Of a DNA stretch of 64,000 nucleotides, positions 1 through 64,000 are shown piece after piece; the stretch's first letter is position 1, and each line of letters starts with the position of its first letter. The notes beneath the pieces were generated by a model, which saw only the letters and a program-made list of their open reading frames with translations, did no database searches and was not told the origin of the DNA. This stretch comes from Apostichopus japonicus (lineage: Eukaryota > Echinodermata > Holothuroidea > Aspidochirotida > Stichopodidae), in the NCBI RefSeq assembly GCF_037975245.1, contig NC_092576.1, forward strand, positions 30,916,611 through 30,980,610, in the 5' to 3' direction. Made by a program: the position numbers and the translations under genes.

Positions 1-1009
1 GAAGTCAATTAACCTCTTTGTTATTTAAACAATTGTTTGTAGCGGTGACTGACCCAGGGTTGCCTTGTTCATATTTTGTTCGTTTTTGGGGCGAATTGCA
101 CCTGCGTCGATGGGTCCCGGCGCTGTTTAGCAACAGAGAACCGCATAGTAGTACTCCAAACAGGGTGGTGCGTGTCATTTGCTCCGCTCTGATTGAGTTG
201 CCCCCTGTTGACCTGTCACAGCCGGCCCTCGTTCACAGTTCGTTGCGGGATAGGGCCTTGAATGCAATTTTTGTACAGGGACGTCATTCTGCCGAAGTAT
301 GGCGTTCGGTGCATTCGAGGCTGAATGGTTGCAGGCTCCGTGATCTTGCATGGAGAATTGCACACGGTGCATTGGTGACCAACCTTAAAAGGTATCATTG
401 GCGATTGGGTGATGGACTGTGCCCAAGGACCGGCTGTGACAGCTTAGAGAGTACCGCTCATGTTTTTTGGCATTGTAACTTTGTTTTAAACTTATGGGAG
501 TGGTTCCAGACCTGGACCGACCGTGTAACGGGAGACCGTTCATGGTCGGTAGGACAGGGCTTTATATTATATGGGGTAGACCCTCCAGTTTGTTCGATTG
601 CTGTATTGCATCGCATTATTTTTGTTTGCTCTATTGTGAAGAAACATGTTTGGCGGAATAGATGTGATGTGGTTTTTAGGGGGAAGGTTGCCAGTTGGCA
701 GGCAGTCCTACAGGCGGTGAAGTCGGACATTCGCCTTCAAGTTGAAGGCGATTTTCGCCGTTTATCTGGGGCTGCCTTTTTTGGTCGCTGGTGTGCTGGG
801 GAAGGGTTTTTCGTTTCGCTGCGTGCGGGTTGTCCTTTTGTAGTTTTTTTAATGTTTCTGCGGGGGGGGGGGTGTTTTTGTCGCTGGAGGTCGGCGGGCG
901 TATTTTTTGGGCTCGCTTGACCTGAGTTTCGTTTTTCAGAATGGGATGGTTCGGTAGTGCCGTTTGGCCGTGACGTTTTGTATTCCGCATGGCGGATCAC
1001 GTAAAAAGC
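1..1009 (+). mobile_element. LINE family A, 3' part of a copy (A0)
   Basis: Nearly identical to the last ~1 kb of the full-length element at 10,779-15,729. It holds the ORF2 C-terminus followed by the 3' UTR and ends at the family's characteristic 3' end (cacgtaaaaagc). There is no poly(A) tail. The window edge cuts it, so a 5' truncation cannot be judged. It lies inside a minus-strand family B LINE: the B ORF2 frame stops at 1,010 and does not resume in the window. A terminal hairpin (984-996, tccgc/gcgga) is kept. Family assignment by alignment is certain; naming it L1/Tx1-like is from ORF2 motifs. Confidence 0.9.
18..920 (+). pseudogene. LINE family A ORF2, C-terminal fragment
   Basis: Open frame matching the post-RT C-terminal region of the intact ORF2 at 12,176-15,577, including the conserved Cys/His cluster CPRTGC...HVFWHC typical of L1/Tx1-type ORF2 proteins. 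The last ~30 residues differ from the intact copy because a G-run near 865 shifts the frame. The catalytic domains lie outside the window or are absent, so it makes no working reverse transcriptase by itself. Confidence 0.8.
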
Positions 1010-3360
1010 TCGGTGAACGCCATAAACAATACACAAATCTCTGATTCTAACCTTGATGGTTTCCCAGCATTCCGCTACAGAAACAAACCCTGCTTTTAAT
1101 GTACGCCACAAAGGTACATACATTGACAAATCTTTTTTTTATATTAACATAATTAAGAATCGATGAATTCTACTTCCAATAAAGGTTCCTAAACCATTGC
1201 TAGTAGAAATCTTCAAAGTAAACGAAAACGCATCATGATCAGAAAAAGGAAAGGGAATAACCTTATCATTCAACCTTATCAATAACCTTACCATATTACC
1301 TACAGCGTAAAGTTACTATTAACAAAAATTCTGTCGAGACGAGAACTTAAACCTTAACCGTGGTGCATCCACTTGTGACAATGTCTCGACGAACTGTCAA
1401 TTAACGAGAAAGAATTCAGATTAGAAAGGAGTTCCTCTCAAGAGGAAGTCTCCTCCAACGATAACAGGCACTTCTCCACGTGAATAGGAAACCAAATCAT
1501 TCAAAAATACACTACGTTCTTTAGGCACGCTCGTTGGGTGCGTAGACATTAAAGATACGAACTGAGGAATTTTCAAAAGTACAAAGAATCCCTAATCCCG
1601 TGTACATTAAGTGTACCAATAGAAAAATTAAGCATTAGAGCTTTCGAGAGAATGAAGAAACAAAACAGATTACACGTCCAAAAGAAAGTACTTGTCAAAC
1701 CACTGTATGTCGTGCTGTAAAACAAACTCCGGTGCTTCGTCGCAAGGTGATTCACCCACTCCTTTGGATTGCTGCACCCGGAATCATATTTCGTTAAGGG
1801 GCACTCACATCGCCCTAACTCCATCTCGCTATGAGCGAACTCCACGTGGGTCATAAAACCCCGAAACGAAACAAAATCATCACCACAACCCTCACTCGGG
1901 CATGTGATCCACCTCTTTACTTCCTGCACAATTTGGGATTCATTAACTAGCTTCTTTGCTTCAGAAGTGGTGTCCTTCTGTTCAGCCGAACTAGATTTAT
2001 CTGGCCGCTTACTTTTTTTTCGTGACACCAACTGCCGGGGAGCGTCTTCAGCCGGTCGCTTAGCTATGGATGTGGACTGGTCGACGTCATCCTGAACATT
2101 GGCGTTCTCCTTTGTAGTTTTCCACTACCAGTGAGGACTGCTTAACATTTGCTACTTCCTCCATCTCGGAGGACCAAGACCCCATAGCCAAGTTAACCAC
2201 CTCTTCCACCATCACGACGTCTGGCTTGTCGGATAGTGCCTAAGGGCCTTGTGACGTTGCGGTCTCGCTGACAGCTTTCTCCTGAACCGGCATTTCCGAG
2301 TCAGGAGCCGATTTGCCCTCCTCCTGCGTTTCGGGTATCACTGATGCGCCTCCGCTGACCCATGCTGCCGTCGTTGGATGGAGCTTCTTCGCAAAGGACA
2401 CCGGACATGCTTTGTATCCGTGTCCTGACTTGCCACATTGTAACACTGGCAATTGTAACACCGGTTTACGGCACAGTCTTTGACCAGATGACCCTCCTCA
2501 CCGCACTTGAAGCAAGTCGTGGATATCTGACCCAGCAAGATCTCCCACCCAAACTAAGAGATGAGGGGATTTCCTTCGTCAGCTGCATCTTATATTGCCG
2601 AGTTCCGTTGAAGACAGGGAGTTTGCTGTACCGGAGAAAACGGCCTCCAATGACTTTACCGAAACGACCCAGGGCGAGTCTCACCACGTTGCCATCCAGT
2701 TCGTGAGGGACATGCAAGAAAGTGACGATCTTCGTATTACTTGCATACGATGTTGCAGTAAATTTACTGCAAGCCAACATCGATGGCCAGAACTGTTAAC
2801 ACATTTCTTCAGTCTTAAAGGTGACATCAAAAATTTGCTTGGGTAGTGCTTTTACTGCACAGGCTGCTGCCACGTGCCCCAGTTGACCACAGTTGTAACA
2901 TCTGACTTGGTTGCAGTAAGATGCCAGGTGCCGGACGTCTCCACATTTCAAGCAGGTTTTCTGCTGTCCTGAGTATCTCACCCAGCAGTTTCTCCCGACG
3001 ATGCTGATGGAGGGCGGGATGTTCTTCTCCACCTTAATCCTATACTTGCGGGTGCCGTTGTAGAGGTTTGGGAAGTTTCGAAGACAGAGGCGTCTGCCAC
3101 TTTCAACTTTTCCGAACCGTCCAAGAACCGACCGGACCACGCTATCGTCCAACTCACGGGGTCAGCATCTCAATCAATTTCGGGAGGAAGTTCCGCTTGA
3201 CCTCATCGGATTTGAAAGTGACATTTAATCCTCTTCCTGGTAACGACTGGACGGCTACGAGATGCTCACCGACAGACACACCAATAGTCGAAAACATCTT
3301 TAATCGACTTTGCCGTAGCAAAACGGACATGAGAACTTTTGTGTCTAAGAAGTGGCTCCA
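1010..3360 (-). mobile_element. LINE family B (U2-targeting), 5' portion (B6)
   Basis: Minus-strand remnant of the same family as the full-length copy at 49,711-54,666. From its 5' end at 3,360 (tggagccac, like the other B 5' ends that begin tggag) it runs through ORF1 and the start of ORF2 (endonuclease remains ending with an SDHD-like motif near 1,230, then a short post-endonuclease stretch). It is interrupted at 1,010 by the family A copy. Frames are broken many times, and ORF1 contains an internal duplication. Just upstream lie scraps of U2 snRNA, the usual target of this family. Confidence 0.8.
1573..3301 (-). pseudogene. LINE family B ORF1 (broken, with duplicated N-terminal half)
   Basis: Nucleic-acid-binding ORF1 protein of the LINE. 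Pieces in order on the minus strand: an N-terminal block (LPG...FDVTFKS), the VLGRFGKV block, CCHC zinc knuckles (CLKCG, CYNCG), then a second copy of the N-terminal block (ALPKQIFDVTFK near 2,840) and a second VLGRFGKV/CCHC run to ~2,300. The C-terminus at 1,573-2,031 has a C2H2 finger (CPSEGC...FMTHVEFAH) and a second Cys/His finger (...NPKEWVNHLATKH). Several frameshifts make it non-functional. The CCHC plus C2H2 layout matches the copies at 48 and 54 kb. Confidence 0.75.
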
Positions 3361-3395
3361 TCACAAGATCTTAGTATCTAGAAAGAACAGATACT
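3361..3395 (-). other. U2 snRNA scraps between two head-to-tail family B elements
   Basis: On the minus strand the B5 3' end is followed by agtatctgttcttt, which is U2 sequence from the first base after the B insertion site. A short filler follows, then ctaagatc, which matches U2 just before the insertion site, and then the 5' end of B6. Only ~35 bp separate the two LINEs, so most of the intervening U2 gene is missing. This fits successive insertion at one target or recombination between U2 repeat units. Confidence 0.65.
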
Positions 3396-4070
3396 CTTCT
3401 TTGAAGTTTATCCAAACTTAATAACAAAACAACATATATCAAATTACATCATATAAAACTTCACAGTATATTTACAGAATGGTAAAGTAGTGAAAAACAA
3501 CATGCCTACGTGAAACTACTTCATACAAGTATCATAACATAATTCATCATTAACAACACGAACAATTGTACTTCCATTTGTCCATAACGCTTGAAATCTG
3601 CTCTAATACGAAACTTAAGTTCGTTTTTAATTAAACAGGTAACATCATCATCCGAATGAAACGTGATTCAAAGACATTAGTACAACGAGCTTTCCAAATA
3701 TAAAACCTGCAAACGCAAAAATCCAAACCAAATCCTATCATACACTTCTTTTGAAATACTGGGCGCCAGTGCGCCCAACAGAAAGAAACTTTGAGTGAAA
3801 AATTCATTTCCCGCTAATTTCGTAGAAACCCTGCTCACCCACAGGAGAATTCCATGAACCCTTGGACGATTCCAGAAAACGTGTGATAAGGACTCACTCC
3901 TATCCAGGGTTGGAAAAACTTGTTTCGTTTCCCGCGAGTACACTTCAGACAACTGCCGATTTCCCGTGGGGTCAAGGGGCCCTCCAAAATTTTGCTATAT
4001 TTGCGTGTCTGGCGATAAAAAATATCGCAGTTGCGGATGGAAAATGCTGACAACTTTTCCAATTTAACAT
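3396..4070 (-). mobile_element. LINE family B, 5'-truncated 3' end (B5)
   Basis: Minus-strand copy of the B 3' terminus: the ORF2 C-terminal tail (SHVFWNRPRVHGILLWVSRV, as in the copies at 45.8 and 55.7 kb) and the 3' UTR down to the family's 3' end (gtttggataaacttcaaag). It lacks everything upstream, as expected from 5' truncation during target-primed reverse transcription. The upper boundary near 4,070 is approximate. The coding part (3,677-4,062) is frameshifted. Confidence 0.75.
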
Positions 4071-5147
4071 TGTCACGAAACTGATGAAAGACTTACGAAA
4101 CTTCCGCTACGAAACTTCTTACGAAACTTCCGCTATTATAATCCGTTTGTAGATTGCCGCACACTGAATGAACAGCGTGTACAATACGCATATAACAACT
4201 GCAGTGCAGTGGTATTATGTTGGGCTGTGACCTTCATAAAAGACTACAGTACATGTGCTGTTTGTTTTGGGTTACGAAAATCTTGGCATGCTTCCAGAAA
4301 AGTTTTCTCATCACACTAGATCATGACCACCAATATTGGTTGCGTCCTTTTCATTTCATGAATTGTACACAAATTGTAGGTAGTACTTATCTTTGAAGTT
4401 TATTGGAATATGTTGCGGGGGTCGCGCATGGGTAGGACATCATGGGAGACATATGCAAAGAAAATGAAAAATGACCTACCTTTTGCATCCCAATGAAATT
4501 CAAGTTTAGTATTCTCGCATCCATTTACTGAGTGAGAAATAGAATTTTTGACTTCGTAGACATGACACGTTCCACAACTTTAGAGAAACCTTTCAAAATG
4601 TAAGGACATTCTGATCTCTTCAAACAAAATGAAGATTTTCCTTGGAGCCAAAATAATGAAAAGGGATCTTAATAGGGGATCTTAATAAAAGGGGATCTTA
4701 ATAGGGGATCTGCTTCGTGAATTTCTGGGCCTTGCTAATGAAGAAATTCCTCCTGACTGACAACTTGATGATCGGTAGGACGACGTGAAGGAGCATGAAT
4801 TTCGATCGAAGAGCCCATCCTTTCAACCACGCTTTCTGCATGCGTCTTAACTGTGCAGCAAGGTGCAGAAAGTCGGGTATATCCTTGGACAATTCAGAAA
4901 GTTTCATGAATGCGTGAAGAACAAGTTTTTCGTCTTCTCTGTTGTTTCCTGCGAATGATTTTCTGATCATTTCATTGAGTCGGCAAACAACTCTGCTCTG
5001 CATTCAGAATGGAATTCAGTCAGTCCTTAAATTTTGCATATTGTGCTCTCATTTCAGCATTATCAATGTCACAGTCTGGGAAGAAATTTGCATCGAGGGC
5101 TTACTGTAATAAATGTTCTAAATCGTCTTCCCCATCAGTGCGCCACA
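4071..5147. other. No gene recognised; short GGGGATCTTAATA repeat
   Basis: No coding region is recognised. 4,663-4,712 carries four imperfect repeats of ggggatcttaata, and 4,095-4,135 repeats acgaaacttccgct. A 101-codon minus-strand open frame at 4,698-5,003 (KAWLKGWALRSKFMLL) is not recognised and has no visible splice or family support. Confidence 0.4.
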
Positions 5148-5189
5148 CTGTAAAAACTAAAAGGGTTTATTTACCCCAAAATAGGGTAA

Positions 5190-5715
5190 ATGTAAATCCC
5201 GCATGTGGACACAAAGTATGGGTATTTATAACCACATTTAGATGTGCATTTACCCTTTATTGTGTCGCTATGCAGGATTTACATTTACCCACTATTTGGT
5301 TTCTTTTACACAATTTAGGTGTGAATTTACCCATTATTGTGTTGCTATGCAGGATTTACATTTACCCACTATTTGGTTACTTTTACACAATTTATTTGTA
5401 AGTTTACCCTTTATTGTGTTGCTATGCAGGATTTACATTTACCCACTATTTGATTACTTTAACACAACTTAGGTGTGAATTTGCCCATATTTGTGTTGCT
5501 ATGCAGGATTTACATTTACCCACTATTTGGTTACTTTGACACAATTTAGGTGTGAATTTACCCATATTTGTGTTGCTATGCAGGATTTACATTTACCCAC
5601 TATTTGGTTACTTTAACACAACTTAGGTGTCAATTTACCATTATTTGAGTTGCTAAGCAAGACTCACATTTACCCACTATTTGGTTACTTTTAAACAATA
5701 TAGGTGTAAATTTAT
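5190..5715. repeat. 77-bp tandem repeat array
   Basis: The word tgcaggattt recurs at 5,271, 5,348, 5,425, 5,502 and 5,579, with a degenerate form at 5,656, giving an exact 77-bp period over about 6.5 units. Each unit contains gttgctatgcagg, acatttacccactatttggt and a cacaattta block. The array is preceded at 5,148 by cactgtaaaaactaaaaggg, whose complement resembles the end of the repeat-rich tract near 25,040-25,065, so the array may be the core of a dispersed non-autonomous element. Open frames across it are by-products of the period. Confidence 0.9.
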
Positions 5716-7888
5716 GACTTAGTTGTGTTGATGTGTGGGATTATTCCATTAGATCTTTTGGTACTATTATGCTTAAGATGTACAACTACCTCTTTGATGC
5801 TGCTGCACATAATTTACAATTATATTAAAGGTATTCTGTATTGGCCCAAAATTATAGCATGCTATAATCGCTAGATGTTTTCAAAGAATACTTTCCTGGA
5901 GGTCACTACCCTCCAATGGTTCACAGACATTCTACATTGAGCACACAAGATGACTGAATGTCTCAGTGAGAAAAATTTCCTCAAGAGTGGTAATAAAAAC
6001 AGTTCAGAATTTTAAGCAAAGATGACCATATTTGGCCAACACAGCATACCTTCATTGGGCTACATAACACAATGCAATTTAATTGTGCAGATTCTTGAAT
6101 TAATATAATGGGTAAGAATGTTAAATTAGGAGAAAACTAGAAACTTCAAACATGAATACTACACTGCATAAACGTGATATGAATAATCAATGCAATAGCA
6201 TGTTTATATCAATCTAGGAATATTCATGCATAATGTACAATATGGTGAAGCAACACTTAAAGTTGGTAACATATGTGTATACTAGTAAAACCTTGACTAA
6301 AAAATGTTACATTTACTAATGTATGATCACATTTTCTCAACAATTAGAAACTGCCACAACCCATTACTAGGCATGTCAGGTATTAAACCATGTAACAATT
6401 TTCATTTACATCGATGAATACATTTGTAAAACTAAGGTGTGCCAATCTTTTAACATTAACATAAATCTCTATTGACCACAAATATTACTTTCAGGTTGTC
6501 TGTTATGATTATGCTGTATCACTGTCACCTTAAAAATCTGGTATCACTCAAAAAGTGCATTACTTTGGCATAACATTGGTAAAAAAGACCATAACTGCCA
6601 CTTTTATAAAATGGCTCAGCAAAAAATTGAGAAACTTGGAGAATATTGGGATAAACAATAATAACTTACTAATAAAAACAATTTGTATGTAAACAACTAA
6701 CTTTGCAAATCAATGCAGGTACATCAACATGCTTTTGTTTATGATCAAACCCATCAGTTCTCACTGACCATGAATGTTGCATCAACACAATAAAGGTTTA
6801 CATGATAAGACCTGTATGTTACTAAGTTGTAAATTAATAACTCTAAAACATACCTTAACTCTAATGTATGATTAATTATACAGTTCTTAGTGCTTTAACA
6901 TTTCATGTTGATTTATCTTGAATACAACAGTACACTCAAAAAGTTGCATTAGAGTGGTGCATGTTTATGTGCACCACCCCCACCCCACCAACCAAATTTT
7001 GTTGTGACAGAACAAGCCACAATATATGGAACTTTCTTGTCACTGATCTAATTGTTCCAGCAATTGTCTCCATGATTTTATTTATATGTGCATCAAGCAT
7101 TACAAAGATTATCGATAACAACTTCCTGGTCTTGGTATAAATTGACAAAAACAAAATCAAATCGAGCAAAGATACGGTGATGCTTAAGTTTAGGCCTATG
7201 ATTGTGAATGATCACCATTAACCATCTGTGTTGAGTGTAACCGAGGCTAACTGAGGAAGACTAGCATACAATTAGTCTACACTAAGCTTGCTTCAACTAG
7301 GCTGAACGTTAAACCTTAATCACTATACCCCTCTATGCTTATTGTAGACCCCACAATTTATCACAAAATATTACTGTACACAATTTGCTATTCTTAATGC
7401 TCATCAATCTTGGTTTGAATGTATAAAAATTTTACTGGCTTAGATAATTTGCTTAATATCAACTAATTGCTGTTTGGCCTTCTTATTACACCCAGTTCTA
7501 ATTGTATTAACAGCTTATTATTGACTTTACTATATGACACCTTTTATAAAGTTGCATTAGTGTTCCAACTAAATTTTCGCCCCCAACTTTGCTCTTCGTC
7601 ATAACAAGGCATGTCACAGCACTTCAAACTTGTAGTTGCCCCTGATCTCACTGTTTCACCAATATTGTAATGTTTAGTATTATATATCATTTAAGTGTAT
7701 TAAGAATTACCCAAATTATCATTTTACACATTATTTGTCTTGTAAAATTGTGCTAACAAACTAAATCCCTGAAAACAACACTATGCAAATCCAGCAAACA
7801 ATCTGAAAAACATAACTAACAATAATTCTGGGTCAACAAATAACAGAAAAACAATAGAACTTGAAGAAAAGTCACAAAATGAAATAAA
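5716..7888. other. Non-coding AT-rich stretch
   Basis: No gene is recognised. Two loosely similar blocks beginning aaagttgcattag (6,940 and 7,552) may be diverged copies of a dispersed repeat. The stretch lies downstream of the last exon of the SAMD3-like gene and could include its 3' UTR. Confidence 0.4.
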
Positions 7889-8173
7889 TCATGCTTGAAG
7901 TTTTGCAATTAATGAAATGATCTTTTGAGGCAATTTCCCCTTGTCTTTGCATTGCAGCAGAACATTTTGCAGAAATGTCAGTGTTCCTTTTACTTTGCCG
8001 TTATACTGTATGTTGAAAACATAATATGTTGCCAGCAGGATTAGAACTGCCTCAGGGAAAGATGCTGCAGTACTGCATTTTTCGTTTTCTGCAATGATTG
8101 TTATGTTTGATGGGTCCAGCGGATCCCCAGTGTATGTTATGACCGGTGTGCTGATTTCAACATCCGAGCTAAC
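7889..8173 (-). other. SAMD3-like terminal exon
   Basis: Acceptor tgatag|gtt; open to TGA at 7,889. Encodes PVITYTGDPLDPSN, then FPEAVLILLATYYVFNIQY and GTLTFLQNVLLQCKDKGKLP, matching the C-terminal pattern of SAMD3-like proteins (an aromatic, hydrophobic helix followed by a leucine-rich helix and a K-LP end). Confidence 0.85.
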
Positions 8174-11100
8174 CTATCAAACAATGAAATAAATAGGATG
8201 ATTAATTCCTGATAACACATTTTCAAAGGTAATCCAGCTTCTTCAGAATCACATACACTAAACTTGCATTTGATAATATTACTTGGGAGCTGATTTGAAT
8301 AAGCATCATTTCTAGCTATAAATGAATATTGCGAATGTTTCTATAACTCAGGGTATATATAAACCAGAATGTCAAATAACTTAGTGATTCCTTGCCATTA
8401 TGAAGCAACATTAGATGGCATATTTTCCAACTTCCACCGTGCTGACCTGATATCACCAGAAGTGCCATTGGCCTTAGAGTATCGAATAATAGGTGCCTAT
8501 ATAAGAAGATTGAATTTGAAACCAACTATCATTTCTTCAGCGATCAACTTTATTAAGACTTGGCTCTAATTGAAGACAAGTGAACTGTGACCTCCATACA
8601 AAACATTCGGGATTTGCTACTTACCAAATGCTACCTAAATTCAATTCATGATATGTGGTGGTAATTAAAGGGTTCAGGTTTTCATGTTTGTTGATCTCAA
8701 ATGACCTCTGACCACAATCAAAAACAGGAAGAACCACCTACTCACCAAGGGTTACCTTGTGTTATCTTTTAATTCAAAGAAAAAATAGGGATCATCTGCT
8801 CACCAGGGCTATCTACATATTACTCTTGAAGTGCAAACCATCTTTCACTTCTTGAGGTATAGTGTTTACAAACCGAGGCCTCACACACACCCCGATCAGC
8901 ATTGCATAGATTTCTTTGGCCTTAGAAGGGTTATCGACATATTACTCTTTACATCTTTTGCAAGTTTACAAATAATACACCAACTAATGAAAGGGTTATT
9001 AAAATGGGAAGCTTACATCATCATCACTGTTTATAAACAGAAAGTTGCGATCTTCTTTCAGGAAGCCAGGTAGTATCCAGAGAGCTGCAGTCCATGTAGC
9101 ATCTGTAGCAGAAATAAACACTGAAGTTAATGTCTTCATTCAGTGTAAATGAATGTAAAATGTAACACAACAGTAAAAAATTTCATGCTGATTTCCTGAA
9201 AATAACATAATGATTTAGTAAGTTGATGTAGTGTATCAATGCAGTTTTATCTCTGCACTCTTAAAAATAACTACATTGAAGTGTTCCTTAATTAATGTTT
9301 TATTGCAGGATTCAGTAAACCATCTAATTCATCCAATGACGACACTGTTGCTACTTTGCCTCATATGGTCACAACTTGTCTCCTTGCTCAGATTATCCTG
9401 TATATATGAAACAGGATTGGCCACATTTTTCTTCATTATCTTGAAAGACCTTGGATTTTTTTTTAAGTTTTCAAACATCTGCCATCAGTTTAACTAATTT
9501 ATATTTTAAGAAGCTGACAAAATGCTTGTCTCAACTGAAACTGTTAAGACATATCTCCTAGTCTACATAATAGTAAACTTTTTTATTATTTTTGGTAATT
9601 AACTCAGCACTTTGAGATGTTAACTTACCCCTTTTGTCTTTTTCTGTCAATTGCTGAATAAAGTTGTTGTATTCAACAAGGAATCGAAGAGTGCCCTTTG
9701 AGTGATTTGTGTTGTAGGTGATGATCTTTGCTGCAATGTCATCAAGATTTTTGTAGAACATCTCCGACACTGCATCCCAACTGATGATGGCTGAAAAATC
9801 TTCTATGATCTATGAATTAAGGTAATAAAAAGGATGATAATGACATTGTATTAATAAATAACTTTCAAACAGGAACTTTCAGCCAAGTATTCGTGTTAGA
9901 TCATTAAGTCAGTAAAAGAATCTTGTTTTGGCAGTTATTCATGATTTTCTTCAGTCAAACCTCTATTTTAGTAGAAATTCTAAACATTCAAATACTCTTA
10001 CATATCATCCATGGTATTTAGATTCACCTACTTTTTTGAAAATCCCTGTCAAAGCTAACAATGTGTTTCTTCCATGGTAAATAAAACAGCTATGATAAGC
10101 TCACTTGGCAGGTTAATTTGTGGCAAAATGCACTCATGACCCTTTTCCTTGAACTTTGTCTACCTCAAATGATTCTTGAACTAAAAAAGGTAGGAATCAT
10201 CTACTAACCAAATGCAATCAACATTCTAAGGGATTTTTAAGAAGCCAGTAACTGACAATTTTAACACTTATTGCACTGTGTTTCATGAATATCAGCTATG
10301 ATTCAAGGAAGCTTCCCTTCCTGAGAAATCCTGAGAGCAAGCTATGCAGCATGAACACAAGTTCATTCACCCTTACATACACAAGCCTTAACATTGGCTT
10401 ATGATTTCGTCAAACCAACAATTTCCAGTGTAGAACATTATAATCATAAGTCTTAATAATTAGGAATCATATGTTTGAAATTACCTGTTCTGCACAAAAT
10501 AGAGTAGGAAATTTGCCTCTGATTTCTGCTATTGGTGGTTTCTCCTCAAGTACAAGTCTCCTTCTCTCTCCAAATGTCAGTGCCATTAATGACTTAATTT
10601 TGTTCTTGTCTTGTTTTTTCTTTGTTGATTCCTTTTGTAGTTCCTTAATGTGCAGTTTGATAGTCTCCTCTGTTTCACCCTCAGGTAGAGTCCAATCAGC
10701 TCCGTCTTTTCGTTCTCCCTCGTCAGTTGTTGCATGTGTAGATGTCTTCCTCTTCTTCACAACTACATCCCTCGTCATATTACTGGCTTTCGTGGAGTGC
10801 AGACGTGTTTTTGCTCTCGCTCTCCATATACTACACTTCTACTATATATTAACCTATACTGTTTTGCACTGTACTGTACTGTGCTTCCCGCCAGGCGGGA
10901 GTAGTATTTTTTGTTAGTACGTGCGTGCGTGCTATAGGCGTTGTTTTGTTTTCAACATATTGTTCTTACTTTACTGTCACTACTTTTGTTTTGGTTCGTT
11001 TCTTGCTCCTCCGTGGCCTAGCCACCTTGCGGTATCATGGCGTCGCGCCGTGATAGCCGTATTGTTAAGTTAACTTTTACCGGTGAACAAGCGGTTCCAC

Positions 11101-14100
11101 CGGTCCAAGTGTTCAGTATTTTGAAGAGTAAGGGTGTTGCGGTTCCTGGAGAGGTTGACGCTTTGCAGGCTCTCCAGGGTCGTAACACGTATGACTTACG
11201 GTTCACCAGTGACGTGACCCGGCAGAAGGGTGTCACGTTGCTGAGTAATGTCGATGGTTTGACAGTTACGCCATACGAACGTTCCGTATGGGTAACTGTC
11301 ATCCACGTAGGACTAGAGGTGCGTCAGGAACTTGTCGCAACTGTTTTAGGTCGGTTTGGGGCTGTCAAGGCTACCAAAATGTGCTCCTACGCACAGGCCC
11401 CTGGGGTTTTGAACGGGCACCGACAGGTTCGGATCGACCTAAAGCAGGACATTCCCTCCTTCCTGTTTATTGCAGGGCATAAAGCTCACGTGCGCTATCC
11501 CGGTCAGCCCCGCACCTGCTTCAGGTGTGGAGAGACCGGGCACGAAGCCAAGGGCTGCCCAAACAAAAAGTGTGGGCGCTGCCTTCGTCTTGGGCATGAT
11601 GCCTCTGCTTGCCCAAGCGAAGTTGTGTGCTCACTCTGTGGGAAGGAGGGACATGTTTTTCGCGCTTGTCCCTCCTCTTATGTATTTATGACAAAGAGCA
11701 GGGGTCAAGAAAAGTCGCACAGTTCTGACGCACCTACTGCCTCGGAGGAAGCCCCACGCAAGGAGGGGGAACCGGGTGAGGATTCACCTTTCGCACCTGG
11801 TTCACCCTCCCCTGTAGTTGCAGACCCTAACCCCGTGCCCGCACCGAGAAAGTCTCCACCAGCTTCCCCCATCAACTCGTCCAGTTCCGTCCCCAGTCCG
11901 CCGCCGGTATCGCCAGATCCGGAGACTCTGTCCGACGGCTACTCCGGGGACTCGGTAGTCATCGGGTCTCCGGAGGCTCTGTCTGACAGCGACTCCGGAG
12001 ACTCGGTGATCGTAGAGCCGAAACGTGCCACCGGGACGAGCTGGTACGACGAGATGGGGGAACCCTCTCTAAAAAGGTCGGCCTCAAGCGACGACTCAGA
12101 CGACGATATGTCGTCTAGAGCTCGCTTGAAGCTTACAGAATCGTCGTCGGCGTAGTTTTGCCTCATTGCCCTCTCATGGCCCATACGCTTTCAGTTGCCA
12201 CTTTCAACGTCAATGGCATGAGGGATCATCGCAAGCGCAGTCGCATTTTCCAATATTGTATTTCAATGGAGGTCGACTGCGTTTGCCTGCAAGAAACACA
12301 TATTTTGGAAGAAGATGTCCCTCTATGGGCTTATGAGTGGGGTGGTGGGCTGCATGCTTCGTTTGGTTCGTCTTCATCCTGTGGCACTGTCATCCTTCTG
12401 TCACCTCGTCAGGCGGGTTTTGCCACTAGGGTGGAGACGGATCACGAGGGCCGATTGGTTTGCATTCTGTTCAAGTATCCACAGGGTAACATCTCCCTTT
12501 GCAATGTGTATGCTCCCAATCGGCCTTCTGCTAGACGAGATTTTTTTAACACGCTGCCTTCCTTTGTTCCTGGTAGTGCACCATGTGTCATGGTCGGAGA
12601 CTTTAACTGTGTCCCAGACTCGGGTCTTGACAGACTCGGGGCTCCTGTGTCTGCTAGTCCTGACGCTGGGATCACAGAACTGGACAGATTCACTTCGGCA
12701 CACCTTTTGGCCGATGTCTGGAGGCATATGCACCCGTGTAGTAAGGCGTATACGTGGGTGAGGCCGAACGGAGAAGATGCCTCCAGGATAGATCGAGTGT
12801 ATGCGCCCGTGAGTTTTAAATTTTCGGGTTGCGAGACGCTCAGCTGTCCGCTCTCTGATCATGACACTGTAGTAGCACGTTTTGTTTTGCCTTCCTTTTT
12901 CCCGATCGGGCGGGGCCTATGGAAGCTTAACTGTCGGATTCTTGGCGAGGCAGAGTTCCGCCAAGGTTTCGAGACCAGGTACAAAGGATGGCAAACATTG
13001 AAGCCGGCCTTTGCCTCTACATCCCAATGGTGGGATGATGTCAAGTTGCGCATTAAACGCTTCGCAATTCAGTATTGCGTGACCCGCGCACGGCGTCGAA
13101 GAGAACATTTTTCGAAGCTGTGTGCGGAGGTGAAGTTTGGCGACCCTTCGGCTGTCATCGCTTTACAGTCCTATCTCGACGAAAAGTACCACGGTGCCCG
13201 CGTCAGGGCCCGTGTCGAAGCGGTGGAAGCCGAGGAACGCCCTTCACTGAGGTTTTATCAGTCCGTAAGCTCATCGGCGTGTGACAGACGCGTCCCATCT
13301 GTGCGCGCTACTGATGGGACCGTGGTTAGTGACCCTCACGGCATTGTCCGCGTATACAAGGATTATTATTTGAGTTTGTTTACGCGTGGCAGTGTCGACT
13401 TGTCGGCACAGGCCGATTTATTGAGGGGAATCTCAAAAACTGTTCCCCACGATGTCAATGATATTTTGGGGGGCGGAATAACCACTGTTGAGCTTTGGAA
13501 GGCGCTTTCGAAGATGAAGAATGGCAAGTCCCCGGGTTCGGACGGGCTTCCGAGGGAGTTCTACCGAACCTTCTGGGCATTAATAGGACCCGACCTCAGA
13601 GCCGTCTTCGAGGACGCCTTCCAAAACGGACTGTTAAACCAAAGTCAACGTCTGGGCATGATTACTTTGCTGCCCAAGTCTGGGGACCCCCTGGACCCTC
13701 ATAACAAGCGTCCAATCACCTTGTTAAATGTAGACTACAAGTTGTTGGCTAAGGCTTTGTGCAACCGCCTTGCACTGGCTATGCCGCATCTTGTGGGTGA
13801 TCTCCAGGCTTGTGCAGTGAAGGGTCATTGCATCCAGCAAAACTTGTGGTTGATGCGCGACTTGACCGACTTTGTTATTGAACGAGATCTGCCATGTGCA
13901 TTGGTGTCTCTGGACCAGCAGAAGGCCTTTGACATGGTGGATCGGGGGTTTTTAATGAATGTATTGGAGACGTTTCAGTTGCACCCGGTTTTTCGTAAAT
14001 GGATTTCTGTTTTGTATCAGGACAGTTTCAGTTCTGTTATCGTAAATGGGTTTTGTTCGGAGGTTTTTAGCGTGGAGAGGGGGGTGCGCCAGGGGTGCCC

Positions 14101-17100
14101 TCTGTCTCCATTACTTTATGTTTTGTTTAGCGAGTCCCTCTCTCGTCTTTTGGAAAGGGACTCAAGACTTGTTCCATTCGTTGTGCCAGGGGGTGCCAAA
14201 GTGAAGTGCGTTCAATATGCAGATGACGTCACGTGTGTTATTTCGAGTCTGGGCTCCTTTCGTGCCCTCTCGCAGGATTTATCTATCTTTGAGAGAGCTA
14301 CCGGGGCGAAGTTGAATCCGGAAAAGACAAAGGGCCTTCGCCTTGGTAGCTGGAGATACAGAGACTTACCATTCGGTGCATCGTGGTCGGATCAAAATAT
14401 CAAAATTAATGGTATATGGTTCGGCTATGATGCACCTTGTGATGTAACCTGGAACGAGAGGGCTGAGGTGCTTGAGAGCAGGCTCGAAACTTTTGGCACC
14501 CGCTGGCTTTCGATCCTAGGGAAAGTCACCGTAGTTAATCGTTTTCTTTCGCCCATCTTGTGGTACCCGGGCGCGGTGTATCCAATTCCGCATCGCGTCC
14601 TGGTGCGGTTGGAGAGAGCGATATTTTCATTTATTTGGTCGGGTGGTACAGAGCTTGTCAAAAGGGCGGTAATGTACCAAAAACTGGACAAGGGTGGGTT
14701 AGGGGTGGTTCATCTGGGAAGTAAATTGACCTTTTTGTTATTTAAGCAGTTGTTTGTAGCGGTAACTGACCCAGGGTTGCCTTGTTCATATTTTGTACGT
14801 TTTTGGGGCGGTTTGCACCTGCGTCGATGGGTCCCGGCGCTGTTTAGCAACAGAGAACCGCATAGTAGTACTCCAAACAGGGTGGTGCGTGTCATCTGCT
14901 CCGCTCTGATTGAGTTGCCCCCTGTTGACCTGTCACAGCCGGCCCTCGTTCACAGTTCGTTGCGAGATAGGGCCTTGAATGCAATTTTTGTCCAGGGACG
15001 TCATTCTGCCGAAGTATGGCGTTCGGTGCATTCAAGGCTGAATGGTGGCAGGCTCCGTGATCTTGCATGGAGAATTGCACACGGTGCCTTGGTGACCAAC
15101 CTAAAAAGATATCATTGGCGATTGGGTGATGGACTGTGCCCGAGGACCGGCTGTGACAGCTTAGAGAGTACCGCTCATGTTTTTTGGCATTGTTGCTTTG
15201 TAGTTAACTTATGGGAGTGGTTCCAGACCTGGACCGACCGTGTTACGGGAGACCGTTCATGGTCGGTAGGGCAGGGCTTTATTTTATATGGGGTAGACCC
15301 TCCAGTTTGTTCGGTTGCTGTTTTGCATCGCATTATTTTTGTTTGCTCTATTGTGAAAAAACATGTTTGGCGGAATAGATGTGATGTGGTTTTTAGGGGG
15401 AAATTTGCCAGTTGGCAGGCAGTCCTGGAGGCAGTGAAGTCTGACATTCGCCTTCATATTGAAGGTGATTTTCGCCGTTTATCTGGGGCTGCCTTTTTTG
15501 GACGGTGGTGTGCTGGGGAGGGGTTTTTCGTTTCGATCCGTGCTGGTCGTCCTTTTGTGTTTTTTTTGAATGTTTGAGTGGGGGGTTGGGCGTTTTGTCT
15601 CTGCAGGTCGGCGGGCGTATGTTTTTATTGGCTCGCTTGACCTGAGTTTCGTTTTTCAGAATGGGATGGTTCGGTAGTGCCGTTTGGCCGTGACGTTTTA
15701 TATCCCGCATGGCGGGTCACGTAAAAAGCACATCCCTCGTCATGTGTCTCCTCTCATTTCTGAACTTATCTTTGAGTGCATTTTTCAATGCATCCTACAA
15801 AACCAAGATGCAAAAATGAATGGAAGCTGCAGTATGATGAGATAATCTGATATCAATGTTACATATTCTGTTAAAATACCTTTCTTCAGTCTGGACTTGT
15901 AATTTAAAGAGCTATGAAATTGTGATGAACACTTGAACACAAAGTATATTGTAATTTTGTTACAAGGTCTTAAAAACAGCTGAACAATTCAAATTAAACT
16001 TCAACACTATTGTTAGGTATAAAACTCGGCAACCTCACAATGTAATTTATGCACATGTTTCATCATGTCACCTCACCCATTTTAAAGAGTAGACACCTTG
16101 ATCTTACAAGCATGCACATCTGGACATTCATGTCAGATGCATGCACAATGTGTACTGGTTCATGCATCTTCTCAGGTAGGCCAGTAAATTATATGAATAT
16201 GTATGTATACATATATGTCACAGGAGGGGGCTAATGTGCAAACATCTGCATGTATACAAGACCCCAGACTACAATATCCCCCCCTCCCCCACCCACCCTG
16301 TGCTGCAGCAGTTCAACCCTTGCATCCACCCAGTTAAGTTCCCTCAAACTGAAAAGTACTTTTACAAACCAACAGCAAAATTAATCTATAGTGGATGTAA
16401 GATTTTGCCCTTGAAATGGCAGGAGAAACAATCTAGTTTTGAATGCCCCATCATTTGATGTCTTTATTAAAAAGATCCAGCTGTACATAGTTCTTCACTA
16501 GCACCAGCTACTGGATATAAAAATGGCTTTTGACAATTAAGCAAATACAGTGAAAATAGTCTCCTGTCTACCTGAAAAGCACCAATTTGACTGATACCAT
16601 TAGTAGTGGTAGTTTTGTACAAAGTAGTCGAAATTACACAATCTAGTCAGGTGCTTTTTATATGTACATATACGCCCACCTTCTAGATAATAAATGAAGA
16701 GCTTAATCATATACTTACATAAGGCTCACAGAATGGTAATTTGATTGCCAAGTTTGGAAAGGACTTTATGACTGCTTTAGCTGCTGTATTGTATTGATCT
16801 GTAGTAGGATACCTACAAAAAAGAATATCACTTTATAGTTGATTCACATACAGGGTTAGTGCCAGCTGTAAAATTTAGGAGGGGGGGGGGCAATTACCCA
16901 CTTAACCAACTCTTTTGGGGGGGATTTAGTATATTGGGGGAGCCTTTTTAAAATGTGGAGTGAAAGGAAAAGATGGTACTGTCTGGGGCTCCAAAAGCTC
17001 CAGTTTTTAACCTTCATATCAGCAGGACAGGGCTTGGTTGGGTGAGACTCATACAGGCCCAATGATCTCCCATAATAGAAATTTCTTATGTTACGGGATA

Positions 17101-19632
17101 CTGCGGACCATCTCTATAGTGGTCTCTTGTATCATTCTTGAAGATATATTGTCTAAATTGTTTTGTTTTTACTATGTAATTCTTAATTCCTTGTTTTAGT
17201 TCGATGTTGATCTGGGATTGAAATAAACCTTACACACACAAACACCAAAAATTACATTTTTAAAATAATATCAACAACTTATTTTGCAACTTAATAATAA
17301 CAGTGAAAAGTTCACCCATTTACCCACTAACCATCAAGTCCTGCTTGTACTAAGTACCTTACCTAGCACCCCCATTCCCCCCAGACAGGCTGAGTCAGCT
17401 AAAAGGCTATGATTTTATATTTGAGGTCGCTGTCTGAGCTTGTTTGTTTTGGTAATGTGGATATCCCCATCTGAAGTTAAAATATCAACAGAACTTTAAC
17501 AAAGTTGTAACCACATCATTCCAAGGTTCCACAATATTAAAATCTGTAGGTTATTGACACATGACGTCTTTATATGCAAAAAATCAAATGCGAAAATACA
17601 GGCTTCCAAAGGTGTTATTGTTCCAGGTTAAATAACACCACAATTTCAAAGATGGCATACTTACACATTGACATATTTCAAAGCTAGTAATTCTGAGATG
17701 TTGAAAAGTCAAGATTCCAAAGACTTGTGCATTATGCATGCGTATGACATTTGAAGGCAAAAATTTACACTGGTTTAGCATTAGTGATTGAAAAGACAAA
17801 ATATTAATATTCAAATAGGGAAAGGTACTTACACAGTAAACAAACACATTTTGTCAAATGTAGCTTGGATTACAGCAGATTTAATTCTGTTGCTGACAGG
17901 TCCCCCTTTTAATAGTTCTACCAAGATGTCTCTCCTAACATCATCTTGATGCAGCTCAAACTTGTTTGGCCATGGCAAGAACTTTTCTTCTTCATGAAAA
18001 CTATCAAGCATGCAAAAAGGGTAAACAAAACTTTATTAGCAAAATGTATAGAATTAGCACTTTCAATAAAGTGACCCTAAACAAATTTTACATGAACAAT
18101 ACAGATTATACTTTGACACAGGTTGAACAGCTTGATTTTCACTACTTCAGCTGTAAGTTGTTGAACATGCATGTCAGTACTTAGCAAAATGTGACTTCAT
18201 ATTAAATGGCCTCTTCAAATAAGGGGCTTTGTACTGAACTTCTTTAGGGAATGTGTGGGACTTACTGTTAACCAACCAAGTTCCACCAACCCCCCACCCC
18301 CCATACCCTAATATATTGTAGTGATAGCTTAAAGAGAAAATGCAGTCACCCTGATTTGAATTAGTATACTGTAGTATAATATTTCTATTATGGCTCTTCC
18401 TACTCATGTGACAATGTTTTTGTTACTGAATTGTTGAATTCATGCACCATAACTCTTAGATTTGTCTTTTATATGCAATATTTATGTTCTAAAATGCCAT
18501 AAAATATAATTGTAAGGTCAGCACCAGAAATTTGCAAGGTTTAGCTGATATTGCAAATTAGTTTGGGGCAACTGCTTATTCCCTTAAATAAGCTCTTTTT
18601 TGCTTCTGTCAAGGTAGGATAATAATTCAAACATGAAATGTTACATGTCTTACCTGTCTGAAACATCACTGGTACAAGGTACATCTCTTTCATTTCCAGC
18701 CAATATAATGGTGTCATCTGAACTTGAAGAGCTTGTAAATGAACTGGCACTGAGGCATGCAACTGACAAAGGAAAGGAGTGTCCAAAATATGTATTATAA
18801 ATTATTTTTCTAATTTGCAAAACCCCAGGATGTAAAGATTAAATATGTGTTGCTCATAAGTACAAGAAACAAAATAACTGGATTTGCATTGCAATTTGCT
18901 ACTTACTATTAAATCTTCAACTGCTAACCAATTTGATATTGATTAGCACTTTCATTAGACAGTAATGCTTTTTGATTGATATTGCAAACTGTAAACTGTT
19001 ACAATGAAAATTTTAAGTAGTATTCAACTTTGGCATACCAATTTGTCCCTTGCAGAATACCTTCAGACTGTGATAATTTCTTATCTTAAAGCTTCCCTGA
19101 AATTTCAAATATGAATACTATAGTGACTTCCTCCTGTCAAATATCCCAAAACTTTCCACTACTGTAGGGGGAAAGCCATGAGGAGAGGTTATGACAATGT
19201 ACATACATTCATACAAGAATGTTTTATGTGCATATATTATCCTTGGAACTACCCAAGTACCAATAAGTTCCAAATGGGGTTCACACATCATATTATGCCA
19301 ATAAGGCTCCTTCATGAAATGGTAATAAACATGCTGCTGATAGGCAAATTTTTCTGGACAACAATCTTTTTGCAATCGTGTACAAGAAGCATTTATACTT
19401 ACCTTCATCTCTTTCACCAATCACATTCAGTTTAACTGCTTTATCTTCCATCTGCTCTTCTTCTATATCACCGTCAATGTCCACCCAGTCGTCAAAGTCT
19501 TTATCAAAGACCTGAAGCCGAAATTTCTTTATCCCAAATTGAGATTTGATTTCTGGTTCTACATCACTTGCACTACATAAGAAAACCCTTTTTCTGGATC
19601 CATAAGTTACATGGTACCGTTTAAGTGCTTCA
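7889..19632 (-). CDS. SAMD3-like gene, eight exons seen, coding exon split by a LINE
   Basis: Minus-strand gene; exons at 19,632-19,403, 18,762-18,654, 18,000-17,833, 16,812-16,719, 15,794-10,485 (interrupted by a LINE), 9,809-9,629, 9,102-9,017 and 8,173-7,889. All junctions are AG/GT and codon phases match across each one, which strongly supports the model. The protein starts (as far as seen) with a PB1-like domain, then a Ser-rich linker, then the conserved core found in uncharacterised 'sterile alpha motif domain-containing protein 3-like' proteins (motifs LPWPNKFELHQDD, YPTTDQYN, DWTLPEGETEETI, LMALTFGERRR, ALWILPGFLKED) and a C-terminal block ending KIISLIAKLQA-stop. The 5' exon(s) were not found. 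Biochemical function is unknown. The LINE in exon 5 should abolish the protein from this allele unless it is spliced around. Confidence 0.85.
9017..9102 (-). other. SAMD3-like exon 7 (small)
   Basis: Acceptor ctgctacag, donor gat|gtaagc. The 86-bp exon encodes ATWTAALWILPGFLKEDRN then FINSDDD. The ALxxLPxxLKED motif is the recognisable SAMD3-like element. Phase 1 in, phase 0 out. Confidence 0.8.
9629..9809 (-). other. SAMD3-like exon 6
   Basis: Acceptor ttcatag, donor aaaaggg|gtaagt. Encodes an amphipathic stretch, IIEDFSAIISWDAVSEMFY then LVEYNNFIQQLTEKDK. Phase 0 in, phase 1 out. Confidence 0.8.
10485..10778 (-). other. SAMD3-like exon 5, 3' part (downstream of the LINE)
   Basis: Encodes MTRDVVVKKRKTS, then DWTLPEGETEETIKLHIKEL, a KKKQDKNK basic stretch, and SLMALTFGERRRLVLEE, with a FPTLF..EQ end, all hallmark motifs of the SAMD3-like family. 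Donor cag|gtaatt at 10,484. The upper boundary is the LINE insertion. Confidence 0.9.
10765..10778. repeat. Target-site duplication, left copy (A1)
   Basis: acatccctcgtcat, identical to 15,730-15,743. It is coding sequence of the SAMD3-like exon and shows that the LINE between arrived by target-primed reverse transcription. Confidence 0.95.
10779..11036 (+). promoter_or_regulatory. 5' UTR / presumed internal promoter of LINE A1
   Basis: Shared with the other full-length copy (57,955-58,165). It starts tggagtgcagacgtgttttt and has a (tct/gct)c-rich run, an actgtactgtactgtgc block and the inverted repeat cccgccaggcggg. LINEs of this type carry their promoter here. No defined transcription factor site is claimed. 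Confidence 0.55.
11037..12155 (+). CDS. LINE A1 ORF1: CCHC zinc-knuckle nucleic-acid-binding protein
   Basis: 372 aa. The start atcATGg is shared with the second copy. The N-terminal ~155 residues are a basic/hydrophobic region with a VLGRFGAV block that is conserved in ORF1 of families B and C. Three CCHC knuckles follow at residues 161-174, 179-192 and 198-211 (CFRCGETGHEAKGC, CGRCLRLGHDASAC, CSLCGKEGHVFRAC). The C-terminal 160 residues are Pro/Ser/Asp-rich with SDGYSGDSVV-like repeats, probably disordered. ORF1 proteins of Tx1-type LINEs bind the element RNA in a ribonucleoprotein. There is no C2H2 finger here, unlike family B. Confidence 0.92.
   Translation: MASRRDSRIVKLTFTGEQAVPPVQVFSILKSKGVAVPGEVDALQALQGRNTYDLRFTSDVTRQKGVTLLSNVDGLTVTPYERSVWVTVIHVGLEVRQELVATVLGRFGAVKATKMCSYAQAPGVLNGHRQVRIDLKQDIPSFLFIAGHKAHVRYPGQPRTCFRCGETGHEAKGCPNKKCGRCLRLGHDASACPSEVVCSLCGKEGHVFRACPSSYVFMTKSRGQEKSHSSDAPTASEEAPRKEGEPGEDSPFAPGSPSPVVADPNPVPAPRKSPPASPINSSSSVPSPPPVSPDPETLSDGYSGDSVVIGSPEALSDSDSGDSVIVEPKRATGTSWYDEMGEPSLKRSASSDDSDDDMSSRARLKLTESSSA
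12176..15577 (+). CDS. LINE A1 ORF2: APE endonuclease-reverse transcriptase
   Basis: 1,133 aa from the ATG 20 nt after the ORF1 stop, in a different frame. This start is preferred to an upstream TTG because ATFNVNG, the first endonuclease strand, follows directly. Endonuclease: CLQETH, GDFNC (Asp142), SRIDRVYAP and SDHD (Asp228-His229). Reverse transcriptase: NGKSPGSDGLPREFY, then SLDQQKAFD (Asp580), [14 protein letters not shown] and QYADD (Asp683-Asp684). The C-terminal Cys/His cluster is Cys988, Cys993, His1001, Cys1006. All catalytic residues are present. The enzyme would nick host DNA and prime cDNA synthesis from the nick. It is translated second, probably by re-initiation. Confidence 0.95.
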   Translation: MAHTLSVATFNVNGMRDHRKRSRIFQYCISMEVDCVCLQETHILEEDVPLWAYEWGGGLHASFGSSSSCGTVILLSPRQAGFATRVETDHEGRLVCILFKYPQGNISLCNVYAPNRPSARRDFFNTLPSFVPGSAPCVMVGDFNCVPDSGLDRLGAPVSASPDAGITELDRFTSAHLLADVWRHMHPCSKAYTWVRPNGEDASRIDRVYAPVSFKFSGCETLSCPLSDHDTVVARFVLPSFFPIGRGLWKLNCRILGEAEFRQGFETRYKGWQTLKPAFASTSQWWDDVKLRIKRFAIQYCVTRARRRREHFSKLCAEVKFGDPSAVIALQSYLDEKYHGARVRARVEAVEAEERPSLRFYQSVSSSACDRRVPSVRATDGTVVSDPHGIVRVYKDYYLSLFTRGSVDLSAQADLLRGISKTVPHDVNDILGGGITTVELWKALSKMKNGKSPGSDGLPREFYRTFWALIGPDLRAVFEDAFQNGLLNQSQRLGMITLLPKSGDPLDPHNKRPITLLNVDYKLLAKALCNRLALAMPHLVGDLQACAVKGHCIQQNLWLMRDLTDFVIERDLPCALVSLDQQKAFDMVDRGFLMNVLETFQLHPVFRKWISVLYQDSFSSVIVNGFCSEVFSVERGVRQGCPLSPLLYVLFSESLSRLLERDSRLVPFVVPGGAKVKCVQYADDVTCVISSLGSFRALSQDLSIFERATGAKLNPEKTKGLRLGSWRYRDLPFGASWSDQNIKINGIWFGYDAPCDVTWNERAEVLESRLETFGTRWLSILGKVTVVNRFLSPILWYPGAVYPIPHRVLVRLERAIFSFIWSGGTELVKRAVMYQKLDKGGLGVVHLGSKLTFLLFKQLFVAVTDPGLPCSYFVRFWGGLHLRRWVPALFSNREPHSSTPNRVVRVICSALIELPPVDLSQPALVHSSLRDRALNAIFVQGRHSAEVWRSVHSRLNGGRLRDLAWRIAHGALVTNLKRYHWRLGDGLCPRTGCDSLESTAHVFWHCCFVVNLWEWFQTWTDRVTGDRSWSVGQGFILYGVDPPVCSVAVLHRIIFVCSIVKKHVWRNRCDVVFRGKFASWQAVLEAVKSDIRLHIEGDFRRLSGAAFFGRWCAGEGFFVSIRAGRPFVFFLNV
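15704..15716 (+). promoter_or_regulatory. Conserved 3'-terminal RNA hairpin of LINE A
   Basis: cccgc-atg-gcggg, 13 nt before the 3' end. Other copies keep the pairing with changed bases: tccgc/gcgga at 984-996 and cccgt/acggg at 62,700-62,712. This supports selection on a stem in the RNA, probably recognised by the reverse transcriptase. Confidence 0.7.
15730..15743. repeat. Target-site duplication, right copy (A1)
   Basis: acatccctcgtcat, identical to 10,765-10,778. Confidence 0.95.
15744..15794 (-). other. SAMD3-like exon 5, 5' part (upstream of the LINE)
   Basis: Acceptor ttttgtag at 15,795. Encodes DALKNALKDKFRNERRH, the WK..L...F...RR element of SAMD3-like proteins. Its frame runs directly into the other half at 10,778 once the LINE and one copy of the 14-bp duplication are taken away. 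Confidence 0.85.
16719..16812 (-). other. SAMD3-like exon 4
   Basis: Phase 2 in, phase 0 out. Encodes YPTTDQYNTAAKAVIKSFPN then LPFCEPY, the Y-P-x-x-x-Q-Y...A...I/L...F/YP pattern diagnostic of SAMD3-like proteins. Donor ttat|gtaagt. Confidence 0.85.
17833..18000 (-). other. SAMD3-like exon 3
   Basis: Acceptor ttgatag, donor gtaagtacc. Encodes LPWPNKFELHQDDVRRDI followed by SNRIKSAVIQATF, the start of the SAMD3-like conserved core (compare the LPxPF...L..AL pattern of that family). Ends in phase 2. Confidence 0.8.
18654..18762 (-). other. SAMD3-like exon 2 (Ser-rich linker)
   Basis: Phase 1 entry, phase 2 exit, donor cag|gtaaga. Encodes a low-complexity linker (ASSFTSSSSSDD then NERDVPCTSDVSD). 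Similarity alone would not identify it. It is included because its phases join exons 1 and 3 without breaking the frame. Confidence 0.7.
19403..19632 (-). other. SAMD3-like exon 1 seen (PB1-like domain)
   Basis: Acceptor tgtcttcag at 19,633 and donor gaag|gtaagt at 19,402. Encodes KRYHVTYGS...FRLQVFDKDFDDWVDI followed by an acidic linker (DIEEEQMEDK). The spacing of basic strand residues and the DKDF/DDW acidic stretch resemble a PB1 domain, a protein-interaction fold. It begins in mid-codon, so at least one 5' exon is missing. The transposase-like pseudogene lies immediately upstream. Confidence 0.7.
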
Positions 19633-19740
19633 CTGAAGACACAAATATATAGAAACTAAAAAGTTGTTTCTTCTAACCTTTGAAGTTCAAAGTAACAATG
19701 ATAAGGAATGAGATGCTCTATTTTAAGTATTAATGTTTCT

Positions 19741-22343
19741 CTAAACAAAGTACTTAAGTGTTAGCATTCTCTGATTTTGATTTGTGTAAATTGATAAGGG
19801 TAAATGACAAGCAAAATCTTCATAAGCAAATATGACCCATTTTTGTTGAAAACACAATACATAGCTATGGAAATGTTGACTGTAACCAATAGTGCGCAAA
19901 ACCATCAAAACAAAATACACTTTACCACCTTTGATAAAGATTGCATCTATTTTGCCAAATTCATGCAACCTATTTTCTCTTGCCTCTAGAACCATGCAAC
20001 AACCTTTTGCATACAATGAACTGTGTAATTCAACAAAAGCTAATGTATGCACTTCTTCAATGCTTGGAAATTGACTTTTCAAAGCTCTCTGAATCCCATC
20101 ACAAAACTGATGTAACTTTTGAATGTCCCCTCCTGAGTTGGAAAAAATTCTGACCACCTCCATAATAGCACATAAGTAATTGATGACGCCTTGCCAATGT
20201 CTTACACAAATTCCGCCTGTTTTTCTGCCTATTGGCAATTTCTTTGAAATATGCATGTTTAGCTTCAAACCTCATTGTCCAGCAGTGAACAAGAGGTCCA
20301 TATTTCAATATTGAACGAGGGTAATGCAATAAGTAATGACTTTTGGGTTTAATTCTATCTTCAGGAAAGAGCTCTTTCAGAGCAACCAGAAATCCATGCA
20401 CCAAATATTCCAAGTATGCAACCATTTCACATGGTATAGAGGGAGCAAATGTAATTTCACAAATATCCATAAGTGACAAAAATAGTTCCCAGTATTCATT
20501 TCCCTCTGGAATTGAGCTTCCTATGATTAAAGGCAATAATCTCATCAGGCACCATGTTTGAGATGCTGTTTGTTTGATTTTGAAACTTCCCAGGTTAGCA
20601 GTGGTATTGCAAGTTGGTTTGCTTTTCTGATCACTTTTTCCAAAGGGAAAAAGTTTCAAAGCACTGTTAAAAGATTCCAAAGTGAAAAAGCCATCCTGAA
20701 TAAATGTTGTCACAACCTTCGTCATTAATTCTGGAACAAGTCCTTCGAGCAAATCATGAGCTGGATCAGGTGGTAGACAACTGATTACATCAAAGTATTG
20801 CAAATCTGACAAAACAGATTTAGAAGCTACTCCATAAACATGCCTAAGACCTTGATTTTCCATAACTAACTGCACCTGATGTTTGTGACCAACACTTGGT
20901 TCTTTCGATTAAACTGGATGAATCAAAATGATCTTGAATGTCATTACTACTTGCCATGCAAAATCTACATATTCTACCAGCATGAAAATGTTGCTGAAAG
21001 CCTCCTAACTGATGTGCTGCCAAGTTATCCATGGAAACCAAACTAATGCAACCCTTGAATGTAAACTCCTCCTGGTTTAAAGTTGTTATTGTCACCCCCT
21101 TACTTTCTAAGACTTTAACATCCTCAAGAAGCGGTTTGAGCACTTTCCCAAAGCCATACTGTTTTATTAATCTTGTACAGCAGAGGCAAACAAGCTGAAT
21201 TGATGACAATTTTGACCGAAACTTTGGGGATAAATTCCCAAGAACAAAATAAAATGCAGCAACTTTGTAGCTGTTAGCTTTATTTCTAAGTGGGTTCACC
21301 ACACCAAAATCATCATAATAAAAATGAACTTGGAGTGCATGTGGCTCCAAAGAGAATAGGGGATGATTTTGAAATGCTTCACCATCACAGTAATCCTCAT
21401 ATCGCTTGTCCCCATGTCTAGAACGGGACTTCAGAACTTCTGCTAAAATATCATCATGACTTAAAAGACTTTTTAGAGTATCAAGCAATGGTACATAAAT
21501 GAATGTATCATCTTTCCCACAGGTGGAACCTAGCACATGTTCAACTGGCTCAACTAAACCAAAATGCTCCTTATAAAAAGCTGTCTGTTTATAGTCTGAG
21601 GCCAACTTTTCAAAGATGTTATTTTTCTTTTCAAACTTTTCATCGATAAAGTTAAAGATATCAGGATTTTTAGCCACTGTGAAACCAGAAGCTGAAAGTT
21701 TTTCTTTGATCTCTGTGCTATCATCCCTTGAACTGTTATAGATGAGTTCAGATAGCTCTAATATTATGCTATTTGTAACAGTAAGTGGTAGTTTATGCTT
21801 CTCTTTCATGCCTAAGATGAAAAGAGCAAAGTCTCTTTCCGTGGATCTTTCACCGATTTCTCTGATGTGTGATCCATCACCCAGAGCAGCAGCATCGATA
21901 GCACTTATTCCAGTTGATTCTGCAAGACTATTTTTATGCGAATTATGAGTCACATCATCAACTTCTAAACCAATGTTTTCCGTCACTAGACTTGTGCCTA
22001 CTTCAGTATCCTCATGCCCACCAGAGTTACTGTCATGCCTTATGTTAACATCGAACACTCTTTTATGAAATTTCCGCAGATGGGAATAAAACGTGCTGAA
22101 CACCCGATATTTTCTTTCACAACCATCTATTCCACATCTTATGGAGAAGTTGGGTTCAATACTATGTGAGAATCTTATGTGATGTAACAACTTTTTGAAA
22201 GTAATGGTCCTGAAAGTGTTACATATTGAACAACTTTGCATCTGCAAGGATGCCATAAGGCCTAATCTAACAAAACCTTGGCTAGGCTTTATTAGGATGG
22301 CTTGGCATAAGTACTGGACAAACCTCACAGCATTAATGCACAC
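19741..22343 (-). pseudogene. C2H2-containing transposase-like protein of a multicopy animal family (two frameshifts)
   Basis: Three overlapping minus-strand frames (22,343-20,844; 20,875-20,099; 20,268-19,741) read as one ~850-aa protein after two frameshifts, near 20,880 and 20,140. The start is probably an internal Met just before the fingers. N-terminus: two C2H2 fingers (CSICNTFRTITFKKLLHHI and CGIDGCERKYRVFSTFYSHL). Middle: VSMDNLAAHQLGGF followed by RICRFCMAS. Then CLPPDPAHDLLEGLVPEL, PKSHYLLHYPRSILKYGPLV and WTMRFEAKHAYFK; the end is NQNQRMLTLKYFV-stop. This architecture recurs in many uncharacterised proteins of fishes and marine invertebrates and is probably transposon-derived, though I cannot name the superfamily. 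It lies just upstream of, and on the same strand as, the SAMD3-like exons. Confidence 0.7.
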
Positions 22344-23290
22344 TCAGTTTTAATAGTTCAGTCTTGGCCTGCGCTAGCTAGGCTTATAAACTTTGATACA
22401 ATGGTAGGCCACAGTGTAGGCCCTGCATTGTACTAGTGGCTGTTACTTGTAAGACATAGCCTAGGCTTAGTTATAAAGTCTTCTAATCTTATATAGGCGA
22501 ATAAGTAGCAGAACAGTTAGGCTAGTAAAGCCTAGGCATAACAGTTATTTAATCTGTACTTTTATAAACCAAACAACTCTTTCAAGGGCTTAACGTCAAC
22601 TTACACTTGTGACATGTTGCTTTAGATTCATATAAAAATACAAGCGGCCGTTGAAGGTGAAGTCCAGTCGTGTCAAGTCTCGTCAAATGTGACGGCGAAG
22701 CGCTTCTGCGGGAACAAACTAAGAAATACTAGGACTGGTCGCCAAGCAGTGCAGTGATGACAGTATACTGTATACTGTACTGTACGTACGTAGGTCTAAG
22801 GCATTGTGTTAGCGCCAAGCGCGAACGAACCACCCTTTGTGAAAGAAAACTTGTCATTGGCTTAAAGTTTGAATCTTTCATTTGATATTATGTGGGGTTC
22901 TTTCTAATTTTTCAGATATGCACCCATTTTCTGGAAACCAATGAGAAGTAAGAACACTTCTGAGACGTATAGTCTGCCATTATTCTCTCGGCGCGGCCTG
23001 GCTGCAAACGTAACTTTTATTTCTAGTACGAATGAGTACATCATTGTAGAAAATTCTATAGAAGTCACAATGAAAAAAATGTTTCAGCTATGGTCGACGA
23101 TTAAGGGCCAGGCATTGTTATCATCCGTTGTGGGGATAAATGTATGCTGGCCGTGCGAAAAAGCACAAAACACTTAAACGTACACAATCATGACAAAAAT
23201 ATTGTTCCAGCTAGCTCAAGCTGTACTTCTAAGAATATTTTGTAAACAAGTGTCTCGAGAAATACTCACGTTTAGGCTCTATCAGTTTGA
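22344..23290. other. Upstream region of the minus-strand genes; no gene recognised
   Basis: Relatively GC- and CpG-richer near 22,640-22,830, with a tgtatactgtactgtacgtacg simple tract. It could hold a promoter for the minus-strand genes, but nothing specific is visible. Confidence 0.35.
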
Positions 23291-23298
23291 ATTGTGAG
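23291..23298. repeat. 8-bp target-site duplication, left
   Basis: attgtgag, repeated at 23,670-23,677 on the other side of the small element. Eight bp is the hAT superfamily length. Confidence 0.75.
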
Positions 23299-23669
23299 CA
23301 AGGGCGTAGGAACCGGGGGGCTGGGGGGGGGGGGGGGCGCCAGCCCCCAGTGAAAAATGTGGAGGGGCGGAAGTATCATTCCGCCCCCCCGGTTCGCAGG
23401 TCAGAAAACCCCTTTTTCATTTCCAAATGAGAAAAAAATCTCATTTGGAGCACCAAATTGCATCTAGGGCCAGTTGAAAATACAAAATTAAGTTTACAAA
23501 ATGGAGTGGGTGTTGAAGTGTGCTATATTGCACCAAATTGCATCTGAGGCCACCTGGAAATGCAAAAAATTCCAAAGGGGAGGGGGACACCCCCTCCCCT
23601 TAAACCCCTCCCCCAGGCCGGCCATCAGTCTTCAGCCCCCCCACTCAAAAGTACCTTCCTACGCCACTG
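23299..23669. mobile_element. Non-autonomous hAT-like element (MITE), 371 bp
   Basis: Bounded by imperfect terminal inverted repeats (caagggcgtaggaac at the left; the right end complements cagtggcgtaggaaggta) and by an 8-bp duplication, attgtgag. It is internally G- and C-rich (ggggggctgggggg, ccgcccccccgg) and contains caccaaattgcatct twice. There is no coding capacity. The CAgtGGCG-type end and 8-bp duplication point to hAT; assignment is by termini only. Confidence 0.75.
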
Positions 23670-23677
23670 ATTGTGAG

Positions 23678-24599
23678 TCAAACCGTCTTCATGGGCCAAT
23701 CCAGAAGGGGAGGGATTCAGTGTTTCGAGAAAATGATCGCAGTAGCTTATATACTTTCCGTTGTTTTGTTATGTACATAACGTACGGGACTACCTTCGTT
23801 GAGGGGGGGGGGGGGTTGGTCTGACGCAACACAAGCTAGCATGCTCGAAAAAGAGCGGCTGGTCTGAAGAAAAGGGTACCTTCTGATCGATGGGTTGCAA
23901 ACCTTCACCCCGTCTCATACGCGCCCATGGTTAGACCTATGTAGATCTTATAGATAATTGTCTGCACCCCTTAATCAGGTGTTGGTATTTATAGGTTGGG
24001 CGCCGCTCCTTATCTGTTCATTACCTCAGGATCATTTGCTATTTTGACTGTATTAGTTAGTCTTGCCTTATTAAACTTTCACGAAACTTCATATAGGCCT
24101 ATCCTACGACTCCATTCATATCCTCTCACCCCCACATAAGAAACAGTTATTATTTTACTAACAACCATGCAGACATTTCCACGGGGAAATTCGGGGATAC
24201 TCCATATATCTGTGCAGTTTGCCGTATATTTATAACACGATACAGGCTATTAATAAATAAATGTCAAGCTAAACAGCTGGCCTATTGTCGCCCCAATTCC
24301 TTTTGACAGTAATTTGCATTGGTTGTTGGGACTTTAGAAATTGGGCCTATAGTCGCCGGGGCAGCTCTGTGTTCCAAAATGTACATGTAGGGTACTATAG
24401 GGTGCATACAAATAATGACGGGCTAAGACCCGAAAATACTGGTAGTGATATATATTAACCCATGAACGAGTAAATTTATACTTCAGTACATAAATACTGG
24501 GTGATAATTCCCCCAGGGTGGCATTTTAAACTAATCACAAGTGTATAGAACAAATACAACCACATGAAGTGTATAAATAGCTCTTATCTTGTGTGATTC
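23678..24599. other. No gene recognised
   Basis: Mixed-composition DNA with a G-run at 23,802-23,816. No conserved open frame, RNA gene or clear repeat boundary is seen. Confidence 0.4.
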
Positions 24600-25065
24600 T
24601 ACCCTCTTACGATACTTCAAAATAAGTGTTGTTGGTGTTATACCCTTTTTGATTTAAAACAACATACTAAGAAGGGTTATTTTACACCTTGTTACTAAGG
24701 TATACATTATTCGTGCAAAGTACATGTTATGTGGGTAAAATTACCCTATTGGTTAAAAAGGGTACTTTTTTGAAAAGTGAGTGTAAAATAAGCACTGTAA
24801 ATGTGTAAATGTACATAAATCATTGTGTCTTATTACACGCACAGTATGTAAATTTACCCACAAAGATCAGAAATACACAAACCGGCTTTACCTCGGGGTA
24901 TATGTACACGTTAATCGGGTAATGGCCAAGGCAATGGTTATGTTTACACTTTGTGATGGTATAACTACATTGTGGATGTTTATTATACACTTTTCCAGTG
25001 TTTAATAACAATCCATGTGTTAAAATACCTGACAACAGTGTAGAACTACCCGTTTATTTTTTAGA
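24600..25065. repeat. Dispersed repeat rich in aaattaccc/gtgtaaat words
   Basis: Contains many near-palindromic words (gggttattttacacc, gtgggtaaaattaccct, gtaaatgtgtaaatgtac) and ends with cccgtttattttttagagtgcag. The complement of that end resembles the start of the 77-bp array region (cactgtaaaaactaaaaggg at 5,148). Probably a member of the same dispersed non-autonomous family; boundaries are uncertain. Confidence 0.4.
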
Positions 25066-26850
25066 GTGCAGTTTTCGTTGTTTCACAATTGTTTCACAAA
25101 TTGTTTCACAAAAATGTTTCACAATTTTTTCGACCAAACGGTGAAAGTCAAAGCACTGAAGCATGTAACGTATAATTTCAGGCTTATCTTGCAATACTCT
25201 TGCAGTGATATTATCAGCGATCCTATGACAAAATTCAGAGAGGCGATCTTGCGCTGTCATGCAGATCTTTTCCATATTCTCAGGCGCTTCTGTTTCGGAG
25301 AAATGTCCACGCCTAGTGCAGGATGAAGTACCAGGAGTATGATGCAAGGCGATTTTACCATATGTTAGTGAAGTAGATATCTCATGATATACTTTTGAAA
25401 AGCGAGGAAACAACTGGGTAAATACTGCATTGTCTTCGCCGTTGTATGTTTTAACTTTGTCCCCCATGTCACGAAATTTTGTTGTAGACAATAAGTTAAC
25501 CTTTTGCACGCTTAACAACTTCAGTGTCGTTCCCTTCTATGTATTGACGAGCGAAATATGTATGAACTGACTCAAAATCGTCGAGGAAGCTTTCATATAC
25601 CCTATGAACAAACGCAGCTAAACGCGTGTCGCTGTAACAGGTCGGGGCTTTTAACTTAACTTTCAAATCAGGGTAGATTGAAAGCAAATGCTCATAGGAT
25701 TTCCCGTATGAAACTTTACTGAATGCTACCCCAATAAGGTCAGTGATCTTGACCAGCCACTTAAATTCATCCATCTTTCTGATGTCGTGATCAGCGAGAT
25801 TCAGTCGATGTGCTATATCCCAAATAAATATGCACCAATCAGGAGAGAGGTTAAGAATTTCGTGGATATGATTTGGTACTTTCAATCCGAAATACTGCCC
25901 ATCAAAGCTTCCTCCGTTTACTTGCTGAGGGAACACTCCAAACTCCTGAATCACAGCAATAATTTCTTCAGCCAGGGCCCTTCCGCTATGTTCTTTGACG
26001 ATTGGCATATCCAAAAGAAGGGGTACCAAAAAGTCCTCTCCTAACTCCCGTTCTGGTAAAGGCAATACGATCCCTACTATATGGCCTGTGCTATGTTTTT
26101 TGTCAGTTTATCTGCAGAATACCGACTGGTCTAAATCGTCCGGTTGACTGCAATTCCGAACGAATTACCCGCTTTATTTTTGCTGAAGCAACTTCAAATA
26201 TCGCATTAACAATTTGAGGTGCATATTTCCGGGAGTGATTGATATCGCCGACATCTACACCATTCATGTGAGGCAAAAAAACCTCAGTCTCGAAGTTGGA
26301 GTAGCTTTGGCCAAGTTTAACTATTTTATAGGCCGTCCTTGTGAGAGTCATTCCGACTTTCATGTTTCTCTCACTTGTCCTTCTATGCTCTGCTGATTGT
26401 TGTTCGTTAGCGTGCTGTGCCTGTTTGTGCTTCTGAGACTCGATATGTTCCATTATCCGTGTTTGAAGTTTCTGAACGCCATTGGTTGTTTGCCACTGCT
26501 AAAGTAAACCCTACTTCAAAATCATAATGTATAATGCCGTTTTGGACCTCAGCTGAATAATTTTTCCCTCCCTGAAGTTGTAACGTATCGAGACACAAAG
26601 AGCACACAAAACACCCCATATCGTCTTCCCGCGCTAAAAACGGTGCCAAGTAACAAAGTTTTTGGATGGCCTTAGCTTGTCTCAATATAATTTTGTTCAT
26701 GTCTCTGCACTCCAAAGCCAGTTTCTGTTGCTCCTTCTGAGACTTGGCAGTGCGCTCTGCAGAAACATTTTCATGTATATCATCCACTACTTTCTTCAGT
26801 TCCTTCACTTCTTTGTGAATGTCGTCAAGTTTCCCTGACTGACTCTGCAC
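25066..26850 (-). pseudogene. hAT-like transposase relic
   Basis: Minus-strand frames 26,850-26,407, 26,453-26,103, 26,065-25,496 and 25,518-25,054 are successive pieces of one protein. It has an N-terminal coiled-coil-like stretch (KEVKELKKVVDDIHENV), a Cys pair (GCFVCSLC), a HIESQKHKQA motif, then VKEHSGRALAEEI, GGSFDGQYF and WDIAHRLNLADHDIR, followed by SYGKSYEHL. The SFDGQYF and WDxxHRxxLA..DxR motifs resemble the catalytic region of hAT-type transposase-like proteins in corals and echinoderms. Frame breaks near 26,450, 26,080 and 25,510 make it inactive. Assignment to hAT is moderate. Confidence 0.6.
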
Positions 26851-27605
26851 TTCCCCCAGTATCTGAAGTGGCCACTATTTTACTAGTTATGATATCAGTG
26901 TGTTCAGTCTACTCAGCCTCAGGAGAAAACGCACTTTTAAAGGAGATGCACCTTGTGATGAAGATGAAGGCAAAGATGAACGGATCCGATTGGAAAAAAG
27001 ATGTAACGTTTCCTGCTACTTTTTCAAACTAGAGCACAAATGGTGCAGAAGCTCATACCTTTTGAGCTTAAAAATGTAGGGCCTACAAAACTTTATGGTT
27101 TACCATAATTCAGATTTTACCAATTTTGGGGTTCTTGAGGCCAAATAGTCTACAGTAGGGTTGAAAGACAATGATGAGCTCCTACTTTTTTGTCCTCTAT
27201 AAACCAGGCGGTTCTCAAATATCTAGTCTTGCATAGTTAAGTGACAGTGTTTAAGAGTTAATTTTAATTATAAAGTTATTTGCAGGCAGGAATGTACACT
27301 GTTAAGCAGGACTCTTAGCCAGTAATAGATTCCATTATTAGACCACACATGTATGGTTCTTAGGCAGTTTGGGTCAGGTTTATAACAAGTATTACCTAGT
27401 TCTTTTCAACAATAAAGGTCATCATAAAGAACCAATCAAGGCTTTTATACCAGTTAGGGAGACTGGTTACAGATGTTATCACTGTGATCGAACTTGTGGC
27501 TTGGAATTGTGCTGCTAGGCAGGATTTCCAGGCAGTGGAGGGCATGGTTAGGCAGGGCATTGTCATTCAGGCAATGTTAGGCATGACTGCCATGTAGTTC
27601 TGGGT
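26851..27605. other. No gene recognised
   Basis: AT-rich DNA. 27,500-27,600 repeats a ggcag/ttaggca word several times (gcaggattt, ggcagtggag, ggcagggcat, ggcaatgtt), into which the truncated LINE is inserted. Confidence 0.35.
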
Positions 27606-27613
27606 ACTGTTAG

Positions 27614-27778
27614 AACGTTTGAGTGGGGAGGGGGGTGGGCGTTTTGTCTCTGCAGGTCGGCGGGCGTATGTTTATTTGGCTCGCTAGACCTGAGTTTCGT
27701 TTGTCAGAATGGGATGGTTCGGTAGTGCCGTTTTGGCCGTGACGTTTTGTATCCCGCATGGCGGGTCACGTAAAAAGC
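27614..27778 (+). mobile_element. LINE family A, 5'-truncated 165-bp copy
   Basis: Matches only the last ~165 bp of family A (gtctctgcaggtcggcgggcg to cacgtaaaaagc), including the terminal hairpin. It is flanked by 8-bp duplications, actgttag at 27,606-27,613 and 27,779-27,786. This is a classic severely truncated LINE insertion, and it shows that the 3' 165 bp are enough to mark the family. Confidence 0.9.
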
Positions 27779-27907
27779 ACTGTTAGGCACATCTTATGCA
27801 CTGTGAGCTTATATGGTATAAAATTGTTATATTGTACAGAGTGGCGACATTGCACAAATTAGCAGTAGGGGTGGGCAGTACTACAGGATTCAATGAGAGA
27901 GGGTATT

Positions 27908-27976
27908 ACTTCTTATTGATAATGTCACTTCTTATTGATAATGTAACTTCTTATTGATAATGTATTGATAATGTCA
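27908..27976. repeat. 19-bp tandem repeat
   Basis: acttcttattgataatgt(c/a) is repeated three times, followed by a partial unit ttgataatgtc. Confidence 0.85.
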
Positions 27977-28867
27977 AATTGACTTTCAAAATGACAACAA
28001 GCTTCAGTAATCATCGCGCAAATGATAATTCAATAAGCTTTAGTAATTTGGTTGTAACCCTAGGGACTAAATGTTGACTACCGTATTTATCCTATTAAAT
28101 ACTCCAGGGGCGTATCATTTCAATAGCAAAAGGGGGCCCTATTAGGGGTCAATTTCTGTACACCATAGATCAATACGTTGTAGACTTTTATTGGAGGAAT
28201 TCTTGCTGGTCTGTATCTAATTTACCAGTAGGATTACGTCTATATTTTAGAGGTAAGAAACTTTATCTGTAATCAGGATATTTTGGGGAATTTCGGACAA
28301 TTGATCGTTTATTAGAGCCAACTAAGGCCCTTTAAACTACTTAGGTACACTTGTCATAGCTGTTATCTCTCCGGAATTGAAGTTGCAACCTATCGGTTAC
28401 TATCGTGAATATCTACTCAATTTGGACCTTCTTGATGATCATAGCTGTTAAGGTTCAGGAGATATCGTGTCACATGTTTCTGTGACCTAATATGGTTCAG
28501 ACAAGGCAAATGAGAAAGTAGAAATCAGGAAATTGATTATCTTTCTGAAAATATATTTATAATCTGAAACAAGTGCTTTGGTTTGAAGAATGGAATGGTC
28601 TAAAAGTGAGATAAAGGTACTATAGTTGTGCAAATTTATATATAACTTTGGTGTAAGTCGTTAAGGTAGATATATAAAATAAAACTAAGAAACTGTTAAA
28701 ATGGCAGGAAAATGACATACCCTGTGTATCTTTGTCATACTCTATAATATGTTTAAAAAATTTGTTGAAGCTGAATACAAAACAATATGTTGAAAGTGCA
28801 ATGAGGCTAGTAATGAATGTAAAAAAAAGTATAAATATCGAAGCAAGGAAAATTAGATATTTGGAAT

Positions 28868-29137
28868 CTATTCAGAAGTGGATGGCTGATTGGTATGTAT
28901 TTCGTCTGTAAGCTGCACGATTGTCTTCCCTTGAATAGTGAATTTAAACAGTTTGTCTCCAAAACTCTCAAGAACATCCTCAATGTTTTTGCTTTCAAAC
29001 AACTCAGCAGAAAGGTCTTGACTGAGAATAAATTGTTCGAGATCATCATTGCTAGAGAGCTGAACAGTAAGAGCAATCTCTGATTCTTCAGCGGCAATGA
29101 CATGCCTAGTGGTGAATTTCTCTGGTGGAGTTTCGAT
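28868..29137 (-). other. RPA-like terminal exon
   Basis: Acceptor cttattttcag. Encodes ETPPEKFTTRHVIAAEE, then DDLEQFILSQDLSAELFE, SFGDKLFKFTIQGKTIV and NQPSTSE-stop at 28,868. Acidic; no named domain recognised. Confidence 0.6.
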
Positions 29138-31858
29138 CTGAAAATAAGAGAAAGTATGACTGTAGTATGCATATTGTTTTTTTTATTTACAACTATCGTT
29201 GTTGACTTTTGAAATATGCCATTCACATTATTATTGTACAGTTCAAATACCATATTTTGTGTTGAAAGTTAATGAATATGAAAAATTTGGCCTTGCTACT
29301 CTCTTCCAAATATAGCTCTTATGGTTGAGAGGTTTTGTTTCTGCAAGCGGGTGACTAAAACACATACACATATATGTATACACCACTTGTGACAGTATTT
29401 ACTGTTCTGAATGTCAGAAGTTCACACAAGACAGGTAAGGTATGTGATTAGGTTTACTTACTGTAATGTTAGTTCTGGAGGTTGTTGAAAGACTCAATTC
29501 TTTCAGGAACTTGTCTTTCTTTGGAGAGACGTGCGAAATGGTTACTATATCTCCTGTCTTGATGGGAGAAGTTGTGGCTTTATTCCACAAAGCTACCGGT
29601 CTAATGATGGATCCTTCTTTCAATTTTATGTTTCGGACCAGTTGTCCATTAGGTATGGTACGTGGTACTTCATCCTGCAATTTAAATAAAAGAAGAATAT
29701 TGATTTTCATATATATCTTTACTAACACCTCCCAAATCTGTAGTATTTCAACTAATCAATAGGGCAACACTTTATGTGAACTAGAATTCTGTAGACATAT
29801 TTTCAGCTAGTTTGTTTAATTGGACATTGCAAAAGATAGTGCAAGCCGAATTGGTAAAGTTTGTTAAATCAATGTTATTGGGGTGAATTTATTAGTTTTA
29901 TTTCAATTATGTGTGAGAATTATGGGTTAGGCTAATTTTTCTGTATTGATCTAATTGGATGGAGAATATATCACCAGACATACATTTTCAATGGTAAGGA
30001 TCATGTTCTGGAGCAATAATCACTGATTATACCATATATGGCAAAGCTAGTACTGGTAGCCTAGTGAATCGGAGGCATTCATTGTATAGATTGCTCAGTG
30101 CAATAGTTGAGAGTGGAATGGAAAGTTCTGTGTATTAAGTACATATTGAACCAGAAAACAAAATATTTAAATGATAGTGGGGTCTATCTACAGACATGAT
30201 ATTGAAGTTAAATTGATATTTTCAATTGAGGTAAGACCTACATATACAGATATAAGTGAAGATTATTGTTTTTGAGTTATTGTGGTAACAAGGTATTTCG
30301 ATTAACTATTAACCTTGTCACTCATGAATACTAATGACATGAAATTTGTTGTCATATAATTTTGTACCAAACATATACTTTCACAACCATACCATGCATG
30401 CAGCTAATCGGACATAAGGTTACAAAGATATTGACATTTTTAGGATTTACATGAAATTTGGTCACTCATAAATATTCAGAGGATGCATATTAAAAACAAT
30501 AGGGATCGTTCACCCAATGGGGATTATATACACCAAGAATGGTAACAATTCAACATTTTGTTTTGGAGTTATCCCGTACGAGCTATTTTCTGTCTAAGTA
30601 TTAAGCTTGCCTATCATGAATACAATTGATATGCAATTTGTCTCTCATATAATTTTGTTCCAACCATATACTTTCACAACCATATAAATAATGAAGCTAA
30701 GCGGACCTAAGGTTATAATAATATTGACAATTTAAGGATTTTATGTTAAGCTCGCCTTCTCATTAATATTCATAGGATGCATAAGGTTTGTCCACTCACT
30801 TTGGGGATTATATATACCATTTATGGTAACAATCCACTGTTTTGTCTTGATGTTTGGTGGTAAAAGGTCAGGTGTCACACACATACACATATAGGCAAAT
30901 TAGACTGTATAGGTTCCGATGTTGCTTTCAGCATCAGAATCAACAAAAAGTGTAGTGTTTTATATCAATCGAGTAAATTGTGTAAAGCATGTTAACATGG
31001 CATTACTTTCGTCAAGGCTCTGACAAATGTGAAGCCTGCAAGCTTAGGGCAAGTGTAGTGATGAATAGCTTGACAGGCAAATATAGCATCTAGCCTTCAG
31101 CAAATGCTCATGTCATGAGATGCAGGAGTTTCAAATTGAATGAGTAGGTTTGAATGGGGCAAGTAGATTCGTGCATGCATGTAGGTTTTGTTAAAGAGCA
31201 GCTCGCCACACAGGCAGGTCAAAGAAATTGTCGAAGCCTGCTTTCGAATTAACAATCCTGTTGCATGATTATGTGAAAGGTCCTATTCTTGCTGAAAAAG
31301 AAGTTTATGAATAAATAATGCAATCTTACCTGGACAACTTCACCTTTCACTGTTATCAGTGGAATCATAATTCCTGGTTGTGGCAGCCGTATGTCCTTGA
31401 GTGGAACTAGCTGTGGAGGTGGAGGGTTCACAATATGTCTCGCCAATATGATCGCTTCTCGGCCTTTTGGCTAAGATCATGTGTAGTATCTGTTCCCTTG
31501 GGGAATGGTGATACACACCTGACGATGATCACACAGTCACAGTCCCGATGCAAGGGGACTGGGGCTGAGAGCGGATCAGTCGTTTGGTAGTTTGGTTTTC
31601 GTGCCCAGGTTCTCACCTGGATTATGTCACTTTCAGAAATGTTGTTTAGGGGTGTTGCAGGAATGATTTTGCTAGACTTATTTATAATGACGGACGATCT
31701 CCCTTTTTGGAAATTCCGCATTAACACGGTTTTGTTTTCTATAAGTTTGGGAAAACGTTTCGTTTCATAGCAGAGTAATTTTGCTGCTTGTGTTTCATCT
31801 GTAATACCTGCCATCAAGACATCCCCTTCGGTTTTGGTTTCCACTATTAAAACCTTCA
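28868..31858 (-). CDS. OB-fold (RPA-like) single-stranded-DNA-binding-type protein, four exons seen
   Basis: Minus-strand exons 31,858-31,617, 31,410-31,330, 29,674-29,462 and 29,137-28,868 join in phase 0 at consensus splice sites. The first exon has an OB-like strand pattern (VLIVETKTEGDVLMAGI, TDETQAAKLLCYETKRFPKL, NKTVLMRNF). The second begins a second OB domain (PLITVKGEVVQ), which continues in exon 3 (NGQLVRNIKLKEGS, TGDIVTISHVS, LSLSTTSRTNI). The last exon adds an acidic C-terminus ending NQPSTSE-stop. Two OB folds in this arrangement resemble RPA70-like proteins. A 5' exon may be missing. The gene lies downstream of, and on the same strand as, a Helentron relic. Its first visible intron is almost entirely a SINE. 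Confidence 0.6.
29462..29674 (-). other. RPA-like exon 3 (OB-fold core)
   Basis: Acceptor tttaaattgcag, donor ttaca|gtaagt. Encodes DEVPRTIPNGQLVRNIKLKE, then RPVALWNKATTS, TGDIVTISHVSPKKD and STTSRTNIT: strand-loop-strand spacing typical of an OB fold, with W and K residues placed as in nucleic-acid-binding members. Confidence 0.65.
30290..30890. repeat. Diverged ~292-bp tandem duplication in an intron
   Basis: catataattttgt...catatactttcacaacc occurs at ~30,353 and ~30,645, followed in both by an aaggtta..a.atattgaca block, aggattt, and ggggattatata. The two units are ~75-80% alike by eye. Probably a dispersed repeat in tandem, non-coding. Confidence 0.65.
31330..31410 (-). other. RPA-like exon 2
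   Basis: Acceptor cctccacctccacag at 31,411, donor gtccag|gtaaga. Encodes LVPLKDIRLPQPGIMIPLI then TVKGEVVQ, phase 0 at both ends. Confidence 0.6.
31451..31620 (+). mobile_element. U2-snRNA-headed SINE, copy 1 (within an intron)
   Basis: Bases 31,451-31,495 match the first ~45 nt of U2 snRNA (atcgcttctcggccttttgg onward to tatctgttc). The next ~120 bp (starting after ttgggg: tgatacacacctgacgatga, then gtcccgatgcaaggggac, gagagcggatcagtcg) are shared almost base for base with the copy at 34,304. The 3' end is a hairpin, ccaggt-tctc-acctgg. It is antisense to the RPA-like gene and fills most of a 206-bp intron. No clear target duplication is seen. Confidence 0.8.
31617..31858 (-). other. RPA-like exon 1 seen
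   Basis: Open frame VLIVETKTEG...NISESDIIQ with donor atccag|gtgaga. The upstream acceptor is uncertain (ctgtgaag at 31,859); the 49-bp tandem array starts 8 bp beyond. The donor lies within sequence homologous to the 3' hairpin of the SINE. Confidence 0.6.
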
Positions 31859-31865
31859 CAGATTT

Positions 31866-32012
31866 TGGATATGGGCCAGACGTGTGGTTGGATTGGGTAA
31901 CACCAAGTTAAGTTTGGATATGGGCCAGACGTGTGGTTGGATTGGGTAACACCAAGTTAAGTTTGGATATGGGCCAGACGTGTGGTTGGATTGGGTAACA
32001 CCAAGTAAAGTA
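31866..32012. repeat. 49-bp tandem repeat, three copies
   Basis: tgggccagacgtgtggttgg starts at 31,872, 31,921 and 31,970: exact 49-bp period, nearly identical units. Lies in an intron or upstream of the RPA-like exon. Confidence 0.95.
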
Positions 32013-33163
32013 TCCATCTGTAAAATATAAAAATAGCACGATAAGTTGACTGGTGTGGAAATTAACCAAGAAATATTACGGAAAAGTAAGGATATTAAAT
32101 AATTGACTAACATACAGTTTGATTTACTCATGTGAAGTGAAGTTGTATTATAACAGGAATGACTATTAGTTGGATGATATGGTCTATGTACACTCTTTTC
32201 AAGGGATGTTAATTTATATTTCTGAGGTGGCATTATGTGATCAGTTGGAAAATGTATGGGTAGTACAGTCAGTTGATTGTGATGCAATTAAATTAATGTT
32301 AACTTATATGCCTAAATGTTTGATATCCATGGTGTACAAGTATGGTTTTATTTTTAATACATTGTTGGAGAGCATACAAAGAATAAATTATTCATATTTT
32401 GCACAGCATTTGGAAGCAGAAATAGTTGGATTGAGGAGTTTCTGGGTCTATGTAAAAGTTATTGTTGGCTGGTCCAAAAAAACATGGCAAGTACTACTGA
32501 TGATTGTAACTGTAGTTGAAGATGCTGGTTACAGCATGAATACTTTTTGACAATGACAATATTGGTGGTACGGGGGTGTTTGGGAATAGGCTATTCCTAC
32601 TATATTAGTATCCCCTTTTAATTTTTGAGAATAGGTAATGTTGTTTTGTGATTGTAGAAAGTTATGGCAATATGGAACAAATTTTACAAAGCTATCACTA
32701 TATTGTGAATGTGCAAGACTACAAAGACTGTTTGTTGAGACTAAACTTCTCAGCATTTATTGGTAAATTGAAACAAACCTAAGTCCATTTACCTGGTGCT
32801 AGGTGAAGATAGTTGCTACAGCTTGCAGCACTTGTTTAGTACTGTAATTGCAAGCTTGCCCCCACAGCTGGAGGGATGAATGAGGTGTCACATTCATGGA
32901 CACTTCATAACAACCTATAGGTTGTATTGGAACCCACAACCCATTGGCTGTGAGTGACAGTTTTTACTAGTAAGAATTTTCCAGTTATATATATACAGTA
33001 TATATTGTGATTATCTACATAGAAATATGTACAGTGAAATTTCAACTGGGGATGATACTCTTGTATTAATCGCTATTTATGCTTTTTTTCTTCGGTTAAT
33101 ATTTACACTGTCAGTATGATTTATCCAGATATGTCATAGTACATAGCTGGTATTGATATTTCT
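32013..33163. other. No gene recognised; long plus-strand open frame of doubtful meaning
   Basis: A 126-codon plus-strand frame (32,170-32,550) is hydrophobic and not recognised; no family or splice evidence. 32,985-33,010 has an atatatatacagtatatat palindromic tract. Confidence 0.35.
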
Positions 33164-33727
33164 TTATTGATTGATGTTGATGGCAGTTTGAATGGTCTTG
33201 TGATCAGACCATGCACAATGTAACACTTGAGAGTGAACTACTTTACAATTGGTGAACACAAGGTCAAGAATTGTACCTGATGAAGTAGTAGGTTCGTAGA
33301 TGTACTGTTTACAATGAAGGATATTTTCCATGAAATCAACAATAGATTGGTGTTCATTGTTTTGTAGATCGAAGTTGAGATCCCCAGTCAGTAGTATTGG
33401 CCATTGTTGATCAATCTGTGGGATTAAATCTTGTACAACATGTTGTTTGAATTCTTCAACAGTACAAGAAGGCGATTTGTAAAGACTCACTGTCTGAAAC
33501 TGTACATTAGCAGGGCTAGCTAGTGTCACTGTTATATATTCAAATTTGAATGATGAATATTTTTCAACTTTGACAATATCATATTGATTATTGATATACA
33601 GTATTTGTCCATGTGGTGGTCGTGTTGAGCTGTGTGACACATCAATCTGATCATTACGAACAATTGTAAAGTTTGTAATGTTATATTGATCATCAGGTTC
33701 ATCCATTTTTACTCTTGATTCTACCAC
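33164..33727 (-). pseudogene. Helentron endonuclease domain
   Basis: APE/EEP-type fold: ILLTGDLNFDL (catalytic Asp/Asn), then ILDLVFTN and a C-terminal SDHK. The start is frameshifted relative to the helicase, with the linking part at 33,780-33,720 (NARFLHKHHNDLAKDQN). The ETW motif expected before IRNDQ is degraded. Inactive relic. Confidence 0.75.
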
Positions 33728-34290
33728 ATATAATATCTGAGGCTATCATGTTTTGGTCTTTTGCTAAATCATTGTGATGTTTGTGTAAAAATCGTGCATT
33801 TTGGGATGTAAGTTTCAGCAAGGGTGCATCTGTTGAATAGTATGGTTTGAAGCAGAGTTCTAAGCAAGCTTGTGATCGCAGACGCTCCATTTCAGTTATA
33901 ACAGCATCAGTAACGTTTATTCTCTGTTTATTGAGTTCCAATATTTGTAGACCGGTAGCTGTTCGTACTCTACTCATTGCTACATAGTGTCCGTGTGGAA
34001 TTGTAGTTGAACCCATGTGTACAACCAATTTATCCACTGTATCACCTTGTGACTTGTGAATAGTTTAGCTGCAGCTGGTCTCAATGGAAATTACCTTCTA
34101 ATTACTGGAATGTGTTTTCTAGATGTATAAAATGTTCGTTTAATTGCAAACATTGGTTTCCAATCAGTAGAGATACCCGGTCTATAATATGATCGGTATT
34201 GTGCTCTAGTTTGCTTGCCAACTTTTGGTTTGTCAAACTGTACCCACACAATGTTGGGTATTGGGTTGAGTGGTTGTAAGTAGTCTAATT

Positions 34291-34304
34291 TTTTTTTACT
34301 ACAC
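34291..34304. repeat. Target-site duplication of SINE copy 2, left
   Basis: tttttttactacac, repeated at 34,493-34,506. On the minus strand it encodes part of the Helentron helicase (VVKK), so it pre-dates the SINE. Confidence 0.9.
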
Positions 34305-34492
34305 GCTTCTCGGCCTTTTGGCTAAGATCATGTGTAGTATCTGTTCTCTTCGGGAATGGTGCTACACACCTGACGATGATCACACAGTCACAGTCCCGAT
34401 GCAAGGGGACTTGGGCTGAGAGCGGATCAGTCGTTTGGTAGTTTGGTTTTCGTGCCCAGGTTCTTTCCTGGGTGACTTTTTCTTAAAAAGTA
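34305..34492 (+). mobile_element. U2-snRNA-headed SINE, copy 2 (188 bp, with TSD)
   Basis: Starts within the first four bases of U2 snRNA and follows it to ~34,346 (gctaagatcatgtgtagtat), then continues into the same body as copy 1. Its 3' part has the hairpin cccagg-ttcttt-cctggg and a tail gtgactttttcttaaaaagta. It is flanked by perfect 14-bp duplications and so is a bona fide retroposed unit. It splits a Helentron helicase frame that resumes on the other side. No internal RNA polymerase III A/B boxes are obvious. Confidence 0.88.
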
Positions 34493-35115
34493 TTTTTTTA
34501 CTACACATCCTGAGCCATTGGTAATTCCATCTTCTACTGCAATATTGACAACAGTCACATATCTCAATCCAAGTGCAACTGGTAATTCATAAAATAGACC
34601 ACATGTTTTATTAGCATCTTGTGGTACACTTTTCTTTATTTGTTCCTTGACAGTAAGTGGTAAATCACCAACAACAGCATCTTGAGCTTTAATTAACGTT
34701 CTCTGTGGTTGTTGATGCAAATATATCGAAGTTGTGACCATTGACCAGTGTGCATTTGTTGGATATAAGTGTGTTACAGATAGAGTGTAGGTTGAATCAG
34801 TTTTGTCAATACAACATTTTTCAAGCTCCGTGATGTCATGATTGGTCTGTTTTCCTTCTCTAAGTCTGTTCAACAACTGTGCAAATGGTTAATCGTTTTG
34901 CTGTCTCATGATTTGTGTGAGTTCGTGCATTTTGAAATATTCTTGCCACAAATTCAGAGCAAGAGGACCATAACCACTTTTTAGATCTTGAAATATCCAT
35001 TGGTCCATCACTGGTTTCAGGTGAAATAGATAACCGACTACTATCATGTGGACACCACCAAATGGCTGCTGTGACTGCTTGATCTCTTGCAAGCGTTGAT
35101 TATGTACGTCGAAAT

Positions 35116-36354
35116 GCTTATAAGACTACCATTGTTTTCATGGAATATTAGCCATCCCTCATTACATACGGTAATTGATAATCGATGCTCTAAAGAAATG
35201 TGAGTTCATTTCACGGAAGTAAAACAAGATTAAGTAGTTGTCTTGTCTTTTTAACAAGATAAGATAGACAGAAGTTTATGACTCAGGGAAGTTAAGTATT
35301 TGAACTTCACAGATTTAATCAAACTTGGGCCAAATGAGTAGATAATTCCCTTCTCGCGGTCAAGTTTTCCCACCAATACCTTTGGGAGCAGCCCACCACT
35401 CCTGTTACCGTCTGCTTCTTGAGCGTTTATCTTCAGCTCTTTTGTAACCAGCTCATGCAGACACACCTGTTTATAGCATTTTGTCTTATTCGTTGTTTCG
35501 AATAGCAACCGTTTTTCCTCGCCGCGACACGTGAGTAAGTTCCTGGAATTTTTTTTTCACATATGCAATGACCCAGTTAGCGCCCCCCCCCCCCCAAATC
35601 TAAAATGGTATTATCTAGTACGTCACACCTGAATGCAATTTTGTATTATATCTTAAACAAAGCACAGCTGCATGTTCGACTAGACGACTAGACCACTGCT
35701 GACATGTGTACATTTAAAAGTAACCATCGGCACAAGGTCGTATAAGTTTGCTCAGTGGTCTTTCGGCTGAGAGTGGCGAGCCGCGTTACTTAACACTTTG
35801 CACTGAGAAGTTGTTTAGAAATTATATTTGTGTTTTATCCGAATCATCAAACAAATGAAACATTGGGGAATGTAGAAAAGAAAGTCGTTCGAAATGAAGT
35901 CAAACTCCTATGACATAAACGCTTGTCAGTCTGGGATACTAACATACAAAAATATGTGGAATAAAATGTGGAATCAAATAAATTGCACGAAACATTTCCC
36001 GCGAGGCTGATTACAAAAGTCAACATAACAGTGCTCTTCCCGTGCTGGGCCGTGGCTGTCCGTGTGACACGTATACCTAGTAGCGTGTGAAAGCAGGTTG
36101 TTATGAACTCCCTGGTGAAAGTAGCCAGGGACATTGCCTTGGGAACGCATCATTACCGTACTTGTTGTGATTTAAGCTGAGAGCACTGATTTCTGATTAA
36201 CTTCCTTTAGTTTAGGAACTTTTTAATGTAAACTTTATTTTGCGTTTACCCTCTTTTTCTTTTTTTCATTTTATGTTTCCTTCATTTTGTCATTTTTTCC
36301 CCCCGATTTCCCGCAAATCTGGTTCGGAAGGTTCGCAAGGTTTTCCAGCCCTGC
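35116..36354. other. No gene recognised
   Basis: Holds a poly-C run (35,583-35,596) and an 85-codon minus-strand frame at 35,251-35,508 (KELKINAQEADGNRSGGL) that I do not recognise. 36,240-36,300 is T-rich. Confidence 0.35.
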
Positions 36355-38040
36355 TCCTACCACACCCTGAAAAGAAGAAACTCCGCTCCCTGTACCCCAC
36401 CTTTAAGTCTTTCCCTCGTATACAAAATTCTATGAGAAATCCGCCATTGAAAGGCAACATACTTATGCTCTAAAACCGGTTGAAAGACCTCTTTCCAAAT
36501 GTCACCCCACGGCAACAAAGGAAAATTCCTTGTGACAGTAGGTAACACATTCTCCCCTTTTGAGAATATACTTCACCGAGAAACGATCAAATACAAAAGT
36601 AATAACTTTCTTAAATAGCTATTCAATTAAATCACAAGCAAAAGACAACGACGGGGTACACTGGTCGCTGTTAGGTCGTAATTCGACCACAGCCCCGACC
36701 TGCTGAAACCTGCGTAACCGCTTACTGATGAAATAACGAATTAAATATGCAGAACATATCGAAAAGGAGGCCCTCACAACCTTCCTGACCATCACCTCGG
36801 GAACAGGGAAAACTGCAGCTAAAAAGTAAAACAAAGGGTATACCACAACATTAATGAGTAGAACTTTACCCAACAGTGTCAGATTTCTACCCTTCCACAT
36901 ATTAAAGAATTACTCTATTTAATAAAACTTTTTACTCCAATTACTATAAATAGAGTTAGGAGTAGCAAAAACAATTCCAGTGATTTGAATGGACGTCTCA
37001 CTCCATTTTAATATTGGTTGGAAGCTTCCGCCCAACAAAACCACCTAACTGTAACCCACACGTCGTAGATAAATTAATACACGCACCTGTGGCTCTACGA
37101 AACAAATCAATAGTATTAAAAACCCTTTCACATCTCCATGGCAACTAGCGACGCACGTGGCGTCGTCAGCATACTGTAGAAATTTAACAGTCTTGCCGCT
37201 GCTACCAGGGAGTGAGAGGCTCCTAATACCTCTAAACGAAAAAATGTAGCGAGCAAGAGGCTCGATAAACAAAACATACAATGACGGTGAGAAGGGACAC
37301 CCTTGTCTAACCCCTCTCGGAAAAAAACATCCCCGGATAAACGACCTTTGATCATTATACGGCTACAAATATTGGTATACAAAATACTGATCCACTTACA
37401 AAAATATTCACAAAAATTCATTTTACGCAAAACTTTTAACAAAAACGATATAAGGAAATCAGTGCACAGGAATTTCCTGTCAAATTTACATTAACAATAA
37501 CATCGCGAATAACAAACATATTCTGATGAATAAAACGACCGGGAACGGAACACGTTTGAAAATCATTTACAACGGAAGACAGGAGGCTGATAGACCTCCT
37601 GTTGGCGGGGTCGAGGGGGTCACCCTTCTTTGGCAGGAGGGTGACGACCGCCGTCCGTTGCGACTCCCTTAAAAACCCTTTACTACAAATTTCGTTATAC
37701 ATAACTAATAAATCAGGCCCTAGAATATCAAAAAAGCTTTAGAAAATTCACAGGGCAGGCCGTCGATACCTGGCGACTTGTTATTCGCCATACTGTCGAT
37801 AGCACCTTTGACAAAGACAACGGCTGATCAAGAACAGCACGTTCTATGCCAACACAATCTAAAGAAAACCTTGAGCCTCGCTCTCGTTATTAACGACAGA
37901 ATACAAATTACTGTAAAGATCATGAAAAACATTTATAATACCCTCACCGTGCACGATTGTACCCGCCGAATCTCTATTCCCCTAATTATACCCTTAAGCG
38001 ATTGGACACTTGTTTTCTCTGTCATATTTAATACAATATG
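36355..38040 (-). mobile_element. LINE family B fragment (B4), lacking both ends
   Basis: ORF2 reverse-transcriptase region of family B: NNKSPGIDGLPCEFS (~37,770), TLLPKKGDPLDPANRR, the [10 protein letters not shown]-like motif (~37,150), then SAYLIRYFISKRLRRFQ and RNFPLLPWGDIWK. It breaks off inside the ORF2 C-terminus near 36,355 without the family 3' UTR, so a later deletion removed its end. No U2 sequence is next to it. Many frameshifts. It probably lies within the P-element-like gene. Confidence 0.75.
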
Positions 38041-38249
38041 ATCTCAGTTGCACACAAGGTGTGCATACCTTTTTGTACTATTTCGCAAAACTGGTACACA
38101 TACATCCAGTATAGTGTAATGCATATGCATATCTACACACTGTACAAGTGTTACTACACAAAGAGTTTGTAGGTCTATTATACTTTTTTTGTCAATTACC
38201 TCTATTAACAAGCAATGTATAGACATTTTAGAAAACACTGTATGCCTAC

Positions 38250-41100
38250 CTCAAAGCATGGGTCATCTTCAGAAGTATATGGCTTCAGGTTTTCATTCCT
38301 AGAGCGAGTGCCTTGATCCAGCCTAGCTACATTCAGGCAATCAAAAAATTTGTTAACCTTCCTTAAAAATAATATTGCTGAACCTAGCTCTTTTCTTTAC
38401 ATTAACTCCAATCCATTGGCCACAGTGTTTGACACACATCACATTGAATGTAACAGGGTAATTTTATTAATTTGTGTATGCTTTGTATTTTCTTCTCATG
38501 TCGTGTTTGACATGACATGAGAAGAAAATACAAAGCATACACAAATTAATAAAATTACCCTGTTACATTCAATGTGATGTTTTATGCATTGGGGGGTTAT
38601 GAATATATGCATTGCAAGATAAAAAGAGAGAAACAGAAATAGTACAACCAGTATTGACTAGCTATGTATTGTGTAATGAGTAAGTTCCCAAGAAAAGTTT
38701 ACATGAAAGCATCGCGTGACACTAAAATCCAAGCTAACAACATTTATTAAAAAGGCAGGACCACCCTCTATTGGTAAGGTAGTTGCTCCTTCTGAAACGG
38801 AGTTTGACAGAATATATCTGCATCTTGTAACCAATACAGATATAACAACACTAATGATAGAGCCTGTACTTACTCCTATATGAGCCTTTTGGATGTGATT
38901 GCCACTCATTGACTGTAAATTGATGACATATGAAAAAAAATACAGCTTCAGCCTACTTCCGAACTTAATTGTTTCATCTTTAAACATTTTTAAAACATGA
39001 CCTCTTTGAACATTCCATTATGTACTGCAAAGGTGCCAATCTAAAGAAATAGACTAAGGAACCAACACACTGTACCTGAGCTGCAAGGCGTACTTTCATC
39101 CGAAGGCCTGGTGTCAAGTACAGGTGTTCATGTGTAAGCTTCGGAGCAAACCGCAAATCTGGCGTAGTTCTGTGCCGCCCTTGGTCCCATTCCATGAATG
39201 ATATCAGGTTGAATTTTGTGTCGTCGAAACTGGAAATAAGATAGATAACATGTTTGTATTACATATCAGCAAAAGAGTACAAGCATCACTCAGTGATGTA
39301 AAAACATCGCAGGAGTCTAGGGAAAGACAGACAAAAAGGAAGTTGTATAAATGAATTCTTACAAAAATAAATGAACTGGTAAATCTCAGTGCAAAACTTA
39401 AATCAAGTTCTGATCACTTCATTTACCAAATTTTCTGTTATATTCTTCAAGAAATAGCTCTGTTTTGACAAATCTGCACCATCAGTTTATTGCTCAATGA
39501 TACCATAGTTAGTACGATTTCAAGTGACTTCATTCGACTGGCATATTTGACTGACGTCAGATGACCTCTGATCTTCATTTCAATCTGGGGAGTCCAGTTA
39601 CCGAGTCCATCATTCTCTTCTGAGATATAGTCAAGAAACATGCACGAAATTTGATTCACACCACCATCAATAGATGTAGGACTCCCTTGCACTGTTGCAC
39701 AGTGACATAAAAGCCAACATAAAACTGATAAAATTCAAATACTTACAGTTTGAATTTTCCATGTTATTAACGGAGAGCCTTCGGGAGGTGTGGGACATCA
39801 CAAATGAAATCAATTTTCTCATCATCCCCAAACCAGTTCCAACAAAAATGAGCAGGAGTAAGTTCTGGTACAGTCTTCTATTACTAGCGGCACCATGACT
39901 TACAAGACAGAACAGTTAAACCAAGTATCTTCAATGCATTAATGACTTCATAAGTAATTTAATGCAGCTGGGATGCTTAAAACTAGCAGTTGCATAACAA
40001 GCTACTGGAAATTTTAAAGAGGTAATTCCTCTTGCCATAAAAAGCAGAACATGAGAAGCTAGAGCTGGTTCAGTTTTGTCTGATGCGCATCTTTTCTCAA
40101 AATCATCCATTTCACTGCTGATCGAGCCAATGTCACAGAAACCAATTAGCCTACCCGTGCTCCTTGAGAAGGCAAGTCCGGAAGATATTTTCATCTCATC
40201 CATAAGCAGTGCAACATACTTTTCATGTTTTTTCTTGATGCAATATTGTTGGCCCTGTAAAATTGTATTAACAATTCTGAGTTAATGCCAGTATGAAGGT
40301 TGGTAAAGTGTGTATATTTATAAAGTGTACTAGGATGAGGCAGAGAGAGATAGCCGGCTTCACGAACAATGCTGTATGCAGAGGCTGACTTCATGTGTAT
40401 AGCTATGGCCCAATCTCAAAACAGCAGGATGCCATCTCATTTGTTTAGCTGGTTTTGATGCTGCCTCCATTTGTTGCTCCCACAACAAATGACAGTGACT
40501 TCCGGGAGAGAGTAATATCTGAATGTCTTCTTTGCTTTTACCTACAATATCGCTTAGCTTCTCAGCTTCTTCTTTTATAATTTCCACAGAATCCTCTTTC
40601 AGACATTGTTCAATTCTTTCTTTAAATGTTCTATTTTGCTGGAGAACACTTGTCTTTTCTTGATTCAGTTGACCTACTTTTTCACGCAGTTTACCTGGAG
40701 GTAAAAATTTGGTTGGAACAAATTTGGCCTTTGTCTTATATCTCTGTGTTTGTCCTTCCTGTGCTCTCTGCAAGGTAGATCTATACAACAAACACGCTTT
40801 GCATAGAGTAAATGACCTATTGCTTGCAGTAGCTACGGACTTTGGTATGATCAGCTGACAGTTTATGATGCATTTGACTGCAATGTTCTCCCATCATGAA
40901 AACCTTTCTCCACAGTCGCTATAGTAGATCCACTCTGCGACTTCAGTCCAAGGTACAGATTGGTGTGTGCTAGTTCTTGGAAGTCCCAATTGCCAGGACA
41001 AATGGATGCATCCAAAAATTTGGTTGACACATCTTCCATAGATTTGAAGGCAATCACAACCCTTTTACCAAGAACAAAGCAGTCAATATTTTGGCCTTCA
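38250..41100 (-). pseudogene. P-element/THAP9-type transposase relic
   Basis: Minus-strand blocks in order: CPGNWDFQELAHTNLYLGLK (~41,000); a Cys-rich stretch and coiled-coil-like KLREKVGQLNQEKTSVLQQN (~40,680); QMRWHPAVLR, then GYLSLPHPSTLYKYTHF (~40,340); MDEMKISSGLAFSRSTGRLI (~40,190); GAASNRRLYQ and CDVPHLPKAL (~39,850-39,790); HEHLYLTPGLRMKVRLAAQV (exon 39,229-39,076); FFDCLNVARLDQGTR and PYTSEDDPCFE (exon 38,377-38,250). The order and motifs match the uncharacterised P-element-type transposase family (MDEM..., DGASSNR, DVPHL, LAAQV, FFDCLNVR) of marine animals. Frameshifts at ~40,880, ~40,395, ~39,950 and ~39,790 and loss of the Asp before GA indicate a dead copy. Introns are present at several points. 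Confidence 0.7.
38436..38580. repeat. Perfect 67-bp palindrome with 11-nt loop
   Basis: 38,436-38,502 is the exact reverse complement of 38,514-38,580; the loop is gtgtttgacat. No mismatch in 67 bp. It sits in an intron of the P-element-like relic. Confidence 0.95.
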
Positions 41101-43881
41101 CTGAAACTTTCTTAAATGTAGAGATGACCCAAGAGGACCATCACGCGACATGATTCGTGGAGTGGAGGCTACTCTCAACGTTTTAGCGAATCTTTTTGTC
41201 GGCACCTTGTTTGCTATAACAAGCGACTTGGATGCCGCAGTCAAGTCATGCAAAGGTTTTACATAAAAATCTGGCGGGTCACATGAATGAGGAAAACAAT
41301 TACTCCACATGCCTAGAAAGAACTTCCGAAGACCTATGCCTATCCAATATTCCATCCAAGGATGAAAGGGCAAACGAGAGTTCAATTCGAAGGAGAGCAG
41401 GGGTTCAAGGGCCATTACCCTCACCGTACTACCTATATCTGTCAACTCCAGCCCTCCTTCGTGACTGTTATGTAGATGGCCCGTGCCACCAGTTCCGTGC
41501 CACCCTTCCATATGAACTTAAAAATAACCTCATTATCCTGCTTCGGATCCTATCCGGTAAATGATAAACAGGTGCCATATACCAGAATATTGGCGCCACA
41601 AGTACGTTCACTGCTTTGACTCTACCAATGATTGAAACATTCCTTTGTTTTGCCTTCTCTACAGAGTTTTCGGCCTTTCGGACTCTTTCTTTCCAGCTCA
41701 AAATCTCTGATCGACCTGGACCAAAATAAACCCCATTAATTTTGATCGACTCACAAGCCCACAAAATGTCCAAAGGAATGTTACAATTTCTCTATTTGCC
41801 CAACTTAAGACCTTTCGTCTTAGACATGTTGAGTTTGCTTCCCGTGGCCAACTCAAACTTCTTGAAACATTTGAGAAACTCTTCGTAGAGCCAAAGTCAC
41901 TTTGAAAAAGCAGTAATGTCGTCCTCGTACTGCATTATCTTGGCACTTCTGCGCTTTCCTCCAGGTGGGCGGATTCCCCTGATGGTATCAATGCTGTCTA
42001 TGCGCCTAGCCAACGATCCCGCCAAAAATGATATACAGTAACGGGGAAAGCGCACAACCCTGTCGGACACCTTGCTTGACTGGGAATGATTTCGTAATAA
42101 AACCATTAATAAAAAGTACACTTGAAATATCAAAATACGAGCCCATTAGACGAAGTTAGGGCCAAACCCGAACTTTTCCAAAACACTAAACAAGTACTGG
42201 TGGTCCACCCTGTCAAAGGCTTTCTCCAGGTCAAGTGACACTATGGCCCCACCCATGTCCCTGGACGATATAAAAGCTACTATATCCCTGAGCATCAGGA
42301 GGTTATGATGTATGCCCCTGACCTTGACTGCGCCCGTCTGGTGATCGTTACTTATGTCAGGCAACGCTTTCGACATACGCATGCTCATTGCCTTGGACAG
42401 TATCTTGTAATCCGTATTTAACAGGGAAATAGGCCTTTTGTTCGCGGGTTTCCTACGATCTCCTTTCTTATGGAGGAGCGTAACAACTGCAACTCTCTGG
42501 GAAGGGGATAACGAACCCCGCACCAAAGATTCGTTATACAGTTCTAACAGGTCAGCACCGATGAAATCCCAGCACTTCAAATAAAACTCCCTTGGCAACC
42601 CGTCGCTGCCAGGCGATTTGTTTGGGGCCATCGCCTTGACCGCAGCGAACAATTCCTTCGAGGTGATAGGCTCCTCCAGCCCTGCTGAAATCGGGGTATT
42701 TACCGTTGTTTCCAATGATGCTGAAAATTCCCCTTGCAACTCTATGTCGACGTCTTTTTTAGAGAAAAGTTCCCTATAAAAATCCACATAGACGTCCCCG
42801 ATTCGCTGTGGGTCTGATGTAATATACCCCTCTGGCGTCTCCACAGCATCAATATGGCGATCCTCCGCATTCTTTCTTTCTTCAGCGAACATCTTTGACG
42901 GTCGCCCCTGCTGATCTAAGAAAGACATGCGGCAACGAACCTTCGCACCCTCCGATTTTTTGTCTAGCAAGGCTTTCAATTTGACCACGGCTTCCGCGTC
43001 CGACGGGTTGCCTTGAAGCTTCTTACACAGTGCTGTAAACTCATCGTCATACTCTTTGTTCTTGCGTTTCGAATGTTCGATGGCCAAATCTTTAACATTA
43101 GATTTCACCATCTCCCACCAATCAGCGGTTGAATCAGCGAATTCAAACCCTCTTTTAACGTCCGCCTGCCCAAGTAACGCCCTCTTAACTCTTCTTTGAA
43201 AGTACGGTACTGTAACAGCTGAATATTCAACTTCCATCGACCTGGGCCAACTTTCGGTGGACCCGAAGATCTCAATTCAAGGAGCACACCACATAAAACG
43301 CAAGGTACAATCTCGCACAGGTTAGGTTAGCAGCGACCCCAATCGGCGTATAAAAACCTGACGAGACGCGACGCCTGACCCGTCGCTTCCCGCCTCGAAG
43401 TAAACTCTCTCTGAGAAGGGTGGATATTCCTCCAACCGTCTTCCAGCCGGTTAGTATTACAAAGTAAGTTTAATTCAATATCCACACGAGAAGGGGCGTG
43501 GACAGTGGTCTGCAGCTTGTCCTGTGCTAAATCCGGGACACAATTAAAGTCTCCGCATAACACGACTGGTAACCTTCCAGAAATATACGGGTACATTTTT
43601 TTTTAAAAGGACTTCCGCCGTGATGCCTCATTCGAGGCGTTAATATTGCAGAGCCGGAAACCATGATCCGGACCGATCACATCACAAGCCAAATCCAAAG
43701 AAACCCGTCCAGTCTCTCCGAGAAAACCAGTCCGAAGCAAGGTAGCAACCCCGCAACTAGAATGGCTTCCCAGAGAGAACAAGACCGAGCCCTTCCAAAC
43801 GCGCCTTAACATTCTGATGTCTCCTAACCCAAAATGGGTTGTGGACAAACTACATCTAGGTGCTTCTGCAGTCTGATCCAC
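41098..43881 (-). pseudogene. LINE family C ORF2 (endonuclease-RT), frameshifted
   Basis: Endonuclease parts at 43,881-43,327 (SHSSCGVATLL, CGDFNCVPDLAQDKL). Reverse transcriptase at 43,237-42,146 with NKSPGSDGLPREFYLKCW, KKGDRRKPANKRPISLL and SLDLEKAFDRVD. The YADD-equivalent reads QYEDDITAF at ~41,930, so the first Ala is changed. The C-terminal part extends to 41,098. At least four frame breaks make it inactive. The 43,237-42,146 frame is a long intact stretch of 363 codons. Confidence 0.75.
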
Positions 43882-44183
43882 TGCAAGAGGCGATCCCTTT
43901 AAAGGGGATTCCTCAACCCATTAGCATTGAGTGTCAGAATGGAAAGACACGCCATTAAAGCTGTGAAGCTTTTCTCAACTTCCGTCCGCTCTTGTCGGCA
44001 TCAAATCGCTGTCAGACGAGTCGCTGCAGTCTGCGTCTGACACGGCGAGGTCTCTTTTAAGGGAAACGGGAGGTACCGCCTCTTCACCCTCGTCCATTTC
44101 GGACCCGGAACCGTCCGACACGTGGGGGTTTGGGACTTTGGACCCTCCACCCTTTTCCTTTGAAGCCTTGTCCTTCCTTTCTT

Positions 44184-45119
44184 TTACTTTACACCCTTCT
44201 TTCCCTTCCCTTCTTTCACTCCCTTTTCCTTTCCTGCCTCTTTTCTCCCGTCTTCTTTCACCTCCATGTGTGTGGGAACATTGGAGGGCCCAATGTCTTC
44301 CTCCACGACCATGCTCTCAACCACACCCGTGGCTACTCCCTTTTCCTCCTGTGAAATAGTGGCAGCGGCAGGCTCCACAGATCCGGATGGAGCTGTGGGT
44401 GCCGCGGGGGTGACTACCGTCGGAGGTGACTACCGTCGGAGCCTCTCCTTCCGAATCCGATCCTTGGGACTCTCTATCCCATGCCGCCGTTGTATGCGCC
44501 TTCCTTGCAAAGGATATCGGGCACGGAACGGATGGCCCAACTCCAAACAAATCGAACAACGTATGCCCTCCTTGCAGTCCTTGGACTGGTGACCCAGCCC
44601 CAAACACACAAAAAACATTTCAAGTTGGGACACTCCTTTTTACGGTGGTCTCGGCCCCCACATCGCAGGCAGGTGAACGGCTGCCCAGGATAGCGAACGG
44701 ATATGTTCTGAGCGTCAATCCGAAGGGACGAGGGGATATCCTTTTCAAGCATAACCTTGTACTGTCTGTTACCATTACATATACTCGGATATTCTGGGTA
44801 TACACACCACCGGGAGGCGACCACCTTCCCGTACATCCCCAAGGCAAACTTCACAATGTTGTCGTTCAACTCGTGTTCTACGTTCAGTACAGTAACAACG
44901 ACAGTCGTTACTGTACGGCTCCACCGCTACACTGGGCAACCTCCTCAAAACCTTTACGAAAGCTCGCTTCAATGCTACCGTCTTCAACGTAACATCCAGG
45001 GACTTTTTGGGCAGGACCTGCACTGCATCTAGAACAGACGCAACAGTAGCTCCAACACTTTCCAATACATCGAAAACCTGCCTCGGAGTACAAACACCAT
45101 CTGCACACCGAAGCAACAC
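44184..45119 (-). pseudogene. LINE family C ORF1 (CCHC protein), frameshifted
   Basis: Minus-strand pieces: CTPRQVFDVLESVGATVA, DAVQVLPKKSLDVTLKT, then FALGMYGKVVASRW (the family's VLGRFGKV block), a CCHC knuckle CLRCGGRDHRKKEC and partial second knuckles. The C-terminus (44,378-44,184) is Lys/Glu-rich and comes from a pyrimidine-rich run at 44,160-44,265. Several frameshifts. Confidence 0.65.
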
Positions 45120-45127
45120 ACTACAGT

Positions 45128-45282
45128 GCTTTTTACGTAACCCTCCCTGCGGGATCTAAAACGTCACGGCCAAACGGCATTACCCAACCATCCCTTTCTG
45201 ACAAACAAACCTTCAGTCAAGCGAGTCAAAAAAGTAAATACACTCCCGACCTGCAGAGGCGTAACTCCAACCACCCACCCAA
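45128..45282 (-). mobile_element. LINE A-related 5'-truncated copy inserted in family C
   Basis: Minus-strand match to the family A 3' UTR (ctctgcaggtcggg..., then gtttggccgtgacgttttaga, ending ttacgtaaaaagc). It is diverged from A1, so either old or from a sister family. Flanked by 10-bp duplications acactacagt at 45,118-45,127 and 45,283-45,292. Removing it rejoins the family C 5' region. Confidence 0.85.
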
Positions 45283-46310
45283 ACACTACAGTTGCGCCTG
45301 ACCGGTGAGGCAAAACCGATGAGGGAAAACCACAAATCCGCAAACCGCAAAGAACATACTTTTCTTTCAAGTTTATTCAAACTTAATAACAATACAACAT
45401 ATATCAAATTACATCATATAAGATTTTACAGTATATTTACAGGATGTTAAATTAGTGAAAAAACGATATGCTTACGTGAAACTACTTCATACAAGTTTCA
45501 TAACATAATCTATCATTAACAACACGAAGAAATGTACTTCCATTTGTCCATAACTTTTTAAACTTATCACCCGGAAAACGCTTGAAATCTGCTCTAATAC
45601 GAAAAGTTCGTTTTAATTAAATAACATCATCATCCGAAATGAAACGGGATTCAAAGACATGAATACAACGAGCTTTTCAAATATAAAACCTACATACGCA
45701 GAAAAGCAAACCAAATCCTATCATACACCTCCTTTGGAATACTGGGCGCCGGAGCGCCGAACAAAAAGAAACTTTGACTAAAGAAAACATTTCCCGCTAT
45801 TTTGGTAAAAACCCGGCTCACCCACAGGAGAATACCATAAACCCTTCGAAACTCCCAGAAAAGATGTGACAAGGACTCACTCTTACCACACCCTGAAAAA
45901 GAACAAAGACCCCTCCCTATACCCCACCTTTTAAGTCTCTCCCTCTAAGGCCGGGTGAAAAACCGCCTTCCAAATGTCACACCACGGTAATAAAGGAAAA
46001 TTCCTCGTAACGCTAGGTAAAACATTCTCCCTTTCACGGAGAAGGGACACGATATACTTTACCGAAAAACGATCCAATACAAAATGACTGACATTCCTAA
46101 ATAAATATTCAATTATGTCACAAGCAAGTGCCAAAGACGGCGTACACTGGTCGCTGTTAGGTCGTAATTTCACCACAGCCCCAACCGGCTGAAACCTGCG
46201 TAACCGCTTACTGATGAAATAACGAATTAAATATGCAGAACATATCAAAGGATCATCAGACAGAATTCTCAGGACAGGCCTGGCCAACAGCATTTAGTTT
46301 CAACTTAAAA

Positions 46311-47677
46311 TTATCCAAACCCAGACCCCCCCCCCTCCCTATTGTCGAGCATAACGACCTTTCTCGAAACTAGCTCCGTTTTCCCGGACCAAAGGAACGA
46401 AAAAGAGACTTTAAAAACCTTCTTGACCAACACCTCGGGAAAAGGGAAACCTGCAGCTAAAAAGTAAAACAATGGATATACTACGACATTAATGAGTATG
46501 ACCTTACCCAATAATGTTAAAACCCTAACCCTACCCTTCCACATATCAATTAATAACTCCATTTTCTCAAACTTTTTACTCCAATTACTATAAATAGAGT
46601 TAGGAGTACCAAAAACAATTCCAGCGATTTTTATGGCCGTCTCACTCCAGTTAATATCAGCTGATAAATAAATACACGCACCTGTGGCTCTACGAAACAA
46701 ATCAATAGTATTGAAAAACCCTTTCACATCACCATGACAACTAACGACGCACGTGGCGTCGTCAGCATACTGTAAAAATTTCACAGTCTTGCCGCTGCTA
46801 CCAGGGAGTGAAAGAGCCCTGATACCTCTAAGGGGAGAAATGTAGCGAGCAAGAGGCTCGATAAACAAAACATACAATGGCGGTGACAAGGGACACCCTT
46901 GTCGAACCCCTCTCTTAATAAAAACAATACCGGATAAACGACCGTTGATCATTATACGGCTACAAATACCGGTATACAAAATACTGATCGACATACAAAA
47001 ATATCCTACGCAAAACGCCCAGTCGACCGTGTCGAAAGCTTTGTGCTGATCTAATGAAATCAGTGCACAGGAATTTCCTTTCAAATTAACATAATCAATA
47101 ACATCGCGAATAACAAACAAATTCTGATAGAACGACCGGGAACGGAACACGTTTGAAAATCATTTACAAGGGAGGACATAACAGTAGAAATTCTTTTCTG
47201 TAATACTTTGGAAATAATTTTGTAATCAACAGTCAGGAGGCTGATAGGCCTCCTGTTGTCCTCCTGTCGTCCTCGCGTGTAGAAAAACAGATTCTTAAGA
47301 AAGGAAACCCGCTCTTTTGGAGAGCAAGGCGCGTACACATTACAAAAACGAATAGAATAAGAATCTGAAAAGGTACAAATTACTGAAATACAACGTCCTA
47401 CATTGTCGCTGTTAACTTGCGAAAATTTACAACGTAATTTGGAAGAAAAGGCAATTGCAACCCCACAGGAATGAGAAGAAACCGCCGGAGAATAGAAAAC
47501 CGGCCCGTCCCAAATAGTTTTGAAATACGTAAAATCATCAGTACATAAATATGTTTCTTGTAGAAAAATAACATCAAATTTAAACAATTGCATCCAATTT
47601 AAGACATTTCCACGCTTTGCATGATCACGAATACCATGAACATTAATAGTTGCTAAGGTAATATAGATATTAGCCAT
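46311..47677 (-). pseudogene. LINE family B ORF2 in B2, deletion between EN and RT
   Basis: The endonuclease start ATINVHGIRDH...FLQETYL...SHSCGVAIAF is fused at ~47,280 to the RT stretch NRRPISLLTVDYKIISK. The long RT frame 47,150-46,311 includes [26 protein letters not shown] and LQYADDATC. The catalytic endonuclease GDFNC and SDHD segments are missing, so it cannot nick a target. Confidence 0.8.
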
Positions 47678-47759
47678 TAGAAAGTGATGAAAAAATACAT
47701 TACAAATCTTTAAGAAAATACTGATTCAAATACGAAACATGCATACATACAAAATGTGG

Positions 47760-48990
47760 GTGTTGTGAAGACAAATGCATAGCCCACTCGAACGGATTGG
47801 TACAATGTTTATTGCACGACTTCAACGGGCACTCGAATCACGTAGGGCTGATCCCAAGGTGGCGTTCCTTTAGGTGACAGAGAAAGTCGCGGTAAGGTCT
47901 AAAACTCGTCTTGCACTTCTCTCGAGCACACGAAAACCACGGCTTTTCCTCCGTCACGACGTTCGCGACGCGGACAACGTCTTTCGCTTTCTGCACTGCG
48001 GGCGAAACTCGGTATAGGGAACGGTACCTCCTGGGGGGCGTAGAGGGCGGTCGCTTCAGTCCCTGTCTGACCTCGGTGAACTCGTCACCCACATCGCTCT
48101 CCATACCTCGCTCATCTGATGCACCGGTTCCTGGTGGCACGTGTATGGTGGCCTGGACCTCCAAAACCGTGGGCTTTTGGGTGGGGGTGTCTGGTATGGC
48201 GTCGGCCCAAGACTGACCGATAGTCATAACCTCATCCAGCTCTACCTCTCTTTCCGGGCTAAACAATGAACTGCTGCTGGTTGGTGTGTCATCGACCATG
48301 GTGACGTCATCATCAGACTTGGTTACGTAAACAGCGCTGACATCAGCGGACGGGACGGGCTCCTCGTCACCAGGCTTGGTGGCGACACTGACTTCTGGTG
48401 GGGTGGGCCCCTCCTCACTAGGTGGTAGTACCTCGGCTGCACCGCCCACCCAAGCTTTCGAATGCATCAGCTTGTTCGCAAAGGAGACCGCACAGGCTGT
48501 GTAGGCGTTCCCGGCCTTACTACAGGTGGTACATATCTGCTTCTCGCTGCATGCACGAGACACGTGGCCAACCTGGAGGCATCTAAAACAACGGATGACG
48601 TCACAATTCCTGGCATCGTGGCCTGCAGCTCGCGGCCACCCAGACTCAGAGAGGACGGAATGTCGGTTGCCATCTCCATCCTGTACTGCCTCACGCCGTT
48701 CTAAGCTCCGGGTACTCTTTGTGGGTGAGAAAACGGCCGGAAAAGACTTTGCCGTATCTCCCCAGGACGTAGCGGACGGCGTTGTCGTTCAACTCGTGGG
48801 GCACGTGCAAGACAGTCACGATCTTGACAGCATCAGTGTATGCTGTCGCTGTGACGTCACTGGCCACTCGGAATACTGGCCAGAACTTCCGCTTCATCTC
48901 CACCGACTTGAAGGTTACATCGAACTTGCCACCAGGCAGGGACTGGACGGCAGTTAAATGTTCTGCCGGACTAACTAAATACCTTTTCAA
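47760..48990 (-). pseudogene. LINE family B ORF1 in B2 (CCHC + C2H2), frameshifted
   Basis: Pieces carry LPGGKFDVTFKSVEMKRKF, YVLGRYGKVFSGRFL, cysteine-rich knuckle remains, an acidic middle, and C-terminal fingers CAREKC...FLCHLKERH and CPLKSCNKHCTNPFEWAMHL (the latter in a shifted frame near 47,810-47,760). Order agrees with B1 and B6. Confidence 0.75.
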
Positions 48991-49072
48991 AACTTCGAAA
49001 CATTTCCTCCCTCAACTTTCAAGAGGATACTACAATCTCTTCTCGGATTATGCTCCATAACGCTGCATAAAA

Positions 49073-49097
49073 CTTAGCCAAAAGGCCGAGAAGCGAT
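49073..49097 (-). ncRNA. U2 snRNA gene 3: first 25 nt (gene interrupted)
   Basis: Minus strand reads atcgcttctcggccttttgg then ctaag, the invariant U2 5' end (stem-loop I region up to the branch-point-binding vicinity). It is then cut by the LINE at 49,072. Its promoter lies at 49,098-49,551. Only a few U2-like bases are left beyond the LINE at 45,352-45,360, so this copy is dead. Confidence 0.9.
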
Positions 49098-49551
49098 AAC
49101 GATAACTAAAGACAATTGCCAGCGTTAGGCTGTTTTACGACTTACCTTCATTCTGAAACTGACAGATATGGTAAGCCGATGACTGCTCTGATTTCTAAAT
49201 ATCACCTTATTTTTACCCTCGCTACGCCATTCTATATAACTTGAAGGTGTTTACAAACTTCGTTGTCCGCACATTATCACTGTTCCGCCCGGGTCCAGTG
49301 TTAGGCCTGAAAAATGAAAAGGTCTATCTTAACCCCATGTTTTGACTGTGCCGAGAAATCGTTGGCCGGGAAACACTATGTGACGTCACAGAAAGAGAAT
49401 TTCCCTGTGACGTGACCGACAAATATTTCCGATTTGTTGTATAAATGGAAATTCCTGCGTATCAATTCGCTTAATCCGCGAGGGAAGATCAACAGGTAGG
49501 TAAGGTATCTCTTTTAACTTTCTTTTATATTATTGATGGGAGTAGGCCGAA
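49098..49551 (-). promoter_or_regulatory. U2 gene upstream region (repeat-unit spacer, PSE-like block)
   Basis: Nearly the same as 54,696-55,125: gttatcgtt directly at the start site, and tctgtcagtttcagaa(t/c)gaa about 50-70 bp upstream, the position of the proximal sequence element in snRNA genes. Further up are conserved blocks such as gtccagtgttaggcctg and a tgacgtca site. The strong conservation between units over ~400 bp fits a tandem U2 gene array transcribed toward lower coordinates. Confidence 0.75.
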
Positions 49552-49710
49552 GGGAGTGGGCCGAATCCCGGAGGTAGTGCAAAACCGGGCCAACCCGTGA
49601 CCAGGACGGAGCAAGCTCCTATTCCATAGTCCGTGTGCAAAAATCAGTTTAATATAACAAGCGACTCGATGAGTCGCGTTTCAGATATTAAGCTGAAAAG
49701 AAAAGATACT
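49552..49710 (-). ncRNA. U2 snRNA gene 2: 3' part after the LINE
   Basis: Minus strand from 49,710: agtatct..., ttcagcttaatatctg, a stem-loop II (gcgactc-atc-gagtcgc at 49,661-49,677), an Sm-type site tgatttttgc, tatggaataggagcttgctc (stem-loop III) and a stem-loop IV-like ccgg...ccgg ending ggcccactccc at ~49,552. With the 29-nt 5' piece at 54,667-54,695 it makes one U2 gene of ~190 nt split by B1. About five target nucleotides (tgtgt) are not accounted for. Confidence 0.88.
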
Positions 49711-50112
49711 TTTCTTTCAAGTTTATTCAAACTTAATAACAATACAACATATATCAAATTGCATCATATAAAACTTTAAAGAGTATATTTACAGAAAAAT
49801 AAATTAACAATGATTCTGATAAAAATAAACCAAAAGAAACAAGATGGTACAAACTGTCGGCATTAGCCTCTTAATTTAACGAGAACATAGAAATACTGTT
49901 TAATACATACCACAAAAAATATGAAACGTTACGGAAGGTTACAAGCTACCCCTTCCTGAAGAAAGAAACACAATATGGAACCTTCGACCCACGTTTTCTT
50001 AAACCTTTCTCTGGACCATCTTTTAAAATCAGCTAACACCCGATTTCTTATTTCATTCTTCACATCTTAGAGAAAAACAAAATCGTTCGGCTTAAAATTT
50101 TCGAAAGCCAAT

Positions 50113-53100
50113 TTACACCGGCGATTCCACAAAGCTCGTCGAACCACAACAATAAATTAACCATACTCGTCCCAAACCAAATTTGGCCCGTCCGGCGAAG
50201 GCAAAACCGTACATAAAAAGTACTGATGTGAAACTACAATTAAAACCAATAAACCGTTTGACAATCTCGTTAACCCAAATTAAAATACCATAAACGGAGG
50301 CGCACTCCCAAAAAACATGTAAACTTGTCTCCAACATGCCCCAAAATGGACCCCCCCCCCGTCCCCCAGCCTCCACTTTAGCAGCTTACTTCTGGTAGGT
50401 AAAACATTATGTGTCGACCTCCAACTAAAAGACTTAAGAGAGTTACACAGAAGAGGATGAAAAACAAGAGCCCAGATGGGAGGCCAATCCCGGTTAGGAT
50501 GAACCTGCTCAACATGGGAAACAACATTTTGCGGACTGAACAACTTAACCAAGTCCCGGGTCGATTTGTGAGTAACCACAAAATTCGACTCCGTCCTACA
50601 CAACTCAAAGATGTAATCACTGATCTGCGAAAGCCTCCTTGACACATCATCAAAATTAGGGATTAAATTAGACCATAAACGCGGGAAAATGCGTCTATGC
50701 TTACTAGCTACAAAATAACGGAAAAACAGTTGCAGGACGCATTGTCAGTCCCATTCAAAAACGGTATTAAAACTTTAACATGTAAAGCCTTCATTTTACA
50801 TACTACATCTTCCAACCCCAGGCCTCCTTCCCCCACCCCCGTCATGACCACCTCTCTCTTAACCAACTCCGTCCGCTTCTTCCAAATAAACTGAAAAACC
50901 AGTTGAAGGACCTCTGTCAAGAAAACATTGTCCGGTATATATATATACCGGGGCTACGTAATAAAACAAGGAGAATATACAAGAATTAATAATGTTAATC
51001 TTTCCAATAAAGGTGAGAATGCGTGAACTCCACGCTTCCAACTTTCTCTTGGCTTTTTGGAAAAGACCCTGCCAAAACATATGAATATAATTACAATTAC
51101 CAAAACAAATTTCATTAATGACCATTTGACTTTCTCCCCAGTCAATGTTCCCCTTTAGCTTTCGACCCACAAAGCTACCCAACTTTAACCCCTGGGTCTT
51201 ACTTAAATTCAAAGATGCCCCAGTAGCTTTCTCAAAGAAAGAGAAAGATTCGAAAAACTTGACCATATCCCCCTGAGAGGTCGCCACACAAGTGGCATCG
51301 TCTGCATACTGAAGGAGCTTAACAGACTCCCCCCTCCCCCCGGAATATGAAACCCTCTCATATTATTACACTGGAGAATATACTGAGCAAGTGGCTCCGT
51401 AAACAAAACATATAAAGCAGGCGACAGAGGACAGCCCTGACGCACCCCCGCAGGATGATGACGTCATCAGAGAGCTGACCATTCACACTAATCCGACTTG
51501 TAATATTACTGTACAAAATATTGACCCATGAGCGAAAATATGGACCAAACCTTATTCGCCGTAAAACTTTAAACAAAAAATCCAAACATACCTTGTCGAA
51601 AGCCTTATGTTGGTCAATGGAGATAATCGCACATGGACCACCTCTACAGTTACTGAACTCAACCACATCCCTAATAATTGAAAGATTCTGGTGGATAGAC
51701 CTACCAGGTACAGAAAAAGTTTGAAATTCGTTTACAATATCTGGCATAACCTGGCATAACCGCTGTTGTAAAACCTTAGCAATAACTTTATAATCTGTCG
51801 TTAATAAACTAATCGGTCTGCGATTGGCCGGATCCAAAGGATCCCCCTTCTTAGGAAGGAGCGTGATGACGGCCGTACGTTCAGAAACTGAAAGCATCTT
51901 CCTATAAAAAATTTCGTTATATATATACACAAAAGATCTTCCCCTAAAAAATCCAAAAAGGAAATATAAAACTCTGACGGTAACCCATCAATTCCGGGCG
52001 ACTTATTCTTCGCCATTAACAAAAACGCTTTCTTAATTTCATTTAACTGAAAGGGCTTGTCCAAAACCACCGCCTTCTCGGCGGAAACTACCCTGGTAAT
52101 ACGGTCTAAAAAGAGATTCTGAATATTAACATCAACATTCTCCACTGAAGAATAAAGATGAGAATAAAACTCGTGAAAAACTTTACCATTTCCCTCCCCA
52201 CTGACAACCCCACCCCTTGAGCTCCTGACCTCCTTAATAACCTTTGACTCTGCACACCTTCGCTCTGAAGTACAAAAAAAGCTAGAGGGTTTCTCTCCAT
52301 CCTCAAAACTTTTCCCTGAAGCGTATGACTGAACCTCTTCTCTCCTCCGCCAAAAGGCGGGCAACAGAATCCTTACACCCTGAGAGACACCGGGACTGCA
52401 TCTCAGAGACGCGCAAGCGCCTCTCCCGCGCCCGTCTAACCCCATGTGAAATAAATATCTCCTTGATTCGAATTTTAATAACTTCCCATCAATCAACCAA
52501 ATTATCAAAACCCGGCTGAAGGGTACGCCATAAATTATACAACATTGAAAAATCGTTCTTAAACATTTCCAATAACTTTTTTTATACACTGTTTCTTCCA
52601 AGGACGAAGAAATTACAGTATTGACAGCGTCATGATCAGAGAAAACACAATTGAGGCAAGTGCGCTCTCAATAACAAAACCCGAAGGAACGTAAATTCTA
52701 TCGAGCCTTGAGCTACGACCTTTGCTCGGGTGCATCCAAGTGTGTCCACTCTCTGCCGTATAGAAAAAACACCAGCAATCAACTAGCTCTAAAGAATCTA
52801 ACAGCGAGGAAAGTTCTTCCTTTCCAACAAAACACGAAGAATTCAGTGAGTCGCCGGAGCGATCTGCACTGGACATAACACAATTAAAATCACCTCCTAG
52901 AATGACTGGCACGTTGCCACGGGTGAAAGAATACAAGTTCTTAAAGAAACGAATAGTTCTTTAGGCACACACGGCGCATAAACATTGCACAAACGAAAAG
53001 AGGTATTTTTAATACTACATAAAATTGATACACAACACCCGGAACTATCGTTCCTTAACTGTGTACACTTACAACTAAAAGAACGTGATAAGGCAATAGC

Positions 53101-53319
53101 GACCCCACAAGAATGACTGGAGGCCGATGCTGAGTAAAACACCGGCCCATTCCACACACTCGTGAAATGCAAAAAATCCAATGAATTAAGATACGTTTCT
53201 TGTAAGAAAATAACATCAAACTTAGAAATTTTTAACCAACCCATTACATTATTACATTTAACCTTGTCTCTCAAACCATGCACATTTAACGAACAAATAG
53301 AAAATTTGAAGGTGTACAT
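50113..53319 (-). pseudogene. LINE B1 ORF2: endonuclease-RT (many frameshifts)
   Basis: Begins ATG at 53,319, which overlaps the ORF1 stop as TGATG. Endonuclease: [99 protein letters not shown] and the YADD region near 51,310. The C-terminal tail runs to 50,113 (SLHVFWECASVYGILIWV). At least seven frame changes. The domain set is complete, so the ancestor was autonomous. Confidence 0.85.
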
Positions 53320-54618
53320 CACCGATCTTTAAGAAAATACGTGCTAAAAAACTGAACATCGTGCTCCAAAACAAATGTCGGGTGTCTCGACGCCAGGTGC
53401 GAAGCCCACTCTGCCGGGTTGTTGCAGCTGACCGAACACCATTTCAAAGCGCAGTTTACCCGACCGACCTCGAAATCGGGGTGCGCTGTCCCCACGTGGC
53501 ACATAAACTCCTTAAACGATGGAAAGGCTTCGTCGCATTCCGAATGCAGACACGAGAACCAATCACCCTTTCCACTGAAAATATCTGACTTTCTGATCAT
53601 TTCCTTTGCTCTCTCGGAGCCTGACACCTTTCTCGCTCTTGAACGCGACCGCTCCCTTCTCTTCCTCAAGTCATCATCAGCTTCGCTTTGGCGTTTAACG
53701 CCCTTCTCCGCTGCCGCCCTCTCTACCTCCATCTCCTGCTTTTTCTGCCAACTTCCCAACGCCGCGGCCACCGCCTCCTGTACATTCACCGCAAAGATAC
53801 TGTTTTCCGGGTTCTCTGCTTCCTCTTGCAGCTCCTCCAAGACTTCCCCAGACGGAAGGGGGGGGATACTCCACCAACTTCTCTTGCTCTACCTCTACCG
53901 GTTCCTCCTCCTTCTCCACCACCACCTCCTCCTCCACCACCTCCTCCTCCATCGCATGACCAGCGCCTGCGCTGTCATCCACGACTACGTTAGCGCCCCC
54001 ACTGACCCACGCCGTTGTCGAAGCCTTCAGTTTGTTGGCGAAGGACACGGGCAAGCCTTGCACCCGTGTCCTGACTGGCCACACGTCGTACAGGACGACG
54101 CCGAATCGCAGAAACGGGCGGAGTGTCCCAGCTGCTGGCAGTTAAAACACCGCATCTCGGCGCACTCCCTCGCCACGTGTCCCCTGGCACCACACTTGAG
54201 GCAGGTCCTTGGCTGGCCGAAATACCTCACCCAGCAGTATCTTCCTCCCAAGCTCAAAGAGGACGGGATGTCCTTCTCAACGACAACTTTGTACTTCCGT
54301 ACACCGTTGAAAATATTAGGAAATTCTTTACAAGTAAGGTAACGACCACACAAGACTTTGCCGAAACGTCCAAGGACGAGGCGCACCACGTTATCGTCCA
54401 GCTCGAAAGGGACATGGAGGATCGTCACCACTTTCACTCTACTGGCATATGACGAAGACGAAAACTTCGGGTCATTACTTAATGTCGGGCCAAAAGCGCC
54501 CTCTGATCTCGGCTGACTTAAAAGTGACGTCATAGCAACGGCCGGGAAGTGACTGAACTGCCACTAGGTGTTCAGCTGGTGAAACGCCTTTCGACTTCAA
54601 AAATATCGGTAGACTCAT
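53319..54618 (-). pseudogene. LINE B1 ORF1: CCHC knuckles plus C-terminal zinc fingers (frameshifted)
   Basis: ATG at 54,618 (MSLPIFLKSKGVSPAEHLVA). LPGRCYDVTFKSAE, a frame break at ~54,480, then LVLGRFGKVLCGRY, three CCHC knuckles (CLKCGARGHVAREC, CFNCQQLGHSARFC, CTTCGQSGHGCKAC), another break at ~54,040, an acidic Glu/Val-rich linker, a basic RKRRERSRSRARK stretch and two C-terminal fingers, CLHSECDEAFPSFKEFMCH..H (C-x4-C-x12-H-x4-H) and C..CNNPAEWASHLASRH. It ends TGA at 53,319, overlapping the ORF2 ATG. The C2H2 pair is a plausible DNA-binding module; this is inference. Confidence 0.8.
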
Positions 54619-54666
54619 TTCTGTTAAACTTTATCTTTACCGAACATTCTCTCACTAAGCTCTCCA

Positions 54667-54695
54667 TGATCTTAGCCAAAAGGCCGAGAAGCGAT
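54667..54695 (-). ncRNA. U2 snRNA gene 2: first 29 nt, 5' of the LINE
   Basis: Minus strand atcgcttctcggccttttgg then ctaagatca, identical to the conserved U2 5' end. Joined in the unmodified gene to the part at 49,710-49,552. Confidence 0.92.
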
Positions 54696-55125
54696 AACGA
54701 TAACTAATGACAGTTCCCAGCGTTAGGCTGTCTTACAACTTACCTTCGTTCTGAAACTGACAGATATGGGAAGCCGATGACTGCTCTGATGTCTAAATAT
54801 CACATCACCTCATATGTACCCTCGTTACGCCATTCTATATAACTTGAAGGTGTCTACAAACTTCGTTGTCCGCATTATCACTGTTCCGCCCGGGTCCAGT
54901 GTTAGGCCTGAAAAATGGAAAAGGTCTATCTTAACCGCATGTTTTGACTGTGCCGAGAAATCGTTGGCCGGGAAACACTATGTGACGTCACCGGAAAGTA
55001 TCTCCGATTGGTTGTATGAATGGAAATTCCTGCGTATCAATTCGCTTAATCCGCGAGGGTAGATCAACAGGTAGGTAAGGTATCTCTTTTAACTTTCTTT
55101 TTTTATTATTGATGATATCCCCGAA
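54696..55125 (-). promoter_or_regulatory. U2 gene upstream region (second spacer copy, PSE-like block)
   Basis: Homologous to 49,098-49,551. tctgtcagtttcagaacgaa lies ~50-70 bp before the U2 start and gttatcgtt abuts it. It carries the same cttggccggg.. and tgacgtca words but lacks a ~20-bp insertion present in the other copy. It separates the U2 3' part at 55,126 from the U2 5' end at 54,695. Confidence 0.75.
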
Positions 55126-55260
55126 GGGAGTGGGCCGAATCCCGGAGGTAGTGCAAAACCGGGCCAACCCGTGACCAGGACGGAGCAAGCTCCTATTCCA
55201 TAGTCCATGTGCAAAAATCATTTCAATATATAAGATATTAAGCTGAAAAGAACAGATACT
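55126..55260 (-). ncRNA. U2 snRNA gene 1: 3' part, missing stem-loop II
   Basis: From 55,260 on the minus strand: agtatctgttcttttcagct, then taatatc joined directly to ttatatattgaaatgattt; the rest matches the 3' part of gene 2 (tatggaataggagcttgctc to the ggcccactccc end). It is 24 bp shorter than gene 2 because the stem-loop II segment is deleted. The 5' part is not in the window: a truncated LINE takes its place. Confidence 0.85.
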
Positions 55261-56284
55261 TTTCTTTCAAGTTTATTCAACCTTAATAACAATACAACAT
55301 ATCTCAAATTACATGATATAAAACTTGACAGTATATTTACAAAATGTTAAATTAGTGAAAACCAATATGTCAACATAAAACTACTCCATACATGTATCAT
55401 AACATAATTTATCATTAACAACACGAACAAATGTACTTCCATTTGTCCATTACTTTTTAAACTTATCCCCCGAATAACGCTTAAAATCTGCTCTAATACG
55501 AAACTTTATATCGTTTTTAATTAAACAAATAACATCATCATCCGAAATGAAACGGGATTCAAAGACATGAATACAACGAGCTTTCCAAATATAAAACCTA
55601 CATACGCAAAAAACAAAGCAAATCCTATCATACACTTCCTTTGGAATACTGGGCGCCGGAGCGCCGAACAAAACATTTCCCGCTAATTTGGTAAAAATCC
55701 GGCCCACCCACAGGAGAATACCATAAACCCTTCGACACTCCCAGAAAAGATGTGACAAGGACTCACTCTTACCACACCCTGCAAAAGAACAGACACCCCT
55801 CCTTATACCCCACCTTAAGTCTCTCCCTCGTAATCAAAACCCTATGTGAAAAACGCCATTGAAAGGCAACAAACTTATTCTCTAAAGCCGGGTGAAAAAC
55901 CGCCTTCCAAATGTCACACCACGGTAATAAAGGAAAATTCCTTGTAACGTTAGGTAAAACATTCTCCCTTTCACTGAGAAGGGACACGATATACTTTACA
56001 GAAAAACGATCCAATACAAAATGGCTGACATTCCTAAATAAATATTCAATTACATCACAAGCAAGTGCCAAAGACGGCGTACACTGGTCGCTATTAGGTC
56101 GTGAATTTGACCACAGCTCCGGCTGAAACCTGCGTAACCGCTTACTGATAAAATAGCGAACTAAGTATGCAGAACATAACAGAGGATCGTCGGTGAGAAT
56201 ACTCAAGACAGGCCTTACCAACATAGCACTAAGTTTGAGCTTAAAAATCTCCAAACCCAGACCCCCTTCCCTCTTGTCGAGCAT
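55261..56284 (-). mobile_element. LINE family B, 5'-truncated, at the same U2 position (B3)
   Basis: Minus-strand ORF2 C-terminal region from KREGGLGLEIFKL (56,284) through YFISKRLRRFQ and RNFPLLPWCDIWK to RRVYGILLWVGRI, then the 3' UTR ending at 55,261 against U2 agtatct. Same junction base as B1. The U2 5' part expected beyond 56,284 is absent; a different repeat lies there. Confidence 0.85.
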
Positions 56285-56575
56285 ACCCTAATAAAAATTC
56301 CTCACGAGAACCTCGCGAGAAACTCTTCGTGAGATTTTGGGCACATGAGAAATCTAAATTCTCATGAGAAAATGTTGCGAGAAACTTCTCGCGAGTAGTT
56401 ACTCATGAGAGACAGCATTTCTCGCGAGAAATTTCTCATGAGAAACAGAACTTGTTGCGAGAATTTGGATACATGAGAAAAAAATCATCAGAAAAAGCTT
56501 GTGAGAGATTCCTAATCTCGCGAGAAATTTCTTGTAAAATATCTTGGATTCTCTGAGAGATTTCTTGTTATACCC
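56285..56575. repeat. Array of TCTCGCGAGA / CTCATGAGA palindromes
   Basis: Roughly 290 bp packed with self-complementary words: ttctcgcgag, tctcgcgagaaattt (twice), ttctcatgagaaa (several), actcatgagag, cctcgcgagaaa. The spacing is irregular. TCTCGCGAGA is known in vertebrates as a promoter motif, but this density suggests a repeat family or satellite fragment. No gene start is next to it. Confidence 0.85.
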
Positions 56576-56884
56576 TTATTTTCAAGGGGTAGCTTAAAAT
56601 CACAGTTTCCTACCACTAATTGTCATAATAATAATAATATATTAAGATTCCGATTGGGGCTCACCGATGAAGCTTTGCATTTGATAAAAATATGTGATCC
56701 TAAAATATCTAATAAGCCTTATCTTTATTTTTTTTTAATTGTCTGATAAAATTACCTTAATTGTTGGTTATTAAAAAGACACAAAGTTAAGCCCATTTTC
56801 TTTATGAACACAGTTTATTGAACCTTACAATGTACATTCAGAGGAAACCACCACCATAAACTTAAAAAAATGCATTTGAAGAAA

Positions 56885-56985
56885 TCAGTATCCCTTGAAG
56901 GCCTTCTTCTCATCTCTTAACTTGGTAGACATCTTTAGTCGTATGGTAGAGACGTCTGCTCCAGGAAATTGTTTCTGACAATATG
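56885..56985 (-). other. BEN gene terminal exon
   Basis: Acceptor cttatctacag; encodes YCQKQFPGADVSTIRLKMST then LRDEKKAFKGY-stop. Phase 1, matching the previous exon's donor. Confidence 0.75.
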
Positions 56986-59900
56986 CTGTAGATAAGTAAA
57001 CAAAAAAGAAATGTAACACACACAACCTTAATCATAACCTTCTTTGAAATAATCAATAAGGCTATGTTAATGCAGTTAATTGTTTTGTTAGATTGGTCAT
57101 CTGTCCAATGTTTATATGTATATATAATATTATGCATGTTCTTACAAGAGCTACATCGCAGGCTGTTTGAACGTTATGGGGTTAACCTAGAGCCAGTTTT
57201 GTTGCTACTGGGACAAACAGTATGAATAACATTTTGTATGTGGTAAATAAATAAATGCTACTGTTTGAGCCATAGCGCTTTCAAAATATTTGTGCAGTAC
57301 AGCGTACGTAGTGTGTTGCTCAACAAACATCAGTCATCAGTGCCATGCGTTGTTGTGAAGTGATTAATCAAGTTATAATATGTCTGGCTTACCTTCATTT
57401 CCTCGTTAATAAACTTAGTACAATATTGATAAGAAATTATATTCTATATACTCATACACTTACCAATAATAGCTTGCACTTTCTCCACAGGAAGATAATC
57501 TTTCCCATTTCTTCCAGAGAGACTTCTGCTTGCCATGTCTCTTCTCTGAAAAATGGCTGTCATTAAGTTGCAGACAAGTCCACCCAAGGTCTTCGCAACA
57601 CCAGCTCTTCTCAAAATGTTGTCATCGATGACAAAGTTCTGTGGACTACATAAACAGTACCAGTAAAGAAATTTTTGATGGGTCAAACCACTTGCCTTAT
57701 GGTTACAATTATCAGTGCAAAAATTTGACATTTTTTGGTTGTCATAAACCTTGTTCTTCTTCTACACATCACTGCTAAAGTGCTGCTAAGCTGAAACTGC
57801 CTATGAACCCACAGTAGGTGGCTGAAATTATTTTCCATCCATGTGACATTTAATTACAAACAGTCAATACCATATACAAAAGAGTACTTGCATTTGACAT
57901 CACACAACTTTTTGCAGCCCCCTCCCGGAGGGTAAACATGTAACACTGCATACGTGGAGTGCAGACGTGTTTTTCGCTCTCGCTCTCGCTCTACATCTGA
58001 TAACTTTTTTCACTGTACTGTACTGTGCTATACTTCCCGCCAGGCGGGTGTGCGCCAGTTCGTATATCGTTATCGTATATAGTCATCGTATATTGTATTG
58101 TATTTTATCCAACCTATCTTTAGTTTGTTTTGTTACTCCTCTGTGGCCCAGCCACCTTCGGTATCATGGCATCGCGCCGTGATTCCAAAATTGTTAAGTT
58201 AACCTACACCGGTGAACAAGCGGTTCCACCGGTGCAAGTTTTTAGTATTTTAAAGAGTAAGGGTGTTGTTGTGCCTGGAGAGGTTGATGCGTTGCAAGCT
58301 CTCCAGGGTCGTAATACTTATGATGTACGTTTTACAAGTGACGTGACCCGGCAGAAGGGTGTCACGTTGCTGAGTGGGGTTGAAGGTTTGACAGTTACTC
58401 CATACGAGCGTGTTCCGTATGGGTAACTGTCATCCACGTAGGACTAGAGGTGCGTCAGGAACTTGTCGCAACTGTTTTAGGTCGGTTTGGGGCTGTCAAG
58501 GCCATCAAAATGTGCTCCTACGCACAGGCCCCTGGGGTGTTGAACGGGCACCGACAGGTTCGGATCGACCTCAAGCAGGACATTCCCTCCTTCCTTTTTA
58601 TTGCCGGGCATAAAGCTCACGTGCGTTACCCCGGTCAGCCCCGTACCTGCTTCAGGTGTGGGGAGACCGGGCACGAAGCCAAGGGCTGCCCAAACAAAAA
58701 GTGCGGGCGCTGCCTTCGTCTTGGGCATGATACCTCTGCTTGCCCAAGCGAAGTTGTGTGCTCACTCTGTGGAAACGAGGGGCATGTTTTTCGCGCTTGT
58801 CCCTCCTCTTATGTCTTTATGACAAAGAGTGGGGGTCAATCAAAAGCGCCAAGTTCTGGCGCACCTACTGCCTCGGAGGAAGCTCCACGCAAAGAGGGGG
58901 AACCGGATGCACCTAGTTCACCCTCCCCCGTAGTTGCAGACCCCAACCCCGTGCCCGCACCGAGAAAGTCCCCACCAGCTTCCCCTATCAACTCGTCCAG
59001 TTCCGTCCCCAGTCCGCCGCCGGTATCGCCAGATCCGGAGACTCTGTCCGACGGCGACTCCGGGGACTCGGTGGTCATCGGGTCTCCGGAGGCTCTGTCT
59101 GACAGCGACTCCGGGGGCTCGGTGATCGTCGAGCCAAAACGTGCCACTGGGACGAGCTGGTACGACGAGATGGGGGAACCCTCTCTAAAAAGGTCGGCCT
59201 CAAGTGACGACTCGGACGACGATATGTCGTCTAGAGCGCGCTTGAAGCTTACAGAATCGTCGTCGGCGTAGTTTTGCCCCATTGCCCTCTCATGGCCCAT
59301 ACATTTTCAGTTGCCACTTTGAACGTGAATGGCATGAGGGATCATCGCAAGCGCAGTCGCATTTTCCAATATTGTATTTCAATGGAGGTCGACTGAGTTT
59401 GCCTGCAAGAAACACATATTTTGGAAGAAGATGTCCCTCTATGGGCTTATGAGTGGGGTGGTGGGCTGCATGCTTCGTTTGGTTCGTCTTCATCCTGTGG
59501 CACTGTCATCCTTCTGTCACCTCGTCAGGCGGGTTGTGCCACTAGGGTGGAGACGGATCACGAGGGCCGATTGGTTTGCATTCTTTTCAAGTATACACAG
59601 GGTAACATCTCCCTCTGCAATGTGTATGCTCCCAATCGGCCTTCTGCTAAACGAGAATTTTTTAACACGCTGCCTTCCTTTGTTCCTGGTAGTGCACCAT
59701 GTGTCATGGTCGGAGACTTTAACTGTGTCCCAGACTCGGGTCTTGACAGACTCGGGGCTTCTGTGTCTGCTAGTCCTGACGCTGGGATCACAGAATTGGA
59801 CAGATTCACTTCGGCACACCTTTTAGCCGATGTCTGGAGGCATATGCACCCGTGTAGTACGGTGTATACGTGGGTGAGGCCTAACGGAGAAGATGCCTCC

Positions 59901-62900
59901 AGGATAGATCGAGTGTATGCGCCCGTGAGTTTACATTTTCGGGTTGCGAGACGCTCAGCTGTCCGCTCTCTGACCATGACACTGTAGTAGCACGGTTTGT
60001 TTTGCCTTCCATTTTCCCCATCGGGCGGGGCCTATGGAAGCTTAACTGTCGGATTCTTGGCGAGGCAGAGTTCCGCCAGGGTGTCGAGACCAGGTACAAA
60101 GGATGGCAAACATTGAAGCCGGCCTTTGCTTCTACATCCCAATGGTGGGATGATGTCAAGTTGCGCATCAAACGCTACGCAATTCAGTATTGCGTGACCC
60201 GCGCACGGCGTCGAAGAGAAAAATTCTCGAAGCTGTGCGCGGAGGTGAAGTTTGGCGACCCTTTGGCTGTCATCGCTTTGCAGACTTATCTCGATGAAAA
60301 GTACCACGGTGCCCGCGTGAGGGCCCGTGTCGAAGCGGTGGAAGCCGAGGAGCGCCCTTCACTGAGGTTTTACCAGTCCGTTAGCTCATCGGCAGGTGAC
60401 AGACGCGTCCCGTCTGTGTGCACTACTGATGGGACCGTGGTCAGTGACCCTCACGGCATTGTCCGCGTATATAAAGAGTATTATTCGAGTTTGTTTACGC
60501 GTGGCAATGTCGACTTGTCGGCACAGGCTGATTTATTGAGGGGAATCTCAAAAACCGTTCCCCACGATGTCAATGATATTTTGGGGGGCGAAATAACCAC
60601 TGTTGAGCTTTGGAAGGCGCTTTCGAAGATGAAGAATGGCAAGTCCCCGGGTTCGGACGGGCTTCCGAGGGAGTTCTACCGAACCTTCTGGGCAATAATA
60701 GGACCCGACATCAGAGCCGTCTTCGAGGACGCCTTCCAAAACGGACTGTTAAACCAAAGTCAACGTCTGGGCATGATTACTTTGCTGCCCAAGTCTGGGG
60801 ACCCCTTGGATCCCCGTAACAAGCGTCCGATCACCTTGTTAAATGTGGACTACAAGTTGCTGGCTAAGGCTTTGTGCAACCGCCTTGCACCGGCTATGCC
60901 GCATCTTGTGGGTGATCTCCAGACTTGTGCAGTGAAGGGTCATTGCATCCAGCAGAACTTGTGGTTGATGCGCGACTTGACCGACTTTGTTATTGAGCGT
61001 GATCTGCCATGTGCATTTGTGTCTCTGGACCAGCAGAAGGCCTTTGACATGGTGGATCGCGGTTTTTAATGAATGTATTGGAGACGTTTCAGTTGCACCC
61101 AAATTTTCGTAAATGGATTTCTGTTTTGTATCAAGAAAGTTTCAGTTCTGTTATCGTAAATGGGTTTTGTTCGGAGGTTTTTAACGTAGAGAGGGGGGGT
61201 GCGCCAGGGGTGCCCACTGTCTCCATTACTTTATGTTTTGTTTAGCGAGTCCCTCTCTCGTCTTTTGGAAAGGGACTCCAGATTTCTTCCATTCGTTGTG
61301 CCAGGGGGTGCCAAAGTGAAATGCGCTCAATATGCAGATGACGTGACATGTGTTGTTTCGAGTCTGGGCTCCTTTCGCGCACTCTCGCAGGATTTATCTA
61401 TTTTTGAGAGAGCTACCGGGGCGAAGTTGAATCCAGAAAAGACAAAGGGCCTTCGTCTTGGTAGCTGGAGATACAGAGACTTACCATTCGGTGCGTCGTG
61501 GTCGGATCAGAATATCAAAATTAATGGTATATGGTTCGGCTACGATGCACCTTGTGATGTCACCTGGAGCGAGAGGGCTGAGGTATTTCAGAGCAGACTC
61601 GAAACCTTTGGCATCCGCTGGCTTTCGATCTTGGGGAAAGTCACCGTTATTAATCGTTTTGTTTCGCCCATCATGTGGTACCCGGGCGCGGTGTACCCAA
61701 TTCCGCGTCGCGTCCTGGTGCGGTTGGAGAGGGCGATTTTTTCATTCATATGGTCTGGTGGTACAGAGCTGGTCAAGAGGGCGATATTGTACCAAAAACT
61801 GGAGAAGGGGGGACTAGGGGTGGTTCATCTGGGAAGTAAGTTAACTTGTTTGTTATTTAAGCAATTGTTTGTAGCGGTAACTGACCCAGGGTTGCCTTGT
61901 TCATATTTTGTACGTTTTTGGGGCGGGTTGCACTTGCGTCGATGGGTTCCGGCGCTGTTTAGCAACAGAGAACCGCATAGTAGCACACCAAGCAGAGTGG
62001 TGCGTGTCATTTGCTCCGCTCTTATTGAGTTGCCCCCTGTTGACCTGTCACGGCCGGCCCTCGTTCTCAGTTCCTTGCGGGATAGGGCCTTGAATGCAAT
62101 TTTTGTACAGGGACGTCATCCTGTCGAAGTATGGCGTTCGGTGTGCATTCAAGGCTGAATGGTTGCAGGCTCCGTGATCTTGCATGGAGAATTGCACACG
62201 GTGCCTTGGTGACCGACCGACCGACCGTTTATCGGGAGACCGTTCCTGGTCGGTAGGACAGGGTTTTGTTTTATATGGATTAGATCCCCCAGTTTGTTCC
62301 GTTGCTGTGTTGCAGCGTATTATTTATGTTTGTTCTGTTGTAAAAAAAACTTATTTGGAGGAATAGATGTGATGTTGTTTTTAGGGGGAAATTTGCCAGT
62401 TGGCAAGCAGTCCTGGAGGCGGTGAAGTCTGACATTCGCCTTCAGGTTGAAGGCGATTTTCGCCGTTTATCTAGGGCTGCCTTTTTTGGACGGTGGTGTG
62501 CTGGGGAAGGGTGTTTTGTTTCGCTGCGTGCTGGTCGTCCTTTTGTAGTTTTTTAATATTTCAGTGGGGGGGGGGGGGTTGGGCGTTTTGTCTCTGCAGG
62601 TCGGTGAGCGTATGTACTTTTTTTTGGCTCGCTTGACCTGAAGTTCGTTTGTAAGAATGGGATGGTTTGGTAGTGCCGTTTGGCCGTGACGTTTTGTATC
62701 CCGTATGACGGGTCACGTAAAAAGCACACTGCATACGATGGTGTGTGACCCAGCATTGGTTTGCGTGTAACGTTAGCTTAGTTAGCTATAGTAGCACTAG
62801 CAGAAAACATGTACACGTGCATAGGGTCGTTATAAAGAAGACTTCTGACTGATTTTTTTTTATGAAAAACCAGATGATACAAACCGTGCTACAAGCACAA

Positions 62901-64000
62901 TGTGTTTGCATATGACATTCAGTTTCAAAGAAGATTTTTTATACCAACCTTCCCAATGTCTTCTACTGTCCCAGGAGCTGACTGCAAAGGTGGTGTCTGT
63001 GCTGGCTGCAAGGTAGCTAAAGGTTGTCTAAGTTTGGTGATAGCTGATAGTGATGACGGTGTCATTGGCACAGGAAGCTCAATAGGCGAGGGTTGTTTTG
63101 GTGGGGAAGCAGTTGAAGGTGGCGGTGTTACTGGCACATGAAATGTGGACAAGGGCCGTCTCGGTGGGGTTGCTGGTGGTATTATTCTACACCTTTTTTG
63201 ATTCAAAGTTGCAATTGCATCTTTTAACTCTGTTAGCGTGTCTGGTAGCACTGAGAACAGAAAATCAAATAAAAATAAAGTTTGTACTGACCAAAACATT
63301 GACCGAATTGGTCTATTAAACTTGGAGCAAATTTAGTCATATTAATATTTGGAAGTGCATTCCTCCTTAAAGCACTACTTTAATTCCCATTCATTTAGAT
63401 TCTTCTAAGTAAAATACCCATTTATGTCTCTGATTATCCTAAAATGAATATAATAAATGAAAAAACCGTATCGAAGTTTCAGCCGAAGAGCATAGCACAG
63501 TTTGACAGAAAGGCTATGTTAAGGGTCTGCAGAAGCAAATTTAACAAATTTTAGTGCCAGACATTGAATTACTGATAGTTATAACATTAACTAAAAAAAC
63601 AGCCTGTCTGAACAGTCATAGGTCAGATTTCATATCAGATCAGTTGCTATAACATTTCTTTAATGCTGGTCTTCTTTCTGCAGGTGATGAAATCACCTCA
63701 TGCGATTGCAACAATCAATGACATAAAAGTTTGTGTGATTTAAAAGGAACATGTTAACAGTTTACGATGGACTGTTAAGAAATAATATTAAGTTATTTAC
63801 CAATAAACACTTACAGTTCTGTAGCAGGTTGTTCTGTTTTTCCAAATCCTCTATGCGTTTTTGTAAGCTTGCAACCTCAGACTTCAAGCTCGCAATCAAG
63901 CTGGCCTCTACAAAATTGTCATCAACCGCATCATCTTCTTCTGTATTTTGCATAAGTTTTGCAATGATTCTGTCTCCAGCATCATCCCTCATTTTTCTTT
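56885..64000 (-). CDS. BEN-domain protein gene (partial, runs off the window)
   Basis: Minus-strand exons at 64,000-63,815, 63,250-62,949, 57,645-57,464 and 56,985-56,885. N-terminal part: acidic, then a coiled coil (SEVASLQKRIEDLEKQNNLL), then a Pro/Thr-rich stretch (IIPPATPPRRPLSTF). The last two exons encode a BEN domain: ILRRAGVAKTLGGLVCNLM, AIFQRRDMASRSLSG, LPVEKVQAIIG, YCQKQFPGADVSTIRLKM, ending KKAFKGY-stop. BEN domains bind DNA and act in chromatin and transcription. The phase between the second and third listed exons does not match directly, so another exon probably lies in the large intron, which holds a LINE. Confidence 0.7.
57464..57645 (-). other. BEN gene exon with the main BEN motif
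   Basis: Acceptor ttatgtag, donor attattg|gtaagt. Encodes FVIDDNILRRAGVAKTLGGL, then NLMTAIFQRRDMASRSLSG and LPVEKVQAIIG, the helical pattern of BEN domains. Confidence 0.75.
57943..57954. repeat. Target-site duplication, left (A2)
   Basis: acactgcatacg, identical to 62,726-62,737. Confidence 0.92.
58166..59271 (+). pseudogene. LINE A2 ORF1, frameshifted
   Basis: Starts ATG at 58,166. A 2-nt insertion (gcgtgttccg against acgttccg in A1) at ~58,411 breaks the frame; the rest, 58,450-59,271, retains all three CCHC knuckles (CFRCGETGHEAKGC, CGRCLRLGHDTSAC, CSLCGNEGHVFRAC). The tail is ~12 residues shorter than in A1. Confidence 0.9.
59292..62550 (+). pseudogene. LINE A2 ORF2, multiply disabled
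   Basis: ATG at 59,292; codon 35 is TGA (59,394-59,396) where A1 has TGC. Single-base shifts occur near 59,930, 61,066 (stop after FDMVDRGF) and 61,195, another near 62,150, and a ~138-bp deletion at ~62,205 removes the C-terminal Cys/His cluster. RT motifs ([28 protein letters not shown]) remain readable in pieces. Confidence 0.9.
62726..62737. repeat. Target-site duplication, right (A2)
   Basis: acactgcatacg, identical to 57,943-57,954. Confidence 0.92.
62949..63250 (-). other. BEN gene proline-rich exon
   Basis: Acceptor gttctcag; phase 1 in. Encodes LPDTLTELKDAIATLNQKRC then a Pro/Thr/Ser-rich region (PPATPPRRPLSTFHVPVTPP; SPIELPVPMTPSS). The donor is probably aag|gttggt at 62,948; a gtataa four bases later is possible. 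Confidence 0.6.
63251..63814. other. Intron of the BEN gene
   Basis: AT-rich, no open frame or repeat recognised; bounded by the donor at 63,814 and the acceptor at 63,251. Confidence 0.55.
63815..64000 (-). other. BEN gene coiled-coil exon (cut by window edge)
   Basis: Donor cagaact|gtaagt. Encodes MRDDAGDRIIAKLMQNTEED, then the heptad-like SLKSEVASLQKRIEDLEKQN. The Met at 63,992 may be the start codon, but the exon could extend beyond the window. Confidence 0.65.

Follow-up and report, generated by a model that had tools for sequence, protein, structure and literature searches.

Interrupted U2 genes in the window

The window (the whole stretch of 64,000 nt of Apostichopus japonicus DNA that was analysed) contains U2 snRNA gene segments interrupted by LINEs, all on the minus strand. 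Their identity as U2, proposed in the initial annotation, was confirmed by Rfam (RF00004, gathering score 46), with 120 bits for the 3' half (nt 35–193) at 49551–49710 (match 49551–49743), which is 98.1% identical by BLAST to live copies, and 84.8 bits for a second 3' half (nt 35 on, with an internal deletion) at 55125–55260 (match 55125–55293), which includes AGTATCTGTTCTT at 55248–55260. The U2 5' parts are found at 54665–54695 (nt 1–29/31, 100% to U2 nt 1–31) and 49073–49097 (nt 1–25, by sequence match). Each is preceded by repeat-unit spacer with the U2 promoter region (54697–55124 and 49098–49550), and these upstream promoters are conserved, as had been claimed, with identities of 98.7% (310 nt) and 95.4% (304 nt) in comparison with a unit of the live array.

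The initial annotation saw here one LINE family, in three copies (B1–B3), inserted at the same point of three consecutive U2 units, after ggctaagatca and before agtatct. Three Keno-like LINE ends do abut U2 at one site: AGTAT follows all three, and 25 nt are identical at 45356–45380, 49706–49730 and 55256–55280, a sequence that was absent from 100 shuffles; a fourth end of this type is located at 3391–3415 (3 mismatches over 25 nt). However, the 5' junctions differ, B1 following GGCTAAGATCA(TG) and B2 following GGCTAAG (nt 25). Nor is the family the same. B1 (49711–54664), recognised by tblastn to ORF1 and ORF2 of the families F1–F4 described below, is a LINE of family F5, near full length as described and with broken frames (longest sense frame 288 aa). 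It can be aligned with B2 over 415 nt in all, at 72%, and with the full-length relatives of B2 (F4) at about 65% DNA identity, and belongs to a different family from both B2 and B3. B2 (45361–49072) is an F4 LINE, 88.6–88.7% identical to three array F4 copies, and its reported internal deletion is real, a gap between tblastn pieces corresponding to about residues 149–519 of ORF2. The U2 3' half expected on its far side is reduced to a 12-nt remnant read in the sequence, AGTATGTTCTTT (45349–45360), after which an F2-type LINE follows in tandem (41113–45348, 91.3% over 4,124 nt to an array F2) that holds the 5'-truncated tail of another LINE, WA, at 45126–45285. B3 (55261–56285) corresponds to the 3'-terminal ~1 kb of an F6-type LINE and matches positions 3952–4998 of the F4 reference. 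It had been taken as 5'-truncated, but the missing part is found beyond the window, at C16:30994540–30998369, where an F6 copy reaching F4 position 3953 is joined to a U2 5' half. The two parts are 21.6 kb apart, split by a later insertion with imperfect inverted ends and TA at either side; its low-coordinate part occupies the rest of the window (56286–64000, no strand assigned) and includes a nested WA LINE (58119–62728). Toward the other end there are a decayed fragment of an F4-type LINE (36354–37986), an F4-type 3' end followed by AGTATCTGTTCTTTC and by another ORF1-bearing LINE, i.e., a tandem insertion (3397–3902, from sequence and LINE matches), and fragments of an F3-type LINE (1007–2858, 85–92% to F3).

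A tandem U2 array with a decayed edge

A single tandem U2 array with a repeat unit of 645 bp lies on C16, and the window represents its decayed flank. Genome-wide we found 90 U2 3' halves (85 on C16, 4 on C15 and 1 on C20) and 60 uninterrupted U2 sites. Counting intact against interrupted copies had been suggested as a check and was done here on the assembly. Of the 85 C16 halves, 56 are uninterrupted and 29 interrupted, all 29 at one site (28 from a junction scan, plus gene 31065127, which has an indel and was added from separate sequence matches). These contain F1 (7), F2 (7), F3 (3), F4 (4), F5 (1), F6 or compound insertions (2) and, in five cases, only a SINE. As near-identical array copies may be duplicates from unequal crossover, 29 interrupted genes do not amount to 29 insertions. 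Beyond the coordinates covered by the initial annotation lie the further LINE families, the SINE and the live array with its insertions. The host would tolerate the insertions because uninterrupted genes remain, 56 in the array (another LINE separates two of these from their own promoter) and the four on C15.

To the right of the window, the first uninterrupted U2 gene is reached after about 35 kb, at C16:31015207. Above 31.01 Mb, 81 units have spacers 99.1–100% identical to the reference unit, against 90.0–92.6% in the four long spacer matches below this point. Element copies are likewise near-identical in the homogenised part and decayed at the low-coordinate edge. The earlier suggestion of a graveyard next to an intact array is supported. 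Arrays of 645-bp units at >99% identity are hard to assemble, and one might suspect that collapse or mis-joining of the array produced the interrupted units. This is highly improbable, as each family has junctions of its own that reappear in diverged copies (for F4 at U2 nt 25, in three array copies and in the window copy of 88.7% identity; for F3 at nt 29, in three copies), and truncated copies have other junctions.

LINE families and target site

At least five diverged Keno/Tx1-type LINE families (F1–F5) are found at the single U2 position, F6 being a relative of F4 (75–81% DNA identity). Several F1–F4 copies have both frames open stop-to-stop. In Pfam searches, ORF1 of F1, F2 and F4 has zinc knuckles and their ORF2 carries an APE-type endonuclease (PF03372) N-terminal to RVT_1, with no restriction-like endonuclease domain among the matches up to E 0.01; F3 was placed by 53% ORF2 identity to F4, and F5 likewise by similarity only. 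Against the PDB, L1 ORF2p was the best match of F4 ORF2 (3e-74) and R2 was far weaker (1e-19). Keno is said to have been first described by Kojima and Fujiwara in 2004. Keno comprises U2-specific LINEs with an APE endonuclease (PMC4640811, PMC3706591), and U2 nt 39 is the 3' flank position for Utopia, called identical for Keno (PMC4640811). The domain order and the U2 site, with its 3' flank at nt 39, support the Keno-type assignment made in the initial annotation, named Keno/Tx1 elements being compared by description. The 5-kb F2 type was considered as a Utopia element, since its nt 30 | nt 39 junction looked Utopia-like, and was rejected because its ORF2 carries the APE endonuclease.

The insertion site is AGTA|TCTG. 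The 28 scanned interrupted genes (LINE and SINE) and gene 31065127 have TCTGTTC as their common 3' flank or, in the case of B1, TCTTTTC; F2 copies end exactly before TCTG. Depending on the family, full-length copies lack U2 nt 26/32–38 or repeat nt 39–50, a possible difference from Keno. Another may be the presence of at least five diverged families in one array, to which the four searched appear confined: among the matches listed genome-wide, the 3' ends of F1 (7/7), F2 (7/7), F3 (3/3) and F4 (13/13) are in or beside the array, all 30 on the minus strand of C16 between 30.875 and 31.169 Mb. These are lower bounds from a search with F1–F4 and not with F5 (the family of B1) alone, and are matches rather than copies, as the 13 of F4 take in F5, F6 and B3 tails and count one copy twice, as two pieces; the F4 matches at 30874858 and 30885337, both left of the window, are taken as array-adjacent by their position. 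For F1–F4, nothing indicated that the U2 segments are part of the LINE consensus or that copies lie mostly elsewhere, the two doubts raised at the outset.

A dispersed SINE with a U2 head

The SINE is ~190 nt long, with a 5' head corresponding to U2 nt 1–45 and an unrelated body. We found 794 tails and 808 head matches genome-wide (U2 genes included in the latter), and many dispersed 5' ends are at U2 nt 1. Two dispersed copies are in the window, on the plus strand, one at 34305–34492 with the target duplication TTTTTTTACTACAC (97.9% to a U2-embedded SINE) and the other at 31451–31620, which has lost its tail (96.5% over 170 nt to the former). Twenty loci were hand-picked across ~100 listed perfect heads, all on C1–C12, a choice that leans to young copies. 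The body follows the head in 20/20 (17 by alignment, L023 by tail, L024 and L039 by eye; these three, with no tail recognised, were left out of the identity and flank tables), and 13/20 have a target duplication of at least 5 nt. The head-body junction is of several types, by eye in the 100 listed of 164 matches: CCTTAGGG (37), CCTTCGGG (28), TTTT- or TTTC-types (15), longer TCGA-like (13) and others (7). Compared with the tails of F1, F3, F4 and F5, only the terminal AAAAAGTA (last ~8 nt) is alike. WA was discarded as a partner LINE because its tail ends in GTAAAAAGC and not AGTA.

The same SINE is inserted at the LINE site within U2. Strict U2 residence, with disrupted genes outnumbering intact ones, has been described for Utopia in Phytophthora and Nasonia (PMC4640811), and one could see here just ordinary strictly U2-specific Keno LINEs in a graveyard, with an unrelated U2-headed repeat that hit U2 by chance. 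This was already disfavoured and we consider it very unlikely, since 16 SINE ends are at the exact AGTA|TCTGTTC, 0.05 being expected at equal base frequencies, and the hits in six U2 genes on C16 and in the only U2 copy on C20 are all at the same nucleotide. Eight of these exact flanks are outside the array and C20; two of them were read (L025, L043) and the others may lie in SINE heads or elsewhere. At L043 the SINE is inserted at the target site with a blunt rather than seamless 5' junction; array SINE 31021932 exits U2 at nt 40 and fits neither a seamless head nor a 7–15-nt duplication. SINE and LINE targeting are not identical, because the ~735 dispersed heads that carry U2 nt 4–45 yielded no F1–F4 3' end (their number is an estimate, from 808 matches less the 60 intact U2 genes and some 13 interrupted ones keeping these nucleotides). 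LINE recognition may require sequence beyond nt 45, or the chromatin or transcription of the array, a lead to pursue further.

Interrupted U2 genes as probable sources of the SINE

U2-embedded elements are in sense orientation behind the U2 promoter and U2 nt 1–25 to 1–53, and so should give rise to chimeric RNAs headed by U2. In the five SINE-only U2 genes, the upstream sequence is 99.4–100% identical to the live unit over 310 nt. Among 28 dispersed copies (the 20 samples and 8 chosen as close pairs or neighbours, of which L053/L054 look like one duplicated locus) none had an upstream U2 promoter scoring above 100 shuffles in a crude test (100 nt, ungapped, shifts of 3). Since the head is U2 nt 1–45, many 5' ends are at nt 1 and the promoter was present only at U2-embedded copies among those examined, interrupted U2 genes in this array with a decayed edge are probably the Pol II-driven sources of the SINE, copied by a Keno-type enzyme. 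We infer both transcription of these genes and retrotransposition of the RNA from the sequence. The SINE RNAs would be reverse transcribed by the Keno-type enzyme, and new copies would go back into U2 or into the U2 head of another SINE, or alternatively to weakly matching sites elsewhere, where they are expected to be transcriptionally dead. A U2 pseudogene or a Pol III SINE were rejected as descriptions: a tRNA-like gene was absent from the 4 loci examined, and the Rfam scan of one locus gave U2 plus two matches under their gathering scores. The SINE also contains several TTTT runs, which are classical Pol III stops.

The head could also stem from template switching from SINE RNA to U2 snRNA, once or repeatedly, in which case the U2-embedded SINEs would be targeted insertions that happen occasionally and do not act as sources. 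snRNA/LINE-1 chimeras have been explained by template switching or RNA ligation (PMC13174262), and repeated joining would also yield several junction types. Yet it does not account for the promoter of a family with 794 tails, given the absence of a U2 promoter from the 28 dispersed flanks and of a tRNA-like gene from the 4 loci, and the TTTT runs. Furthermore, the U2-embedded copies carry the SINE's own head-body junction, and one (31132509) is identical over 188 nt to the dispersed L032, L042 and L051, also identical to one another. This identity indicates a common recent source, and not which copy is the source. On balance we find template switching rather unlikely. For its part, the source-gene model has to accommodate that RNA from a U2-embedded SINE should read on into U2 nt 39–193, absent from dispersed copies, and needs an internal start of reverse transcription or RNA processing.

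A broader reading of the source-gene model, for which we see the case as evenly balanced, is that insertion into an snRNA gene amounts to promoter capture. A promoterless SINE body landing at AGTA|TCTG would acquire a 45-nt head together with the Pol II promoter of U2 and become the source of hundreds of dispersed copies, each with a portable piece of the target in its head; the U2 genes "killed" in this way would be live SINE factories, and repeated landings would re-head the family.

Comparison with known systems

U2-specific LINEs and U2-headed SINEs were already known, separately; we found no report of U2-embedded SINE source genes in the open-licence literature searched. With Keno the families share the APE endonuclease and RT, the ORF1 zinc knuckles (F1, F2, F4) and the 3' flank at nt 39. 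Utopia elements are LINEs in U2 with a restriction-like endonuclease, also with several families per array, many disrupted genes and tandem insertions (PMC4640811); here, in contrast, the endonuclease is APE-type. The same report asks how an element can stay strictly specific for a target that is essential and present in few copies. This becomes addressable in an assembled arena where some 85 copies of a single essential gene are divided among at least five LINE families and a SINE, the decayed copies lying toward one edge.

The SINEU elements that Kojima reportedly described in 2015 are U1/U2-headed SINEs of crocodilians. By this description they resemble ours in the U2-derived head, the dispersal and the several head variants; they differ in the host phylum (a COX1 that reads well under mitochondrial code 9 points to an echinoderm-like host here), and in that the SINE here also occupies a fixed site within U2 genes, downstream of the U2 promoter, with three dispersed copies exactly matching one of these. 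Under the source-gene model, how snRNA-headed SINEs obtain promoter and head would have a concrete, testable answer, landing inside an snRNA gene. R1 and R2 are site-specific LINEs of the 28S rDNA array, which undergoes concerted evolution; they are cotranscribed from the host promoter, and the loss of many units is tolerated. Site-specific residence in such an array and tolerance of many lost units are common to both systems, cotranscription being only supposed here, but the target is a Pol II snRNA gene rather than Pol I rDNA, and a promoterless SINE would be exported to the rest of the genome.

A single origin of U2 specificity was not favoured by a tree of six proteins, in which F2 joined WA (85/92), apart from F1, F3 and F4, and the U2 LINEs formed one group in only 6% of bootstrap trees, pointing weakly to two origins or one loss of the specificity. 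WA is not U2-bound, e.g., one WA tail is located inside an F2-type LINE, between copies of ACTGTAGTG.

The U2 array

The array of one essential gene, U2, is home to several LINE families and is likely the factory of a dispersed SINE, which is wider than the three LINE copies (B1, B2 and B3) from which the initial annotation set out. In the 671.6-Mb genome (35 contigs), the window corresponds to C16:30916611-30980610. From it, 645-bp units on the minus strand continue as far as about 31.170 Mb of contig C16, and were read in the window and the next 196 kb. Genome-wide we found 90 U2 3' halves (85 on C16, four on C15 and one on C20) and 60 uninterrupted sites (56 on C16 and four on C15). The count of intact against interrupted genes that had been proposed was made on the assembly: on C16, 56 are intact and 29 of 85 are interrupted, all at one site. 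In two of these 56 genes (31041097 and 31046410) a 4.7-kb LINE separates the promoter from the gene. These two LINE copies are identical (4,671 bp), belong to another type than the U2 residents below, and lie directly upstream of U2 nt 1 at C16:31041098-31045768 and 31046411-31051081, with an ORF2 of 961 aa at about 25% identity to Keno types; they are probably a single insertion duplicated along with the array.

Over matches of at least 380 nt, spacer identity to the reference unit was 99.1–100% above 31.01 Mb (81 matches) and 90.0–92.6% below (four matches), a drop indicating that the window represents the decayed margin of an array whose units are homogenised. This bears out the earlier suggestion of a graveyard array beside an intact one. 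C16:31004234-31006611 holds about 13 tandem copies of a U2 spacer piece of ~150 bp. The C15 genes have flanks quite unlike those of the C16 array and alike among themselves, and none of the four is interrupted, a number too small for significance. They are dispersed (C15:3624569, 6370771, 6478680 and 6532126) and their common upstream flank marks a second U2 gene class.

LINE families resident in U2

Rfam matches to U2 were located in the window at 49551-49743 and 55125-55293 (minus strand), with U2 5' ends at 31451 and 34302 (plus strand). The order along the minus strand is the B3 tail, a U2 3' half, spacer and promoter, U2 nt 1–29/31, B1, a U2 3' half, spacer, U2 nt 1–25, B2, a 12-nt U2 remnant and an F2-type LINE. 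The initial annotation had described three U2 units interrupted at one point by the same LINE family, the third copy being 5'-truncated. LINE tails do adjoin the U2 3' halves, and the three tails carrying AGTAT are identical over 25 nt, a match absent from 100 shuffles. The description was amended in three respects: by sequence similarity B1 differs in family from B2 and B3, the 5' junctions fall at nt 29–31 in B1 vs. nt 25 in B2, and B3, rather than being 5'-truncated, forms the 3' end of a split F6-type copy; the 5' part, with a U2 5' half attached, lies past the window edge. In F4 coordinates the break falls at 3952/3953, and 21.6 kb separates the two parts. Observation and interpretation were partly confirmed and partly supported, respectively. 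The 21.6-kb insertion inside the F6 LINE (C16:30972896-30994539, window 56286-64000 and beyond) has imperfect inverted ends and TA on each side.

Sequence similarity and junctions sort the U2 LINEs into at least five families: F1 (5,314 bp; six copies and one truncated), F2 (about 5,040 bp; five and two truncated), F3 (about 4,980 bp; two and one diverged), F4 (about 4,998 bp; four array copies plus B2), F5 (B1) and F6 (two copies, one within a compound insertion). The last, at 75–81% to F4, is perhaps a subfamily of it. ORF2 amino-acid identity is 53% for F3–F4, 51% for F1–F4, 47% for F1–F3 and 36–37% for F2 against these three. A CCHC ORF1 and an endonuclease-RT ORF2 were found in F1, F2 and F4, the best solved-structure match of the F4 ORF2 being L1 ORF2p, and both frames are open from stop to stop in several F1–F4 copies. 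The U2 LINEs appear to be new Keno-type elements. PMC4640811 describes for Utopia several families per U2 array, disrupted U2 genes outnumbering intact ones and tandem insertions, and gives Keno the same U2 site and an APE-like endonuclease; Keno is listed for zebrafish U2 in PMC3706591.

A genome-wide search with the last 300 nt of each of F1–F4 supports the confinement of these four families to the U2 array and its immediate neighbourhood: among the matches listed, all (F1 7/7, F2 7/7, F3 3/3, F4 13/13) lie on the minus strand of C16, 30.875–31.169 Mb. The 13 for F4, which include the F5, F6 and B3 tails and two pieces of one copy, also include two left of the window, which are candidates for U2 residence. 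F4 identity was 98–100% above 31.01 Mb vs. 84–93% below. A further Tx1-like family, WA, occupies 10800-15760, 58119-62728 and 1-1009 of the window (all plus strand), with open frames at 11022-12155 (ORF1) and 12119-15577 (ORF2; 34–39% identity to F1–F4 ORF2). It is not bound to U2, a 5'-truncated copy lying within an F2-type LINE at 45126-45285, flanked by copies of ACTGTAGTG.

A SINE with a U2 head

The 5' 42-mer of U2 occurs 808 times genome-wide with at most two mismatches; subtracting the 60 intact and about 13 interrupted genes that keep it, we estimate ~735 dispersed heads. In 20 of 20 samples, hand-picked from C1–C12, the head tops a SINE of ~190 nt; 13 have a target duplication of at least 5 nt (one mismatch tolerated from 9 nt up), and in eight ATC precedes GCTTC, as would fit a copy that begins at U2 nt 1. 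The SINE tail occurs 794 times. Alone, the SINE interrupts five array genes (31134735, 31133952, 31132509, 31059492 and 31021932); it also forms the final segment of a compound insertion ahead of 31006776, and an older type sits at the same place in the sole C20 copy of U2. Over 188 nt the SINE embedded in 31132509 is identical to three dispersed copies (L032, L042 and L051, on C9, C3 and C4), themselves identical to one another. With those three and the L053/L054 pair set aside, the identity of a dispersed copy to its best dispersed relative is 81–99.5%.

Exactly TCTGTTC follows 16 SINE ends (seven in the array, one on C20 and eight elsewhere), where 0.05 would be expected among 794 tails at equal base frequencies. 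Two of the eight elsewhere were read. In L025 a young SINE lies within the head of an old one, with a single seamless head, whereas L043 contains an insertion at that position with a blunt junction. Among 25 dispersed insertion flanks, T/C was found at +1 in 23 and at +2 in 22. Six SINE tails are stacked within 1 kb at C2:21947810-21948789, perhaps by repeated insertion into each other.

Junctions in U2

The 3' flank of the insertions begins at U2 nt 39 (TCTG). F2 ends exactly there; the remaining LINEs terminate in AGTA, which could equally be U2 nt 35–38. In the SINE at least AGTA belongs to the element, since dispersed copies retain it ahead of unrelated flanks. Full-length 5' junctions are family-specific: nt 25 (F4), 29 (F3), 30 (F2), 30–31 (F5/F6) and 50 (F1). 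Truncated copies repeat U2 nt 39–45 (two of F2), 39–50 (one of F1) or 39–53 (SINE 31134735), and SINE 31021932 departs from U2 at nt 40. Full-length LINE RNAs driven by the U2 promoter may begin with a U2 leader, and this leader would be matched to the target by homology. For R2, homology-based resolution of the leader against the target is supposed. Such a leader is not obligatory, because F1 and the tandem F2 of the window have full-length junctions of the duplication type.

Proposed source genes of the SINE

The observed position of the SINE within U2 genes, its identity with dispersed copies and its site preference are accompanied by promoter identity: upstream regions of the five SINE-only genes are 99.4–100% identical to the live unit. 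Upstream of dispersed copies (100 nt, no gaps), likeness to the U2 promoter of either class exceeded the best of 100 shuffles in 0 of 28. Among copies examined the U2 promoter is confined to those embedded in U2, and many SINE copies begin at the U2 start, from which we propose that SINE-interrupted U2 genes may be the source genes. These would be transcribed, and the U2-headed RNA would be retrotransposed by a Keno-type enzyme. Among the matches listed genome-wide, none places an F1–F4 3' end at a dispersed SINE head.

SINEs headed by U1 or U2 were reportedly described by Kojima in 2015. That work is cited in PMC7245038 and PMC13174262. In the literature searched we recognised no report of SINE source genes inside U2 genes, and the cycle would be new relative to known U2 LINEs and U1/U2-headed SINEs.

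Outside U2, C29:14745-31219 contains further pieces of COX1 in which TGA codons occur, a second set distinct from the COX1 located at the beginning of contig C35; it could be a nuclear copy, a second mitochondrial type or a contaminant.
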